From positions 1 through 64,000 of the forward strand of contig LGRX02035461.1 of NCBI GenBank assembly GCA_001247695.2: a DNA stretch of 64,000 nucleotides, written 5' to 3'. The translations under genes and the position numbers were made by a program. The notes under the pieces were generated by a model. That model was not told the DNA's origin. It searched no databases and saw only the letters and a program-made list of their open reading frames with translations. This stretch comes from Cymbomonas tetramitiformis. Its lineage: Eukaryota; Chlorophyta; Pyramimonadophyceae; Pyramimonadales; Pyramimonadaceae. How positions within the stretch are numbered: position 1 is the stretch's first letter; every line of letters starts with the position of its first letter. Of this stretch, positions 1-64,000 are shown piece after piece.

Positions 1-2383
1 GCCGCGCATGGAAGGGGGTCATTGGGCACGCATCGAGCCAACCGCTCGACATACGCATCGCATAAACGCATCTTGCATATCACAAACCTTCCACGCATAT
101 CATATATGCATAAGGAACATGTTTTGAGCATCCGACAGCGCGCTGTCAGCTCTAGCGAAAACGCGGATGTCAACCGCGTCCACATTTTCGCTAGGGTTTC
201 CTCCCTCATCCGCGCGCTCGCCTGCAAGCGTGCGTGGGCAGCGGATGAGGGAAGCGACTAGCAAAATATTATCTAATATGCGTTATCTTTTAACGGTAAT
301 TCGTATACACTGAAAAGCCCACTACAACTCTCGCTAAGGGCTGGCGCGTTCATGTGGGTATAGTGAGCGTGAATTTACGATTTTCGCAACTTCCAAAAGT
401 AGCGAACGGGGTTATCATTGCGCATGATGCGGATACCCACTGACTCAGCAGGAATATGTGATAATATTAGATACAAATAAGTTACTTAGATGTGCACACA
501 ATCTTAAAGATCTTCAATTGGCAGGACAGGGTCTCGCTGCGAGAGAGAGCGTTCCGCGGTAAGTCGAAAGTGCATATTTAATAAATAGCATCTGTACCCG
601 TAATACGACAATGGGGAAAGTGTTTCGTCAGTGGGGAAATTGGAAGCGTTTGTACTGTACGAGTATCACGTATGCGTCTGTCGTCTCCCTTTGAAGATTC
701 TCTCAACAAAATATATAAACGCAAGTCCTGAGAAAGCAGTCATATGCCACCCAAGAAATGTGGCGTAAACCACTTCAACCTTTTTCGCGGGTGCGCACGA
801 TTAAGTAGAGAAATTTACACGTTTTCAGCGAACGGTTAAGATGAATTTCTTTATAATCCCGAATTCTCTCCGACTAATGTCTCACGTACTGCATCGAAGA
901 TGGGAACTGCATTGCGCCACATCAGCTACAGTTTTCGACATTCGATATCTCCAGCCTCTTATCGCCGGTTATATCCATGAAAGAGAAATTTATATTCTGA
1001 GGGGGTCGTGTACTTAACATATGACATTTCCCAAAGCAATGTTCGCCCCCCCCCCAAGGTAGTCGGGGCACCCATGACTTCTTGTTCCCCCAAGGCATTG
1101 CAAAAAGTGTCTGCTCGAAGGTACCAAATTTTTAAAAATGTTATATCTAGGAATTTGTTCACCGCTTCAAGAAATTTGCATAAAAAATTTAACTATGAAA
1201 TTGAACTGCCACATATCGTCTTTTTCGTGGACGAATAAAAAAAACGAAAAATTTCCCCAATATTTCCCGATATACATATATCCCTTTGGCATCATTGTTA
1301 TAATAATTTTTCGAGGGACGGTATAAAATTTTCAGGCTGCATTAATTAATAAAATTTTTATTTTCTATTCCAGGAATGTCACTTTTCTATTCCAAAATAA
1401 TTGTTCATCCTTACTTTCCGGCGTCTGAAAGGCGTGGAATGAACTAATTCGAGATCGCTTGCCTGGTAGCAACTTACGTACTTTGCAATGTAATAGTAAC
1501 GCTATGATATGTTGTACGACCAGCTGACTTATGGCTTTTGCGACATATATATATTGTAACACTACTAGCACTAGCAAACATTCTACTTGTAATTAAACGA
1601 ATATACACCGTTCATGCAACAATACCCGTGTGATGATAGTTGTATAGCCGCGTTTTTTGACGCGGGGCTTGTGTTTATGAACACACCCAATCCAAAAAAG
1701 ATATCTCTCTCCGTTGATTGCTCGATGATCGCTCGAACCACAATGGCAAACCGCATAATGAAGGCATACCGTACCGCATAAACGCATACCGCAACCTACG
1801 TGGCTGCCACGTGTCTGCATTATACTGCGCGTTATGATGACGTGGCAGGTCACCCGTCGTCTATAAACCGAGAATAGTAACAGAAAAATACCGTCTAAAA
1901 ACATGCATACTGGTTCACCTATCCCCAATAGTCTGTTCATTGAACCACACTGTGGTGATGTGTACGCATCGCAGTCCTTCTTCAGCGCGCCGAAAGGTAC
2001 GCGGGCGCTGTTTTAACCGTTCCGCGACGATAAGGGTTCATCGCACACTCCCTTAGCAAGCTCTGAAAGGAATCGGGGTTTGCGATCTTGTGAACACTGG
2101 CTTTGCAACGTGAAAACTACTACAGGTAGAAGCAATATTGCCAGAGCACATTTTTTTAAAAACAACTCGTCACGTACTGGCGAGAGGCACCTTGGAACAC
2201 ATCATCAAGGCATGAGAAACGCGAGATTGGAAGGTGATAAGTATAGTCAATAGAATACTTTAATTGGGTACGAGCGAACAAATCAAGGTCTGGGTACCGC
2301 TAAGGGCATTTAACACAAAAAGTTCAAAAAGTGCTTTTATTTCATAAATGGGTTGTCCAAAGTAGTCTGAACACATTGCGGGC
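1..2383. other. Gene-poor region, nothing recognised
   Basis: Only short open frames without recognisable domains, codon bias or splice-supported continuation are present on either strand. Base composition is close to even with several T- or A-rich runs. I see no RNA gene or mobile-element terminus in this part. Confidence 0.5.
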
Positions 2384-2630
2384 TTAACCCCTAAGCCGGT
2401 TTATTTTTTGGGGTATGTTCGGGTACCTGTGCATATCGCTGCATATATGCAATATTTCTTGCCGAAACATGTCAAATAAAGTCATCATGTGAGAGGTATC
2501 GATTGACCCGACAGTTTGATACGAACATCCACCATCTTGTTCATTATATCCACTTATATATGCACATATTGCCCTTTGGGTCAAACGCCCTTTGGGTCAA
2601 AAATGACCCAAACACCGGCTTAGGGGTTAA
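2384..2630. mobile_element. TTAA-flanked MITE with 13-bp perfect inverted termini
   Basis: The ends are CCCCTAAGCCGGT at 2388-2400 and its exact reverse complement at 2614-2626. Each is bordered outside by TTAA (2384-2387 and 2627-2630). A TTAA duplication with termini starting CCC is the signature of piggyBac-superfamily elements, so this looks like a 239-bp non-autonomous member. There is no transposase inside. The interior has a duplicated GCCCTTTGGGTCAAA motif near 2570-2600. Assignment rests on termini only; a chance palindrome cannot be excluded without further copies. Confidence 0.6.
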
Positions 2631-3585
2631 GGGATCGAATTGACCACCTTATCGAACAGTTATGGTCGATGCCACTCAGTTACCACCCATACTTTACCAT
2701 AATTAAGCACATGCTTTAATTGATTATATTTCGCGATCTAGAAAATTAAAGTTTTGTGTTAAATGCTCTTAGGGTTACTCAGACCTTGAAATGTATCAAC
2801 GTGCTTGGGGAAATTTTCATGCGCAATATGATTTACAGCCTGTCTATACCGCTCCACATGGCACCCGGCCCGCTATATAATCTCGCAGCGACCAACCAAG
2901 TCTTCGCCGTTTCGCTTCATCAATTTTGTTTTGTGTATGGTCACTAAGTCACAATGTTTGTGAGCTGAACTAACTAGCCGTTGTCACTGTTAGTGAAATG
3001 CATCGTGTTTCGTCAATAAAATATTCAAGACCCAGCCGCCCCGATTGATGTGCTACAAAGGTGTCCATACGCGGAAATGGATTCCGCACACCATGATGAC
3101 CGTGGCGAAATTTTATTTTCATCCTCGAGGCGTTCGATATTGAGAAGTTTCCGTTAAAAACTAGCCGTTGCAACGGCCAGTTCGTTGCGAAGTTTTAACG
3201 TACCTCTCTAGTGCCATGTGTCTCAACCACACTTATTAAGAAAACATACAAATCGTTCACATCTCAAAATATAGACAATCACTTTACTGATCACTTTTTG
3301 ACGTCGCGTTTCTCATATCTTGGCATAGGTTACAGTGCTCCCCTCGTCCCCATAAGCCGTATTAACTAATACTGCATGTATGCTACTTCAACCGATATTT
3401 CGTTTGAGCGTCAAAATGTCTTCGGATCAGATTTTTGACATGTCATTCGAGAAATATCAGCGCAAGTAGAACTTGACAACATAGGTCTCCAGAATTTCAA
3501 AGGACCTTCGAGGAAACCCCTAGCAGCTCTTTAAGCCAAGTTGGATACAACCTAGTAAATAGTTATGTACAATAGCGTAGCAGTT
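2631..3585. other. Intergenic, nothing recognised
   Basis: No frame with a recognisable domain, RNA gene or repeat terminus was found here. Confidence 0.4.
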
Positions 3586-3804
3586 CCACGATATCGTGGA
3601 AGCGGTACACGATATCGTGTACTAATCTCAAAATATCGTGGAACTGGTACACAATATTGTGGACCAGTTCCAAGATATCGTGTACCAATCCCACGATAGC
3701 GTGAACCAGTTCAACGATAACGTGGTCAACTCCACGATATCGTGGAAGTGGTACGCGATATCGTGTACTAACCCCACGATATCATGGCACCCCACGATGT
3801 AGTG
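3586..3804. repeat. Array of about 11 palindromes CACGATATCGTG
   Basis: Variants of the self-complementary dodecamer CACGATATCGTG recur about every 20-21 bp (near 3586, 3607, 3629, 3648, 3667, 3690, 3710, 3731, 3752, 3773, 3790). They are joined by spacers such as GAACTGGTA. Each unit is itself a hairpin and the array can fold in many registers. The spacing is close to two helical turns. It is not a CRISPR array, because spacers are short and themselves repeated. Confidence 0.85.
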
Positions 3805-4134
3805 TATAAAAACGACGAGGTTTTGCACCGTGTCCCTCCAGGTACTATCCAGGATGGTACTATCCAGGTAGGACGCGGATAAACCCCGATGCACTGTAGG
3901 AATGTTGTGTTTCGGAAACGCATCTCACATCGCAGTTTATGATAGTTTAGATTGGCGTTCCGTTTGGCGATCGTTTGACGGGTGGTACTTTTTCTCAGAA
4001 TAGAAAAGTGACAACCCCGTAATAGAAATATTAAATTGTGCATTCCGCTTTGTAAAATGTTCTGATAAGTGATATTGAGCACGGTGCGGGAAGAAGATCT
4101 GTGACATGACGACCTGAAATCGCGATGTGACCTT

Positions 4135-4164
4135 GATCATGACGCTGACGTCAACGTCATGATC
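4135..4164. repeat. 30-bp near-perfect palindrome centred on TGACGTCA
   Basis: Arms GATCATGACG and CGTCATGATC are perfect reverse complements around a core TGACGTCA, a CRE/bZIP-type site. Only the two bases next to the core break symmetry. It could be a cruciform-prone site or a binding site; no gene is close enough to assign a target. Confidence 0.6.
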
Positions 4165-4317
4165 GCATTTGGTCGCCGGTGAGTTCTGGCGGAATCGTAT
4201 CTTCGGTTTTCAGATTCATTGCTAGCAACGAAGTGATGATGTCGCATACGCGTCATTCATATAATTATTTGTTCATAACTATATAACTATATGTTATGTA
4301 ATCATTTATTCCAAACT

Positions 4318-4327
4318 AAAGTAAGTA

Positions 4328-4375
<48 letters not shown>

Positions 4376-4499
4376 GTATAAAGTAAGTAAGTAGGTAAGT
4401 AGGTAGGTAAGTAAGTAGGTAAGTAAAGTATAAAGTAAGTACGTAGTGAAGTAGGTAATAAGTAAGTAAGTAAGTAAGTAGGTAGTCTAAGTAAGTAAC
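4318..4499. repeat. (AAGT)n microsatellite
   Basis: About 180 bp of GTAA/AAGT tetramers interrupted by AGGT variants and a GGTATAAAGT motif. The minus-strand frames running through it are tyrosine/leucine/threonine repeats produced by the microsatellite, not genes. Confidence 0.95.
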
Positions 4500-5725
4500 G
4501 GGGGTGCACCGCGCGCGCCCCCGCGCGACCCGTGAATCGCCCAAATTGCACCTTGATCGCCTCGAATTTCACCGGCGAGGGGGCTTCGGATGGGGATCTC
4601 TGGGGGCGCGGGGGGTCGCGCGCATTACGATACACGCGCGATCGATCTCCACATACATGCTTTCTACCGGAAGGAGGACCTCCCCTTCCGCCTCCCCTTA
4701 CCCCCCCTCCCGCCCGCATTCGCGGTCGATCGTTGAGACCCCCCACTCCCTTCTCATCTCGCATTTTTATCGATTTCACATCGACTTTTTCCATGCGCTG
4801 GGTGTTGACACTTATTTTCATCTTTCGGGAGAGTAGAGAGGACCCTGATCGGCCTGACGAAGTTTTGAAATCTTGAAAACTGAAAAAAATATAGCCAAAA
4901 TCGTCCATCAAAATCGCATTTCAGATTTTAATTTCGATCAACCATTTCGATTTTCGATTTTCGATTTTTCATTTTCATTATAATGCGGGTCAGCAGCATC
5001 GACATGTCAGCATCGCATCATCGATCATGCCAAGCGATCATCGAATCTCCGTTGAGCGGTCATCGAATATCATCGAGATGCTACCGAATATCATCGAGAG
5101 GTCATCGAACCCTATCGAGCGATCATCGAGTATAATCGAGCGGTCATCGAATATCACTCGTGGCCTCGGGCACGCCGCACGCATGATCTTCGGCCCGCAC
5201 TGACGATTTTCATTGTATTGTGTTCAATATGAAAGGGGAGCGGATTTTCTATTCTGACATTAAGAATCAAAAGTTATATTCTGGGTTTGTCACTTTTCTA
5301 TTCTGAAATAACAATAATTTATCGCCCTTCGCCACCAACCATCTCGCACCAGTGGCATCCGCGGCGGCCATGATTTTGCCACGGGGCAACTGTTGAAAGT
5401 CCTACAACAATGGTTAAAGCATTTCATATGCCAGCTGCCTCAATACTACGTTTCCCTGAACAGTTATGCATCATACGCCAAGGGTACCCGGTCTTTTTTG
5501 TCGCATCGGATGCCTGGTCATTTCTGTCGCAAGGGAAGTTTCTGAAGAAAATAAACATGAACTCTGCTTCTTTCCTTAAAGGGTAAAAGAACGACAACAA
5601 AAAAATGTGGAGGGACGAAACGACATCGTCATCTTCGGAACACTGTCAAGACTGCGCAAAAATTTCGACTACATGAAAGTTTTTATCGATCTTCAGCGTT
5701 GTCGCACGCCTTTGGAATCGACTAT
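4500..5725. other. GC-rich patch followed by ATCGA-rich repeat, no gene
   Basis: 4500-4760 is unusually GC-rich with many CpG, next to AT-rich DNA. From about 4990 to 5165 the motif TCATCGA(A/G) recurs in an irregular run. No recognisable protein or RNA gene is seen in either strand. Confidence 0.45.
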
Positions 5726-6190
5726 TTTTCGACCGCCCGATCGAATCGTCGACCGAACGATCGGGGCGTCGGATGAGGGGTCCCTCGCTCGAAGACATCA
5801 TCTTAATGTTGTTTCAGGGATCTTGAATACACTACAATCCTACATCATCTAATTTTCGACCGACCGATTGAATCGTCGACCAAACGTACGGACCATCCGA
5901 TTTCGCGTGCTAATGGATTCGGTCCGAAGACAATAAGATCTTCATCCGATTCTTTATGTTGTCACAGGGATCTTGAAGACAATACAATCCTTTATCAACT
6001 AATTTCCGACCGGTCGATCGAATCGTCAACCGTGATGAACCATCGGACCGTCCGATTTCGCATGCTAACGAATTCGGTCCGAAGAAAAGATCTTGAATTG
6101 GTCGCTCGTCTATTGAAGACGCGACCGTCCTTTGTCAGCTAATTTTCGACTGCCCGATCGGATCGTCGACCGAACATTCGGACCGTCCCA
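5726..6190. repeat. Four diverged tandem repeats, about 127-150 bp period
   Basis: Units begin with variants of TTTTCGACCGCCCGATCGAA at 5726, 5853, 6003 and 6143. Each continues through a GGACCGTCCGATTTCG-like segment and an AAGATCTTGAA-like segment. Units differ at many positions, so the array is old. No protein frame is maintained across units. Confidence 0.75.
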
Positions 6191-7348
6191 TTTCGAGTCC
6201 TGATGGATGTGGTGTTGTCGTCTGTGGTGCAACGTGCAAGCGTCGCGATAGCGCGACAGCGCGACAGTTGTGTGACCCACAATCATAACCAGTCTCATAG
6301 CTTGACGCGTCTCTCATCAAATAGCCCCATTAGCTCGGCCGCCTTTCACTTTATTTCCAGCGTTCAAAATATCCCTGTGCTGTGTGTAGCTGCGCTTGCG
6401 ATTTTCCTGTGACTATTTCTAAGTGAGCGTGTGCAGGTTTCCCCTTCCTGTGTTTCATATTCTCTTACCAGCGCGCTAACTACTTCTGTGTCATTCTGTT
6501 TTGCAGCATCTGGCGTTTTTTTCGCTTGTCGCAGGATTGCAGAATTGTGCGCCTGAGTCACTTTCTTCCAGCGCGTACTGGTTGATGCTGAAATATTCTA
6601 GAAAGGTTGCCTGCTGAAAGATGCCTGCTTTCACGCTTTTTCAGGAAATACATATCTGGCAACCTCTGTTGTGCAGGCATTCGTTGTTGGGCTTTCGAGA
6701 TGTTTCCTGCGACCCTGCCGATTTGTTTTACAAATTCTCTGCGCTAACTATCCTGCCGTCAGTGTTTTTTTATTTGTCAATCTGCCTGTAGAAGAAAGCT
6801 TGGAGACCGTCGGACATCTTACCCGTCAGGTTGGGTTCAACTCTCAATATTTGTACTACTAACTAGCGTGCTGTATTTTGCAGAGAGAGTGCGCACTTTT
6901 TGTTTGTTGTTTTTACATTGCACAGTTTTCCCAGCGCAATTGCTATCTATCCTTCAGTCACTGACTTCGCAGATTTGTGCGTGCAGAAATGAAATGGAAA
7001 TGCTGTATATTGGAGATGTAAGTAGAATAATAGTGCCGCTCGTAGCTCTTCATGTTTATTTGATGTTCACAGACACGTAAATGTAATAATAGCTTAAAGG
7101 TGTATAATGTTTGATTTGTGTTTTGCCTTGAATGCTTTCGTATTGTATCATGCGTGAGTTCTCGTGTATCTGGTTGGATACGCATGTCCGTTATGTTCGA
7201 CTAGCTCTGTTGCGTTGAGTTTCATGTGACAAAAAGAAAATAAAAATAAAAATAAAAAGAGACATCCTTTTTCGGGGTGTGGGGCTTTAAGTCCCCATGA
7301 CTCTTTATTTCATGTCACACGGAGTTGTTGTCCGGTATATGTCAGACC
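6191..7348. other. Intergenic, nothing recognised
   Basis: AT-leaning sequence without a supported gene. A short A-rich run is at 7238-7260 and a GGGG...CCCC mini-hairpin near 7278-7295. Confidence 0.4.
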
Positions 7349-7530
7349 CCCATACTCGGCTGAACGTGTTTTGTATACTTCGTAAAATTTTGATAAATTT
7401 ATTCCGATAATAAGTCTTTGCGACAAAATGTACCCTTGAGTCATTTTTTGTCGTAGCTGCGACAAAACAGTCTGCGACATAAAACCCCTCATACGACAAA
7501 AATGATCCGCTGCCTACGCCATTCGTGTCA
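7349..7530. repeat. Dispersed repeat, copy 1
   Basis: Near-identical to 8065-8285. It contains the inverted motif TTTTGTCG/CGACAAAA (TTTTGTCGTAGCTGCGACAAAA-type hairpin arms) and ends at GCCATTCGTGT in both copies. No coding frame is shared. Confidence 0.8.
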
Positions 7531-8064
7531 TATCAAATCGACTTATTTCCCCATCGAGCATGATTGCTTCCAATAGAAATATTCAAACAAAAGTCAGATA
7601 TACCCTTACGTAGGAAGCACGTATGCCGCCATTACTAGGCCATTGCGCTGCTAAAATAGACTACGGTATCATGCACATGGGTGCATCATGTATTTGACGC
7701 GCCATGCTGTAATTATGAAGGTCAACTTCGGTATCTGACACGGTATTCAAACAACGCTGTTGATGCAAGAGTACATTCAATGGAGAAGTTTGCAGAGCGG
7801 GGCTGTTAATCACCGAAGTCATACTCCGTATACGACACATATCCGTGAGCCGCTTGCTACTCTCGTGCGACATGCTCCATCCTCGACTCCCTCTTTCTCA
7901 CTTCTACCTCGTTGCAAACCTCGCTGTCACCCTGCATGCGCTGCCTCTGACGCGTCTCTTGAAACTCTACATCTTTGCATTAAGGTATCGACTCATGCAC
8001 GCGGAGGACATCATCGGCGATAAGTTGGTTGCACGGCCTGACTGACTCCGTCGGTCCTGATCAG

Positions 8065-8285
8065 CCCATACTCGGCTGAACGTGTTTTGTATACTTCGTA
8101 AAATTTTAGTAAATTTATTCCGATAATAAGTTTTGCGACAAAATGTACCCTTGAGTCATTTTTTGTCGTAGCTGCGACAAAATGCACCCACGAGTGTTTT
8201 TTTGTCGTAGCTGCGACAAAACAATCTGCGACATAAAAACCCCCTCATACGACAAAAATGATCCGCTGCCTACGCCATTCGTGTT
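8065..8285. repeat. Dispersed repeat, copy 2 with internal duplication
   Basis: Same sequence as 7349-7530 in the same orientation, but the hairpin segment around TTTTGTCGTAGCTGCGACAA is duplicated, adding about 40 bp. This shows the hairpin is the unstable part of the repeat. Confidence 0.8.
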
Positions 8286-9200
8286 CTCGGCCGAAGGCGG
8301 TGGAAACCACCCACGCTCTTATTCCCTAAAACGTCCCGTGCTCGTTGCAACCATCTATGAACAGCTGTCAAAGCAACGTCACGAATGCTGAATAACCATT
8401 TTGCCAGTTGCGCCCTGCAGCACGGCATGCCCGGTCAGCACGGCGGGGGTATATTGCCGTATTTCAGTGACTAGAGTTGTGGATATCAAGATCTCCACTG
8501 GGCCGTCGTCAATCGCGTTGATTATGTTACAAGTCAAGAAGTCATCATGCAAACATGCAAGCCAGATTGACGATGCCGATTCGTTTACGAGGACACACTA
8601 TCCAGACTACTCGCGACACGTTCCACGTTGACGATTCGTCTTCGTTTCATGAGACGCCGCGCCGCGTCGCGTCGCGTCGCGTCGGTGCTGAATTTCGGTT
8701 TTCGATTTCTTTCTTCGCTTCGGTCATCTTACTCAGAGTCATATATGACGTGGCATCTATTGCACGTGTGCCAGTCACAACTGCGCTTTGATCCATGATT
8801 AAGTTGATTAAGTAATTTGCCCAGGTCTGTCTTTATGAAGAGCTTGGGTCGTAAGGTCCGTTTGCTTTCGTTCGTTTCTACCTAAAACGAATACGCACTA
8901 TATACTGCTAGACCCCCGATGGCAAGTCAACATGGCGTGACGTCACTCAAAACACCACACCCTAGTACCATTAAGCATATCATAGGGGAGGAACGAGCCG
9001 CACGCGAAAAGCACGCCGCGCGGACAATGGACAATTGGAAACAAGAGAACTATCTCGGTCAGAAAATTGATTACGATGATACAATATAAATACCACGCAG
9101 TGTCTTTGCAGTCCAGCGCGCTGTCGAAGCTAGAAAGCACAGCAAACTCCATCTACAGCAAGCAAGGAGCCTCCGGTCTCACCACTCGACTCCCTTCTAT
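8286..9200. other. Intergenic with a short GCGTC microsatellite
   Basis: A (GCGTC)n run lies at about 8659-8684. The remainder has no frame or RNA structure I can support. Confidence 0.4.
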
Positions 9201-9713
9201 GGCATCGTTTTGTTTTGGTGATAGCTAATCAGCCCGTCACGAAGGCCCTCGGGCGTGGAGGTCGCGGCACGGCCAGCTCCTGCCAAATTGGGGGTGAGCT
9301 TGGAGGCAGCGGTCTTGGTGGGCTTGGGCAGGCTCTTGAACACAGACACCGAGAGGCCGGGCATGCGAGGATGGAGTTGAGAAGGCCGACCACGCGGCGA
9401 TGGGCACCAAGAGGTCGTACACGAGGAGGCGAGCACGTGTAGGCTGAGCACGTGACGCCGGCCACAAATTTGGAGCCGGTTTCAACCGCAAAGGTAAGCG
9501 CAAGGTCCAGCATGCGAACGGAGGACATCGCTCATGAGTGACACACGATGAGTGGAGGTCGCCCCGAGGAGGCGTGTCTACCACAGCCAGCAGTAAGGGC
9601 GGCCCACACTCCAGGTGGTGAGCCTCAGCGGTAATCAGCGTCATGGCCCAGGGCCGAGGCGAGCCCCTCAGGTATGCCTCAATTTTGTGAGGCACTCCGC
9701 ACTCCGACAGCAT
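9201..9713 (-). other. GC-rich coding-like block, unrecognised
   Basis: Several overlapping minus-strand frames are open across this GC-rich block. One ends in a plausible basic/hydrophobic tail (MPGLSVSVFKSLPKPTK...). Another begins MSSVRMLDLALTFAVETGSK. They lie in different frames, so if this was a gene it is either spliced or broken by indels. I do not recognise a family. It could be the remnant of a gene lying downstream of the large minus-strand gene. Confidence 0.2.
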
Positions 9714-9770
9714 TCTATCTATGTCTATGTCTATGTCTATGTCTATGTCTATGACTATGTCTATGTCTCT
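9714..9770. repeat. (TCTATG)n microsatellite
   Basis: About nine TATGTC hexamers in a row. They lie just beyond the stop codon of the large minus-strand gene, probably in its 3' flank. Confidence 0.9.
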
Positions 9771-9796
9771 CTCTTCATCACCTCACATTTGGCCGC

Positions 9797-12700
9797 TCAC
9801 GGAGCTCGGATGTACGGGTTGGACGCGTTCAAGCGATAGCTGGCCAGCTGAGAGAAGGGCAGGAAGTTGACGCGCGTCAGCTCGAGCTTGGCAGTGGGCA
9901 GATTTGGAGCGCCTTGGTGGTCTTCCACAGCTTCCGAGCGAAGGCGCACAAAGGTATGACCGACAAATGACTCGTTGAACCCCACGTACACATGGTATGA
10001 CGCCGTGGTACCCGAGATCGCTTTACTCACAAGAGGGTATATTCCGGGGCCGAACTCGAGGGCGTCAACATCAAAACCAATCACGGGCTCCGAAAACATG
10101 ACAATGAGCAACGCGTCACGTTTGGCCGTGCAGTGGCCGTGCTCCATGGCCACCGTGTCCATGGCAAACAGCTCCGCCACCGGCCGGTGCCCATACACCG
10201 CCTCGGTGCTGCTCTGGGTATCCGGCATCTGCACCCGCACGGCGGTGTGGTTCTGCCGCCACGGATCCGCCAGATGCACCCACCCGACGACGTCTGCCTG
10301 CAGCCCCCGGCACGCTTCACTCTCCCGGCTGTGCAGCACATCCCCATTGGTCACCTCCAGCAGCGATGCCAGCTCCTCCGCCTCGATGCCCGGCGATGTC
10401 GAGAAGGCCACCTCGAGCTGAAAGCGCACACCCTGCGCTGCACCGCCCCAGTAGATGCCATGAGGCCCGCCAGTGGCTGGGGGCACGGCGGAGAGGTTGT
10501 CGTGGAAGGCCGTGATGCGCAGCGCCGCCTCGAGCGCCGCGGAGGAGGCTGCGGGCGCCGCGAGGCCGCAGCTCGCGTTGACCACGTGCTGGTGGACGCG
10601 TACCGCCGCAGGGAGCCCGAGCACCAGGTCGCGCGCGGAGGAGCCCGCGGGGAAGATGCGGAGGGTGATGCGGCGCGACCCGGGCGCGGCACCACGGTCT
10701 GCGCTGCTGTGGTTGAGAGTGATCAGTGCACTCCCCTCCGCTTGCGCCACCCCGCGTGCGACCTCCTGGGAGCTTCCATCCAGCAGCAGCACGGGCGAGG
10801 GGATGCCAGCTTCGTCCGGTGTGAGCGGGCCCTCTGGGGGTGGCATTGTGGGGCTCGTGGCGGAGGTCGGGCCGGCGGTAGATGGCACCGTTGGGGGGGA
10901 GCTTGGTGAACCTTTTGGGGCGGTGGAGGGTGCAGAGGTGGGGCCATCTATCGCGAAATCGGTCGTGGGACTAGCTGCTGGGGCAGCGGTTGTTGGCGCA
11001 GGGGTTGGGGAGGCTGTGGGGAAGTCTAAGGGGGAAGCAACAGTGGAATCGGCTGCTGGGGCAGCGGTTGTTGGGGCAGCTGTGGGGGGTGTGAGGCCTG
11101 CTGTCGGGGCAGCCGTGGGGATTGTGGCGATGGGTGAATGAGTGGTGGGATGGGCGGTGTTGTGGTGGGAAGTGGTGGGGGCGACAGTGTTGGCTGCGGT
11201 GGGAGTAGTGGTGGCGGTGGGAGCGGAGGTGAGGAGCCTTCTTACGCCGCCACCAGCGCCACGTGGCGGGTTGGAAAACGGTGGTGGCGGGCTGGGGATG
11301 GCCAGGAGGTCCAGCCGCAGCGTTCCTTGGTCAGCGTCCCCCCGGCGACTGTGACTCGGTGACTCAAGCGTCGATGGCGCGGCATGTGACGCTCCGTACC
11401 ACGACACCGTCAGAGTGTCACCTTCAGCGATGATCAGATCCACGTCGCAGATGATGTCATCCGTGCCGTTGGCTGGGGTGGCGCACTGCAGGGGCAGGGT
11501 GCCCCAGGCGGGCTGCTCCAGCACGTGCTCCCCGTTCTTCAGCAGCTCGAAGGAGAAGGGCCGCCGCACGCCTTCGCAGTTGCGCTTGCACGCCTGCCAC
11601 GGCCAGCCCGGAGAGGGGGGGTGCCCGCAGGAGGCCTCCCTGCCGCACCCCCACCAGCCGCCGCGCCACACTGCCGCCACCTGTCGGAAGCGCCCCACCT
11701 CAAGGGGGGGTAGGGCGGCGGATCCCCGCGCTCCATCTGCCTCCACCCCCTCCAGCAGCACGGCCCAGTACTCCACGTGCACACCGAACTGCATCGCGCG
11801 GTCCCCGCGGTTCACCACCTCGATCTCCTGCAGGAAGCTCTCCCCCGGGCGCAGCGTCACCGCCGCCAGCGTGTTACCGGGGAGCACCTCCACCTGCACC
11901 GGTGCCGGCACCGGCGGGTGCGGCAGGCCGTGCTCGTACCACCAGGGTGGGGCGTGATCCCACATCAGGTGCGGATGGGGTGGAGCCCCAGTCGGAGGCG
12001 AGGGCGTCACATATCGTTTTGTCGTCTCGTGACTCACGCCATAAAAGCCACCCATAGGGTCATACATGAGGCTCCCAGTATCTTGCGCTGTGTCCTCCAG
12101 GTCCGAGACCGGGTTGTGCCCAGGCCACCCCCAGCTGCCCCCACTACCTGATACTCCCTCAACGCCGTGGATGCCGAAGAGGCCGTAGAACTGGTGCCAG
12201 AACACCTTGCCAGCATCTTCCGGCTCCAGCCAGTCGAAGGCAGGCCCGCCGTGATCTGCTGCTGGGGATAGCGGCACCTCCACGCTCGCGGAGCTGTTAC
12301 CGGCCGCTGCCGCGATGGCAATCTCTTTCCAACTCAGAGCGCGGCTGTAGAAGGCCACGCCGTGCACCTCCCCGATCAGCAGGTCCGGGTAGTGCTCGTC
12401 ATTGCTGCGACCGAGAAAGTTGTCATGCCCGGCGGTGTCATACGCCCTGCCCTCCGCCTGGTTATCCTCCATCCCGTCCACGTACACCACCAGCTTGCCC
12501 TCCCCATCATACGTCACTGCCACGTGGTGCCAGGCGCCGTCGTTCACCGGGGTGCAGTGCGCTGGGTACCCGCGGTACCCTGGGTGGAAGTCGTTGAGGT
12601 ACCCGAGCACCCCGATGCAGCGCCCCTGCGACCCGTAGCTGACCACGCTGAAGGACTGATTCTCTGCTGCAGTGCCGGTGCTCACCACACAGTAGTCCTG

Positions 12701-14406
12701 AGTGGACGTGGTGCGCAGTCGCAGCACAATACTACGCGGGGCGTTCCCGTTGGCCGCCACACCGCACTCTGCGCCATCTGTTGCGATACAACCCTCGTCT
12801 GCCGGCAGCGCCACGGCATGCGCTGCAATGCCAGAAAAGTTGTGCAAGGAGTGGTCCACATACATGAGCTTCGGAGCGGAGTCGATGGAAGTAGGTGAAG
12901 CGGCAATGCGCGATGCGTGTTGACTCATAAATAAGGAGGCAGAGGATGGTGGCAGGCCTTCAGAGGCCCAATCAAAGTCTCTGAGCCCATCCCAATTGCT
13001 CCCACGGGCCGGGGGTGATGACGAGGAGATGCCATAGAACCCGTAGAACCCGTAGAAGTCATTTGCCGGCATAGGAGGTGGGAAGGGCTTGACGAGGTTG
13101 CGGGTGGCATTGCTGGGTGTGGTGGCACACAGGGTCGTGCCAAGCCTCTTCAATGCAAGGCTCCAAGAATTACTGTTGCACCCGGCAGAGGCCTTCACCC
13201 GCACAAAGAGGCTATCACCTGCCACGCTGGTGTACGCACCACCATAGTCTTGCCCTACTTGAGTGTATCCCGTGTTCTGGTAGATGAACTCGTAAGCCCC
13301 GATGGCGGTGCCACAATCACAATTTCGTTGACTGGCACCGTGGTAGTAATAGAACTGCCCACACTGACCCCGGTGGCACGCGCTGTACACAGAACGGCAT
13401 GCGGCTAGTGCAATGGCTTCATCGGATCTGGCAGCCGTTGCTGAGTCAAAGCACCCTCCAGCCCCATTGGCATACGTGCCGGGAAGCAACGATACCAGGA
13501 ATGGACATGCTTTCTTGCATACATACCCATTGGCGCGCGCCTGGTTCACATTCCAAGTGCTGCCCTGGCAGTTTGTCCTCCAGATGTCATTCCAGGATCC
13601 ATCTGATCTTAACTCGAGGCAGTCTTCTCCTCCACAGCAGTCATTGGGTTCACCCCCGCCCCATCGGCTGTAGTCCCAGGAGGTGCCATCCGACCACTCC
13701 CATCGGCCTTCAGATGACAGGTCGTGGCCTCCGATCCAGGTGAATGACCGGCGTCCGCTAAGCGCCTGCACGAAACTGTTTTCCCCGGTTGAGTGTATGC
13801 TCGCAAGATCTCCCCCGTACGATCGGCAGATGTCACGCGCCCGGGACCAATACGTGGTTCCAGAAAAATAACGGTAACAGCTTGTGCCATAACTGCTCCA
13901 TCCGCTTGCACAGCTGGCACAACTTGACGACCCAGACGTCGACCTGCCCAACACAGCGTCTGTATCTGTCCTTTGAGGTTTGCCTTTGAACAGTGAACGA
14001 GCGTATTCTGGGGGGCTTTGGACGCTGCCTGTCGCCTCACCTGAAGATGCTGATATACCCAATGCCTGAGATGACATCCTACCGTTATCACCAACGTACA
14101 TGACGGAACCCTTCAGGGCCTCCACTGCAGGGAAATGGATGCGGTCAGCGCGGTGATACGCCACTTTCCTCCACTCGCCCGCGGCCGCGCTCCACGTGTT
14201 GCACCCGGCGCGACCCCCAGAGCTGGCATGCGCGAGCCCGAGGGCGCGCCAGCTGAGGCGGCCCTCGCACTTGGTGTAGAAGTGGCGCACGTCCATCAGC
14301 TGCAGGCTCACCGCGCTGCCCGGGGCGAACCCCACGCTGCGCCCCCGCACGTTGTACCAGAAGGCACCGTTGTGCTCCGCCGCCGCCGCCTCGCTGTGCG
14401 TCTTCC
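9797..14406 (-). CDS. Modular lectin-like surface protein, C-terminal part of split gene
   Basis: A single 4.6 kb open frame with no intron, ending at 9797. In order (minus strand) it shows these modules. A C-type lectin-like domain lies at about 13920-13505, with WIGG, WEWSDGT, the sugar-binding EPND motif and WND. Next are a cysteine-rich stretch, then FYG tripeptides (13060-13030), then a LamG/concanavalin-like module (about 12735-12310, HHVAVTYDG and YVDG motifs). More FYG motifs follow near 12200 and 12040, then a cysteine-containing module (about 11900-11300). A Pro/Thr/Ala mucin-like linker (about 11235-10850) precedes a C-terminal Ig-like module (about 10130-9880). The first codons run straight into the mobile block at 14407, and the frame joins that of 17547-20565. 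Likely an extracellular or cell-surface glycan-binding protein; this is inferred from domains. Confidence 0.8.
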
Positions 14407-14811
14407 AAAATTATCGGCACTATAATTTCGGTTATTCGAAGGTAGCAGAGTACACCCCCCCCCGGCGATGTCGCCTGGGATTTTTTGTGGCATCAGATTT
14501 TCTGTGCGACAGATCCCGTAGCGACGAGTGGGCGCGACAGTCGTGTCGCCCGCGACGGGTTCGGACGGAGACCCGTCACCGTGTGTCAGTTGGCCCGCAT
14601 CAGATGCCCGAGTCATTTGAGACACTTGCTTGATCTGTTTTGGGATTTCAAACTGACACTTTCCGATCGGCCGCCACGTGGCCCGATCGAGCCTCGGCCA
14701 ACTGCCGAGAGCTGTGCGACAGTGCTTAAAACAGTTTCACTAGGATCAGTGAAACAGTTTTCTCACTTCGAGCCCACACGTGCCAAAAGCACGGTTCTTG
14801 CTCTTTTTTCT

Positions 14812-15021
14812 TTTTTCACCGGCCACTCCTTCCGCCGTGGCGGGGCCACCGCTGCCTTCAGGTTGCAGGTGCAGGACGCCCTGATTCAGGCCCACGGTGA
14901 CTGGGCCTCCGAGTGCTACAAGCTGTACTGCGACATGGACGCCGCACAGCAGCTGATCCTCCCCTCGGCAATGGCTTCTGGCGCTGCAGCCGCCACCCGC
15001 GCCTTCGAGGGGCGAGCCTGA
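14812..15021 (+). pseudogene. Tyrosine recombinase, C-terminal fragment
   Basis: About 70 codons remain, ending at TGA 15019-15021. Visible are the HxxR box (GHSFRRGGAT), then AHGDW and the tyrosine segment CYKLYCD. These match the order and spacing of the catalytic H-x-x-R, H/W and Y of the tyrosine-recombinase family found in DIRS, Ngaro and Crypton elements. The N-terminal domain and first catalytic Arg are missing; upstream sequence is the shared unit start, so this is an internal deletion derivative. It must have moved using an enzyme supplied in trans. Confidence 0.75.
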
Positions 15022-15099
15022 TCGGTACGTACCCGCTCCCTCCCGGCCCTCCCGCCCCTCTCTCTCTCTCTTGCCGATGGGTTGGGTGTTGTGGTCTCA

Positions 15100-15480
15100 G
15101 TTGCAGTGCTTCCCTAGCAGCAGGAACCTAGGCGTGCCTCTGGTGTACTCCGGTGTCTGGATAGGCCCTACTGTGGGCTGTACCTAGGCTTGCCTCCGCT
15201 GTACTCCGGTGCCTAGTTAGGCCCTATTGTGGGCTGTTGTGCTGCTTAAGGGGGTCCCAAGCAGCAGTGACCCAGACTCCGGTAGAGTGTACCGCTGGGT
15301 GTACCGGGGTTTGGTTAGGCCCTACTGTGGGCTGATGTGCTGGTTTTGGGGACTCGGGTCCCAAGCAGCAGTGACCCAAACTCCCGGTGTACCGCTGGGT
15401 GCTTACCTCCGGGGGTTTGGTTAGGCCCTATTGTGGGCTGATGTGCTGGATTTGGGGACCCGGAGCCTAGGGGCCTCGTG
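15100..15480. repeat. Imperfect ~105-bp minisatellite inside unit 1
   Basis: The phrase GGTTAGGCCCTA(C/T)TGTGGGCTG recurs near 15160, 15215, 15315 and 15420, with CCAAGCAGCAGTGACCCA and GTACCGCTGGGTG between. It lies between the recombinase fragment and the shared 3' part of the unit. Confidence 0.75.
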
Positions 15481-15880
15481 CGGTACCGCTGGGTGCCTGC
15501 TCCTAGTTGGGTGAGAGGAAGCTTCTTTGTCCCCCAGGTCTTGGCTGAAGCCTGAAGCCTGAAGCCTGAAGCCTGGAGCCCAGCAGCTGCCGAGCAGCTG
15601 CACAGAAGCTTCCTTGTGTCACCACTGCTTAGAGCCACAGTTCAGACACTTGGCTAGTTGTGAGATTGAGAGATGAGACAGACTCGAGAGTTGTTGGTAC
15701 AGAGACACAGAGACATGGGACCCCTGCCTGATGGCTGACTAGCAGCCCGCTGTGACCAGGAGTACTGGAACACATCTCCGCAGACGGTATATCAATATTT
15801 GATTTGTATATAAAACATTGCTATTCCCATGTGTGTTGTGATTGTGCCTTGGTGTACCTGCTTCCTGGCAAGAATAATCC

Positions 15881-16713
15881 AAAATTATCGGCACTATAAT
15901 TTCGGTTATTCGAAGGTAGCAGAGTACACCCCCCCCGTCGATGTCGCCTGGGATTTTTTGTGGCATCAGATTTTCTGTGCGACAGATCCCGTAGCGACGA
16001 GTGGGCGCGACAGTCGTGTCGCCCGCGACGGGTTCGGACGGAGACCCGTCACCGTGTGTCAGTTGGCCCGCATCAGATGCCCGAGTCATTTGAGACACTT
16101 GCTTGATCTGTTTTGGGATTTCAAACTGACACTTTCCGATCGGCCGCCACGTGGCCCGATCGAGCCTCGGCCAACTGCCGAGAGCTGTGCGACAGTGCTT
16201 AAAACAGTTTCACTAGGATCAGTGAAACAGTTTTCTCACTTCGAGCCCACACGTGCCAAAAGCACGGTTCTTGCTCTTTTTTCTCCCGCCATCCCTCCCT
16301 GGTCCTGTTGTGTGACTCTGGGTTTGAGCGTGGTGGGGTTTGGGTGAGAGGAAGCTTCTTTGTCCCCCAGGTCTTGGCTGAAGCCTGAAGCCTGAAGCCT
16401 GAAGCCTGGAGCCCAGCAGCTGCCGAGCAGCTGCACAGAAGCTTCCTTGTGTCACCACTGCTTAGAGCCACAGTTCAGACACTTGGCTAGTTGTGAGATT
16501 GAGAGATGAGACAGACTCGAGAGTTGTTGGTACAGAGACACAGAGACATGGGACCCCTGCCTGATGGCTGACTAGCAGACCGCTGTGACCAGGAGTACTG
16601 GAACACATCTCCGCAGACGGTATATCAATATTTGATTTGTATATAAAACATTGCTATTCCCATGTGTGTTGTGATTGTGCCTTGGTGTACCTGCTTCCTG
16701 GCAAGAATAATCC
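15881..16713 (+). mobile_element. Tyrosine-recombinase element, unit 2 (833 bp, non-coding)
   Basis: Nearly identical to unit 3 and to the two ends of unit 1. It starts AAAATTATCGGCACTATAAT and ends with AATAATCC. It contains a 7-bp-period run (CCTGAAG)n near 16380-16410. The open frames through it, on both strands, are duplicated along with the DNA and show no domain; I do not call them genes. Confidence 0.8.
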
Positions 16714-17546
16714 AAAATTATCGGCACTATAATTTCGGTTATTCGAAGGTAGCAGAGTACACCCCCCCCGTCGATGTCGCCTGGGATTTTTTGTGGCATC
16801 AGATTTTCTGTGCGACAGATCCCGTAGCGACGAGTGGGCGCGACAGTCGTGTCGCCCGCGACGGGTTCGGACGGAGACCCGTCACCGTGTGTCAGTTTGC
16901 CCGCATCAGATGCCCGAGTCATTTGAGACACTTGCTTGATCTGTTTTGGGATTTCAAACTGACACTTTCCGATCGGCCGCCACGTGGCCCGATCGAGCCT
17001 CGGCCACCTGCCGAGAGCTGTGCGACAGTGCTTAAAACAGTTTCACTAGGATCAGTGAAACAGTTTTCTCACTTCGAGCCCACACGTGCCAAAAGCACGG
17101 TTCTTGCTCTTTTTTCTCCCGCCATCCCTCCCTGGTCCTGTTGTGTGACTCTGGGTTTGAGCGTGGTGGGGTTTGGGTGAGAGGAAGCTTCTTTGTCCCC
17201 CAGGTCTTGGCTGAAGCCTGAAGCCTGAAGCCTGAAGCCTGGAGCCCAACAGCTGCCGAGCAGCTGCACAGAAGCTTCCTTGTGTCACCACTGCTTAGAG
17301 CCACAGTTCAGACACTTGGCTAGTTGTGAGATTGAGAGATGAGACAGACTCGAGAGTTGTTGGTACAGAGACACAGAGACATGGGACCCCTGCCTGATGG
17401 CTGACTAGCAGACCGCTGTGACCAGGAGTACTGGAACACATCTCCGCAGACGGTATATCAATATTTGATTTGTATATAAAACATTGCTATTCCCATGTGT
17501 GTTGTGATTGTGCCTTGGTGTACCTGCTTCCTGGCAAGAATAACCC
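16714..17546 (+). mobile_element. Tyrosine-recombinase element, unit 3 (833 bp, non-coding)
   Basis: A third head-to-tail copy, exactly 833 bp like unit 2, with only a few substitutions. Its end reads AATAACCC instead of AATAATCC, and the gene resumes with GCAGCACC at 17547. The tandem arrangement is what successive recombinase-mediated integration of circles at the same core site would give. Confidence 0.8.
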
Positions 17547-20500
17547 GCAGCACCTCCGCGCGCCTGCCAGCCGCCAGAAGCAGCAGAGCGCTCTTCGAGT
17601 CCACACTTCCCCTCGCAGCCAATAGGATGTGCTCGCCCTCACAGTTGGCGAAGTAGTACTGGCCGCCAGCTGCAGCATCAAGGGAATCGAGGCCGTCGTA
17701 GCACAACTCCCAGCCGCCGCCTGTGACCACCTCCTCCGGCACCTCCCGCTGCACACCGTGGGGATAGTAATAGGACCCTGCGGACCCCTCTCCCTCTGCG
17801 CCACTCCGGCGGCCTCCCCGGTACAGGCTCCCGGCACGCGACATGGGATCCTCCGCGGACCCTCCTCGGCTCTTCCCAGCTGTCGCCGCCACGTCATCCG
17901 CCAGCTGCTCAGCACGCACGATGAGCTGGCGAGTGAGGTCGTGCACGTCACTGTGCTGGGCGTCGCCGTGGAGGGAGGGGGAGGGGGAGGGGGAGGAGGC
18001 CTTGGCGCCGCCCAGCCCAATGAAGAGCTCTTTGAAGGGGGAGTTCGCTGCCAGCGCCGCCGCCGCCGCCGCCGCTCTGCGGTCCTGAGCGTGGCGGCGT
18101 GCAGCTTGGCGTCGGTCCCAGCGGTGATGCGATACGGACGGGTGGGGCGCCAATGTGTGCGCCTGCGTCGACGCCGCTGCCTCGGAGTCCGCGTCGCCCA
18201 CGCCGCCGCGGTGGTCATCGGCGCCATCAGAGGAGCCCGGCGCGGCGCACCAGGGGGAGGCGCTGAGGTCGGACTGCGGCACGTGTGCTAGCTCGGGGCC
18301 GGCAGACAGCCCCACCACCAGCTCCGCAGCGCGCGCCTCCCAGCTACCGGCCCACGCCAGCCGGATGCGCCCGGTGCCCAGGTGCAGCGCCGCCTGCGCA
18401 GTAAACCCACCGAGCCCCTCGCGGCCGTCTCCTGGCAGCTGCCACGTCACCAGCAGGCGCGCCTCGGCGGTGCTGGGGTCCACCTCCTCGTGCCAGCAGG
18501 CCACTCCTGCCGGCACCTCGGCCGCCGCCACGAGCAGCGCGCTGATGCCGGGCGTGGCGAGGTGGGCATCAAGCGCTCCCAGCGGCGGCCGCGTGGCAGC
18601 TGCTCCCGCGCCGAATATGAGCCGGCCGCTCGCCTCCACGCGCAGCTCGGCGTAGGCCTGGCCGAAGAAGTGAAAGGGGGCGCTGAGCTGGACGCTCTGG
18701 CTGAACACGCCGTCGCCATCGAAGTCCACGTGGGTTGCGCCCGGAGAGGCTGCGGGCAAGGCTGGGGCGCCCGCCGGGAGGTTGTCCTCAAGGCACGCCT
18801 GGTAGGTGGTTACGCCTCGTGGCGCGAACACCAGAGTCCTGCCGGCTAGATCGAAAGGGGTGGCAGGGGTGAAGCGCTGGGTGGGCGCGGACAGGGCGGG
18901 GGAGGCGGGCAGGGCGGCAGCCGCGGCGGTCTCTTCGGGATCGAGGTGCGGCCTCAGCGCGCGGGCAGGGAGACCCTCGCGCAGCTGCCTCTCCCGGCGC
19001 TCTTCTGCAGCTCCCCCCTGCGGCGCGGCTGCCCGGGCCGTGCCCCCCGTGGCAGCGCCGAGGCCGGCGATGAGGGGGGGGGCTGCAGGTGTGGCCAGAG
19101 ATGTGGCGGCGTGTAAGGAATGTGCAGGAGGGCTGGAAGAGGGGGGCGCAAGGGCGTGCGCGTCGATGTTTGGTGGAACCGGAAGGCCGTAGAATTCCTC
19201 GAGGCCGTAGAAGTCACCCACACCGTAGAAAGGCATATCCGCCGCCGCGCCAGTGGTGGGAGGGGAAGGTGGAGAGGAGGGCAGGCGGGTGAGCTCAGTG
19301 GCGCTGCCTTCGAGGGAAGTGTCCGCCGCGTCCAGGACGGAGAGGTCTCCTGTCACAAACACTGTATACTCCCAGCCAGCAGCCGCCTGCACCACGTCGT
19401 GCCCGGCCATCACGCGCACGGGGGTGTATCGTGTTGTTGTAGTTCCATCCCCCAGCTGCCCGAACCTGTTCCTGCCAGTTGAGAACGCCTCCCCGCCTGA
19501 TGTCATAAACACTGTATACTCCCAGCTAGCAGCCGCCTGCACCACGTCGTGCCCGGCCATCACGCGCACGGGGGTGTATCGCTGTGTTGTAGTTCCATCC
19601 CCCAGCTGCCCGTACGCGTTATAGCCAGTTGAGAACGCCTCCCCGCCTGATGTCACAAACACTGTATGCCCTGCGTCAGCAGCGGCCGCCTGCACCACAT
19701 CGTACCCGGCCATCACACGCACGGGGGTGTATCGGCGTGTTGCAGTTCCATCCCCCAGCTGCCCGAACCTGTTCGAGCCAGTTGAGAACGCCTCCCCGCC
19801 TGATGTCATAAACACTGTATGATCTCCGCCAGCAGCGGCCTGCACCACATCGTGCCCGGCCATCACACGCACGGGGGTGTATCGGCGTGTTGCAGTTCCA
19901 TCCCCCAGCTGCCCTTGCCCGTTCGAGCCAGTTGAGAACGCCTCCCCGCCTGATGTCACAAACACTGTATGCCCTGCGCCAGCAGCCGCCTGCACCACAT
20001 CGTGCCCGGCCATCACGCGCACGGGGGTGTATCGTGTTGTTGTAGTTCCATCCCCCAGCTGCCCGAACCAGTTAACGCCAGTTGAGAACGCCTCCCTGCC
20101 TGTGGCGGAGGAGGTGGAGGCACTCCTGGTGGGTGTCGCCGCTCCCTTTGCCGTACCCCAGGCAGGGGTTACGCCACTCCCCCGCTGCTGCAGCCTCCGC
20201 CGCTCCGCCTGAGGCGCATTCCCCTCTGCACGGCCCAAGGCCCCAGCTGCAGCGGACCCCAGCTCGTCCAGCGCCACCTCCGCCACGCTCACCACGCGCG
20301 CCGCCAGCCTGGCATGCGCCTGCGCACCCTCCGCACCCGTGCTGCGCAGGATGTTGCCCTGGAGCACCTGGGCCACCGCGCTCTCCACCCACCTCGCCGT
20401 GCCCAGCGCCAGCTCCGACAGCTTCTGGCTCACGGCAGCAGTCGTCCTGGCACCCCGCGCAGCCGGCACCCCCCACTCCTCCCCGCGCCAGACTGAGTGA

Positions 20501-20565
20501 GCGCTCATGTGCCGCACCTGGTCACGCGTGCCCTTGCAACCCCTCGCACGGTCAGCGCTCGACAC
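17547..20565 (-). CDS. RCC1-repeat and nidogen-like surface protein, N-terminal part of split gene
   Basis: An intronless frame of about 1,000 codons. The first ATG is at 20508; the frame is open a little further upstream, so an upstream exon or signal peptide may be missing. It starts with an Ala-rich helical region. Five nearly identical 50-residue RCC1/BNR repeats (20104-19355) share a GQLGDGT...YTPVRVMAGHDVVQAAA pattern. Then come three FYG tripeptides (near 19230-19180) and Ala/Pro-rich linkers. A nidogen-like module follows (about 18850-18300: TYQACLEDNLP, VDFDGDG, FHFFG, SGRLIFG), then a low-complexity His/Ser/Ala stretch. The frame then reads into the mobile block, where it would add about 29 element-encoded residues before a stop at 17458. 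It is in frame with 9797-14406. Confidence 0.8.
19355..20104 (-). repeat. Five tandem 150-bp RCC1-coding repeats
   Basis: The phrase GAGAACGCCTCC recurs at 19481, 19631, 19784, 19934 and 20084, a period of 150 bp with one 153-bp step. All copies keep the reading frame. Identity is very high between units, pointing to recent unequal exchange or gene conversion within an expressed propeller-type repeat. Confidence 0.9.
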
Positions 20566-23500
20566 TTAAGACTGTAGGGCGCAGTTATGTCATCCTGGGG
20601 ACCAGAAACTCCGTTTCCGTCTTCCGTCAGATTTGCCACGTAGTGCCGTAAACTCTTCGTGGATTAAACGATGCTTTGGGATGGTGGTTTGAGTGACTAT
20701 CGGCGAGAGAGCCCGCGGTGCGGTGTTCTCTACGATGCCTGAGATGACCGGGCAGCGAGCTGTGTCGACTGTGATGTGGAGAGGCTGCTTCAGGCAGTAC
20801 TCTGGGTAGCAGTGTGACTCGGCACTTGGCTGCTGTGAGCGCGTTCCCACAGTTGAACATGGCTTGGTAGGTGGCCTCTCGACATGTATATGGCAGAAGG
20901 ACTTCTCCGACGAGCAGTACTGCGCGCGTGTGCGAGCCCTGCTGGGGCGTTCAACCGGTCACTGCGGACGGCGGAGTCGCCCTCTGGCCGCGCCTCGCGC
21001 GAGCAAGCCCTCGCGCAGAGTCGCCCTTGGGGGGCGGACATGCATGCGCCGCCTTGTGGGAGGCTCCAACCACTGCCCGGCACGTAAAGGACCGCAAGGT
21101 CCATTCTGCGAGGCGCACCTGCCACCCTGCTCAGCGCCTCCTGAGACTCGTCCAGGCTGGCCCTCCTCCGCGCGCCGATCCGCTCCTCCTCCGGCACCAG
21201 GCTCGGCTGCCTCGCCCTCCTGTGTCTTCATTTCACCAGCAAGCAGCCAGCCTTGAGCGCAAGCCTAGCTGGCGGAGCAAACATGATATGCGATGGGTGG
21301 CGACGAGAGGACCTCGGGGTTCCTTTTCAGTGTATCGCTTAGATCACTAAGTGCGGACTGTGCTTATGGCCCCTGCTTCTCCTCAAAATCAAGGAACGGC
21401 ATAGCCAACGGTGGACTATGTCGCCGGCGGCAAGAGCATCGCGCCTCGCCTCTTCGCCCTGCGCGAGGGCCGCGCCCTGGGAGGACTCGGGCAGACGCAC
21501 CTCGCCTCGTGCGGTGTCAGCCACGGCCCAAGGGGCCGCCTCGTCGTCGTTTGCCGCCCGCGGAGAACGTACCTCGACGTCGGCACCTCCTCCTGTGAAT
21601 CCATATGACAGCAGCGGCAAGAGTCACTTTGGGTGCGATCGTGTTGTGTGTTCCGTGGCCAGCGTGACGTCGGGTGATGAGGGCAGGAGCCCATCTCGCC
21701 ACGTCAGATAGCTAACTCTTAGGCGCACAGTAGCTTTGAGCTTTACAGGACCGCGGCACTGGCAAGCGCGTTAAAGGGACAGTTGGGAAATTGACCTGCA
21801 ACGGCAATTTCACTGCTGTGTGCCTCGTGTGCACCGACAGATTCGGCATCAAAGCTTATTGCCAACGGCTGTGCCGCACATCCAGATAGGGATGCAGTGA
21901 TGGCGATGGCCATCAGAAATATACAAGCAGAAGGACGGCCGGCATGCCTGTGGATGTGGCAGTTAGAGGAGTGGTCAGCGACAGGATCATACACTTTTCA
22001 CACTGCCCACAAAGAGCTCGAGCGTGTATACTTGAAAAGACAGCGCTCCACTCTAACTCTCAATAGGGGTTGTTTCGAAATAACACGCAGCACGGGTGTC
22101 AGTTTTTGACGTCCCTTACGGCAGGTGTTGACATCTAAAAGGAACGAGAAGTCCAAGCGCGCGTAAAAAACCAGAGACTTATTCTTTGAGGCGAGAACGG
22201 CCAAAAGTCGTGCGCGTTTTACAAGCGGAGTCACTCCGGGGAGTCCTAAGAGCAGAGGATGTAGAGCTACTAAGTTACGAAATACACGACGTACTATTGG
22301 AGAAAGGGAAAACAGCACTTCAAGTAGTAAACACGGGCTATGGTTTCAAGGCTTGCATTCTCAGCCTGGCAGTGCCAAATAATTCCCTCGCCTGCGGAGC
22401 TTCTCAGCAACTCCAGTGCCATGAAGAAAGTGCTTCGGGCCACTTCAGCGCACGCCTTTATATCGTGGCATACAGCGCGCGTGACTGGAAGTTTCGCTCC
22501 GAATAAAACTCACTTACAAGTCCGGGCACACCGGCAGCGTATGTCAACGCTTGCCTCTTTCCGCGAAACAACGAAGGCACGTAGCACGATTTGTTCTCCA
22601 ATGTAATACGAGCAAAGTTGGTGTTCGCGTTTCAATATTGCTTACCAGAATTGACTATATTTTCAAGTCTGAGAAACCTTGCGTGCAATTAAGGGCGAAC
22701 AGGCAGGCACGACACCTGGCCCAAGAAGCTAGACAAGTCTCAGTCCCAGCTGCCATCGTACAGCGCCACCGCCAGGAAGTCGACGGTGCTCAAGAGGCTC
22801 GCAAACTCTAGTGGAGTCTACGATTTGTATTCCCGTATCTCAGTCCGTTATCCCAAGCTTACTATCAAGTATGAAGGCGTCCCGCGTTCCGCACGTCCTC
22901 CCTCTTTGAGTACACGAGCACGTTACCACTCGAGCACTGCAAGAGAGCGTGACGACAAGAGGCTTCCTGTTTTTGAAAGTCCGAGTCCGCCTGTGCTCGG
23001 AGTTTGGGTTTCCATGACATCCGATGCGTTTAATAAGCCGCTTAAAATCATACCTAGTTTATGATGGAAGGAATTCGTGTCGCACAACTCGTTCGTCGCA
23101 ATCAATAGGAGGTTTTCAGCCGAGCCCTATCGTATGCTAGAAACAATCACTCTACAAGCCGTGACACGCCTCGGTAGGGCTGGATGATGGCTATAAGAAG
23201 CTTCCTCGCGGTACAGTAGGCTTTTTTCAAGTTCATGAACCTTTAACCTGCGATACGCGCGATACCGAGCTCCGCGATACCCTCGACTCTCAACTCTGGG
23301 GGCCAGAGGTTGGCAGCGCGCGACGCGATCGCATGCTGGCGCTGATGAAGGGGCATGCGATGGGCATGCGATGGGCTGCCCGTGCCCTTTCGCTTTGGAC
23401 TTTCGTTTGGACCCCGCCTGCGCTGGTAGCCGAGCGGAGGGGCGATTTGGCTTCTCGCGTCGGGGTAAATTGATGTCTAACTAGTTTTCTCGAGCGCTCA

Positions 23501-23622
23501 ATTGAATTCCCTCCGAGACTTCCGGAACGGGAACCTTTCCTAAAACGCCAAGTGCGAGTACTCGTGTTTTTCTGAACAACGAACCGAACCCTCTGAGGCT
23601 TTAGTATACGCAAAACCTCTAG
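20566..23622. other. Upstream region of the large gene, no supported gene
   Basis: The part 20860-21700 is GC-rich with long open frames on both strands, none with a recognisable domain. It could hold upstream exons of the minus-strand gene. A minus-strand frame at 21994-21743 has a hydrophobic stretch ending SLSGC; I treat this as chance. From 21700 to 23600 composition is even and I see no domain. Confidence 0.35.
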
Positions 23623-23629
23623 GTGACAG

Positions 23630-23856
23630 GGTTCTCGGATATCTTTATGAGCTGGTCAAGGGCTTCTTCCCGTGACAAGGGCAACGCCGACACCGTTGAC
23701 GGGTATGTTAGTCGCTGCAAGGATGCAGAGGTGGTGCCGCTCTCCGAGTTCTGTCAAGCGCTACAAGACGGACTGGATGACCTGCGTTTCAAGCGAGGTC
23801 GAAAGATAGGGGCGGAAGACTTGGAGTTGTTGAGCGAATACATGCCTTATCGCGCG
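23630..23856 (+). CDS. Leucine-rich-repeat gene, 5' exon
   Basis: An open exon bounded by GGTGACAG on the left and the donor GTGAGT at 23857. An in-frame ATG is at 23647, which may be the start if the left boundary is not a splice site. It encodes a helical segment (YVSRCKDAEVVPLSEF... then AEDLELLSEYMPYRA) of the kind that precedes the first repeat in ribonuclease-inhibitor-type LRR proteins. It ends in phase 0. The link to the downstream LRR exons is inferred from strand, phase and this resemblance. Confidence 0.5.
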
Positions 23857-24780
23857 GTGAGTGATCCTCGGCAGATCCTCATCGCATGCAACAGCACAAC
23901 ATAGGGTTCTGTGTGCTCACGGTCTTCAAGATCATGTAATAAATAATTCATAAGCGTGCAGAATCTTTAAAAGTCCCTTAAACTTAGCGTGGCGCCGTTT
24001 GATAGATGAGAACGTCAAGTGGTTTTCTCATCTAGTTCTATTTCACATAGTCCAATGGGTGTCCACCGCGCAGCACCGGAGAGGGAGGGGTCCTCAAGCA
24101 AATCACCCATTCCACGCAAAGATGGGGCGCGGCTTGTGAAATGATGCTCGCAGCAGCCAATCTTGCAGCAGGAAGGGTCTTTCGCAGGAGCGACAGTCAT
24201 TTTGTTCTCTCCCGTTATGGCTAGATACTCGGACGCGCGACGGCGGGTGGTCTTGCGCGCCGAAGGTTTTCCACGTGATAACAGGTGAAGTTTGGGCCTG
24301 CTGTTCAGCCGCCTTCGTTTCTTCACAACAGTCCACAAGCACTGGCCGTGCCCAAGGTGTCGAGACGCCCACGCTCTAGGCTGACTTCGGCCGCGTTCGT
24401 CGCAGTTTCGGAGCTTGGACGCGACGGGGACGGGGCTCTCGAGCGACGCGGCCACGGCCTTCGCTGGTACGCGCTTCCTCGCTCACCCTGCGTAGCTCAC
24501 TCGCGCTGGGCGCACTCTGTGCATCCGCGATTATTCCTCACCTCCAGAAAGCGCTAACTCGGAATACCGACTTCATATCAGCCTTTGCCGTGCGCTGCCT
24601 GCTGCCAGCTAATCAATCCTATCCTTCGGTATGACCTCAAGCCCGGCCTGAGACTTGGTGTCTCCAATCCGTGGGTACCTGGGAGCACACCCCCTATTCA
24701 CGCAGCTTCGAGAAAATCAAGCCCCCGCTGCCTCTTTTGACCTTCCCCTTTGGAGTCCACACCCGCACCGACGCACCGAT
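23857..24780 (+). other. Probable intron of the LRR gene
   Basis: Follows the GTGAGT donor. No further exon can be supported here; the minus-strand open frames of 24015-24455 show no domain. Confidence 0.35.
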
Positions 24781-24782
24781 GC

Positions 24783-25511
24783 ACCGATGCACCTCTCTCG
24801 AGCTGCAACTCGTCATAGAGGGGGGGGCACACAGGGCTGCTGCGCGCCATGGACCTCTCTCGAGCTGCAACTCGTCATGTCGTCAGCTGCAGAGGCGGCA
24901 CACAGGGCTGCTGCGCGCCATGGACCTCTCGAGCTGCAACTCGTCATAGAGGGGGCACACAGGGCTGCTGCGCGTATGGACCTCTCTCGAGCTGCAACTC
25001 GTCATCGAGGGGGGGCACACAGGGCTGCTGCGCGCCATGGACCTCTCTCGAGCTGCAACTCGTCATAGAGGGGGCACACAGGGCTGCTGCGCGCCATGGA
25101 CCTCTCTCGAGCTGCAACTCGTCATAGAGGGGGCACACAGGGCTGCTGCGCGCCATGGACCTCTCTCGAGCTGCAACTCGTCATAGAGGGCGGCACACAG
25201 GGCTGCTGCGCGCATGGACCTCTCTCGAGCTGCAACTCGTCATAGAGGGGGCACACAGGGCTGCTGCGCGCCATGGACCTCTCTCGAGCTGCAACTCGCC
25301 ATAGAGGGGGGTGGCACACAGGCTGCTGCGCGCCATGGACCTCTCTCGAGCTGCAACTCGTCATAGAGGGGCACACAGGGCTGCTGCGCGCCATGGACCT
25401 CTCTCGAGCTGCAACTCGTCATAGGGGCGGCACACAGGGCTGCTGCGCGCCATGGACCTCTCTCGAGCTGCAACTCGTCATAGAGGGGGGCACACAGGGC
25501 TGTTGCGCGTC
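24783..25511. repeat. Minisatellite of about 13 units, ~59 bp, built from an exon start
   Basis: Units share CACACAGGGCTGCTGCGCGC, then CATGGACCTCTCTCGAGC, then TGCAACTCGTCATAGAGG. The CATGGACC element recurs near 24849, 24920, 24976, 25037, 25097, 25156, 25214, 25273, 25337, 25392 and 25452, and at the edge of the real exon (25512). Spacing varies from 55 to 71 bp and is mostly not a multiple of three, so frames shift between units. Each unit contains a CACACAG that could serve as a 3' splice site plus the first codons of the LRR exon. Confidence 0.9.
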
Positions 25512-25730
25512 ATGGACCTCTCGAGCCTGAAGCTGGCACAAATGGCCATCGGAGATAAGGGCGCCATTAAGCTGATCGAACCGCTGCCATCGATGCCAAG
25601 CCTAACCTACTTGGATCTTCATAGCAACGGGCTGGGGGATCAGGCAGCGAAGGCACTCGCCCCGTTGATCTCCCAGCCAGGAGGCATGCTCACCTCTCTC
25701 TGCCTCCGTGATAATCACATCGGGCTTGAG
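25498..25730 (+). CDS. Leucine-rich-repeat gene, LRR exon
   Basis: Encodes LLRVMDLSSLKL, then two ribonuclease-inhibitor-type repeats (SLTYLDLHSNGLGDQAAKAL and TSLCLRDNHIGLE). It ends in phase 0 at the donor GTAAGC (25731). Joining to the exon at 26340 makes a perfect repeat across the junction (LRDNHIGLE + GLGAIALHLK), which supports the splice. The 5' boundary is uncertain because the CACACAG acceptor at 25491-25497 is repeated many times just upstream. Confidence 0.7.
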
Positions 25731-25841
25731 GTAAGCGCCCTGCCGCTACTGAGGGATCGCCATGGAGACACACACATGGACAACGGACGGCAGACTGCGT
25801 TCACCAAATCGAAATTCTGCTGTTAGCAACGTGACTCCTTG

Positions 25842-26017
25842 GCATCCTAGAAGGCACCTTAAGTACGCTTTTCAGGTCATCCTAGAAGGCACCTTAAGTA
25901 CGCTTCTCACGTCATCCTAGAAGGCACCTTAAGTACGCTTCTCACGTCATCCTAGAAGGCACCTTAAGTACGCTTCTCACGTCATCCTAAAAGGCACCTT
26001 TAGTACGCTTCTCAGGT
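25842..26017. repeat. Five tandem ~35-bp units inside an LRR-gene intron
   Basis: Units start CATCCTAGAAGGCACCTTAA at 25842, 25878, 25913, 25948 and 25983 and end CGCTT(C/T)TCA. They lie between the LRR exons ending at 25730 and starting at 26340. Confidence 0.9.
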
Positions 26018-26339
26018 CATCTTCAGGTCCCTGGGGGAGGACAATTATGAATTCCTTATCCCCTTTCTCTACAAAACCTGTATTTCTTTCTAGAGGATTA
26101 TTCTGTATTTTTTTCACGAGCCTCACCCCTCCCCAGATCCCTGTGTTTCTCATAGATCGTGCATCCCTCAAATCCTGCGCTGCAACTTTTGGGCCTCAGC
26201 TTCCCTTGCCTTGCGTGCCTCAGCTCTAAAGGCCACGCGAAGGAGTAGGGCACTTACAGCCTGCGGGTTGCACCCTTGCAACTTGACGCCCTCTTATGCC
26301 TTTCTTGGCTGGTTTGTGAGGGGCGGGAGATGCTCCCAG

Positions 26340-26495
26340 GGCCTCGGAGCTATCGCGCTACACCTGAAGTCCTCCAATCATCTCGCGGAGCTTGACCTCA
26401 ACACCAATCACCTCGGCGATATGTCTATGTCACTGCTCGGCGCCGCCCTGACGGAGACTAGGTCCCTGCAGGTCCTCGACGTTGGCAACAACATG
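26340..26495 (+). CDS. Leucine-rich-repeat gene, LRR exon
   Basis: Bounded by the acceptor GCTCCCAG and a donor GTGCAG at 26496, 52 codons, phase 0 at both sides. It encodes HLAELDLNTNHLGDMSMSLL and the repeat SLQVLDVGNNM. The next exon completes the repeat (NNM + LGEHGVSAV), which fits the LRR consensus. The donor is not the consensus GTRAGT, so its use is inferred from the protein. Confidence 0.7.
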
Positions 26496-27095
26496 GTGCA
26501 GCCCAAATCATTCGCTGTGTCTCACCTGTTACCACTCGCTGTGTCTCACGCCTGGCTCTCTCCATGGCTCACATCTAGCCCCTCTCCACTTCTCACTCCT
26601 CTTCCCTCTTGCGCACTTTTTGGGCAGGCTTGCTGAAAGCTTTGCTCAGACCGTCCGCTGACTTCAGACAGGAGCGCTCTGAGCGATGGCCGAGCGGCGG
26701 AAGAAACACTAATGGCGCTTTGTTCATTTGGTGCTGGCAGTGCGCAGTTCAGACCTGGATATGCATCGAACGATATTAACATATCACAAATCGATACGAG
26801 CGTGAGATAGATCGTGAGATGGATTCGGGCATTGAGTGATCCCTTTTAAGCGGATATTGACTTGAGGCAGCCACTCGCGCATTCCATTTCGAGTTACCAC
26901 TGAGCAGGAGCTATCATCATTGATGGCAGCGCCGAAGCCCGAGGGCTGAGAGGGTAGCCTGCAGACCCAAATCGCCTGACGATTGAGGGGTAGTTGCCTT
27001 CTTCCGTCACCTCGTGCCTGGTCGTGTCCGCCGTTAGCTTCTCGTGGCCAATCGCATTGCAAAGATTTGTGACATGGGGCGGATGGGGCGGGCAG

Positions 27096-27494
27096 CTCGG
27101 GGAGCATGGTGTTTCCGCAGTCGTGGCGGGAGCGGCAAACAGTGCCAGCCTGGCAAAGCTGGTGCTGGAGGGGAACCAGATTGGTGACGGTGGCGCCCAT
27201 AGCCTCGGAAACGCAATTGCCCACGGCCTTCCGCACCTCCACACCCTCTGTCTCACCAACTGCGGGATCGGAGAGCAGGGATGGTGCCACCTGGCCGCAT
27301 GCATGGCGGGGCATCCCCGGCTTTGCGACGTAGATCTGCGTGGGTCACCTCTGGGCAAGAGAGGCGCAGCGGCGACCGCCGATTTGATGCGCGCCAACAC
27401 CTCCCTCGAGCGGGTGAGCCTGGACGTCAGCGCGGGCGATCCCAGCCTCAACGATCCCACCAGCAACGCCCATACAATCGCAGAAGCCCTCAAG
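27096..27494 (+). CDS. Leucine-rich-repeat gene, long LRR exon
   Basis: Bounded by the acceptor GGGCGGGCAG and donor GTTAGC at 27495, 133 codons, phase 0 at both ends. It encodes several ribonuclease-inhibitor-type repeats in series (SLAKLVLEGNQIGDGGAHSL, HLHTLCLTNCGIGEQG, RLCDVDLRGSPLGKRGAAA, SLERVSLDVS...). It finishes AEALK, which the next exon extends as GNTSLTSLDV. This is the clearest coding stretch of the gene. Confidence 0.8.
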
Positions 27495-27678
27495 GTTAGC
27501 CTCTCCTTTGGTCGGCATCCCGCAGGCGGTGGCCCCACTGCCACAAACTTCGGCCTCGCTCCTCTGTTATGTAAGCTCCAGCTTGACGTAGCCCACGTGG
27601 CGTTTGATGCGCGTGACACAAGGTCAGGCGCAAGCAGGAAGTGTGATACACAACCGGTGTGTTGGGGGCACTCCGCAG

Positions 27679-27749
27679 GGTAACACGAGTCTGACATCCT
27701 TGGATGTGGGGGGGGCGGTGTCCATGGAGGACCAGGCGTCCATCATGAG
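27679..27749 (+). CDS. Leucine-rich-repeat gene, short exon
   Basis: Acceptor CACTCCGCAG, 71 nt, donor GTATGC at 27750. It encodes GNTSLTSLDVGGAVSMEDQA..., continuing the repeat begun in the exon before. It ends after two bases of a codon, so the next exon must restore phase. Confidence 0.65.
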
Positions 27750-29679
27750 GTATGCTGATGTGGCTTCTGTTTCCCCTCTACCGCTCGGGTGCTCGGGCAG
27801 GGGGCTGCAGCGTGGGGCTGGCATCCTTTGAGGCACTAGGGCGTGAACAGGGTTGGACAAGGCGAACCCGTCGCCTACGTGGATCACTGAACATTGAATG
27901 CTCTTTGGAGTAGCAATGGGTTCCCTTGTCCACACTGCGTCGGAGGGGTAGGTGATGAGTAGCTCAGGGAAGCGTGCGGTCGGTTTCGCTTTGATGGCCG
28001 AGGTATGGTGGCCAGTCTTCACACATTCGGCTTGTTGACACTGTGACAGATCGCGAACGTTGTTCTCGCAATTTAGAAGAATGATTTCCGAGCTGCGAAA
28101 TTAATGCTTTTGGATTTCCAATTGTTACAACTTCCATATTTAGGTGAAAAGGTAGTGTCAGGGAAGTAACTTTTTTGTACTTTTTATGCGGCATGGGTAT
28201 ACAACCGGGGGTGTGCCATCCTTCTATCAGCACACAATTTTGAAATTCGACGTATAGATGGATAAATGTACTCACATGTGCAGTCTTGGTTAGGGCATTA
28301 TGGGCCTATATTTGATATTTTGTGCTGATAAAAGGGTTTTCTACCCCAGCTTTCTAAGCTAGTCATGTCGGAAATATGAACAACTCGACACCCTGATACT
28401 AGTTACATTTTCACATGGGAAGTGTAGTGAACAAAATCAAAGTTTCAATGTTGCTTGGGAGATTCGCTTGGATCCTTGAAGATTCCCCTTTGCCCAAAGC
28501 AGTAAGCCAATAGCATGCTCTCGATTTATGATTTGAGATTTCAATTATTTGAATTATTGTCTGACAAAACTCTTCTGTATTGTTTGATGAATAAAAACTT
28601 CCGTCCCAACTGTTCCTGAATCCCCTTCCTGTGGGCAAACATATTAATCAGTTTAACTTTCTACAACACGATCGCATGGCTACATTTGCGTGTTTAGAGC
28701 ATCGCAACCGTCAGAAATGGAAAATTTTGACTTGGGTATAGTCGGATAGGTCATATGCACGCCACTTTTTATAGTGAGGGCTGAAGACCGGCCGCCATAC
28801 CGAGCGCTCTCAACGCTTCCAGGACACTTCCGAAGCCACTCCTCCACCCGTCCAGCGCACCATCGGATTCACGAAGGGCTCATCTTCCACCGATGCCGCT
28901 CACTCCGCACACTTGGTGAGAAGGTAAGGAAGGGAGCGGGTGGGGCGCACGGGGCGCAGCACTCTGCGCGTCAATCGCTTCATCGCCAACGTGCACGGGG
29001 ACATCAGCCCGAAGTCCACACGGGGCTCTCCAACCGCACCGTCCCTCGCTGCCTCCCCTGACCGTCACTACTCGCCCCCCTTCTCCCCGTCTCTCACCTC
29101 CCCTTGGCCCCAGCAGCATCCGGCCCAACCCAGCCCATCATACCCCAAACATCCACCCTACAGCACCGCGCCAATGGATGCCGAGCCTCATGTGTCAGAG
29201 TACCTTCCGATTACTCACCCTGCTGTCAGTGACTACCACCTTCACCCCGCCTCCCCCAGCCCCAACCCTACCCAACTCCAAGTCCACGCCCTTCGCCTCC
29301 CGCCGGCTTGGGTCTCACGCCGTATCCCGGTAAGGCCCGTGCTCTCTTCCTCGACACACATGGCTGCGTTGCTCCGCCTGCCCCATCGCTGTAACACCAT
29401 TTTGGGCGCTCCACTTCAATCTCTTTTCTCCAAGGGCCATGCTGAATTCCCAGAGCTGGTCACGAGGTAGAATCCGGTAGCTGGACCTCGTGGCTCGACT
29501 CTTCTGCCCTATGCGCGGCGGTGCGCAAGTGATTTGTCCTCTTCACGATTTTTGGAGGGCCGCGCGTGCAAGGAGGGGGAATTGCGAAGATGGAGGTAAA
29601 GGGGAGGCTTCGACCCCGGCAACGTTGTGTTCTCAAATCGGCTCTGATGACGCGTGACATCCTGGGGACCATCTCACAG
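27750..29679 (+). other. Introns and possible proline-rich exon of the LRR gene
   Basis: 27750-28770 is AT-leaning and non-coding in appearance. From about 28960 to a GTAAGG donor at 29329 the sequence is strongly C-rich and open on the plus strand, encoding Pro/Ser/Tyr-rich peptide in more than one frame. It resembles the disordered exon at 29680, but the frame cannot be fixed by eye. Confidence 0.3.
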
Positions 29680-29914
29680 ATAGCGCGAGTCCCTCGAGCC
29701 AGCCCCGCCCCTCGTCGGCTCTGTCCCCAACATATCGTCGCGGGCTCCCACACTACGCCGGTGGCGTGTACCACCCCGCTCAAGATCCGGACATGGGCGC
29801 CATCAGCTCCCACTACCAACCCTTCGGGCAGGCATCTCCACCCCAAAGCAGGCCATCGCCGCCCTCGTCTCTCCTTTACGTTGACATCTCCCCTCCTCGA
29901 GGGCCCTCTCACAG
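29680..29914 (+). CDS. Candidate Pro/Ser/Tyr-rich exon of the LRR gene
   Basis: Bounded by the acceptor CATCTCACAG and the donor GTGAGA at 29915. The open frame encodes a disordered segment rich in Pro, Ser, Tyr, Gln (PSSQPRPSSALSPTYRRG..., ...ISSHYQPFGQASPPQS). Phase does not connect directly to the exon at 27679, so at least one exon between is unidentified. Assignment to the same gene is inference from strand and composition. Confidence 0.4.
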
Positions 29915-29990
29915 GTGAGACGACTACCTGTCTGCGCTGCCCTGCTTCCTGCTCACGCCCTCGAAAGAAAGTCTGCTTCTTCATTGCAAT

Positions 29991-30154
29991 GCTCTGGCGC
30001 TTGAGCTGCTCGGAAGCTCCAAGCATCGACGGCTCTGGCGCTTGAGCTGCTCGGAAGCTCCAAGCATCGACGGCTCTGGCGCTTGAGCTGCTCGGAAGCT
30101 CCAAGCATCGACGGCTTTGGCGCTTGACCTGCTCGGAAGCTCCAAGCATCGACG
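29991..30154. repeat. Four 41-bp tandem repeats
   Basis: GCTCTGGCGCTTGAGCTGCT begins units at 29991, 30032, 30073 and 30114, each ending AAGCATCGACG. The units are nearly identical. They follow directly on the exon ending at 29914 and are likely intronic. The minus-strand frame through them is a repeat artefact. Confidence 0.9.
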
Positions 30155-30665
30155 GATATGACGAGCTTGCCATCTGCGAATGTAATGGGAGAATTGATGC
30201 ATGCTTTGTCCTGGCCCGCGCCGTACTGGTTTGATCAGCTTTCCCGCCACCTCCGCCCGGCAGGCTCCATCGCGCCGCTTTCGCTTTCCTTTCGCACAGT
30301 CCAACGAAGGGATTTCCAAGTTGCAACTCTGAGCGCTGTAGGCGGGGCTGGTACTAATAGGAGTCGTAGAAACTCTGCTGTGGACTTATCACTGACCATC
30401 CCTACTCAATATTTGAGGCCCCCAGCTGATGTTGTTGCCGTTGCCGACATGGCGTGCCAAGCTCCGAGCAGACGACGTCGATTTCCTTCTCATTATCGCG
30501 TTTCCGGACTTCCGGCCATGAAGCCAACCTGACGAGGTGGGACTTGGTCGGGAGGGGCTCGCCTGAATTTGGGCCTTCAGCAGCCCTCACAACCCTGGAG
30601 GTCTGCACGAGATGCAAGCGCAGCTGTCTCCTGGTCATCACACAGAGCCCCGGCCGCCTTTCCAG

Positions 30666-30722
30666 ATCGACGTCGCCTCTTCTCATGCCACTCATCTGAG
30701 ATCTCCGCCCCCATCTGCGCCG
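30666..30722 (+). CDS. Candidate short exon of the LRR/coiled-coil gene
   Basis: Acceptor GCCTTTCCAG, donor GTGCGT at 30723, 19 codons in phase 0 (IDVASSHATHLRSPPPSAP). Short and unsupported by homology; kept because both splice sites are good and composition matches the neighbouring candidate exons. Confidence 0.3.
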
Positions 30723-31170
30723 GTGCGTGTCTACTGATGTGCTCTTTATGCCCATCTCCCAGCCCTGCTCTAGCCGGAGCTCAAGTTCAGTGCCCTCGTT
30801 GCGAGGTCGAAGCCCACGCCCTACTGGGCTAGTAGCGCCACCATTTCCAACATGTTGGTAGGTTGTAATATTGTTTTTGTGCAAGCTCCAGCGTTGTAGG
30901 AATCTGACGGGTGGTACCGGTAAGATTTCGATGGCTGCAAGTGGCTGAAGAGTATCTAGCTGACATTGGACCCTTAAATTTGGTCGGTTCAATCCAACGG
31001 CTGCCGTAGCTAAGCGGCATCGCTACCAATGGCGACTAGGTTAGACAAACCCCCACCCCTCCACGTGCATGAATTGAGAGGCCTCGCAGATGTTCCTCGA
31101 GGGTGCTCTACCCCCAAAAGAAACATCGGAGGGTTAGATAAGGAGTGGAGGTGGGCACGTTCTGAGGCAG

Positions 31171-31242
31171 ATGGCGGCGGCGGCGCAATCGGGGCAGCAA
31201 AGCCTGCAGGACGAGGTTATGTTGCGGCTGCAAGCGATGGAG
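31171..31242 (+). CDS. Candidate coiled-coil exon
   Basis: Acceptor CTGAGGCAG, 24 codons in phase 0, donor GTGGTG at 31243. It encodes MAAAAQSGQQSLQDEVMLRL followed by QAME, an amphipathic helix with heptad-like spacing. Probably part of the C-terminal coiled coil of the same transcript. Confidence 0.4.
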
Positions 31243-31512
31243 GTGGTGTCAAGTGCCTTTTTCCTTCCTTTCCTTTGTCCACCCTTCTCACCTCTGCAAT
31301 CACTCGAAGCTGGTGCGATCTTGAGACAAGACTCAAAGGGTTCTTAAGGAGAATCCCTGTGTTGCCTGATTCCGTCCAATCATGCACTTTCTGCAATGCA
31401 AGCAATGAACACATATTGCCGGTTGACTGCATGGAGCAAAAGGTGCCACCATTTTTAGGAAGGAGTTCTTTTCCCATTTCCTACTCTTTTCATCTCCAAG
31501 TTTTGACAACAG

Positions 31513-31634
31513 ACTGAAGTGCTTTACACTGAATCTCGACAGCACACTGAAGTGCTTCACACTGAATCTCGACAGCACACTGAAGTGCTTTACACTGAAT
31601 CTCGACAGCACACTGAAGTGCTTTACACTGAAGC
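31513..31634. repeat. Four 33-bp tandem repeats
   Basis: ACTGAAGTGCTT(T/C)ACACTGA starts units at 31513, 31546, 31579 and 31612. The length is a multiple of three, so open frames run through on both strands, but the translation (LHTESRQHTEV) has no coding support. Confidence 0.9.
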
Positions 31635-31712
31635 CCAATTTGATTTGCAATCTTGCACTGCTGCATCATCCAGCCAGATTAAAAGTTGGTGTCATTTTCT
31701 GGGTGCATCCAG

Positions 31713-31805
31713 GAGCATATGAAGCAGAGTGCAAAGGCACAGACTTACGCAATGGAAGCGCACATTGCAAGACTGGACGCTCGCTTCAGCATGTTGGAGA
31801 ATCAG
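31713..31805 (+). CDS. Candidate coiled-coil exon
   Basis: Acceptor GGTGCATCCAG, then an open helical segment EHMKQSAKAQTYAMEAHIAR followed by LDARFSMLENQ. The charge and hydrophobic spacing fit a coiled coil. The 3' boundary is not clear: no consensus donor follows directly, and the frame stays open to about 31886. Confidence 0.4.
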
Positions 31806-32010
31806 GCACTCGCGCACTGCTGCCTTCAGCCTCTCCCCTGTGGCACTCACACCTCTGCGCTGTCAAGCACTTTCACAACCACCTAGCTCCTGAATGCACA
31901 TAACGTCGATTTGGAATGGCTGTTATTGGATGTGTGCCAAACTGCAATGTCAAAGCTGTAGCGTACAGTTAAGAACATGCGTTTATCTCTGCACATAGGC
32001 ATAGGCCCAG

Positions 32011-32039
32011 GTACTCAATGAGGAATTGCAGAAGGGGAT
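32011..32039 (+). CDS. Candidate micro-exon
   Basis: Acceptor TAGGCCCAG, then VLNEELQKG with a GTGTGT donor. It would extend a coiled coil. Very short; low confidence. Confidence 0.2.
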
Positions 32040-32845
32040 GTGTGTGGAATGCCTCACAGGTGAGGCGGTTGACGGATCATGTCACGAAGGTCGTGGAATC
32101 TCCTGGTCCATCGCACTAAGCGCGTTACCGGCAGGACTTACTCCTTCGGTGATGCAACAGGCTCGTACGGATTGAGCAAATCGAGTTGCACAACAATTCT
32201 TACTCCACCAATTCACTTCATTTTGATCCGTTGAAAAGCCCATGTATAAAATCTGAAGTATTGAAATAGATAATATATACGGTTGAAGGTATTAGAGGAT
32301 GTGGCAACTATAATTGACAAGGTATGCTGTCTCATATTGGAAGAGTATGTTGTGGGATTACATGTGGCTTCAGGGCAGTAAGACGATATCAAAATTTGAC
32401 TTATGCACCGGATAGAGTTTCCCTACAGTGTTGCAATGCAAAAAAGTGGAAGCGTTGCAGCTCTACTTAGAGCTGCGAGAACACGATACGTGATCATGCT
32501 TGTCGCATTATAATTCACTTAGTCTCACTCATTCGTCACGCTGTTTAGATGGCAAATCATCGCTGGCGTAGGGGTGCTAGGAGGACCATCGGGGCTGTGT
32601 TCTTGGCACTCGCAAGCTCCTGTGACTGAAATAATCCGGCTCGTATATAGCACGCTTGCCACACCCAATGGCCAGGCATCGGCATCACGTCAAGATATTT
32701 TTCAGCAAATAGCTCGTACAGCACTATTTGTATGTTCCATATTTGGTTGTGCGAGGACAAGACTACTGAAATTATACTGTGATATGTGTGATGACCAAAA
32801 CATGACGTTATCATCGTGTCATTTTGCTGACATGGGACCTCTTAG

Positions 32846-32908
32846 GAGTGTACTATTAAGGGTATGGCGCAGATTAAGGATCAAATTCAGAGTATTGTGA
32901 TGTCTAAG
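32846..32908 (+). CDS. Candidate coiled-coil exon
   Basis: Acceptor ACCTCTTAG, 21 codons in phase 0 (ECTIKGMAQIKDQIQSIVMS then K), consensus-like donor GTGGGT at 32909. With 31171, 31713 and 32011 it makes a series of helical exons on the plus strand. If they belong with the LRR exons the product is an LRR plus coiled-coil protein, an architecture known in cilium/centrosome-associated LRR families; this link is inference. Confidence 0.4.
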
Positions 32909-35449
32909 GTGGGTCGAGCACATTAACTTCCTGCTGTTATTCATCTATCGTAGTTTGGATATGCGATACAAATAGATATGAAGGATATGCCGTTGCACCG
33001 CTGTGTGCCTAGCCTTGCAGTATACTGCACTTATTCTGTCATGGCCAGTATCGAAGCAATTGGAATTGCCAAAGATATCAAATTGAGCTGCACGGTGTGC
33101 CGGGAACGAAAGCCTTTGGATCTTCATTCAAGATGTCGATCCGGGTTCCCCTGAGCTTTGTGAAGTCCCGAGACCGTTCGGGTTTTCCATAGCTCGGTAG
33201 AGACCGATACCCTCTGCATCCTACTGAGCCATAGTTCACATTATCCTTGCCTACTGACACTAACCGTGACTATGGGCTTGTGTTTGCATGTGGCTTATCC
33301 TTGGGCAACCGTAGCCACAAAAGATCGGCTGCACCATGTACCCACACCGGGGAAACGCTTGAGGTAATGGCCGTGAAACAAACAGCACCAAGAACGCTTC
33401 ATATGAAAAAATTATAAAGCCAGGTTCAGAAAACTCTGATTATCACACATAGAGCTAATAATCAGGTCAAGTTCACCACGAGTGCGAATGTTGCGTCTCG
33501 GCAGGGTCGTAGAGGCAAGACTGTGAAGAGAGAGTGTTCGCTGTGGGGGGAGGGGTTGACTTTATGGGGGGAGGGGTTGATTTTGTTACATTGCGGTCTG
33601 CCCATCACATACACCCTGGCACACAAACGTAAGTCCCCGCACTGATATCGCTCAACCCAAAGGCTAGCTCACGACCTGAGTGGCTTTCGTGGTATGAAAA
33701 TGGCTGAGAAACATAGTTATATTTCCAGGCCATCTTCAGGTTGGGCTCACCGGTGAACAGTAAAATAAGATTCAGGTATGTAGTAAGAACGTCAACGAGC
33801 TTTTCTGGCAGCACTCTGACCGCATCCTTCGCCGACGAAGGGTTTCTTAAGGCTCGCAGTTCCAACCGGTTCAAGTCATATCAGTGCTAATTACGATTCA
33901 ATGCCATCGATGCAAAGCACTCCATTCCCAAGGGGCATACTGTTTTATTTTCGAATCCTCAATATAGTTGATTCGTGTCGAAGATCCTCCATAAAGTGAT
34001 TGCTGACACCCACGACGGCATGCTCACATATTTGCAACAACTTTTACATATATACAACAGATTGTGTGTATACATATGTATATACATGCGATAGCGCAAC
34101 ACGATGTTATCTACACGAACCAGGAGCGAGAGTACTCATTTACCCTGTATCGAAGGCGTCATTTTTCTACAATATTTCGATTCTGAATTTGAAGTGAGAA
34201 CAAAAACGGCATGAACGGTTGCTGAGCCGATTGCGGTTTACGGAAAGGCCAGAGACTTGCAAATACCGTCTCTGTGAAAAGGTGCAAAGCTCGAACGATA
34301 AGGTGCAAGCCTAAAGAGAATAACGCTTCTGAGGCCCGCTGGAATTTGAGAAGTGCACAGGAAGAGCAGCGAGTGGTTCTCCCTCAGGTCCAACATAGAC
34401 GATGCCTTGCTCGCAACCCCGGATCGCTTCTTCGTCGCCGCCCTGCCGTTGGCCCCTGAAAGAACCCGCAAGCAAGCACACCCACGCCTACAGATGATGA
34501 AGTCACAGGTTGACTGACTGCCATGTCACTGGAAGGCGCGCTCACCCATATCGCGATCTTGATTGGTATGGAGATGGCCAGCGTGGTAGAGTTCTAGGGG
34601 ACAGCACTGTTCACATGGGTGCGGCAAGATTCGAAACTGACACCAATATTACAACACTTGTGAGATAGATCTGCTCGTTAGTCGCGAGCCTGAACGTGTA
34701 CCCAGTGGCGAAAACAAAGGTGTTCAAAGGGTGGGCAAACAGCGTACCAGTCACTCTGAAATCGACCAGGTTTATCCCCGATCGTTTTCGTAAGCAAATC
34801 TTCGCTCACCAATACTTCGTTCGAGTCTTCGCCACAGTGGCAGGGGCACACCCAGTCAAGCCCTAAGTTAGCTAGAAAGTCCTCATTTGTGAAAGTGGTT
34901 TGCGCCTCGTTTTGTTCCCTCGAGGAAAGCTTGGAGGCAAAGGGGTTGGACGCTGACAAGTTGAAAGGGTCAGCCATGTTCTGGCCCCCTTCGGTTGAAG
35001 AGCCTTGGCCCATGCCTCAACGTTACCTTGGCTGGGCAAGGTGTAGCCTTGAAACCGCTGGATCCTACGATGATATTACCAACTGCCACTCTTCCGGCAA
35101 GGCAGCCTTCCGTAACTCTTTCGATATGCGTAATCAAACAAATAACTTGGTGATATTGGAATTCAGGAGAGTTTTATCCGCTCCTTTCGTGGTGATATCC
35201 TTGTCTGATGCGTGGTTTTATTGTACTTTCCGGAAAGTTCCTTTCGGTTCAATGGCTCACTCAGCATGAGCGTCGCTCGTCCTCAACCGAACGCTCAAGC
35301 AGGACAAGCCCAACGCAAGCGAAGGGTTGTGGCATGTTTGCATCTTCGATCTGGATCTTCTCTTGCGTTGGGTTCTGACGTTCTGACCTTCTGAGACGAT
35401 TCTGAGATTTGGTGAGACGTTCGCGTTATTGCAGTGGGGGTGACACACG
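32909..35449. other. No supported gene
   Basis: Short direct repeat GGGGGGAGGGGTTGA at about 33545-33580. A 111-codon minus-strand frame at 35013-34678 starts MGQGSSTEGGQNMADPFNLS and contains WVCPCHCGED; I do not recognise it and cannot say if it is expressed. No further coiled-coil exon was found. Confidence 0.3.
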
Positions 35450-35590
35450 ACAGTGATACTGTTGATCCTGCGGATTCCCCGTAAATCGGATGACCGCCCA
35501 GTCACCTTGTCCGATCCGCTCCCGTTGGGTAGGAATGGCGAGAAAAAGAGCGGAAAGTAAGGCGAAGCAGCAAGGCAGCACTCCAGCGTC
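35450..35590. repeat. 141-bp repeat, copy 1 (pair at 55341-55481)
   Basis: Matches 55341-55481 in the same orientation with about two mismatches. Both copies lie just outside the TTAA/TIR boundaries at 35728 and 55192. If everything between the TTAA sites is an insertion, the two copies were once about 285 bp apart, next to the recombinase gene at 55574-56713. Confidence 0.8.
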
Positions 35591-36431
35591 AGATCGGAGC
35601 CTGAGTTGGAGAACCCATTTTTAAGGGTGGGCGGGCTGGGAAGAAAAATTGCGTTAGGAAACGAAGAAGAAAGACGCAGCAATCGTCAGCAGGTAGGAAA
35701 AGTGAAGTATTTTCACCAATTTCCGACTTAACACCTTAAGGGCGAATTGCCATACTGCTCATACTGATCCTGTTTTCCAGGAACTTATTTTCACGTTTTC
35801 GGCAATAACTCAAGTTCTAGACATCCATTTGCCACGATTCTTCGCATATCTTATATTGCGGAACTAGGTGGATGATATGACACTTCGTTATCACTCGCAC
35901 CGTATGTGCACACCTGAATATATGTGACCCATCATCGCCATACTTAAGGAAATTATGTTGAACCGCTGTTGGGGGCATTTTTGGGCATGCGCCATGAACA
36001 TGCTACCACTATTGACTTGATGTTATGAGTGGGCGATGACGTATCATGGTGTATACCAATGGGGGAAAATACCATATCCTTGATTTGAAGCCTTTAGAGC
36101 ACTCTCCATAGAGTACGCTTTTGTTACCTGGCAGCAGAATACCCCTGCACTTTCCACAAAGTCCCCCACTCGATAAACCGAGTTTGGTGCTGGGTCCGAC
36201 AAATCGTCAAAATCCACACGATTAATCGCACGATTAATCGTATTTTGGACCCTGACGATTAATCGCCGATTGCTTAACACTCGTAGAGACGTAGACAGCC
36301 TTAACACCCGTAGGACTATAAGAGTACCTATACACACACTTATAAAGCTATTATTATCGATTATTATTACACATATATCCATTCCAACTATGTACCCGCT
36401 CGATCCGATGTGAATTTGATTAGGTATATCA

Positions 36432-36687
36432 TGCTGGAATCTGTATAGGCAGCCCTGACTGGGAGTCCCGGTGCAGGCCCCTATGACAGACCCCTAGGAC
36501 CAACACTGGACCGCTGACTGATCTATAGGTTCGTGCTGTGACACACGCTGTGTCACAGGTAGGCTAGTATCCGAGACCGTTGCGAGACCGTTCCGGGTAT
36601 ATCTAGCTTAGGGTTTATTATCTTATCACAGTTTTATCCACACAGTTCGGGACCCTCTGATATCTAGTGAACTAGGATATTCCGGTA
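36432..36687 (+). repeat. 5' LTR of the non-autonomous element
   Basis: 256 bp, differing from the 3' LTR by one T in a CAGTTTTATCC run and apparently little else. Near-identity means a recent insertion. Confidence 0.85.
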
Positions 36688-37087
36688 GGTCGTGGCCCCA
36701 TCCACGCTTTATTCCACTTGCTAGTTTGGCCATGATTGGCTAAACGGCCGCTCGGAGAGGTGGTGCGCGTTTGCGCGTTTGGGCATTAGTGGAGATTTTG
36801 AGATGAGCGGCTTGCGGTGAGCGACTTGGGCCGCAGCTATGGGGTGCCGGCTTGGATTGGGTTTCGTCGTCGCAATGTTCACTATTCGCGGTTCTCTGCT
36901 CGCTCTGATCCCGCCTGCTGCCGTGTTTTGGGCTGGTGACTTAAGCACCTTTGACTTCGACGTCATCTTCCTTCGCCCCTCGCTAGCATGGCCCGACCGT
37001 TCGTTCCGTGTCCGTGACGTCGCATTTTCTCCGCGGCCCTACCCAAACGTGCTGCAGCGTACCGCCTCCCCTCAGGCTTTTCTAGAG

Positions 37088-38011
37088 ATGGGTATGACGA
37101 CGAGATCCAAGAAGTCCCTCACGAGGGACAGTGACATCGATGCCTCTTTGAGGTTGATCGACGAGGTGCGGAACACTCCGACGGCTGCTACGCCGGTGGT
37201 TCCCGCTCCTAACCCTGCATCGAACGTGGACGCGGACGTTGCCGTCAGACGTTATTTGCAGGAGCAGTCCAAATTGGTGGACGAGATTTACAAGGCACGG
37301 CTGCATCGGGCTTGGGCCAAGAGTATCCGTGAGGATATTCTTGGTGACAAGAAGCATCATTTTCGCGGTACGGACGACTCTGGCCTCCTGTCCGACCTGG
37401 TGGTGCAGCTACGCACGGAGTTTCAGTCTGCTGGTCTGGAGCTGCGTTCCTTTGACCTCGACGACCCTCTGGTGCCCGTGGTCAGCAGAGTGAATGGGCT
37501 GCTGTACGACGTTCTGGCTCTCGTGGTGGAGAAGCACAGCAACGCGTATGTCTGGCTGACTGGCACCGACTCCTCGGCTGACCGAGATGGACGACGTGCT
37601 CTTGTCGACATCATCAAGGGCTCTGTGCCGGTGGCGCTGCGGGAGTCGCAACAGGAGGAGCATGCGGCTTTACGTTATCCCGCAAACGTTGACCCGCAGC
37701 CGATTTTGGCTAAGGAGCAGCGTTTGGTGCGGGATAACAGGACTTCAGACTGGACTCCGACCGAGGCAACACGAAAATTATCTCTCTACACCCGCCTCGA
37801 CCCCGTGTTTTACGCGGCGGTAAAGGTCCGCTATCCCATGGCTGCCGACCTGTCCCACGTGTCCCTTGCTTCTCTTCGCTCCTTGGTGGTCGAGATTTAT
37901 CAGTCTTGGGCGCAGACGGACGGGGGAAGGCAGCTTCTGGTGCGGGCGGGGTCTCCGCACACCTCTCCAGCAGTGAGTACGATGCGCTGCTCCAGAAGAT
38001 CACGGAGCTGA
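37088..38011 (+). CDS. Gag-like protein, first frame
   Basis: The frame is open from 36839 (ATG), but a start at 37088 (MGMTTRSKKSL...) fits a Gag N terminus better. The 36839 start adds a hydrophobic leader. The protein is helical with a segment NAYVWLTGTDSS...DGRRALVDIIKG that resembles capsid regions of LTR-element Gag. It overlaps the next frame (37906-39603), and sensible protein continues from one to the other (...EIYQSWAQTDG to SSSEYDALLQKITELTELVQ), so a frame change within about 37906-38011 or a small indel is needed. Confidence 0.55.
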   Translation: MGMTTRSKKSLTRDSDIDASLRLIDEVRNTPTAATPVVPAPNPASNVDADVAVRRYLQEQSKLVDEIYKARLHRAWAKSIREDILGDKKHHFRGTDDSGLLSDLVVQLRTEFQSAGLELRSFDLDDPLVPVVSRVNGLLYDVLALVVEKHSNAYVWLTGTDSSADRDGRRALVDIIKGSVPVALRESQQEEHAALRYPANVDPQPILAKEQRLVRDNRTSDWTPTEATRKLSLYTRLDPVFYAAVKVRYPMAADLSHVSLASLRSLVVEIYQSWAQTDGGRQLLVRAGSPHTSPAVSTMRCSRRSRS

Positions 38012-39603
38012 CGGAGCTCGTACAGCGGCAGCGGGGTGAGGCCGCCCCGGTTGTGCGTCAACAACGGGAGCGGGTGCAGCAGCGGCAGCAGCAGCAGCGG
38101 GGGCAGCAGCCGCGAGGATTCCGTGTGGGGACCCACAAGGCCCCACCGGTGGGATTCGACCGTGACGATCAACGGGCAAGGCCGTTCTGCGGTAGGTGCA
38201 AGAAGGCGGGGAAAGGTGAGGCGTATCACTTCTACCGCGACTGCCCGTTGGGCGGGCGCCAACACCCGCCCACCTCTGCCGCGGCATTTTGCGTTCCCAT
38301 CGACGAGGAGGACGCAGAGGGGGTGCACGCACTCGCCATGTGTGCGTTGTTCCAGCAGGCGGCGGATGACGGGGCGGAGTCCTTCGCGCGTGCGGCAGCC
38401 GCGTACGGGCCGCCCGCGGTGCTTTCTGCGGGAGCGGTGGGCGGCATTGACGTGTCCGCCTACGGCTTCGCCGTGGAGCAGCAGCCGGATTCCGAGGGGG
38501 ACGACATTCTCCGCAGGCTCGACGATCTTGCCGCGGAGGTTCACTCCGCGGCCAACCCGCAGGTGCATTACACTCACGCGTCTTTCCCGCCTCCTGCCGG
38601 TAACGGGCAGGGGGCTTCGGCTCTGGTGTGCGTGCCCGCCGCAGCGGTGGCCACACCGGAGGAGCAGGTTCCGGCAGGTGGTGCGGCGGCATCGGCATCC
38701 GCCGTGCCGGCCCCTGCTATGCCTGTCTCGCAGGGAGAAGATGTGAAGCCCGCGCCACTTCAATCGGCGCGGGTGACCACCACAGCGGACGCGGACGGTG
38801 AGTTCGCTGGGTTCGTTCAGACCGTGAACCACGCCGCCATCGGACAGGTTGATCTCACGGGGTACGACACGGACGATTACGAGGACCTCGCTGACGGCAG
38901 CTTCGTCGTGAAGCCGCGGGCCTCGGCCATCTCGGCAAATCACTCGTCGACGCCCGCGGCCCAAGCACCTCACTCTGGTGGTGCTCTGGAGGATTGGCGT
39001 GAGGGTGCTCCCCGCAGCTACGGCTGTGGAAAGCCTCCGTGGGGCTTCCCCGCCCACGCGGGCTTGTGGGGGATGCCCTTCCTTCTCTCTTTCATTCTCT
39101 TGATCTCTGTCATGGGAGTAGGAGCAGCCACCTACACGGTGGCCAACGACGTCGACCCTGTGCAGGTATCGGGTCGGGCTGCGCTGCAGCCTGTGCTGTG
39201 CAGGGGCGAGGAGTCACCGCTTGACACGGTGCCATGTGCCATCCCGCCTCGTCGCCACCGGCGGGTGCAGCGGCAGCAGGGCCTCTATATGGCTCCGGTG
39301 CCGTGGCATCCCGGGCCGCCGCCACCTGGCATCTTATTTGAGGGCGGTCCTCCGTTGTCGCCGGCATCGTCTTCGGATGACGAGGCGCCACCTTCGGGCA
39401 GCACTTGGCAGCACCCTGGTGCGGTGCAGCCTCCCGTGATCGACGGATCAACAACACCGACTCCGTCAAATTCTCTGGCGAATGATTTCTCGGTGACCGA
39501 CACCTTGCACTTTGGCAGCCCTGTGTTACTCCGCCGTGCTACTGTGGACTACTACAGTGCTCGTTGTGGTGGCGGTGCTCCTCTGGCCATTGACCCCGAG
39601 TAG
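37906..39603 (+). CDS. Gag-like C-terminal part with zinc knuckle and membrane segment
   Basis: In the frame -1 relative to the first Gag frame. It has a helical/Gln-rich start, then a variant zinc knuckle (CGRCKKAGKGEAYHFYRDC; C-x2-C-x9-H-x4-C). Long acidic and Ala/Pro-rich stretches follow, then one strongly hydrophobic segment (about 39070-39150, MPFLLSFILLISVMGVGAA) followed by a Pro-rich acidic tail with SSSDDEAP. A membrane segment is unexpected for Gag; it could be a signal-anchor or Env-like remnant. Ends TAG at 39603. No enzymatic motif. Confidence 0.55.
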   Translation: MGADGRGKAASGAGGVSAHLSSSEYDALLQKITELTELVQRQRGEAAPVVRQQRERVQQRQQQQRGQQPRGFRVGTHKAPPVGFDRDDQRARPFCGRCKKAGKGEAYHFYRDCPLGGRQHPPTSAAAFCVPIDEEDAEGVHALAMCALFQQAADDGAESFARAAAAYGPPAVLSAGAVGGIDVSAYGFAVEQQPDSEGDDILRRLDDLAAEVHSAANPQVHYTHASFPPPAGNGQGASALVCVPAAAVATPEEQVPAGGAAASASAVPAPAMPVSQGEDVKPAPLQSARVTTTADADGEFAGFVQTVNHAAIGQVDLTGYDTDDYEDLADGSFVVKPRASAISANHSSTPAAQAPHSGGALEDWREGAPRSYGCGKPPWGFPAHAGLWGMPFLLSFILLISVMGVGAATYTVANDVDPVQVSGRAALQPVLCRGEESPLDTVPCAIPPRRHRRVQRQQGLYMAPVPWHPGPPPPGILFEGGPPLSPASSSDDEAPPSGSTWQHPGAVQPPVIDGSTTPTPSNSLANDFSVTDTLHFGSPVLLRRATVDYYSARCGGGAPLAIDPE

Positions 39604-39933
39604 TTATGTTTCTGGTTCTGGCAGTACACCACTTTCATGGTGGTGTGCTGAGATGTGCTTTGACCTCAACACGGTCTTCAATCTGGTTTATGCTTTTGCT
39701 TTGACAACTTTGAACTCTTCAATCTGACTTGCTGACACAGAGCTTTTCAGTAGTTTCGCAGGACTTGCATTGCCTGTATGTTTCTGCTCTTGTGCCGGCT
39801 AGAGGGTTTCAATTTGTGTATCAGAATTGCACAGTTGAATTAGCAGTTAGGTTTGTCACCCTAGCTCCTACCCTAACTTATCTTAACATTCTGACTCTCC
39901 TAGACAGTCACCACCCACAGTGCTGGGGTGGTG

Positions 39934-40188
39934 TGCTGGAATCTGTATAGGCAGCCCTGACTGGGAGTCCCGGTGCAGGCCCCTATGACAGACCCCTAGG
40001 ACCAACACTGGACCGCTGACTGATCTATAGGTTCGTGCTGTGACACACGCTGTGTCACAGGTAGGCTAGTATCCGAGACCGTTGCGAGACCGTTCCGGGT
40101 ATATCTAGCTTAGGGTTTATTATCTTATCACAGTTTATCCACACAGTTCGGGACCCTCTGATATCTAGTGAACTAGGATATTCCGGTA
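39934..40188 (+). repeat. 3' LTR of the non-autonomous element
   Basis: 255 bp, one base shorter than the 5' LTR. It is preceded by GCTGGGGTGGTG, a weak polypurine-type tract, and followed by the TATCA duplication. Confidence 0.85.
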
Positions 40189-40193
40189 TATCA

Positions 40194-40550
40194 TACATAC
40201 ATAACACGAGGGGCCTCATATGCCCATATGAGCTGAAATTCAGCCTATATATCAGGGCTCTATATCGGTTTGATTTTTCGGTATCGATACAATCCGATAT
40301 CCGGAAAACGGTATCGATAATCGGCATAATCGATAAATAATCGATTATTTGGGCATTTATATGAAATTTGTTATAAATTAAATATGCAACACCGAAACCG
40401 GCACAATCGATAGTTTGATATGGCAACCCGATAATCGGCGATAAATACGATATATCGATAGTATCGGTTATCGGAAATATCGATATAGAACCTTGCTATA
40501 TATGAGCTGAAATTCAGTCTATATATGAGGCTATATATGAGCTGAAATTC
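40194..40550. repeat. AT-rich minisatellite, left part
   Basis: Irregular copies of GAGCTGAAATTCAGCCTATA plus CGATAATCG/ATCGATA-type short palindromes. The same unit continues after the Ty3/gypsy element at 54332-54476, so that element inserted into this array. Confidence 0.8.
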
Positions 40551-41243
40551 TGTGCCCGGAGGCACAGCGTGAGCCGATATGTCTATGCGTCCGTATGTGT
40601 GTCATCGGGGGTAATCTGGGATTGGCACGATGACAGTGAGATTGGGCTTGAAATCACGATGAGAATGAATACCAGATGTCCGGGGTATGACAGTATGACA
40701 CTATGACACTATGACAGTATGACAGTATGACACTATAGTAGTATGACAGTACTGTGGGGGGTGTCATCGTGGAACTCAGTCAGACCCTCGAAGAATGGTC
40801 AGATTCGCATCGGGGTTGAAAAGACAATGAAATCGAATATCAGATATTAAGGTTATGACAGTATGACAGTATGACGCTATGACAGTATGACAGTATGACA
40901 GTACAGTAGTATGACAGTACTGTGGGGCAGTCATCGTGTCAGTCTGTTGGCATAACATCTGAATCGAGAATGACGGATCGGAATTAGAAATGAGATCGGA
41001 TCGAGAACTGAACGTTGAGCCGAAGTGTGACATCGGCTCTCGAGTGGTTGACCCTGCAACCTGAGTGACGAGTGAATAAGTAGAGCACTTGAGAAGTGTT
41101 TAGCCTTCAGAACTCGGAACCGAATTATCGTTTGTACCTCAATCTGGCCCTGATCCAGTATATTATAAAAATCCGAATTGTGTACCTTTGCACGTTCAAT
41201 CAAAAACATATCTCCGAGCATCTGTCGTCGTGCCCCTGGCACA
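40551..41243 (+). repeat. 5' LTR of the Ty3/gypsy element
   Basis: 693 bp with 6-bp inverted ends TGTGCC/GGCACA. The upstream half contains two blocks of TATGACAG octamers (about 40684-40755 and 40856-40922), each followed by TACTGTGGGG and GTCATCGTG. This shows an internal duplication of roughly 175 bp, likely in U3. Confidence 0.95.
41156..41172 (+). promoter_or_regulatory. Probable LTR TATA box
   Basis: TATTATAAAA at 41161-41170 lies 74 bp from the LTR end, in an otherwise mixed sequence, and is the best TATA match in the LTR. The same element is at 54249-54258 in the 3' copy. The transcription start would be about 25-30 bp further on; inferred. Confidence 0.45.
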
Positions 41244-41245
41244 TT

Positions 41246-41256
41246 TGGTATCAGCG
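41246..41256 (+). other. Primer-binding site, tRNA-iMet
   Basis: TGGTATCAGCG starts two bases after the LTR. TGGTATCAG is the complement of the 3' end of eukaryotic initiator-Met tRNA, the usual primer of Ty3/gypsy elements in plants and algae. One mismatch occurs at the tenth base. Confidence 0.85.
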
Positions 41257-42007
41257 TGCTGCGATTTCGCCTCTGCGCAACTCGCCCACGGGCCTTTTGT
41301 AACTTCCGTTGTACTACAGGGGGAGAGCTGCACTTCCGGCTATCTGGGCGCAATTTTAGCCTCCGTAAGTACATTTTTTTTGGTATACAACGGCCGTATC
41401 CTTTGGAAAACATCTCCAAAACTTCATATTTTCGCCCCTTAACACTGGGGACCCAACCAGGCTCAAAAAAGTCAGCATTCGTTTTCCGATCTTAACTTCC
41501 AAGTCTGCCCCAGGCTACAAACTACCGTCAGGGAGCACCCTAAAGGGTTTCCCCGGTTTATAGTAGCCAGGAAAACCCCGTAGCTCACTTTCTAGAGCCT
41601 TAAAAAGGCGAAAAATAGCCAAAAACAGCCCAAAATAGCCGTTTTAGCCTCTTTTCAGCCTACCCCCAAACCTTCCACAGTAGCCCCCACCACCGAAAAC
41701 TCCTTCCCCAGACCCCATAGAACACCCTAGAGCCCCCCAATACCGCCCTCGCGGCCACCAGCAGCTGGGAAAACCCCTCAAAGTAGCGCTTTTAGTGGCT
41801 TCTGGACAGTTTCTGGACACCTCTGGTTTACCCTCTGGCTGGAATATTCTGGGAGTGTACGAAGTCCGGCTACCTTTTGGGACCTTGCTGAGCTTTCTGG
41901 GACCTTGCTGAGCTTTTCTGGTTGCAGTTCCTCGACCCCTGCCTGCATACATAGGCACTTGAAATCTGTGTCGCGGAGCCCTGGCGAATTTTTGAGTTTG
42001 CCGGTGT
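41257..42007 (+). other. Leader of the Ty3/gypsy element, non-coding
   Basis: About 750 bp between the primer site and the first leader frame. It is C/A-rich with repeats of AAAATAGCC and two adjacent CTTTTGGGACCTTGCTGAGC-type units near 41875-41920. No protein is supported; packaging signals may lie here. Confidence 0.4.
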
Positions 42008-42181
42008 ATGGCAGTACCCCCTTCGCCAGAAGAATACAGAAGAGCGTGGTGGAAACAAGGACCCATCAAGTGGGTATTCCCTCCAGACCCCACCTATCCA
42101 CCAGCAGGCGCCTTCTGGCAGTACGGTCCTTGGAGCGGTCCTCCCTCCCCCTCATCCTCTGACGACGAGGAGGAGAACTGA
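42008..42181 (+). CDS. Small leader ORF 1, acidic tail
   Basis: ATG at 42008, 57 codons, TGA at 42179. It is Trp/Pro-rich and ends in a Ser/Asp/Glu tail (PPSPSSSDDEEEN). A second leader frame just downstream has the same layout. Not recognised. Such frames before gag could control translation of gag or encode an accessory peptide. Confidence 0.35.
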   Translation: MAVPPSPEEYRRAWWKQGPIKWVFPPDPTYPPAGAFWQYGPWSGPPSPSSSDDEEEN

Positions 42182-42185
42182 GCGC

Positions 42186-42419
42186 CTGGATACAGTCGCG
42201 CTGGCTATCCCACCAAGATACCACAACTGGGTGTGGGTTCAGATTGGAAACCTTCTCTTCCGCTACCCGAACTCCCAAGACCTGACAGTCTTCCCCGCAC
42301 TCCCTGGCTCGTATCCAGTGCAAGGAATCGAAGAGTGGCCTTGGGTCCCCCCATCACCACCTGGAAGCCCCGCCCCTTCGCCTCCAGCGAGCGACACCGA
42401 AGAGGACGAGACTAACTAA
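42186..42419 (+). CDS. Small leader ORF 2, acidic tail
   Basis: An open frame without an obvious ATG, ending TAA at 42417-42419. Its last residues (EWPWVPPSPPGSPAPSPPAS then DTEEDETN) mirror leader ORF 1: a Trp motif, a PPSP stretch, then an acidic end. The frame is also open upstream of 42186, so its start is unknown. Resemblance suggests duplication of one small gene, but this is inference from short, low-complexity sequence. Confidence 0.25.
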   Translation: MDTVALAIPPRYHNWVWVQIGNLLFRYPNSQDLTVFPALPGSYPVQGIEEWPWVPPSPPGSPAPSPPASDTEEDETN

Positions 42420-42505
42420 ATAACAAAAGGCGAGCACTCCACACTTTGCTCACCTGTGGCTATTGCCACACCCAGTCCTTGATCTCAACCAGCTCAGTAA
42501 TCAGG

Positions 42506-45500
42506 ATGTCACAGCAGACATCAGAGGCATTTCCCAGCATGAGTGTCAGCGCAGAGCAGCTACACCACACTCTGTTCTCTCCCATAACCTTCCCATCGCC
42601 CACCACATATGCCTCCGCTCACCCCATTCCACACCCAGGCACCACCATGCCCTACACAGCGGTGCCCCGCCCTTACACTATGCCGGATGGCACCCCCGCA
42701 CAGGCTGTATGGAACGGCGTCAATTGGGTATTACCCCAATCAGCGCCCCTCGCTGGGGGAGTATCACCAGTGCCGTTCACACTGGGAACCCATCACCCCG
42801 TGGGTGCATACCCCACACCGTTCCAACAACAGCTACAACAGCAGCAACAGTGGCTCGCGTACCAGCAGCAGCAACAGCAGTGGCTTCAACAGCAGCCACT
42901 GGAACCGATGCAGCAGCAGTTACAGCAGCAGCAGTTACAGCAGCAGCAGCTACAGCAGCAACAGCAGCAGCAGCAGCAGCAGCAACCGCAGCCGCCACAA
43001 CTGCCGCAACATCGACCACAGCAGCCCCATCAGCTGGCACCAGCCACCTCCGCGCTTCATGACTCAGGCGCGGATCCCTCATCGCTGCAGCACTTCATCA
43101 GCATCGGCGCCGCGGCCCTGCCGGACCCTCTGCAGGTACCCCTTGACAGCGGGGTTCAGCAGAACGTCTTGGGCGGTACCCAGCTCTTGGTGCGTCACCT
43201 TCCCGCGGTGGCGACAACCTCAGAGACTCGCCGGCGTCGGCGTTCCCGAAGGGCATCTTCGGGCCCTGCGACACATGGCAAGCATCTCCCAGGTCCAAGC
43301 CACGCACCTGATCACTCTGACCCCGACTCTGGCACGGACATCAGCCGCACCAGCACGGGGACCAGAGGCAGCCGAAGCACGCAGGCACGGGCTGAGCGCA
43401 GGCGGAGGGCCGCCCACAGGTCCGGCTCTGACTCGGACGCGAGCAGCCGAAGTGAACACATTCGCAGAGAAGTCCTAGCGGCAGTACAGGCCCTGGACAT
43501 CTCCGCGGTGCTCTCGAGAGGACTCGCGCTGCCTGGTGCGACGACATCGGCAGGAGTCTCCCCACCAGGCGACCCTCAGGGCAGCGCACAGGGCCTGACG
43601 GCGGACCACCCACACGAGGCAGACGCTGCCGCCAGCGTGACCCCTCCTGTGCCTCAGACCGCCGCTGAGACCGCTCCCGCCGAACCTCCCACTCAGGGCC
43701 GGCCAAATCCCCATAACATGATGGTGGCCCGCCGGCGACAGTCGATGGAGACGGTGGTGCACGGCGGTGGCAATCCCGACTCAGAGCCCAGAGACTCCAG
43801 TTCAAGCGACTCGCCACCAGGCCCCCCTAGTGATCCACCTCAGGATCCCCCTGACGATCCCGCACCAGAGCCCTCCTACCCTCAGTACCCAGAGGTCAGA
43901 GCCCTCTTCGTCACCCACGATGGTGGGTCATTGTGGGTGCACCAGTCAGCTGGGGTGCGAGGCGCGGCAACCGTCTCCCTACCATGGGACGAACGCCGCC
44001 GGGCTGGGGTGCAGGGCGACGCCATCTTGTTCAGGATCATGCACCTGCTGGGAGCGCCGCTGACTGCATATGCGCGCATGGGGGGCCGGCTACACCATGC
44101 ACCCCTACCCCTTACCAACCCTCGTGTGGAGACCTGGGTCCTTATGGTCGACCGCGAGGTCATGGATATGGCAATGGGGGACCCAGCCGCGGCCAATGTG
44201 CGGTCTACCAGCATGGGGCAGCCAGTATGGGAGTGGATCCCTGCTACTGCGCGGGAGTCGGAGATGCAGAACTTCGATCAGGACGGGCTCGCCGCGTGGT
44301 CGGAGGTCAGCAACTCCGATTGGTACCGGAGCATGAGCGTGGTGGCCGCACAACCATCCACACCCCTGCCCTTCCATACACCTCTTCCACTCCCCGCACC
44401 ACCGCCAGCCCCTGCATTACCGCCCACTCCGACCGCAGTCCCCACAAATCCCGCACCTGCGCCTCCGCCCGCGCATGCCCCGAGACCACCACTCCCTGCC
44501 CGTTTTCCCCATGCCGCCGCCGCAAACCCCGTGCTCTCTCCCAGCGCCACCCCCTTTGTTCCAGGCATCGTCCGTCTGCCGCAGGGCACTAACCTGCGAG
44601 CATCTCCAGACGAGGTCCGCCTGGAGCACAAGACCAAAGAGATGGTGCTAAAGCTGGTCAAGAGCGTCACCAGGTTCCCCCGCTCCGCGTCCGACACAAA
44701 ATCGGCCGACAAGGAGGGCCTCCTGACGCAGCTGGAGCACTACTCCCACATGGTGCGGAAGGTATTCCAGGAGGCCATCGTGATCGAAGCACTGACCACT
44801 CCCAGTTGTACGCCATCAGTATCAGAGTACCAGGCGAGTGTGTCAAGTCTTCTTTGGAGCTTCAAGGAGCACACTCTTCAAGATCAGCAGAGGAAGTTCT
44901 TGGAGCGCGCGGCGGGGACCTTTGGGTCCGAGCAAGCTTGGCACCAACGCTACGGGGACCTGGATGTGTTCTTCAGCGATCTGGCGGTGTGCTCTCTGAC
45001 GCAGGCCTACCTGGAGAACGCACACGGCGAGGCCATTGCCCTGAAGCAGGCGGTGAGCGAGACCGCGGCGGAGTATTTCTCGCGACTGGAGACCCGCATG
45101 GCCTCCGTCAACTTCTTGGCCGGCAGAGTCCCAAATTGCGTGGAGATGACCAACTTGTCGATGCTCTCCACGTTCCGCCGGGGGCTGAAATATGCACCCA
45201 AGGTGATGCGGCGCCTGAGAGCCATCCACTTGGATGTCTCCAAACCAGAAGAGTGGGAGAGGAAGGCCGTCGCTGACGACATCCCAGGCACCCACAACGC
45301 CTTGTTGAAGATTCGGGAAGTTGCTGAGGAGGTGGAGAGCGACATTGACACGGAGGCGGCTCAGAGACGCTCTCAAGACCGTCCTCCCCGTGCCGTTTCT
45401 TTCGCTAACCCACCACCTCGCACCCCCTTCTACAGGCGTACCCCCTCTTCGAACCGCCCAGCCCTTGCCATGCTGGAGAACGGGCCTGCCACCACCGTCG

Positions 45501-45874
45501 CCGCGGCAGTGACTCCCTTGCCACCACCGCCTGGCCTCTCCCGCCCTGATGCTCCGAAAGTCCGCCGGTGCTTCGCCTGTGGCTCTGCGGAACACATCGT
45601 CCGTAACTGTACGGACGAGGCTAAGCTCAAGGAGTGGAGGGCCAATGCACCCGCTCGACTGGCGAACTCCCCTGGGTATGTGGCCGCCGTCGTCTGGGCC
45701 ATCGAGCAGCAGGAGGACATCTCCTCGGTGGATGGCGTCCCAGAAGAGTTCTCCGAGGAGGTCCTGGCTCTCGCTACCTGTGAGGACGAGCAGAGCTATC
45801 AGACCCTGGCGGCCCTTGCGGGCATCGAACTTGTGGAGGGTGACGGCCTTCCCCTGGTGGAGAGCGACGAATGA
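42506..45874 (+). CDS. gag: Gag polyprotein
   Basis: The ATG at 42506 has A at -3; the frame is also open a little upstream. 1,122 residues, very long for Gag. A Pro/Gln-rich N terminus includes a poly-Gln run (residues ~106-175, CAG microsatellite at 42830-42990). Ser/Arg- and Pro-rich linkers follow, then a helical capsid-like region (about residues 700-930; FLERAAGTFG, EYFSRLETRMASVNFLAG). A CCHC zinc knuckle CFACGSAEHIVRNC is at residues 1022-1035 (45569-45610). It ends at TGA 45872-45874; the same frame stays open beyond and encodes the protease. Confidence 0.9.
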   Translation: MSQQTSEAFPSMSVSAEQLHHTLFSPITFPSPTTYASAHPIPHPGTTMPYTAVPRPYTMPDGTPAQAVWNGVNWVLPQSAPLAGGVSPVPFTLGTHHPVGAYPTPFQQQLQQQQQWLAYQQQQQQWLQQQPLEPMQQQLQQQQLQQQQLQQQQQQQQQQQPQPPQLPQHRPQQPHQLAPATSALHDSGADPSSLQHFISIGAAALPDPLQVPLDSGVQQNVLGGTQLLVRHLPAVATTSETRRRRRSRRASSGPATHGKHLPGPSHAPDHSDPDSGTDISRTSTGTRGSRSTQARAERRRRAAHRSGSDSDASSRSEHIRREVLAAVQALDISAVLSRGLALPGATTSAGVSPPGDPQGSAQGLTADHPHEADAAASVTPPVPQTAAETAPAEPPTQGRPNPHNMMVARRRQSMETVVHGGGNPDSEPRDSSSSDSPPGPPSDPPQDPPDDPAPEPSYPQYPEVRALFVTHDGGSLWVHQSAGVRGAATVSLPWDERRRAGVQGDAILFRIMHLLGAPLTAYARMGGRLHHAPLPLTNPRVETWVLMVDREVMDMAMGDPAAANVRSTSMGQPVWEWIPATARESEMQNFDQDGLAAWSEVSNSDWYRSMSVVAAQPSTPLPFHTPLPLPAPPPAPALPPTPTAVPTNPAPAPPPAHAPRPPLPARFPHAAAANPVLSPSATPFVPGIVRLPQGTNLRASPDEVRLEHKTKEMVLKLVKSVTRFPRSASDTKSADKEGLLTQLEHYSHMVRKVFQEAIVIEALTTPSCTPSVSEYQASVSSLLWSFKEHTLQDQQRKFLERAAGTFGSEQAWHQRYGDLDVFFSDLAVCSLTQAYLENAHGEAIALKQAVSETAAEYFSRLETRMASVNFLAGRVPNCVEMTNLSMLSTFRRGLKYAPKVMRRLRAIHLDVSKPEEWERKAVADDIPGTHNALLKIREVAEEVESDIDTEAAQRRSQDRPPRAVSFANPPPRTPFYRRTPSSNRPALAMLENGPATTVAAAVTPLPPPPGLSRPDAPKVRRCFACGSAEHIVRNCTDEAKLKEWRANAPARLANSPGYVAAVVWAIEQQEDISSVDGVPEEFSEEVLALATCEDEQSYQTLAALAGIELVEGDGLPLVESDE

Positions 45875-45889
45875 CTGGCCGGCGGCCAG
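45872..45889 (+). promoter_or_regulatory. Candidate UGA readthrough site with hairpin
   Basis: The only stop between Gag and protease in this frame is UGA followed by CUG, and directly after it lies CTGGCCGGCGGCCAG, a perfect 6-bp stem with a 3-nt loop (45875-45889). Gag-stop-Pol in one frame with a structured 3' side is the arrangement used for stop-codon readthrough in gammaretroviruses. UGA with a following C is a leaky context in eukaryotes. Function here is inferred. Confidence 0.5.
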
Positions 45890-48721
45890 CCCCAGACCCT
45901 GCCCTTCGGGGAAGTGAGGTCTTGCCCTGATGATCAGACCCTCTCCGCCCTGGAGAAGCGGTCAGAACCAGTGGAACCCCGACGCGCCCGAGGACGCAGA
46001 GACCCTTGGGGCCAACGTCCCCACCCCAAGAGTGTGGCCTTCACCTCTGGGACCCGCTTGCGACGCACCTACCGCTCAGCTGGTGCCCCATCGCCACCGA
46101 GGGATGACTTGTCCAGCCACCCTCTCGCAGGAAGCACCCCCTTCGATGAGCCGTCGCTGCCTCTTGATGACGGCCCCGCTTATACACAAGCGAGGATCGA
46201 GGGTCGGAGGGGACGGCGAGTTCCCCAACACAGACCCCCTATTATGGGCAACAACCGCGGAGAACCCCGTGACCTTCGCCCCCGACCGCGTGTTGTCCTA
46301 CCGCTGCCCATTTATCAGTCCAACCTCGCGGACCCACGGAAAAGGCTAACTGCGTGGCACTGGAAGAGGGATCTGTACTCCCTCCCCCTCGAAGTCGCCA
46401 TGCAGAAGGTCCGCAGAGCTCTGCGCAAGTCCCCGGAGGCTGCCAAGGACCTGGTGGATAAAATGTCGGAGCGCGTCCGCAGCCGCGTACACTCTGGGAG
46501 TCGATCGCCAAGGGAGCGCGTGAACCGCGCCAACCAGCTGGCAGAGAGGATACGCATTGCCCGCGAACCTCAAGATCGCAAGGAAGGCCATCAGCGCATA
46601 GCATTGTGGCACCTCCTTTCACACGACGGTCGCCAGCAAGTCCCCGAATCCTCTAACACCAGCTCCCACGACCTCTACGCGGCTTGGAGAGAGCTGTCGC
46701 CTGCCGAGCAGCAAAAGGCAATCGCCACTTCGAGTCCAGACTCTTCCCCAGGTAGCAGGCTGTGGGAAAAGGAGGGCGCACGAAGAGCAGCAGCGAGGTC
46801 TTCGACATCCCTCTGCACCCTGGACACTGAAGTGGGCACGATACCTGGGACAGCGGGAGATGTGGGTTTACCTGGTGCCTGGTGCAGTCTGCACGCAGTA
46901 CACCAGTACAAGATGAGGAAGCTGGGTCCCAGCCCCTTGGGAGCATCCCCTCCATCATCCTCACTGGCCGAGCCCACAGCAGAGACCACATCTTCGCACC
47001 ATGATAACGCGCCAGCCACTCCGGGAGGAAACCCCGAAGGTTCATCTTACTGCTCAGAGGCGGAGGAGACCTCCGCACCCAGTTCGCTTTGCTTCACCCA
47101 GCAGATGACCACCGTCAAAACGCATGAAGCGGATGAAGCGCCACCCTGTCTCGACAGCCATCCCATCGCTGAAGACCCTGAGGTGATGGAAGAGGAGTCC
47201 TCGGTCAACTCGCTCTGCTTCACCCAGCAGATGGCAGCAGCTGGGACCCCTCAGACGAGAACTGACCACCAGAGCTCCCACCAGCTCGCCCACAACTCCC
47301 CTGCTGGCAGCCCTCAGCATGACGAGGATCCTCTCACCCATGGCAGTCTCACCGATAGTGTCGCTACCCACGTGAGCCCCACAGTAAGCGGCACTACCCA
47401 TGTTAGCCCTACCACCAGTGGCACTACACATGTGAGCCCTACTACCAGTGACACCACCCATGTGAGCCCTACCACCAGCGGCACCACTCATGTCAGCCCC
47501 ACCTCGAGCGAATGCACCTCAGCGGGCACCCTGCTGACGGCGAGTGCAGACAACCTCGTCAGTCATCCGCCTGAAGATGTCGATTTGCTGGATGAGGAGT
47601 TCTACGCCGCGTGTAGGCAAACGCTGGAAGAATGCCGCGAGGCCTCGGACAACCTCCTCCCCAACCTCAAGTGCAAAAGCATACGCACAGATGGGGGAGT
47701 TCAGTGGAAGACCGACATCGAGGGTACCCTCGCAGCGGCACATGACGAAGAAGGACCACTACTACTGGTATTCTACGCAACCCTCAGAGGGCACACGGTC
47801 AAGGTGTTGATTGACTCGGGGGCCTCTGACAACTTCATCTCGGAGCAGAGCGCTAAGCGATGTGGCCTCACAACACGAGCCGGTTCCGAGATGCGAGTCA
47901 CTCTGGCGGATGGATCTGTGAAGATCACTGGCGCCACCGCGTACGCCAAGTTCAACACGCACACCACCACGGGCACCTATACGGAGAACGCCCTTGCCCT
48001 CCGGATCCTGCCGCTGGGCATACAGGTGGATGTTATCCTCGGCGGAAGGTGGCTGCGCAGTCACTCTCCTGTCACTCTGGGCTATGAAGGGAATGGCTCC
48101 GTCTCTTTCCTCAGGAAGTCCCGCGGTGGTAAGATTGGGGACCGCGTCACCATCACAGGCTGTTCTCCTGGGAAAGCATCTGGGGACAGGTCTCCGAAGG
48201 GCACGGCCTGCGCGGGATTGGTGGATGAGGTGTTCCTGACCCCTGCCCAGCTGAAGAAGTACCTGGTGTATGCGGAGACGCAGAAGCTACGCGGCAATGA
48301 CGACCCGGAGATACAGCCCGCCTGGCTCATGGTGGCCGAGAAGTCCCCCGACGATACTGCTTCTGCCTTTGCAGCCACGGCTATCGACTCTGAGAACGCC
48401 GAACCCGCTGCGGATACTGAAGATGCAGAAGTGAGCCCTGAGTGGACCCTCAAGTTTCAGGACTTCTGGGGTGAGGAGTACAAGAAGGAGATGACGACTG
48501 CTCTACCGAACATCGATGGACTCAGACATGACCCCCAAGATGAAGCCAACATTAACCTGGACCCTGAGCTGAGCAAGAAGGGACCTCCCTGCCAGCGCAT
48601 CTACAAGAAGTCCGCAGAGGAACTCCGCCAACTTCGAGAACGCGTGGAGACTCTGATGTCCAAGGGCTACATCCGACCCTCTTCCAGTCCCTTATGCAGC
48701 TCCCTGTTTGATGGTCCCTAA
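45875..48721 (+). CDS. Protease-containing frame of the Ty3/gypsy polyprotein
   Basis: In frame with Gag after the UGA. The first ~600 residues are basic then Ser/Thr/Pro-rich and match no family I know. They contain a duplicated SLCFTQQM motif (47083-47107, 47209-47233) and five 10-residue THVSPTTSGT-like repeats (47365-47510). The retropepsin domain follows: the active-site motif VLIDSGASDNFI has its catalytic Asp at 47813-47815, and ILGGRWLR is near 48036. Just before the end comes the start of RT (YIRPSSSP), after which this frame ends with TAA at 48719. RT continues in the +1 frame from about 48693. Confidence 0.85.
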   Translation: MAGGQPQTLPFGEVRSCPDDQTLSALEKRSEPVEPRRARGRRDPWGQRPHPKSVAFTSGTRLRRTYRSAGAPSPPRDDLSSHPLAGSTPFDEPSLPLDDGPAYTQARIEGRRGRRVPQHRPPIMGNNRGEPRDLRPRPRVVLPLPIYQSNLADPRKRLTAWHWKRDLYSLPLEVAMQKVRRALRKSPEAAKDLVDKMSERVRSRVHSGSRSPRERVNRANQLAERIRIAREPQDRKEGHQRIALWHLLSHDGRQQVPESSNTSSHDLYAAWRELSPAEQQKAIATSSPDSSPGSRLWEKEGARRAAARSSTSLCTLDTEVGTIPGTAGDVGLPGAWCSLHAVHQYKMRKLGPSPLGASPPSSSLAEPTAETTSSHHDNAPATPGGNPEGSSYCSEAEETSAPSSLCFTQQMTTVKTHEADEAPPCLDSHPIAEDPEVMEEESSVNSLCFTQQMAAAGTPQTRTDHQSSHQLAHNSPAGSPQHDEDPLTHGSLTDSVATHVSPTVSGTTHVSPTTSGTTHVSPTTSDTTHVSPTTSGTTHVSPTSSECTSAGTLLTASADNLVSHPPEDVDLLDEEFYAACRQTLEECREASDNLLPNLKCKSIRTDGGVQWKTDIEGTLAAAHDEEGPLLLVFYATLRGHTVKVLIDSGASDNFISEQSAKRCGLTTRAGSEMRVTLADGSVKITGATAYAKFNTHTTTGTYTENALALRILPLGIQVDVILGGRWLRSHSPVTLGYEGNGSVSFLRKSRGGKIGDRVTITGCSPGKASGDRSPKGTACAGLVDEVFLTPAQLKKYLVYAETQKLRGNDDPEIQPAWLMVAEKSPDDTASAFAATAIDSENAEPAADTEDAEVSPEWTLKFQDFWGEEYKKEMTTALPNIDGLRHDPQDEANINLDPELSKKGPPCQRIYKKSAEELRQLRERVETLMSKGYIRPSSSPLCSSLFDGP
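48686..48698 (+). promoter_or_regulatory. +1 frame change within the RT N terminus
   Basis: The conserved RT phrase is split between frames: ...RPSSSP is read in the protease frame up to CCC (48689-48691), and YAAPCLMVPKPG is read from 48693 in the next frame, with T 48692 skipped. CCC-U is a known slippery quadruplet for +1 shifts. A single inserted T, by mutation or assembly error, is equally possible. Confidence 0.6.
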
Positions 48722-51700
48722 ACCCGGGAACCCCAAGGAGCTGCGACTGGTGATCGATTACCGGCTCCTCAACCGCCAGACAGTTAAGGACAAGTATCCT
48801 CTCCCAGACATCCAGATGATGTTCGACGAGATGCAGGGTGCGAAGTTCTTCTCTTCGTTCGACGCGGTGGATGGCTTCTGGCAAGTACCGATGGCACCAG
48901 GAGATGTTGAGAAGACCGCCTTCACCACCCAGATGGGGTCATATGAGTGGTTGGTCATGCCGCAGGGGCTGCAGAATTCACCATCTCAGTACCAGCGACG
49001 GATGCAGCGGGCCTTGGGCCATCTCCCATTTGTCCGGATCTTCATCGACGATGTGGTCGTCTTCAGCAACACCGCTGCAGAGCACTACGAGCACGTCAAA
49101 CAACTGCTCCTGACATGCAGGGAGAAGGGCGTCTTCCTCAAGAGGTCCAAGTGCCAACTGTTGAAGAAATCCTTACGGTTCCTTGGCCACTGTATCTCCG
49201 CAGATGGCTGCAGACCCCAACATGACAAGGTGGCTGCAGTGAGGGACTGGCCCGAGCTGGAGACGGTTACCCACGTCAGGCAGTTCTTGGGCCTAGCGGG
49301 GTATTACCGCAGGTTCATCCACTGCTTCTCCGAGATCGCTCAGCCCCTCACCCGGTTGACCAAGTCGGACGTACCCTGGGAGTGGGGTCCCATGCAGCAG
49401 TGGGCCTTCGAGGAGCTGAAGAAGGCCCTCACATCAGCGCCAGTGCTCGCCTTGCCCAACATTAAGGGTGCCGCAGACGGCACAGCGCCTTTCGTGGTGC
49501 AAACGGATGCTAGCGGCATCGCTCTTGGGGGAGTACTTATGCAAGACAATGGAGATGGTCTTGGGCTGCGCGTGATAGCATACGAGAGCCGCCAGTTCTC
49601 AGCCGCCGAGCAGAATTACCACACCGGCGAGCGTGAGCTAGGTGCTCTACACCACTGTACCACCGTCACCTGGCGGCATTACCTCATCTTCACCAACTTC
49701 CGCATCCAGGGTGATCACCGCCCCCTTGAATGGCTGATGGAACCTGGCAGAGAGCTTAGCCGCAGACAGGCGCGCTGGTACATGGATCTGGTAGAGGTGG
49801 GAGTCCCGAGAATGGAGTATATCAAGGGAGCGCTGCTGCTGGTACCAGACGCCCTGTCCAGAAGACCCGACTTCAAAGACAAGGACGTTCGCGAGGGGTT
49901 GAAGGAGGCAGGAGTGATCGACCCCACCTCAGACCTGCCGAAAGACCCTCTGGCAACGCTGGAGTCTGAATGCTTCTCCAGCTCACCACCCGCAGCTCAT
50001 CCCCACTGGGCTCAGACGGTTGACTGTTGGCTCTCAGCAGTGGAGACCCTCTCCGTGGCGGAACAGGCCATGGACATGGGGGAGACCATCGCTCTCGTTA
50101 ATCCGAAGCTCTATAAGGGAATGAAGGAGGATCACCTCGACTTCGACATGCCTGACTGGCCTGAAGCTGATAGCGCGAAGCCGACAGAAGCTCCACACCA
50201 AACCCCTGACAGAGCTCCACCTCAGACAAGGATAACGAGGAGCATGTCACGTGCTGGAAGAGCCTCTACGACCCCAGCGCCTCCACAGTTGGCGTCACCG
50301 AAGACGCGAACGCCATCACGAGCTGACGCATCGGAGGCGCCCACTGAGAAGGTGCAGAGTTCACCACCCCCGCAGCAGGCACCCCAGCAGTCATCTCCAT
50401 CCCCGGCCCTTCACCCGCAGAAACGGCAGACTCCCCCCGAAGACTCACAGAATTGGCGTGTCCGAGCAGAGTACTCCTCGAAGTACGCCGAGAAGTTTGG
50501 ACCCTTCGATGTGGACGCCTGTTGTGACTTTGGCGGCCGCAACAGACAGGCGGATAGGTTCTGGACAGACTGCCTTTCAGAGAAATGGAGGGGCCTTCGG
50601 GTTTGGTGTAACCCCCCATATAACTCCAAGCACATTACAGTGGAGGCGATTTTGAACAAGTATATCGCAGAATGGAAGGCAGACCCAGAAAACACTTCAG
50701 CAGTCTTCGTCCTACCAGATCACCAGTCCAAGCTCCCCGCGTGGCGCAAACTTTTCAGAAAGGCCAATATGCAGATCGTGGAGGTCATCCCTACTCACGA
50801 TGATAAGGGCGAGCCCAATCAGTTCTTCGAGAACCCAGATGGGAAGGCCTTCGACCTTCGTTGGCCTGTGCTGATAGTACACGCCCCTTCCGCCAAACCA
50901 CAGCCGGCACGCGTGAGGCACCCGCGAACAGCCCCCGCTGTGATAAGGACAGGTGAGGCAGCAGCCTTCAGAGACGCAACCTCCCAGCAGTCGGACTCAA
51001 AGTTCCTGCGTGCGTTGAAAGCGGAGTACACCCGAGAGGGGACACTTCGTTCGCTGCGAGAGAAAGTGAAGGCGGCGCCACACCAGTGCCTACAGGACTT
51101 CAGGCTGGTGGGTGAAGTGGTTTGGAGGACCGCAGCAGGGAGATATCAGCTGGTGCTGGGGGAGGACTCTCCACTTCGAGAAGTGGTGATTCGCCATGCT
51201 CATGAGTCATTGTCCTCAGGCCATACTGGGCGGGACAAGACTCTGGAGAGGGTGCTGCGACGCTTCTATTGGCGTGGTGCCGCGGAAGATGTGGGCACCT
51301 GGGTTACATCCTGCGCAGTGTGCCAATCAGTGAGACCGAGGGGAACTTACCCGGATGGGTTGCTAAACCCTCACAGCATCCCGAACAGGCCATGGCAGGA
51401 TGTCGCGGTGGACTTCGTCACCGGCCTGCCTATATCAGAGAGGGGAATTGATGCTTTCGTGGCCTTCACCTGCAAGCTGACGAAGATGGTTCACGTTGTA
51501 CCAATGAACTTTGGCGACAGCTCCGCAGCTGTGGTGGCCAGAATCTACTTTGACTCGGTGTGGCGCTTACATGGCGCGCCTATGAAGATTGTCTCTGATC
51601 GTGACCCGCGGTTTCAAGATGCTTTCTGGCAGGAACTCATGAGACTGATGGGTGTGAAAGTGGCTCGTACCACGCCGTACAACCCTCGGTCTGACGGCCA

Positions 51701-53450
51701 GGCAGAACACAGCAACAGAGTTATTGAGGACATGCTCAGGTCCTTTGTTGACGCCAATGTGGAGGACTGGGATCTGTTCACCACTAACGTGGAGTTCGCG
51801 ATCAATGACTCCAGGAGTGAATCTACTGGCTTCACGCCGTTTGAACTGGTGTTCGGGTTCTCGCCGCTGTCGCAGTTGGATCTTTTCCTGGAGGCCGCGC
51901 AGTCCACCGCCGGACGACGAACTGGGGGAGTAGGCACCGCACACGAAGTGGCTGTGAAATTTTCGTCGCAGCTGCGGGACGCCAGACAGCGGTTGGAGCT
52001 GGCTCAACAGCGACAGCGCGAACAGTTTGATCGCAGACACGGGCAGCGGGAGTATGCTGTTGGGGATCTGGTCTGGATAGAGGCGAAACACCTCACGGAG
52101 AAGGTGATGGATCGCTCCATCTGTAGGAAACTGACCAAGCGCTGGCATGGACCAGTTCCTGTGACCGAACGCTTCTTCAGCGATATACAGATGACCATGC
52201 CCGAAGCCGACAGGGGAGCTCCAGTAGCCTACCGCCTACGCCTCCCTCCTCACTGGCGGATTCACGACGTGTTCGCTCAACATCGCCTCAAGCCGTACAC
52301 CAGCGGTCAAGATGCTTTTGCCGCACGCGATCACCTAGCAGTACCTGAAGAGGTGGTAGTAGACGGTCAGAAGGAAGCACACGTTGAGCGTATCCTCGCA
52401 CGTCGAGTGCGGTCTGTTCGAGGAAAGGAGGTGGAAGAGTGGAAGGTTCGCTGGACTGGCTACTCCAAAGCTCACGACCAATGGAGGACGCGTGACAAAC
52501 TTGAACGCGGAAGTCCACTTCAACAACTTCGTGAATTCGAGCAAGCGAGACTGCACATGGAAGCGCAAGTTCGCGACGAAGCCACTCGGCGACGCGAGCA
52601 GCGTGGCCGCCACTCCGCTCAAGCCGGAATGACACTGGCCCACCTCATCACCAATCCCTGCGACGAACTGGACCAGCTCGAACAGATGGAAGATGATATC
52701 CCCCTGCCGTGGGAACGCCAGGAGCGCGTGGAAGATGGGTCGTTGGCACTGGTGACAGAGCTGCTGGCAATACAGGCAAAGACAACCCGCACGCCCAGGA
52801 TTCTCGTACTCTTCAGCGGTACTGGCTCAGTAGAGAGGGAATTCCTAAATTGCTTCCCCTCCGCCTCAGTGGTGACCCTCGACTCCGGGCATATCTGGCA
52901 ACCCACTCATGTGTGTGACATCCTGCAATGGGACTACAAGCAATACCCGCCTGGATTCTTCGATGTCATTTGGGCAAGTCCCCCCTGCAGGCAGTACAGT
53001 CAAGCGCGCACCACTGGTGGACCCCCTGACCTTCCCCAGGCTGACAAAATCGTACGACGAGCATTGCAGATCATTGACTACCTGGAGCCAAAATATTGGT
53101 TCATGGAAAACCCCAGAGGTCGCTTCCCTAACGCGCTGCGGCTTCGCCCTATGATGCGCCAACTTCCCCCACCGCTGGTGTGTACCTACTGCATGTATGG
53201 TACGCAGTACATGAAACCCACCTGCATATGGACGAACTCGGCACCACCCTCGCCCCTGCTACGCTGTACTACTTCAACACCGTGTGCGTGCAGATGGGCA
53301 ACCGGTGCTCACCCAGAGACTGCTCAGCTTGGACCTCACCCGCAGCAGACTGGAGCAGGTCGATCTGCGAGTGTATACCCCGTGCCAGCACTCCTGCTAC
53401 GACAACTTTTCCGACATTTACGCCTCCGCGACACTGAAGACCCGCTTTAG
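48693..53450 (+). CDS. pol: Pol: RT, RNase H, Dam-type MTase, integrase, chromodomain, C5-MTase-like
   Basis: About 1,585 codons. RT spans 48693-49200, with SFDAVDGF and the catalytic FIDD (Asp-Asp 49047-49052). RNase H spans about 49490-49740 (TDAS at 49502). After a Pro/Ser linker, a Dam-type adenine methyltransferase (50454-50890) shows FGPFDVDACCD and NPPY (50610-50621). The integrase has an HHCC finger (51195-51330). Its catalytic triad is Asp 51411, Asp 51597 and Glu 51705, with 35 residues between the last two. The chromodomain (52375-52530) has WKVRWTGY. The C-terminal C5 methyltransferase-like domain (52797-53450) has FSGTGS, SPPC (Cys 52986) and MENPRG. All catalytic motifs look intact, so the element could be active apart from the frame change. 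Placement of the Dam domain inside pol argues that it is processed with the other enzymes. Confidence 0.92.
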   Translation, partial: YAAPCLMVPKPGNPKELRLVIDYRLLNRQTVKDKYPLPDIQMMFDEMQGAKFFSSFDAVDGFWQVPMAPGDVEKTAFTTQMGSYEWLVMPQGLQNSPSQYQRRMQRALGHLPFVRIFIDDVVVFSNTAAEHYEHVKQLLLTCREKGVFLKRSKCQLLKKSLRFLGHCISADGCRPQHDKVAAVRDWPELETVTHVRQFLGLAGYYRRFIHCFSEIAQPLTRLTKSDVPWEWGPMQQWAFEELKKALTSAPVLALPNIKGAADGTAPFVVQTDASGIALGGVLMQDNGDGLGLRVIAYESRQFSAAEQNYHTGERELGALHHCTTVTWRHYLIFTNFRIQGDHRPLEWLMEPGRELSRRQARWYMDLVEVGVPRMEYIKGALLLVPDALSRRPDFKDKDVREGLKEAGVIDPTSDLPKDPLATLESECFSSSPPAAHPHWAQTVDCWLSAVETLSVAEQAMDMGETIALVNPKLYKGMKEDHLDFDMPDWPEADSAKPTEAPHQTPDRAPPQTRITRSMSRAGRASTTPAPPQLASPKTRTPSRADASEAPTEKVQSSPPPQQAPQQSSPSPALHPQKRQTPPEDSQNWRVRAEYSSKYAEKFGPFDVDACCDFGGRNRQADRFWTDCLSEKWRGLRVWCNPPYNSKHITVEAILNKYIAEWKADPENTSAVFVLPDHQSKLPAWRKLFRKANMQIVEVIPTHDDKGEPNQFFENPDGKAFDLRWPVLIVHAPSAKPQPARVRHPRTAPAVIRTGEAAAFRDATSQQSDSKFLRALKAEYTREGTLRSLREKVKAAPHQCLQDFRLVGEVVWRTAAGRYQLVLGEDSPLREVVIRHAHESLSSGHTGRDKTLERVLRRFYWRGAAEDVGTWVTSCAVCQSVRPRGTYPDGLLNPHSIPNRPWQDVAVDFVTGLPISERGIDAFVAFTCKLTKMVHVVPMNFGDSSAAVVARIYFDSVWRLHGAPMKIVSDRDPRFQDAFWQELMRLMGVKVARTTPYNPRSDGQAEHSNRVIEDMLRSFVDANVEDWDLFTTNVEFAINDSRSESTGFTPFELVFGFSPLSQLDLFLEAAQSTAGRRTGGVGTAHEVAVKFSSQLRDARQRLELAQQRQREQFDRRHGQREYAVGDLVWIEAKHLTEKVMDRSICRKLTKRWHGPVPVTERFFSDIQMTMPEADRGAPVAYRLRLPPHWRIHDVFAQHRLKPYTSGQDAFAARDHLAVPEEVVVDGQKEAHVERILARRVRSVRGKEVEEWKVRWTGYSKAHDQWRTRDKLERGSPLQQLREFEQARLHMEAQVRDEATRRREQRGRHSAQAGMTLAHLITNPCDELDQLEQMEDDIPLPWERQERVEDGSLALVTELLAIQAKTTRTPRILVLFSGTGSVEREFLNCFPSASVVTLDSGHIWQPTHVCDILQWDYKQYPPGFFDVIWASPPCRQYSQARTTGGPPDLPQADKIVRRALQIIDYLEPKYWFMENPRGRFPNALRLRPMMRQLPPPLVCTYCMYGTQYMKPTCIWTNSAPPSPLLRCTTSTPCACRWATGAHPETAQLGPHPQQTGAGRSASVYPVPALLLRQLFRHLRLRDTEDPL

Positions 53451-53624
53451 ATTCCAAGTGGCACCCTTCTTCTTGAAAGTGGTGCCCTGGTAGCGGCAGG
53501 CGAACTATGCTCGAAGAGGAACCAGAGAACCTAAGAACTGGAAACAGCAAGGAACCAGAGAACCTAAGAACTGGAACTTAGATGGGTACCTTAGTGGAGT
53601 GATCCCAGGAGGTAGACCACTCCT
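53451..53624 (+). other. 3' untranslated part of the Ty3/gypsy element
   Basis: Short non-coding stretch between the pol stop and the polypurine tract. It holds a direct repeat GGAACCAGAGAACCTAAGAA (near 53518 and 53551). Confidence 0.6.
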
Positions 53625-53638
53625 AAGGGGGGGAGAGT
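53625..53638 (+). other. Polypurine tract
   Basis: AAGGGGGGGAGAG followed by T, directly before the 3' LTR. This is where plus-strand DNA synthesis would start. Confidence 0.8.
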
Positions 53639-54331
53639 TGTGCCCGGAGGCACAGCGTGAGCCGATATGTCTATGCGTCCGTATGTGTGTCATCGGGGGT
53701 AATCTGGGATTGGCACGATGACAGTGAGATTGGGCTTGAAATCACGATGAGAATGAATACCAGATGTCCGGGGTATGACAGTATGACACTATGACACTAT
53801 GACAGTATGACAGTATGACACTATAGTAGTATGACAGTACTGTGGGGGGTGTCATCGTGGAACTCAGTCAGACCCTCGAAGAATGGTCAGATTCGCATCG
53901 GGGTTGAAAAGACAATGAAATCGAATATCAGATATTAAGGTTATGACAGTATGACAGTATGACGCTATGACAGTATGACAGTATGACAGTACAGTAGTAT
54001 GACAGTACTGTGGGGCAGTCATCGTGTCAGTCTGTTGGCATAACATCTGAATCGAGAATGACGGATCGGAATTAGAAATGAGATCGGATCGAGAACTGAA
54101 CGTTGAGCCGAAGTGTGACATCGGCTCTCGAGTGGTTGACCCTGCAACCTGAGTGACGAGTGAATAAGTAGAGCACTTGAGAAGTGTTTAGCCTTCAGAA
54201 CTCGGAACCGAATTATCGTTTGTACCTCAATCTGGCCCTGATCCAGTATATTATAAAAATCCGAATTGTGTACCTTTGCACGTTCAATCAAAAACATATC
54301 TCCGAGCATCTGTCGTCGTGCCCCTGGCACA
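53639..54331 (+). repeat. 3' LTR of the Ty3/gypsy element
   Basis: 693 bp. By eye it is identical to the 5' LTR at a constant offset of 13,088, including the TATGACAG blocks and the TATA box. Followed by the AATTC target duplication. Confidence 0.95.
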
Positions 54332-54480
54332 AATTCAGCCTATATATGAGCTGAAATTCTGCCTATAACCCTATATATGAGCTGAAATTCAGCCTATATA
54401 TCACCTGAAATTCAGCCTATATATATATATATATATATGACCTGAAATTCGGCCTATATATGAGCTGAAATTCGAGCTCT
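54332..54480. repeat. AT-rich minisatellite, right part
   Basis: Continuation of the array at 40194-40550: units of ATGAGCTGAAATTCAGCCTA with (TA)n runs. It encodes the tail (IYRPNFRSYIYIYI) of the open frame of the zinc-finger fragment by chance. Confidence 0.8.
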
Positions 54481-54483
54481 TTC

Positions 54484-54850
54484 CGACGATTATTCGCCTC
54501 AGTCTGTGCATCTTTCGTTTCCTTGCACTTTACTTTCGCTGCGGAAAATTGCTCTTTGCGCTTGCTCGTTTCTTGTGTCGACTCTGTCGGATCTGCTGTG
54601 ACGCCTGGGCAAATAGATATCCCTTGGCCTGCGATCTGTCCAACGTGATGTAAGATGCGCGGTGTTTGTGACATAAGCACCTTGCCACAAAATAGACACC
54701 TGCACTTATCATGGCTTGAGCCAACATACCCGGGTTCCTGCAGTTCTGAGTCACTGTTACAGCTTTTACCGTCCTTAAACACGCGTACAAAGCACCACAG
54801 GAACCTCACGTCCACAACGCTGGGTGAGGGAGGCATGCTGATGATCTGAG
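54484..54850 (-). pseudogene. BED-type zinc-finger fragment, DNA-transposase-like
   Basis: The minus-strand frame contains SSHDKCRCLFCGKVL, a following RILHHVGQIAGQGISICPGV, and then a basic Lys/Glu region. The CxxC, His and final Cys spacing fits the BED zinc finger at the N terminus of hAT transposases. No catalytic domain follows: the frame runs into the minisatellite. Upstream the frame stays open to 55211 but is not domain-like. Probably the remaining DNA-binding exon of a dead transposase gene belonging to the TIR element around it. Confidence 0.5.
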
Positions 54851-54919
54851 CGGGAACCGAGCACTGGAATTCATGAAATGAGGGGTAAATTCTACATATG
54901 GTTTCCGGCGACATCGCGT

Positions 54920-55035
54920 GGACGATTAATCGCGTTTTCTCTTCTTTTCTTTCTTGGACGATTAATCGCGCGATTAATCGTATTTTGGGGTCCCCGCGAT
55001 TAATCGCGATTGGCGATTTGTCGGACCCAGGTTTG
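54920..55035. repeat. CGATTAATCG palindromic cluster, right copy
   Basis: Five copies of (G/A)CGATTAATCG in about 75 bp plus GATTTGTCGGACCCAG. The reverse complement of this layout occurs at 36190-36270, so the two clusters are inverted with respect to each other and sit inside the two TTAA/TIR ends. Confidence 0.7.
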
Positions 55036-55340
55036 GTGGGCATTGAAGGGTTGAGGGACCTCGCCCAAGTCCCCAATATGGACACTAATACTTCATAAAT
55101 ATCCAATAGTTGACTACCGTGGTAGTTATGGATGTTTCCGCCCTCATACTGATCCCATACTGCTAAAAACGAATTCGCCCTTACGGTGTTAAGAGCGACA
55201 CTCTGCGACACTTGGACTTCGAAGCTGGAGGTGAACAGCCACTTCGTGATCCTTCATTTCCTCGATCCGGGGAGTGAGATCGGACGATCCGTCTCCTGAA
55301 TGACGGTCATCACTGATGACGGAAGGAAAGTCGGCGATCA

Positions 55341-55481
55341 ACAGTGATACTGTTGATCCTGCGGATTCCCCGTAAATCGGATGACCGCCCAGTCACCTTG
55401 TCCGATCCGCTCCCGTTGGGTAGGAATGGCGAGAAAAAGAGCGGAAAGTAAGGCGAAGCAACAAGGCACCACTCCAGCGTC
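55341..55481. repeat. 141-bp repeat, copy 2 (pair at 35450-35590)
   Basis: Direct repeat of 35450-35590. It lies about 90 bp beyond the stop codon of the minus-strand recombinase gene, so it may be a terminal repeat of that element. Confidence 0.8.
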
Positions 55482-55573
55482 GCCTCTCCGCCAACACTCA
55501 CAACCCCCGCCTCTTGACGCCTTTTCACCCCAACTCTCAAACTCGAGCCAACAGAAATTAATAATCAAATTAC

Positions 55574-56713
55574 TCATACAAATACCCGCACGAATGATTG
55601 TGCCGCATTCAGCTCCATGTATTCTTTCGTCGAGACTTTCTCTATCTGCCTTGAGGATGGCATTCCCAAGACTTGCCACACTTTCATATAATGTCTAGCA
55701 ATCCTCTCTGTTTTCCAATACGCCGGTCCCATAACCTGCTGCAGGTCGGCTCCTTCAAGGAAAAGTTCAATTGCTCCCGCTGTCCGAATGCTGAAGAATG
55801 TTTCCCCATTGAACAGCCCCGCTTTTTGCAACCAGCATTTGAGGTCTGAATTCATCTGCTTCCTGGAAATTGGACTATTTTCCACTTTGCCAGACCTGAC
55901 TGGTCTGAACAAGAATCCTTGTGCAAGGTTCAGACCCAAAATTTTCATCACTTGGAGGCAGTCCTCCAACGCTGAGATGGGGCATTTAGATTTATCAGGG
56001 AGTCTTTTGATTCCGAAAATGTGTTCATCGCCCGAACGGAGTGTCTTCCCCCACTGGTAGTTGAAGAGAAAACCGGAGTTATCGGGAAATCTTATGATCC
56101 CTTCCACCCTTGTGGCGCCCAGCTCCGCCGGTCTCTTCAGAGCGTATAAGTCCATCAAGATCATTGCCTTACATCTAAGAGTGATGAACAAAAGTATCCA
56201 ATCTTGTGTCGAGGCAAAACCAGCTGCCTCTGCGTTCATGTGAATCACTAGCTTGTCGATCGTACAACTGAAAAGTGGTGTTGCCTGATTTGGGGTGATT
56301 CTTGCCTGCAACTGTTCGTTCCTGGTCATCGTTTCATAGACCTTAACCACTCTACCTGTGCACGGGTTGTCCGACCCACCCCTTCCGAAATCCTGGAAGG
56401 CACTAGAGAGTCTGCCGATAAGGGAATTCACCGAACTTGCGGCTTGCCTGACTGGGCAACTACATCTTCCCAGTTGAGGGCACGTGGCCGAATGTACGTT
56501 AGTCTTACCGAACTGTTCCAAGTAAATAAGATACCATAAGATGTGTTGTGCTGTACACGAATCCAATGATTCTGGTGGGGTCATGCAAGCCAGGAATTCC
56601 CCGAGGGCCCGCAAATTTCGGAGTTTGGCCGATTGGTACACATCCCTGGCCCTTGCTTCCTGAAGCTCCTTCGTTCTTAGATGTATGGCGGCCCAGTCAG
56701 GGGCTTTTCTCAA
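55574..56713 (-). CDS. Tyrosine recombinase of a DIRS-like element
   Basis: An open frame of 379 codons. It begins at a non-ATG codon next to a possible splice acceptor (TTAACAG), so the true start is unknown. An N-terminal helical SAM-like part is followed by the catalytic part. Visible residues are Arg194 (LKRPAEL), a Lys near 222 (WGKTLR), box FSIRTAG with Arg310, Trp333 and the nucleophile candidate Tyr342 (ARHYMK). The first residue of the usual HxxR box is Phe307 instead of His. This matches YR enzymes of DIRS/Crypton type; length is complete for the family. Substitution of His could lower activity or be a clade feature. Confidence 0.75.
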   Translation of the reverse strand: MRKAPDWAAIHLRTKELQEARARDVYQSAKLRNLRALGEFLACMTPPESLDSCTAQHILWYLIYLEQFGKTNVHSATCPQLGRCSCPVRQAASSVNSLIGRLSSAFQDFGRGGSDNPCTGRVVKVYETMTRNEQLQARITPNQATPLFSCTIDKLVIHMNAEAAGFASTQDWILLFITLRCKAMILMDLYALKRPAELGATRVEGIIRFPDNSGFLFNYQWGKTLRSGDEHIFGIKRLPDKSKCPISALEDCLQVMKILGLNLAQGFLFRPVRSGKVENSPISRKQMNSDLKCWLQKAGLFNGETFFSIRTAGAIELFLEGADLQQVMGPAYWKTERIARHYMKVWQVLGMPSSRQIEKVSTKEYMELNAAQSFVRVFV

Positions 56714-56865
56714 CAGGCTCTTGCCACCACCCTGTTAACCTCAAAATTTTCCCCTTCCCCGAAAGTTACAGGCGTTCAACAATTTATTTTCCAAGATAAA
56801 CGGATTACTATGGGGAGCTATTAATATATCACATGAATTTTGTGTTTTTGGAATACGAAGTGTTT

Positions 56866-57663
56866 TTAAGAAAAATCGAATCTAAAAATCCAGACTGCCC
56901 ACGGGAGTGGGCCTGCTTCTGACCATCTTCCATTTCTAAGTTGTTGGAAACAGACCTCTCCTGCTTCAGCGATTCTGAACTTTTGTTTGCACAGTTTATT
57001 GTACGCAGTCCACCAGAACCCATCTGGAGAGAAACCATCCCACTGTGGAGCAACCACAGAGGCTGACGCTTTCTGTTCTCTAAGATACATCAGGAACGGA
57101 CCCATTAATGCAAAAGGCGGATTAGCATAACAGTTCAGTCCCGCTAGTGGATAGGCAAAGACATTGGTGCCACAAGCTTTTTTCTCTGGCAGCCTTGAGC
57201 AAAATCGTATTTTGGGACATCCCCGAACATTAGCCGTTGTTGCGAAGCAGTCGATGTTGTGCCGTCCAAACATCATGTTCAACAGAGGAGAGAACCGTGG
57301 CATTAATGAATAATGAGACTCTTCATCCGGGACTACAATAGTTCCGTCAGGTCCCCTTGAAAAGGAAACCACTGTTACGGCGGGATAAACAGGCGCCGTG
57401 AATATATTATCAGTATACAAATAAACACTGCAAAGTTGGACAGCAATGCAAGTGTACGGATGAGCGGGTTTGTGAGTGCAGTCTCTGTAAGAAGATCTGC
57501 TGAAGCACAACGCTTCCTCACTTTTGTACCATACGTCTCCCATCATCTTAGATGGTACCGCCATTGGGTTGTGAACCCGAGACGTAGGTTGAACGACCAG
57601 CATGGTAATAACGACAAGTTCGTTCATGCTGCGCATGCGAGTTCCGCGCATGCAGAAAGCCAA
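56866..57663 (-). CDS. NPPF methyltransferase-like domain of a DIRS-like element
   Basis: An open frame of 265 codons. The conserved part is IDCFATTANVRGCP...NCYANPPFALMGPFL, with NPPF at residues 181-184, then VVAPQW and a Trp-rich end. The layout (acidic DxFA box, then Y-x-NPPF, then PxW) is that of the methyltransferase-like domain following RNase H in DIRS elements. The first ~115 residues match nothing I know. The frame is different from that of the recombinase, and 150 bp separates them. Confidence 0.6.
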   Translation of the reverse strand: MAFCMRGTRMRSMNELVVITMLVVQPTSRVHNPMAVPSKMMGDVWYKSEEALCFSRSSYRDCTHKPAHPYTCIAVQLCSVYLYTDNIFTAPVYPAVTVVSFSRGPDGTIVVPDEESHYSLMPRFSPLLNMMFGRHNIDCFATTANVRGCPKIRFCSRLPEKKACGTNVFAYPLAGLNCYANPPFALMGPFLMYLREQKASASVVAPQWDGFSPDGFWWTAYNKLCKQKFRIAEAGEVCFQQLRNGRWSEAGPLPWAVWIFRFDFS

Positions 57664-57990
57664 GATGGTTCTTGTTTGTATTCAAGATGTATCTTTGCTT
57701 TGCCATCTTCGAGTTCGACATACGAACTCTCGATGACAGGGATGCCTGATGATATGACATTATCATCTGGCGACATGTACAGTCATCGTCGACCGTACTG
57801 ACGACTGTCATATTAATATATGACGCGACTCGACATGTACAGTCATGATCGACCATACTGTCGACTGTCATAATAATATATGACACGACCGACTGTCATA
57901 ATAATATATGACATGACATGGTATGACATGTCTGACAGGTATGACACGTATGACATGTATGACACATATGTCATCGGTCATGACCCTGAC
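57664..57990. repeat. Tandem palindromic repeats GACTGTCAT...ATATATGAC
   Basis: Three units of GACTGTCATAATAATATATG-type sequence ending ACACGAC (57806-57915), preceded by a duplicated CGACATGTACAGTCATSRTC motif and followed by many TATGACATG octamers. Each unit can fold on itself through TCATA/TATGA. It lies directly upstream of the truncated DIRS-like element. Confidence 0.75.
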
Positions 57991-58424
57991 AGATCTCCCC
58001 TCTTAAAAGAGTTGTGACCTCACAACGGGCATACCTTTGTATATGTCTATGATGTCTTTGTTGTTGTCGCTTCTTGCTGGTACCAGTCTTCTTACACCGA
58101 TTTGAGGCGTCCCTCATGGTGTTTTTAGGTTATTGGGGGGAACTGAGTCCACTTTAGTCCCTCACCTTACAGTTCTTAGGATGTAGCCCACCTTTCTGGA
58201 AATCGTATCGTATTTCAGAGTGACGTTTCAAGGTTCAATGAATTGCGTTTCGTGATGCAGATTGACGCTGGATTACTGATTGATCCATACGTATCGTGCG
58301 TCAGAGTGACGATTCAAAGCATCCGAAGTCTACGTTACGGATTATTTGCGCTAGCCGTCGTCGCTTTAGCGAACGATGATCCCACGATTTAACGATTTAT
58401 AATCGCACGATTCTCGGCCTTATA

Positions 58425-58482
58425 TATATGACTGATCGACGAAAACCCTTGGGTACATGTTTCCACAGTTATATATAGTGCA
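58425..58482. repeat. Dispersed 55-bp repeat, copy 1 (copy 2 at 59103-59155)
   Basis: TATATATGACTGATCGACGA, then AAACCC(T)TTGGGTACATGTTT and CCACAG, recurs at 59103-59155 with a few differences in the same orientation. Confidence 0.75.
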
Positions 58483-58998
58483 CCCAACCCTTCCTCCCCT
58501 CCTGAAGCTACTTTGGAGGATCATAGGCGGCAACGGGGAGCCCGATTTTTGGGGCTTGTTTTTAATGCAAACGGAGTGGCCCTGCTTAACGGGATTGGAC
58601 TTATAATCCTTTACCCGGTCTGCTCAACTCCTCAATATTTGGTCCGGTACGCGCGCTTTGACGAACATCTATCGCGATGAGTGAGAATGGATTCGCCACG
58701 TACTAATGTGAAATTTCTTTAGTTATGTTTGTCAAGCACAACTTAGGATCACAACTCCGTCTACCTCAGTCGATATCTCCGGTAGCTTCGGATGACTGGC
58801 CAAGAATCCGATGACAAACCACGGTTTTGGCAAAGGTAGCATTAGCAGTTTTTCACAGATATTGGTACCCGCATATGCGTATCTGTGTAAGGGTATGATT
58901 TATACAAGGCTCACTACACCTTAGCAAGGAAGGATCAATTCCTGCTCCTGTCATATCAATTTGATGCAGGGTAAAAAATGTTAGGGATATAGCCCTGC

Positions 58999-59102
58999 AG
59001 TTCTCGGGTTGCAGCCCATTGCACCGAAGGTGCATCGCAGTCTTTGGGATGCAGCCCTGCAGTTCTTGGGATGCAGCCCTGCAGTTCTTGGGATGCAGCC
59101 CT
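58999..59102. repeat. GGGATGCAGCCC repeat cluster with TGCACC hairpin
   Basis: Units AGTTCT(C/T)GGG(A/T)TGCAGCC recur four times. Between the first two is TTGCACCGAAGGTGCA, a 6-bp perfect stem with a GAA loop. The same cluster occurs at 62771-62830 and a single unit at about 60537-60553. Confidence 0.8.
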
Positions 59103-60240
59103 GATATATATATGTGACCGATGGACGAAAACCTCTTGGGTACATGTTTCCACGGCCTGATTATTATTTGGTCCGGCAATTATTGGCAAAAGTCATCGGC
59201 TATCAGCTTTTGACTTAGAAGCCACAATGTTATAGAAGCTGCGACCTATTGTAACCATATGCAGCAGTTATGCCTTCAGCATACGTAGACAATATGATTA
59301 TGTGGAACTTATAATCCCACTTAAGTTGCATCATGATAAATTTATCCAGGTGTTAACAAGTGTTCAGGATTTGATAAGGGGTTGACGCCCCACAAGCCAA
59401 AGGTCACTGTCTCATAAGGCTCGCCTCAAGTGTGCGGCTTTGAGGATTAGCGTCCTGGCGAGGCACAGTCATGATGCTTCCTAGTCCATAATGGAGCTGG
59501 AAATGAGAATGCTCAAGATATCCGAAGACAGGAAGGCTTTTGGTTGGCCAGAGTTACTGTCAAGATGCTTAACCTTGATGGAATGGCATTCGGATACAAA
59601 CTGTGCAACCATGCATGTGACTTATACATTGGTGTATGATATTGATGAATCATCTCTTGTCATGAACCTGGAAGGAATGACGGCAAATAGCTAGAGTGGC
59701 GGATTTACTCACTCGGCTTTGCTGTCATGGAATTCGATGCCTGATGGCACAACTGGCAATCCTTTGCTCAGATGCTTTCCTTAAGACATTGGCAACAACT
59801 TGTGTGCCAGCTTTTCTAGATTTGGGGAGAAACCATGGATCAACAATTTATGAATCAAAACACATGTATCAAGGTTGATTCATCGAATCCTTCAACTCTT
59901 GAATTTCGACAATCAGCATCCCAGGCTGTTGACGTCAAAGTGATGGTCGTAAGCTTACAATATAGCTTATTCACATTTGAAAAACCATCGTTCTCCTATG
60001 TCAGTGCCCTTCATATAATATGATAGAGCCGGAGAAAAATGCATCTATGATTTCTTCATAATGAACTTTATGTGTCAATAAGTCAAATAAGACTTCATTT
60101 GATGTTTCAATCGGCATGATGTACCGTGTCATCAACTTTATGGCTGCTATACACAGATGCTGGAACTTTTGATAAGATTTTTAATTTTCCAAGCAAAATC
60201 ACAATGATGTAAATCAATTTGCGTGGCAGCTGTATGAAAA

Positions 60241-60375
60241 ATGAATGAATCTATACTCTTCCTCCCCCTCGCAAAAAGAGATGTATCAAACCAATCAGAT
60301 GGTGATGGAGGATGTTATTCAATCATTATGTTATGTGAAAAATGGTTTATAGAGGAAGAGTATAGACTCATTCAT
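60241..60375. repeat. 24-bp inverted repeat around ~87-bp loop
   Basis: ATGAATGAATCTATACTCTT plus CCTC at 60241-60264 pairs with 60352-60375 at 23 of 24 bases. The right arm overlaps a direct repeat (CATTATGTTATGTGAAAAAT at about 60324 and 60373). Could be a small MITE or hairpin; no target duplication is obvious. Confidence 0.6.
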
Positions 60376-61316
60376 TATGTTATGTGAAAAATGGTTTGAT
60401 AGAGAATCAGACTGAGATTACTCATCGAATGCTTTAGAGGTAACAATGTCAATCTGAACATTGATTCTCTCTACGTCATATTGGCAATATGCCTGACGAT
60501 TTTGAATGTGGCAAATGCCAGATGATGTCAAATGCAGTCGTTGGGTTGCAGCCCACATATATTGTCAGTTCAGGGTCACTATAGTGTACCCAACTTAGAC
60601 AATGATTCTGGATAATGATTGTCATGATGAACAAAGAAATCAGTGATGGTACCGAAGTTAACTTTGGTATCGAAGCTAATGGAGAGTCAATCAAGAAGTG
60701 TCCGTAATGACAACAACTTACTACGAGTTGTATTTTCGTAGTTGATGGATGGCTGACATGTCATTTCATTATGAATAGAACATGGCATTGCCTAGTGATA
60801 TGTGTATATTCTTCAGCACATGATCACTTATCTCAATGGTGCCCATTTTATTTTGGGCAAACACTATTCAGAGACTTGTTATGATAAAGAAGTATGAATG
60901 ATGAATGTGTCATTTCAATCCGATAGAATTGTGACTTGTTTTATGACTATACAATTTCTGTCACTTTCCAGAATGAGGATGAACTGTGCTTGGAGACCGT
61001 ATGCAGATTGCGGGTTTTCCAAGACTTCGTGGCCTAATGGATGAGGCAACAAATTTCTAAACATTCCAGAATGAACTTTTCGAAGAGTCTTCATTTCTTA
61101 ATGAAGTATGCTTGTCTTATGTGCCAAAATGATATGAAATTACAAATATGGTGTCAATCTATATGTGGATGGTTTATACCATTGTATGCTATTCCACAAA
61201 TAAGTAGTGATGTCAGAATAAAAACTTTGGACAATTGCAACTTAGTACAAACTTGAGTGCATTCAAGCCCACTTATATGGTCAGAATCTGAATCTAATGT
61301 ACTTTTCCAGCTAAAG

Positions 61317-61601
61317 CTACCATTGACTATCCAACATCCACTGAGGACATTGTTTCCTACGTCTTTTGGCATCACGCTCAGCTTTTTTCTTATTTTGCAA
61401 ACGCCTCTTTGCTAGTGCTACATCCGGAACGTTGTACCAGCCACGAAACTTGCTGGAATCTACTAGCTCATCTTCTGAGCTTTCTTCATCCAAAAGCAAA
61501 ACTGGCTTCAACATGTCTTGTTCTTCCATAGAGGACGAATCACACAGGGAGGCAGCAGACCTGCAGCATGCGAAGAAAATAAACAGCCAGAAAGTCACCA
61601 T
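61317..61601 (-). CDS. Candidate exon, acidic then basic tail, unrecognised
   Basis: The minus-strand frame reads through an acidic Glu/Ser stretch (LLLDEESSEDELVDSSK) into FRGWYNVPDVALAKRRLQNK and a Lys/Arg-rich end. Such charge patterning is uncommon in random AT-rich DNA, so it may be a last exon of a gene extending to higher coordinates. No family recognised. Confidence 0.25.
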   Translation of the reverse strand: MVTFWLFIFFACCRSAASLCDSSSMEEQDMLKPVLLLDEESSEDELVDSSKFRGWYNVPDVALAKRRLQNKKKAERDAKRRRKQCPQWMLDSQW

Positions 61602-62770
61602 GCAAAATTACCATCCACTGAAGGAGATGACTCCCATCATAGGGTGGTATTTGGTTGTTTTCATATGACACATGGAAAATATGAATAATTCTTAGAGAAT
61701 TTTGGGATAAACATCCTGGATTGGCTGTGCTTGATTGCTCTATGCCCAAGAATGACCGAAGAGATTGCTTGCCATTTTTCAGCCATATAGCGTGGAGGTT
61801 GCTTAACAACGGTTGGGTCATAAGCTAAATAACTATGCAGCTATGTCGGAGGCTGAATAGCCATGATTGCACAGACTCTGTCTTTTATGATGAATAGACC
61901 TCTGAGAAATGGTGTCTAAAAAAATCAATTGACAATAACTCAACCTTTTGGTATGATGTAGAGCTGATGATCTTTGTTGCACTTCAATTGTTTAATGTGC
62001 ACTAATGAAATGCCTCGTGATATATAATCTCACAGAATAGGCATTGCTCAATGGCGATATGATCAGATATGTAATGATCAATGAAGACAAGATGGTTGGT
62101 ATGGCTCATTCAGTAGGCATAATTACCTCAAAGAGATGCCAATACACGGATACATATCAAGACATAAGGGCAATAGGCTTATTGTATAGCCTTAAAGGCA
62201 GCTAGCATTTATGCTGCATTGGTCAGCTCAGTGGCTTTGACCTTTTTAGGTGTTGTACTCAGGCTGTAGCCTGCATATTGCATTGAGTACTCTTGACACC
62301 TTTAATGATACAATCAGATGATATGTATGAAATATCAAGAATGGTTGCCCTTTTTCAATGATCATCGGTGGCAAAGGTTATAGTGCTTGCACCGTGTCAA
62401 TATACAATTCTAGTCTGGATACACGCTAGACCAAAGGCATACAATGTCTAGGTTTTTAAAATCAAGCTCATATGTATGTCATGGCTGATGACCTTAGAAA
62501 TGTTTGATACTTATATGTGTCAACTTCATGGAGTTCTGCATGGTTTGACTGTATATAGTCAGGCTTACCAAAGCAAAAACGATGATGCAACTTAATTGTT
62601 TTATTTTATTATTTGTCTTTATTATTTATTTGGTTTTTAGTTGTATTTTTAGCTTACCATCTTCCCCCCTCAAGGAAGTGTATTGCTAGGCGGTTGTCAA
62701 GCGCCGTTTAAATACAACAGAGGTCCGACCTCTATGTGATGACGTGATAGCTTACTATGAAGCTGGATAG

Positions 62771-62830
62771 CAGTTCTCGGGATGCAGCCCATTGCACCGA
62801 AGGTGCATTGCAGTCGTTGGGATGCAGCCC
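62771..62830. repeat. GGGATGCAGCCC repeat cluster, second copy
   Basis: Two GGGATGCAGCCC units flanking the same ATTGCACCGAAGGTGCATTG hairpin found at 58999-59102. The conserved hairpin suggests a mobile or structural unit. Confidence 0.8.
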
Positions 62831-64000
62831 GAATTCACGTCATCAGCGTGGGTCATATAGTGCCCAAGCATGTGCTGTATTAAATACAACACTACCCTCC
62901 AGCAGCGAAGAGGTTTGCTATTACCATCATCGTATGCTGTGGGATGTCAATATATAATCAGAGAGCATGGTAATATGTGTACCATGTTCGTCAATATCGG
63001 AGAGACTGTGCCTTCTTTAAAATCCTCGTGACTATATATATAATGGTGCTATACTGTTGTCAACACCTTCTCTCCGAGTGATTTATTGATTTCAGATGTG
63101 ATGTCGTGGCATAAAATATGTCCACGTCATTGGCACGAGTCATGTTGTGGCCATGCATACACGATCTTAGCGCAGGTCACAATACAGTGCCCGAGCATAT
63201 GCGATTTTAGCGTAGGTCACATTGTGCCTCCATTTATTACATCTGAGAATATCTGTTACTCATCTTTGTGAGTCTAGACAGCATTGTGCTGATTGCAATG
63301 TTTTCTCTGGTGACTTATATATAACAGATTATACCAAATGTGGTGATCAGTCCAGTGCAATATTTTGTCACCGGAATGTACAGGGATTGTGAATGATTGC
63401 AATCCAGCCGGAGGAATAATCTCAACAGCTTATTCTGTACTAATAAATTCATCGGAGTTATACTCATTTCGACGATTCAAAAACCCGTGTCATTGTAGTG
63501 ATGACAGCTCATATGAATATATAGGGTTTTTATCAGAATGCTTTTATGTGATGTCAACATATTATGAACAATTCACTTGCATTTTAGGACAAAGGAGTTA
63601 CGCTTGGAAGGTCTTGCATAGTGGTCACCAACAGTTATCAGCTGTTATTCGGGTGCCAAATTCTGCCTTCAGCACTGGGACTATATCAACCAGTCTTACA
63701 GCGATGCACTTGTCCTTCCCACTCTTATGTACGGCTATAATGCCAAAGTGTATCAAGTGGGATATATATATATACATTATATAACTATCATCTTCTGATC
63801 CAGGAAATGCAATTAAGCATGGTATCAGGTTATATGTTATGTATATAATTCAGCATTCCAAACTTCTTGAGAATGTAAATGCTGAGCAAAAGTCAACTTA
63901 TAGTCATTGGGATATAGTTTCCCATCCGAGTTTACACTTTATTAGTGATGGTGGATTTAACGTTGTATAGATTTCAACGTTACTTGTGGATGCAGTGATT

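Follow-up and report, generated by a model that had tools for sequence, protein, structure and literature searches.

The window, a 64,000-nucleotide stretch of a Cymbomonas tetramitiformis contig (LGRX02035461.1), contains at 40551-54331 an LTR retrotransposon whose features are collected in Table 1. The identical LTRs and AATTC target-site duplication described in an earlier note on this DNA were borne out, with 693/693 bases matching between the two repeats and AATTC flanking both ends. Ten copies of the element were sampled, and for seven of them the retrieved stretches contain both LTRs in full (in the remaining three an LTR was missing from the stretch or the contig end was reached); all seven carried a perfect 5-bp duplication, with 1, 1, 1, 3, 4, 4 and 8 substitutions between paired LTRs over ~690 bp and 0-11 gap columns.

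Table 1. Features of the retrotransposon, in window coordinates
Feature	Position	Strand	Remarks
Target-site duplication AATTC, left	40546..40550	+	
5' LTR	40551..41243	+	693 bp
Putative primer-binding site, TGGTATCAGC, initiator-Met-like	41246..41255	+	by eye
gag-like ORF, in-frame TGA at end	42416..45874	+	
pol, first part: aspartyl protease (~47777-48046) and start of reverse transcriptase; same frame as gag	45875..48721	+	
pol, remainder, shifted frame: reverse transcriptase, RNase H, Dam, integrase, chromodomain, C5	48657..53450	+	
Reverse transcriptase match, RVT_1	48714..49190	+	Pfam 1e-31
RNase H match	49383..49793	+	Pfam 5e-27
Dam-type N6-adenine methyltransferase domain (DVDACCD ... 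NPPY)	50427..50900	+	Pfam, PHROGs, motifs, model
Integrase zinc-binding match H2C2 and weaker integrase core	51168..51686	+	H2C2 Pfam 4e-17
Chromodomain, Chromo	52380..52541	+	Pfam 29.6 bits, cut-off 25.1
Compact C5 cytosine methyltransferase domain (FSGTGS, SPPC, MENP)	52770..53438	+	Pfam, PHROGs, motifs, model
Polypurine tract	53625..53637	+	by eye
3' LTR	53639..54331	+	693 bp
Target-site duplication AATTC, right	54332..54336	+	

Within the LTR (window 40641-40927) lies a duplicated 119-base block, its copies 168 bases apart and 85% alike, built from short GACAGTATGACA-like repeats, and the element lies within tandemly arrayed copies of a short TATATATGAGCTGAAATTCAG-like repeat, read by eye on both sides (40481-40550 and 54332-54420). 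On the minus strand nearby, an ORF at 55574-56734 combines an ALOG domain with a phage-integrase match below cut-off, the pattern expected of a DIRS-like tyrosine recombinase beside the gypsy insertion. Two large host-like ORFs also occupy the minus strand, one with C-type lectin and laminin-G-like domains (9797-14410) and one with RCC1 repeats (17458-20565).

The gag-TGA-pol layout, in which pol continues in the frame of gag past its stop, suggests stop-codon readthrough. The earlier note had placed all pol functions in one frame; this holds for RNase H, Dam, integrase, chromodomain and C5, whereas the reverse transcriptase of the window copy is frameshifted, because it starts in the first pol frame of Table 1 and the rest of it lies in the second. 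Protein P0002 and many genomic copies, unlike the window copy, keep an uninterrupted frame of ~2,500 aa, the length expected of a pol that begins just past the gag stop. Likewise, the full set of reverse transcriptase, RNase H, integrase and chromodomain motifs that had been claimed was recovered as matches to RVT_1, RNase H, H2C2 and Chromo, with the exception of the integrase core, where rve reached 23.5 bits against a Pfam cut-off of 32.6. The single CCHC knuckle of gag (~45566-45613) also scored below its cut-off (17.2 versus 20.8 bits). LTRs with a 5-bp duplication, the order protease, reverse transcriptase, RNase H, integrase, and a chromodomain after the integrase are those of a Ty3/gypsy chromovirus; DIRS elements have a tyrosine recombinase instead of an integrase, and this pol has an integrase. 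Together, these features support assignment of the sequence to a young Ty3/gypsy chromovirus that is predicted to encode two methyltransferases, one adenine-type and one cytosine-type.

Profile searches that had been proposed as a check for both domains agreed with these assignments. For the Dam domain, PF05869 scored 31.9 bits on the window pol against a cut-off of 28.1 (profile positions 3-78 of 169), phrog_111 of PHROGs matched at 2e-13, and the catalytic [DN]PP[YFW] signature reads NPPY. For the C5 domain, PF00145 scored 25.1 bits against a cut-off of 22.0, in agreement with a predicted C5 fold, and phrog_757 matched at 4e-18 over most of the profile length. Both the Pro-Cys of C5 motif IV and the Glu-Asn of motif VI are present. 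Motif VI usually reads ENV; in the window and in aligned free-standing relatives it reads ENP. Sequence searches against solved structures returned weak matches alone for C5 (E 0.08 at best) and, for Dam, no match that could be trusted. We considered the possibility that the methyltransferase profiles matched by chance and rejected it, given the above-cut-off scores in the window, the predicted structures and the relatives described below.

We searched the window's own genome (851.7 Mb, 25,745 contigs) for further copies. A search with the C5 domain returned at least 150 places with an open C5 from 8,322 candidates, and a Dam profile search at least 150 scored places from 7,257 candidates, DIRS elements included; in protein searches, the C5 part found 28 proteins, 12 of them named C. 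tetramitiformis, and the Dam part 17. All 30 retrieved C5 loci, the window among them as L138, carried chromodomain and C5, and 29 also an integrase; these loci are biased towards intact C5 because they were chosen as best protein matches, and L192-L195 were likewise picked up by C5 similarity. Among 30 Dam loci, 21 also matched the window RNase H or integrase, eight had a Dam at 29-42% identity without such a match and were DIRS-like where read, and L111 had a 63% Dam alone. When nine genomic stretches were read from Dam through C5, both domains were present in seven; the other two, L182 and L183, had been chosen by Dam match and showed a 32-36% Dam with no C5.

These copies fall into at least three dual-domain families, namely that of the window, a P0003-like family (L192-L194) with 11 places at ≥90% identity, 9 of these nearly full length, and a third (L179-L181) with identities of 61% in Dam and 69% in C5. 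The second copy with this architecture that the earlier note had asked for was thus found repeatedly, with both domains in one ORF in L195, L192-L194 and L179-L181. The element is high-copy and recently active, and a solitary chimera is ruled out by the genome-wide copies and the multiple dual-domain families. L114 and L115 (Dam 57-58%, integrase 72%) resemble none of the three and perhaps represent a fourth family.

The same arrangement, RNase H-Dam-integrase-chromodomain-C5 in one ORF, also occurs in L081, a bacterial MAG contig (Verrucomicrobiaceae TMED86) that is most likely misbinned eukaryotic DNA, with 36% identity to the window in Dam and 45% in C5. Here Dam falls just under the Pfam cut-off and PF00145 finds nothing, and P0022 matches neither PF05869 nor PF00145 at E 0.01; Pfam often fails to recognise one domain or the two together in relatives this distant, where BLAST comparison with the window and the motifs reveal them. 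The P0022 family was not found in the genome, where the best places (56%, among the best 150 of 8,145 candidates) belong to the window family or near kin. In P0023, which comes from an ENA record, a PHD finger (residues 1278-1322) lies between a Dam-like segment, recognised by BLAST and NPPF and not by Pfam, and the integrase. This Pol also has chromodomain and C5, and the finger adds to it a third module of the chromatin or DNA-modification kind. Finally, P0027, a Cymbomonas protein rich in ankyrin repeats, contains a C5 fragment and may reflect exonisation or a gene-model artefact.

To compare selection across domains, we used the only two pairs that are unsaturated at synonymous sites. Between the window and L195, synonymous/non-synonymous differences were 20/4 in Dam, 40/5 in the integrase, 10/5 in the chromodomain and 35/10 in C5 (dN/dS 0.05, 0.03, 0.13 and 0.08); between L192 and L194 they were 18/3, 58/4, 30/8 and 76/18 (dN/dS 0.04, 0.02, 0.05 and 0.05). 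In eight other pairs, all of them between families and with synonymous sites at or near saturation, pN/pS ranged from 0.10 to 0.34 over the four domains. These values support purifying selection on both methyltransferase domains.

With regard to origin, Dam follows RNase H in the gypsy element, the position of the MT domain in DIRS elements. In the same genome, L101-L103 are DIRS-like, with a Dam ORF behind an RNase H-like region and followed by a tyrosine-recombinase-like ORF; L102 and L103 also have reverse transcriptase-like sequence ahead of Dam, and L183 has a tyrosine-recombinase-like end (all read by eye). A tree of 28 rows grouped the Dams of gypsy and DIRS elements together against two phage Dams, its only phage rows (support 100/99); within that group DIRS Dams were nested next to the gypsy Dams that are more distant, and the tree has long branches, which drew a program warning. 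The gypsy Dam and the MT domain of DIRS elements thus appear to have a common origin, and the simplest reading of the tree is that this segment was exchanged between the two element types, in either direction.

The C5 domain has a different set of relatives. Of 7,998 scored candidates, 6,122 matched its profile, with 120 among the matches listed. Of 152 C5 sequences taken for a tree, 45 were classed as free-standing, being short proteins with hardly anything besides C5, and most of these 45 were 37-46% identical to that of the window. Relatives at ~30-40% are common in IMG/VR contigs (at least 595 of 600 pattern matches), and the same patterns gave only 14 loci in a set of 84,980 prokaryote species represented by a single genome apiece. 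IMG/VR searches with the window C5, the window pol and the A7 group of free-standing C5s gave no confirmed relative, and a search with the A6 group gave five loci. The C5 structure search ranks DNMT3A/B first, whereas the best PHROGs profile is phrog_757 (the trees were built without Dnmt3 sequences). In a C5 tree of 125 of the 152 rows, kept after near-copy removal and built by a quick method with SH-aLRT values only, retroelement C5s stood in several groups among free-standing ones, with 41 of the 125 rows unclassed. The 14 IMG/VR rows form a clade of their own, and therefore we name no donor virus; a viral source of the C5 domain is likely.

Two further observations concern this enzyme type. 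One of the 14 prokaryote loci, L082 (filed under Octadecabacter), encodes within 1-5407 a small C5 methyltransferase beside a D5-like primase/helicase-like ORF, along with tyrosine recombinase-like and GIY-YIG-like ORFs, and resembles a polinton-like virus (names assigned by eye). P0056 and P0074, named as from the dinoflagellate Prorocentrum minimum, have the same type of C5 and group with the retroelement C5s.

Combining these results, we read the element, with moderate confidence, as a chromovirus that carries a DIRS-related Dam and an added virus-type C5, both of which would methylate its cDNA or replication intermediates. The Dam and C5 parts of Pol would be carried inside the replication particle and would act on new cDNA or RNA/DNA intermediates before or at integration. 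A copy methylated in this way might resemble the host's own modified DNA; alternatively, methylation might protect it against nucleases or sensing, or establish the chromatin state that a new insertion takes on. The architecture, the youth of the copies, their open frames, the conserved motifs, the predicted folds and the purifying selection are observed, whereas catalysis by both domains, its substrate, its timing and its benefit are what we infer here. The earlier note's observation is thus confirmed and stronger than sequence reading alone could tell, its idea of dual self-methylation is plausible, and its suggestion that the chromodomain may direct the element to silent chromatin is conjectural. 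Transitions at CpG (17/382 sites) exceeded those at other C sites (40/1,278) 1.4-fold in 25 of 29 near-identical copies, a small excess that weighs neither for nor against cytosine methylation of the copies; counts of CpG, GATC and other words in the element versus its flanks showed nothing striking. We advance more tentatively the broader proposal, that a lineage of LTR retrotransposons self-marks its intermediates with adenine and cytosine methylation, having exchanged Dam with DIRS elements and acquired a viral-type C5, and that this helps it reach very high copy number.

The two domains may not contribute equally. It is conceivable, if unlikely, that C5 alone matters enzymatically, with Dam serving chiefly for structure or binding and its motif kept in some cases. 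Motifs were counted in the 22 rows in which both domains were covered at ≥85%, several of them same-family copies and so not independent (12 partial-domain rows and L081 were left out). SPPC and ENP were intact in 22/22, while NPPY was intact in 19/22 and replaced by SPPH in P0006, SPPC in P0007 and SPPS in P0019; adenine methylation is therefore not always required. Moreover, P0024 has a C5 without any Dam match, and between families Dam is as a rule less conserved than C5. Against this, the dN/dS of Dam in the close comparisons (0.04-0.05) is as low as that of C5, and the opposite loss also occurs: P0032 keeps a Dam with NPPY, but its C-terminus, in which SPPC and ENP are absent, is at most a remote or degenerate relative of C5 (hhalign probability 41%), and P0031 has a Dam and no C5, in a sequence that may be incomplete. 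The patterns in P0032 and P0024, together with the motif counts, therefore indicate that both domains are usually kept and that each can be lost.

Both enzymes might also act on RNA, whether element RNA, its cap or host RNA, and not on DNA. The nearest structural matches of the Dam model are indeed RNA methyltransferases, and the model's Foldseek hits are weak, but by sequence the domain matches PF05869 and phrog_111, which describe phage DNA methyltransferases, and the predicted C5 structure matches DNA enzymes in all 50 rows among the matches listed; we hold action on RNA to be less probable again, although it and the C5-only role are the chief competitors of our reading. A role of the two enzymes in the service of the host, such as keeping the element in check or acting against DNA of viruses (Morozov et al. 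2019), we regard as quite improbable: such service has been proposed for retroelement accessory domains (PMC6338049), and viral elements are reported from Cymbomonas (PMC10675990), but the low dN/dS found when element lineages are compared agrees with selection for transposition. It is scarcely credible that the arrangement is an artefact of assembly or annotation, or a functionless passenger. The frameshift in the window copy's reverse transcriptase speaks for such a view; the open C5 at 150 or more places of the genome, the three or more dual-domain families, the dual pol on a contig of a separate record and the low dN/dS speak against it.

What sets the element apart is that it holds two different methyltransferases in one Pol, both kept by selection and recurring in several families, with many young uninterrupted copies. 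Because one or the other domain is missing or motif-less in some relatives, comparing members of the lineage offers a way to tell the role of adenine methylation from that of cytosine methylation, and the element is abundant enough for ordinary nanopore data to show directly whether retrotransposons methylate themselves.

Retroelements with one captured methyltransferase are already known, their purpose being open. As described by de Mendoza et al. (2018, PMC5890265), C5 enzymes are carried by DIRS and LINE elements of dinoflagellates and by a Gypsy element of Klebsormidium, and adenine enzymes by DIRS of other lineages; two DIRS-borne C5 domains methylated CG in yeast, while Gypsy- and LINE-borne domains gave no methylation there, a result its authors call inconclusive. 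Morozov et al. (2019, PMC6338049) list both enzyme types in retroelements, and a 2025 survey of eukaryotic DNMTs (PMC12344493) reports Dnmt3 in LTR and DIRS elements and 'orphan' DNMTs, some LINE-borne or of viral origin, with Gypsy and Cymbomonas absent from its main text. The main text of the 2023 Cymbomonas assembly paper does not mention a methyltransferase. Our literature search, with subscription papers and preprints outside its scope, found no description of both enzymes in one element.

Among the closest known systems, KnitGypsy-Dnmt3 of Klebsormidium nitens (PMC5890265) shares a Gypsy-type Pol with a C5 under purifying selection; its C5 is a Dnmt3 and the section on it mentions no adenine enzyme, whereas the Cymbomonas element combines a compact C5 with ENP, near free-standing and viral types, with a Dam. 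SymbioDIRS-Dnmt3 of dinoflagellates, likewise a retroelement-borne C5, methylates CG de novo in yeast and differs, in the account given there (PMC5890265), in being a DIRS element carrying Dnmt3. DIRS elements with an MT (Dam) domain (L101-L103 and L183 here), whose pol order is given as RT/RH/MT (PMC2685390), share the order RT-RNase H-MT and a DACCD/EACAD motif followed by NPP[YF], and are the closest Dam relatives in the tree; they differ by a tyrosine recombinase and by the absence of integrase and LTRs, and the DIRS loci retrieved from this genome (~3 kb each) gave no C5 match. Three Cymbomonas scaffolds at >10,000x coverage with homology to chromodomain, RNase H and cytosine methyltransferase (Burns et al. 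2015, PMC5741210) are possibly the same or a sister family, although the account of these repeats describes no element and mentions no adenine domain. Small viral C5 methyltransferases (phrog_757, phage, IMG/VR) share the same short core at ~30-40% identity (30-34% for phage records) and differ in being free-standing, mostly ~200-225 aa in IMG/VR loci, and unfused to Pol. If the broader, more tentative proposal is right, the Cymbomonas element would be a eukaryotic retroelement with self-modified DNA, comparable in this respect to phages and giant viruses.
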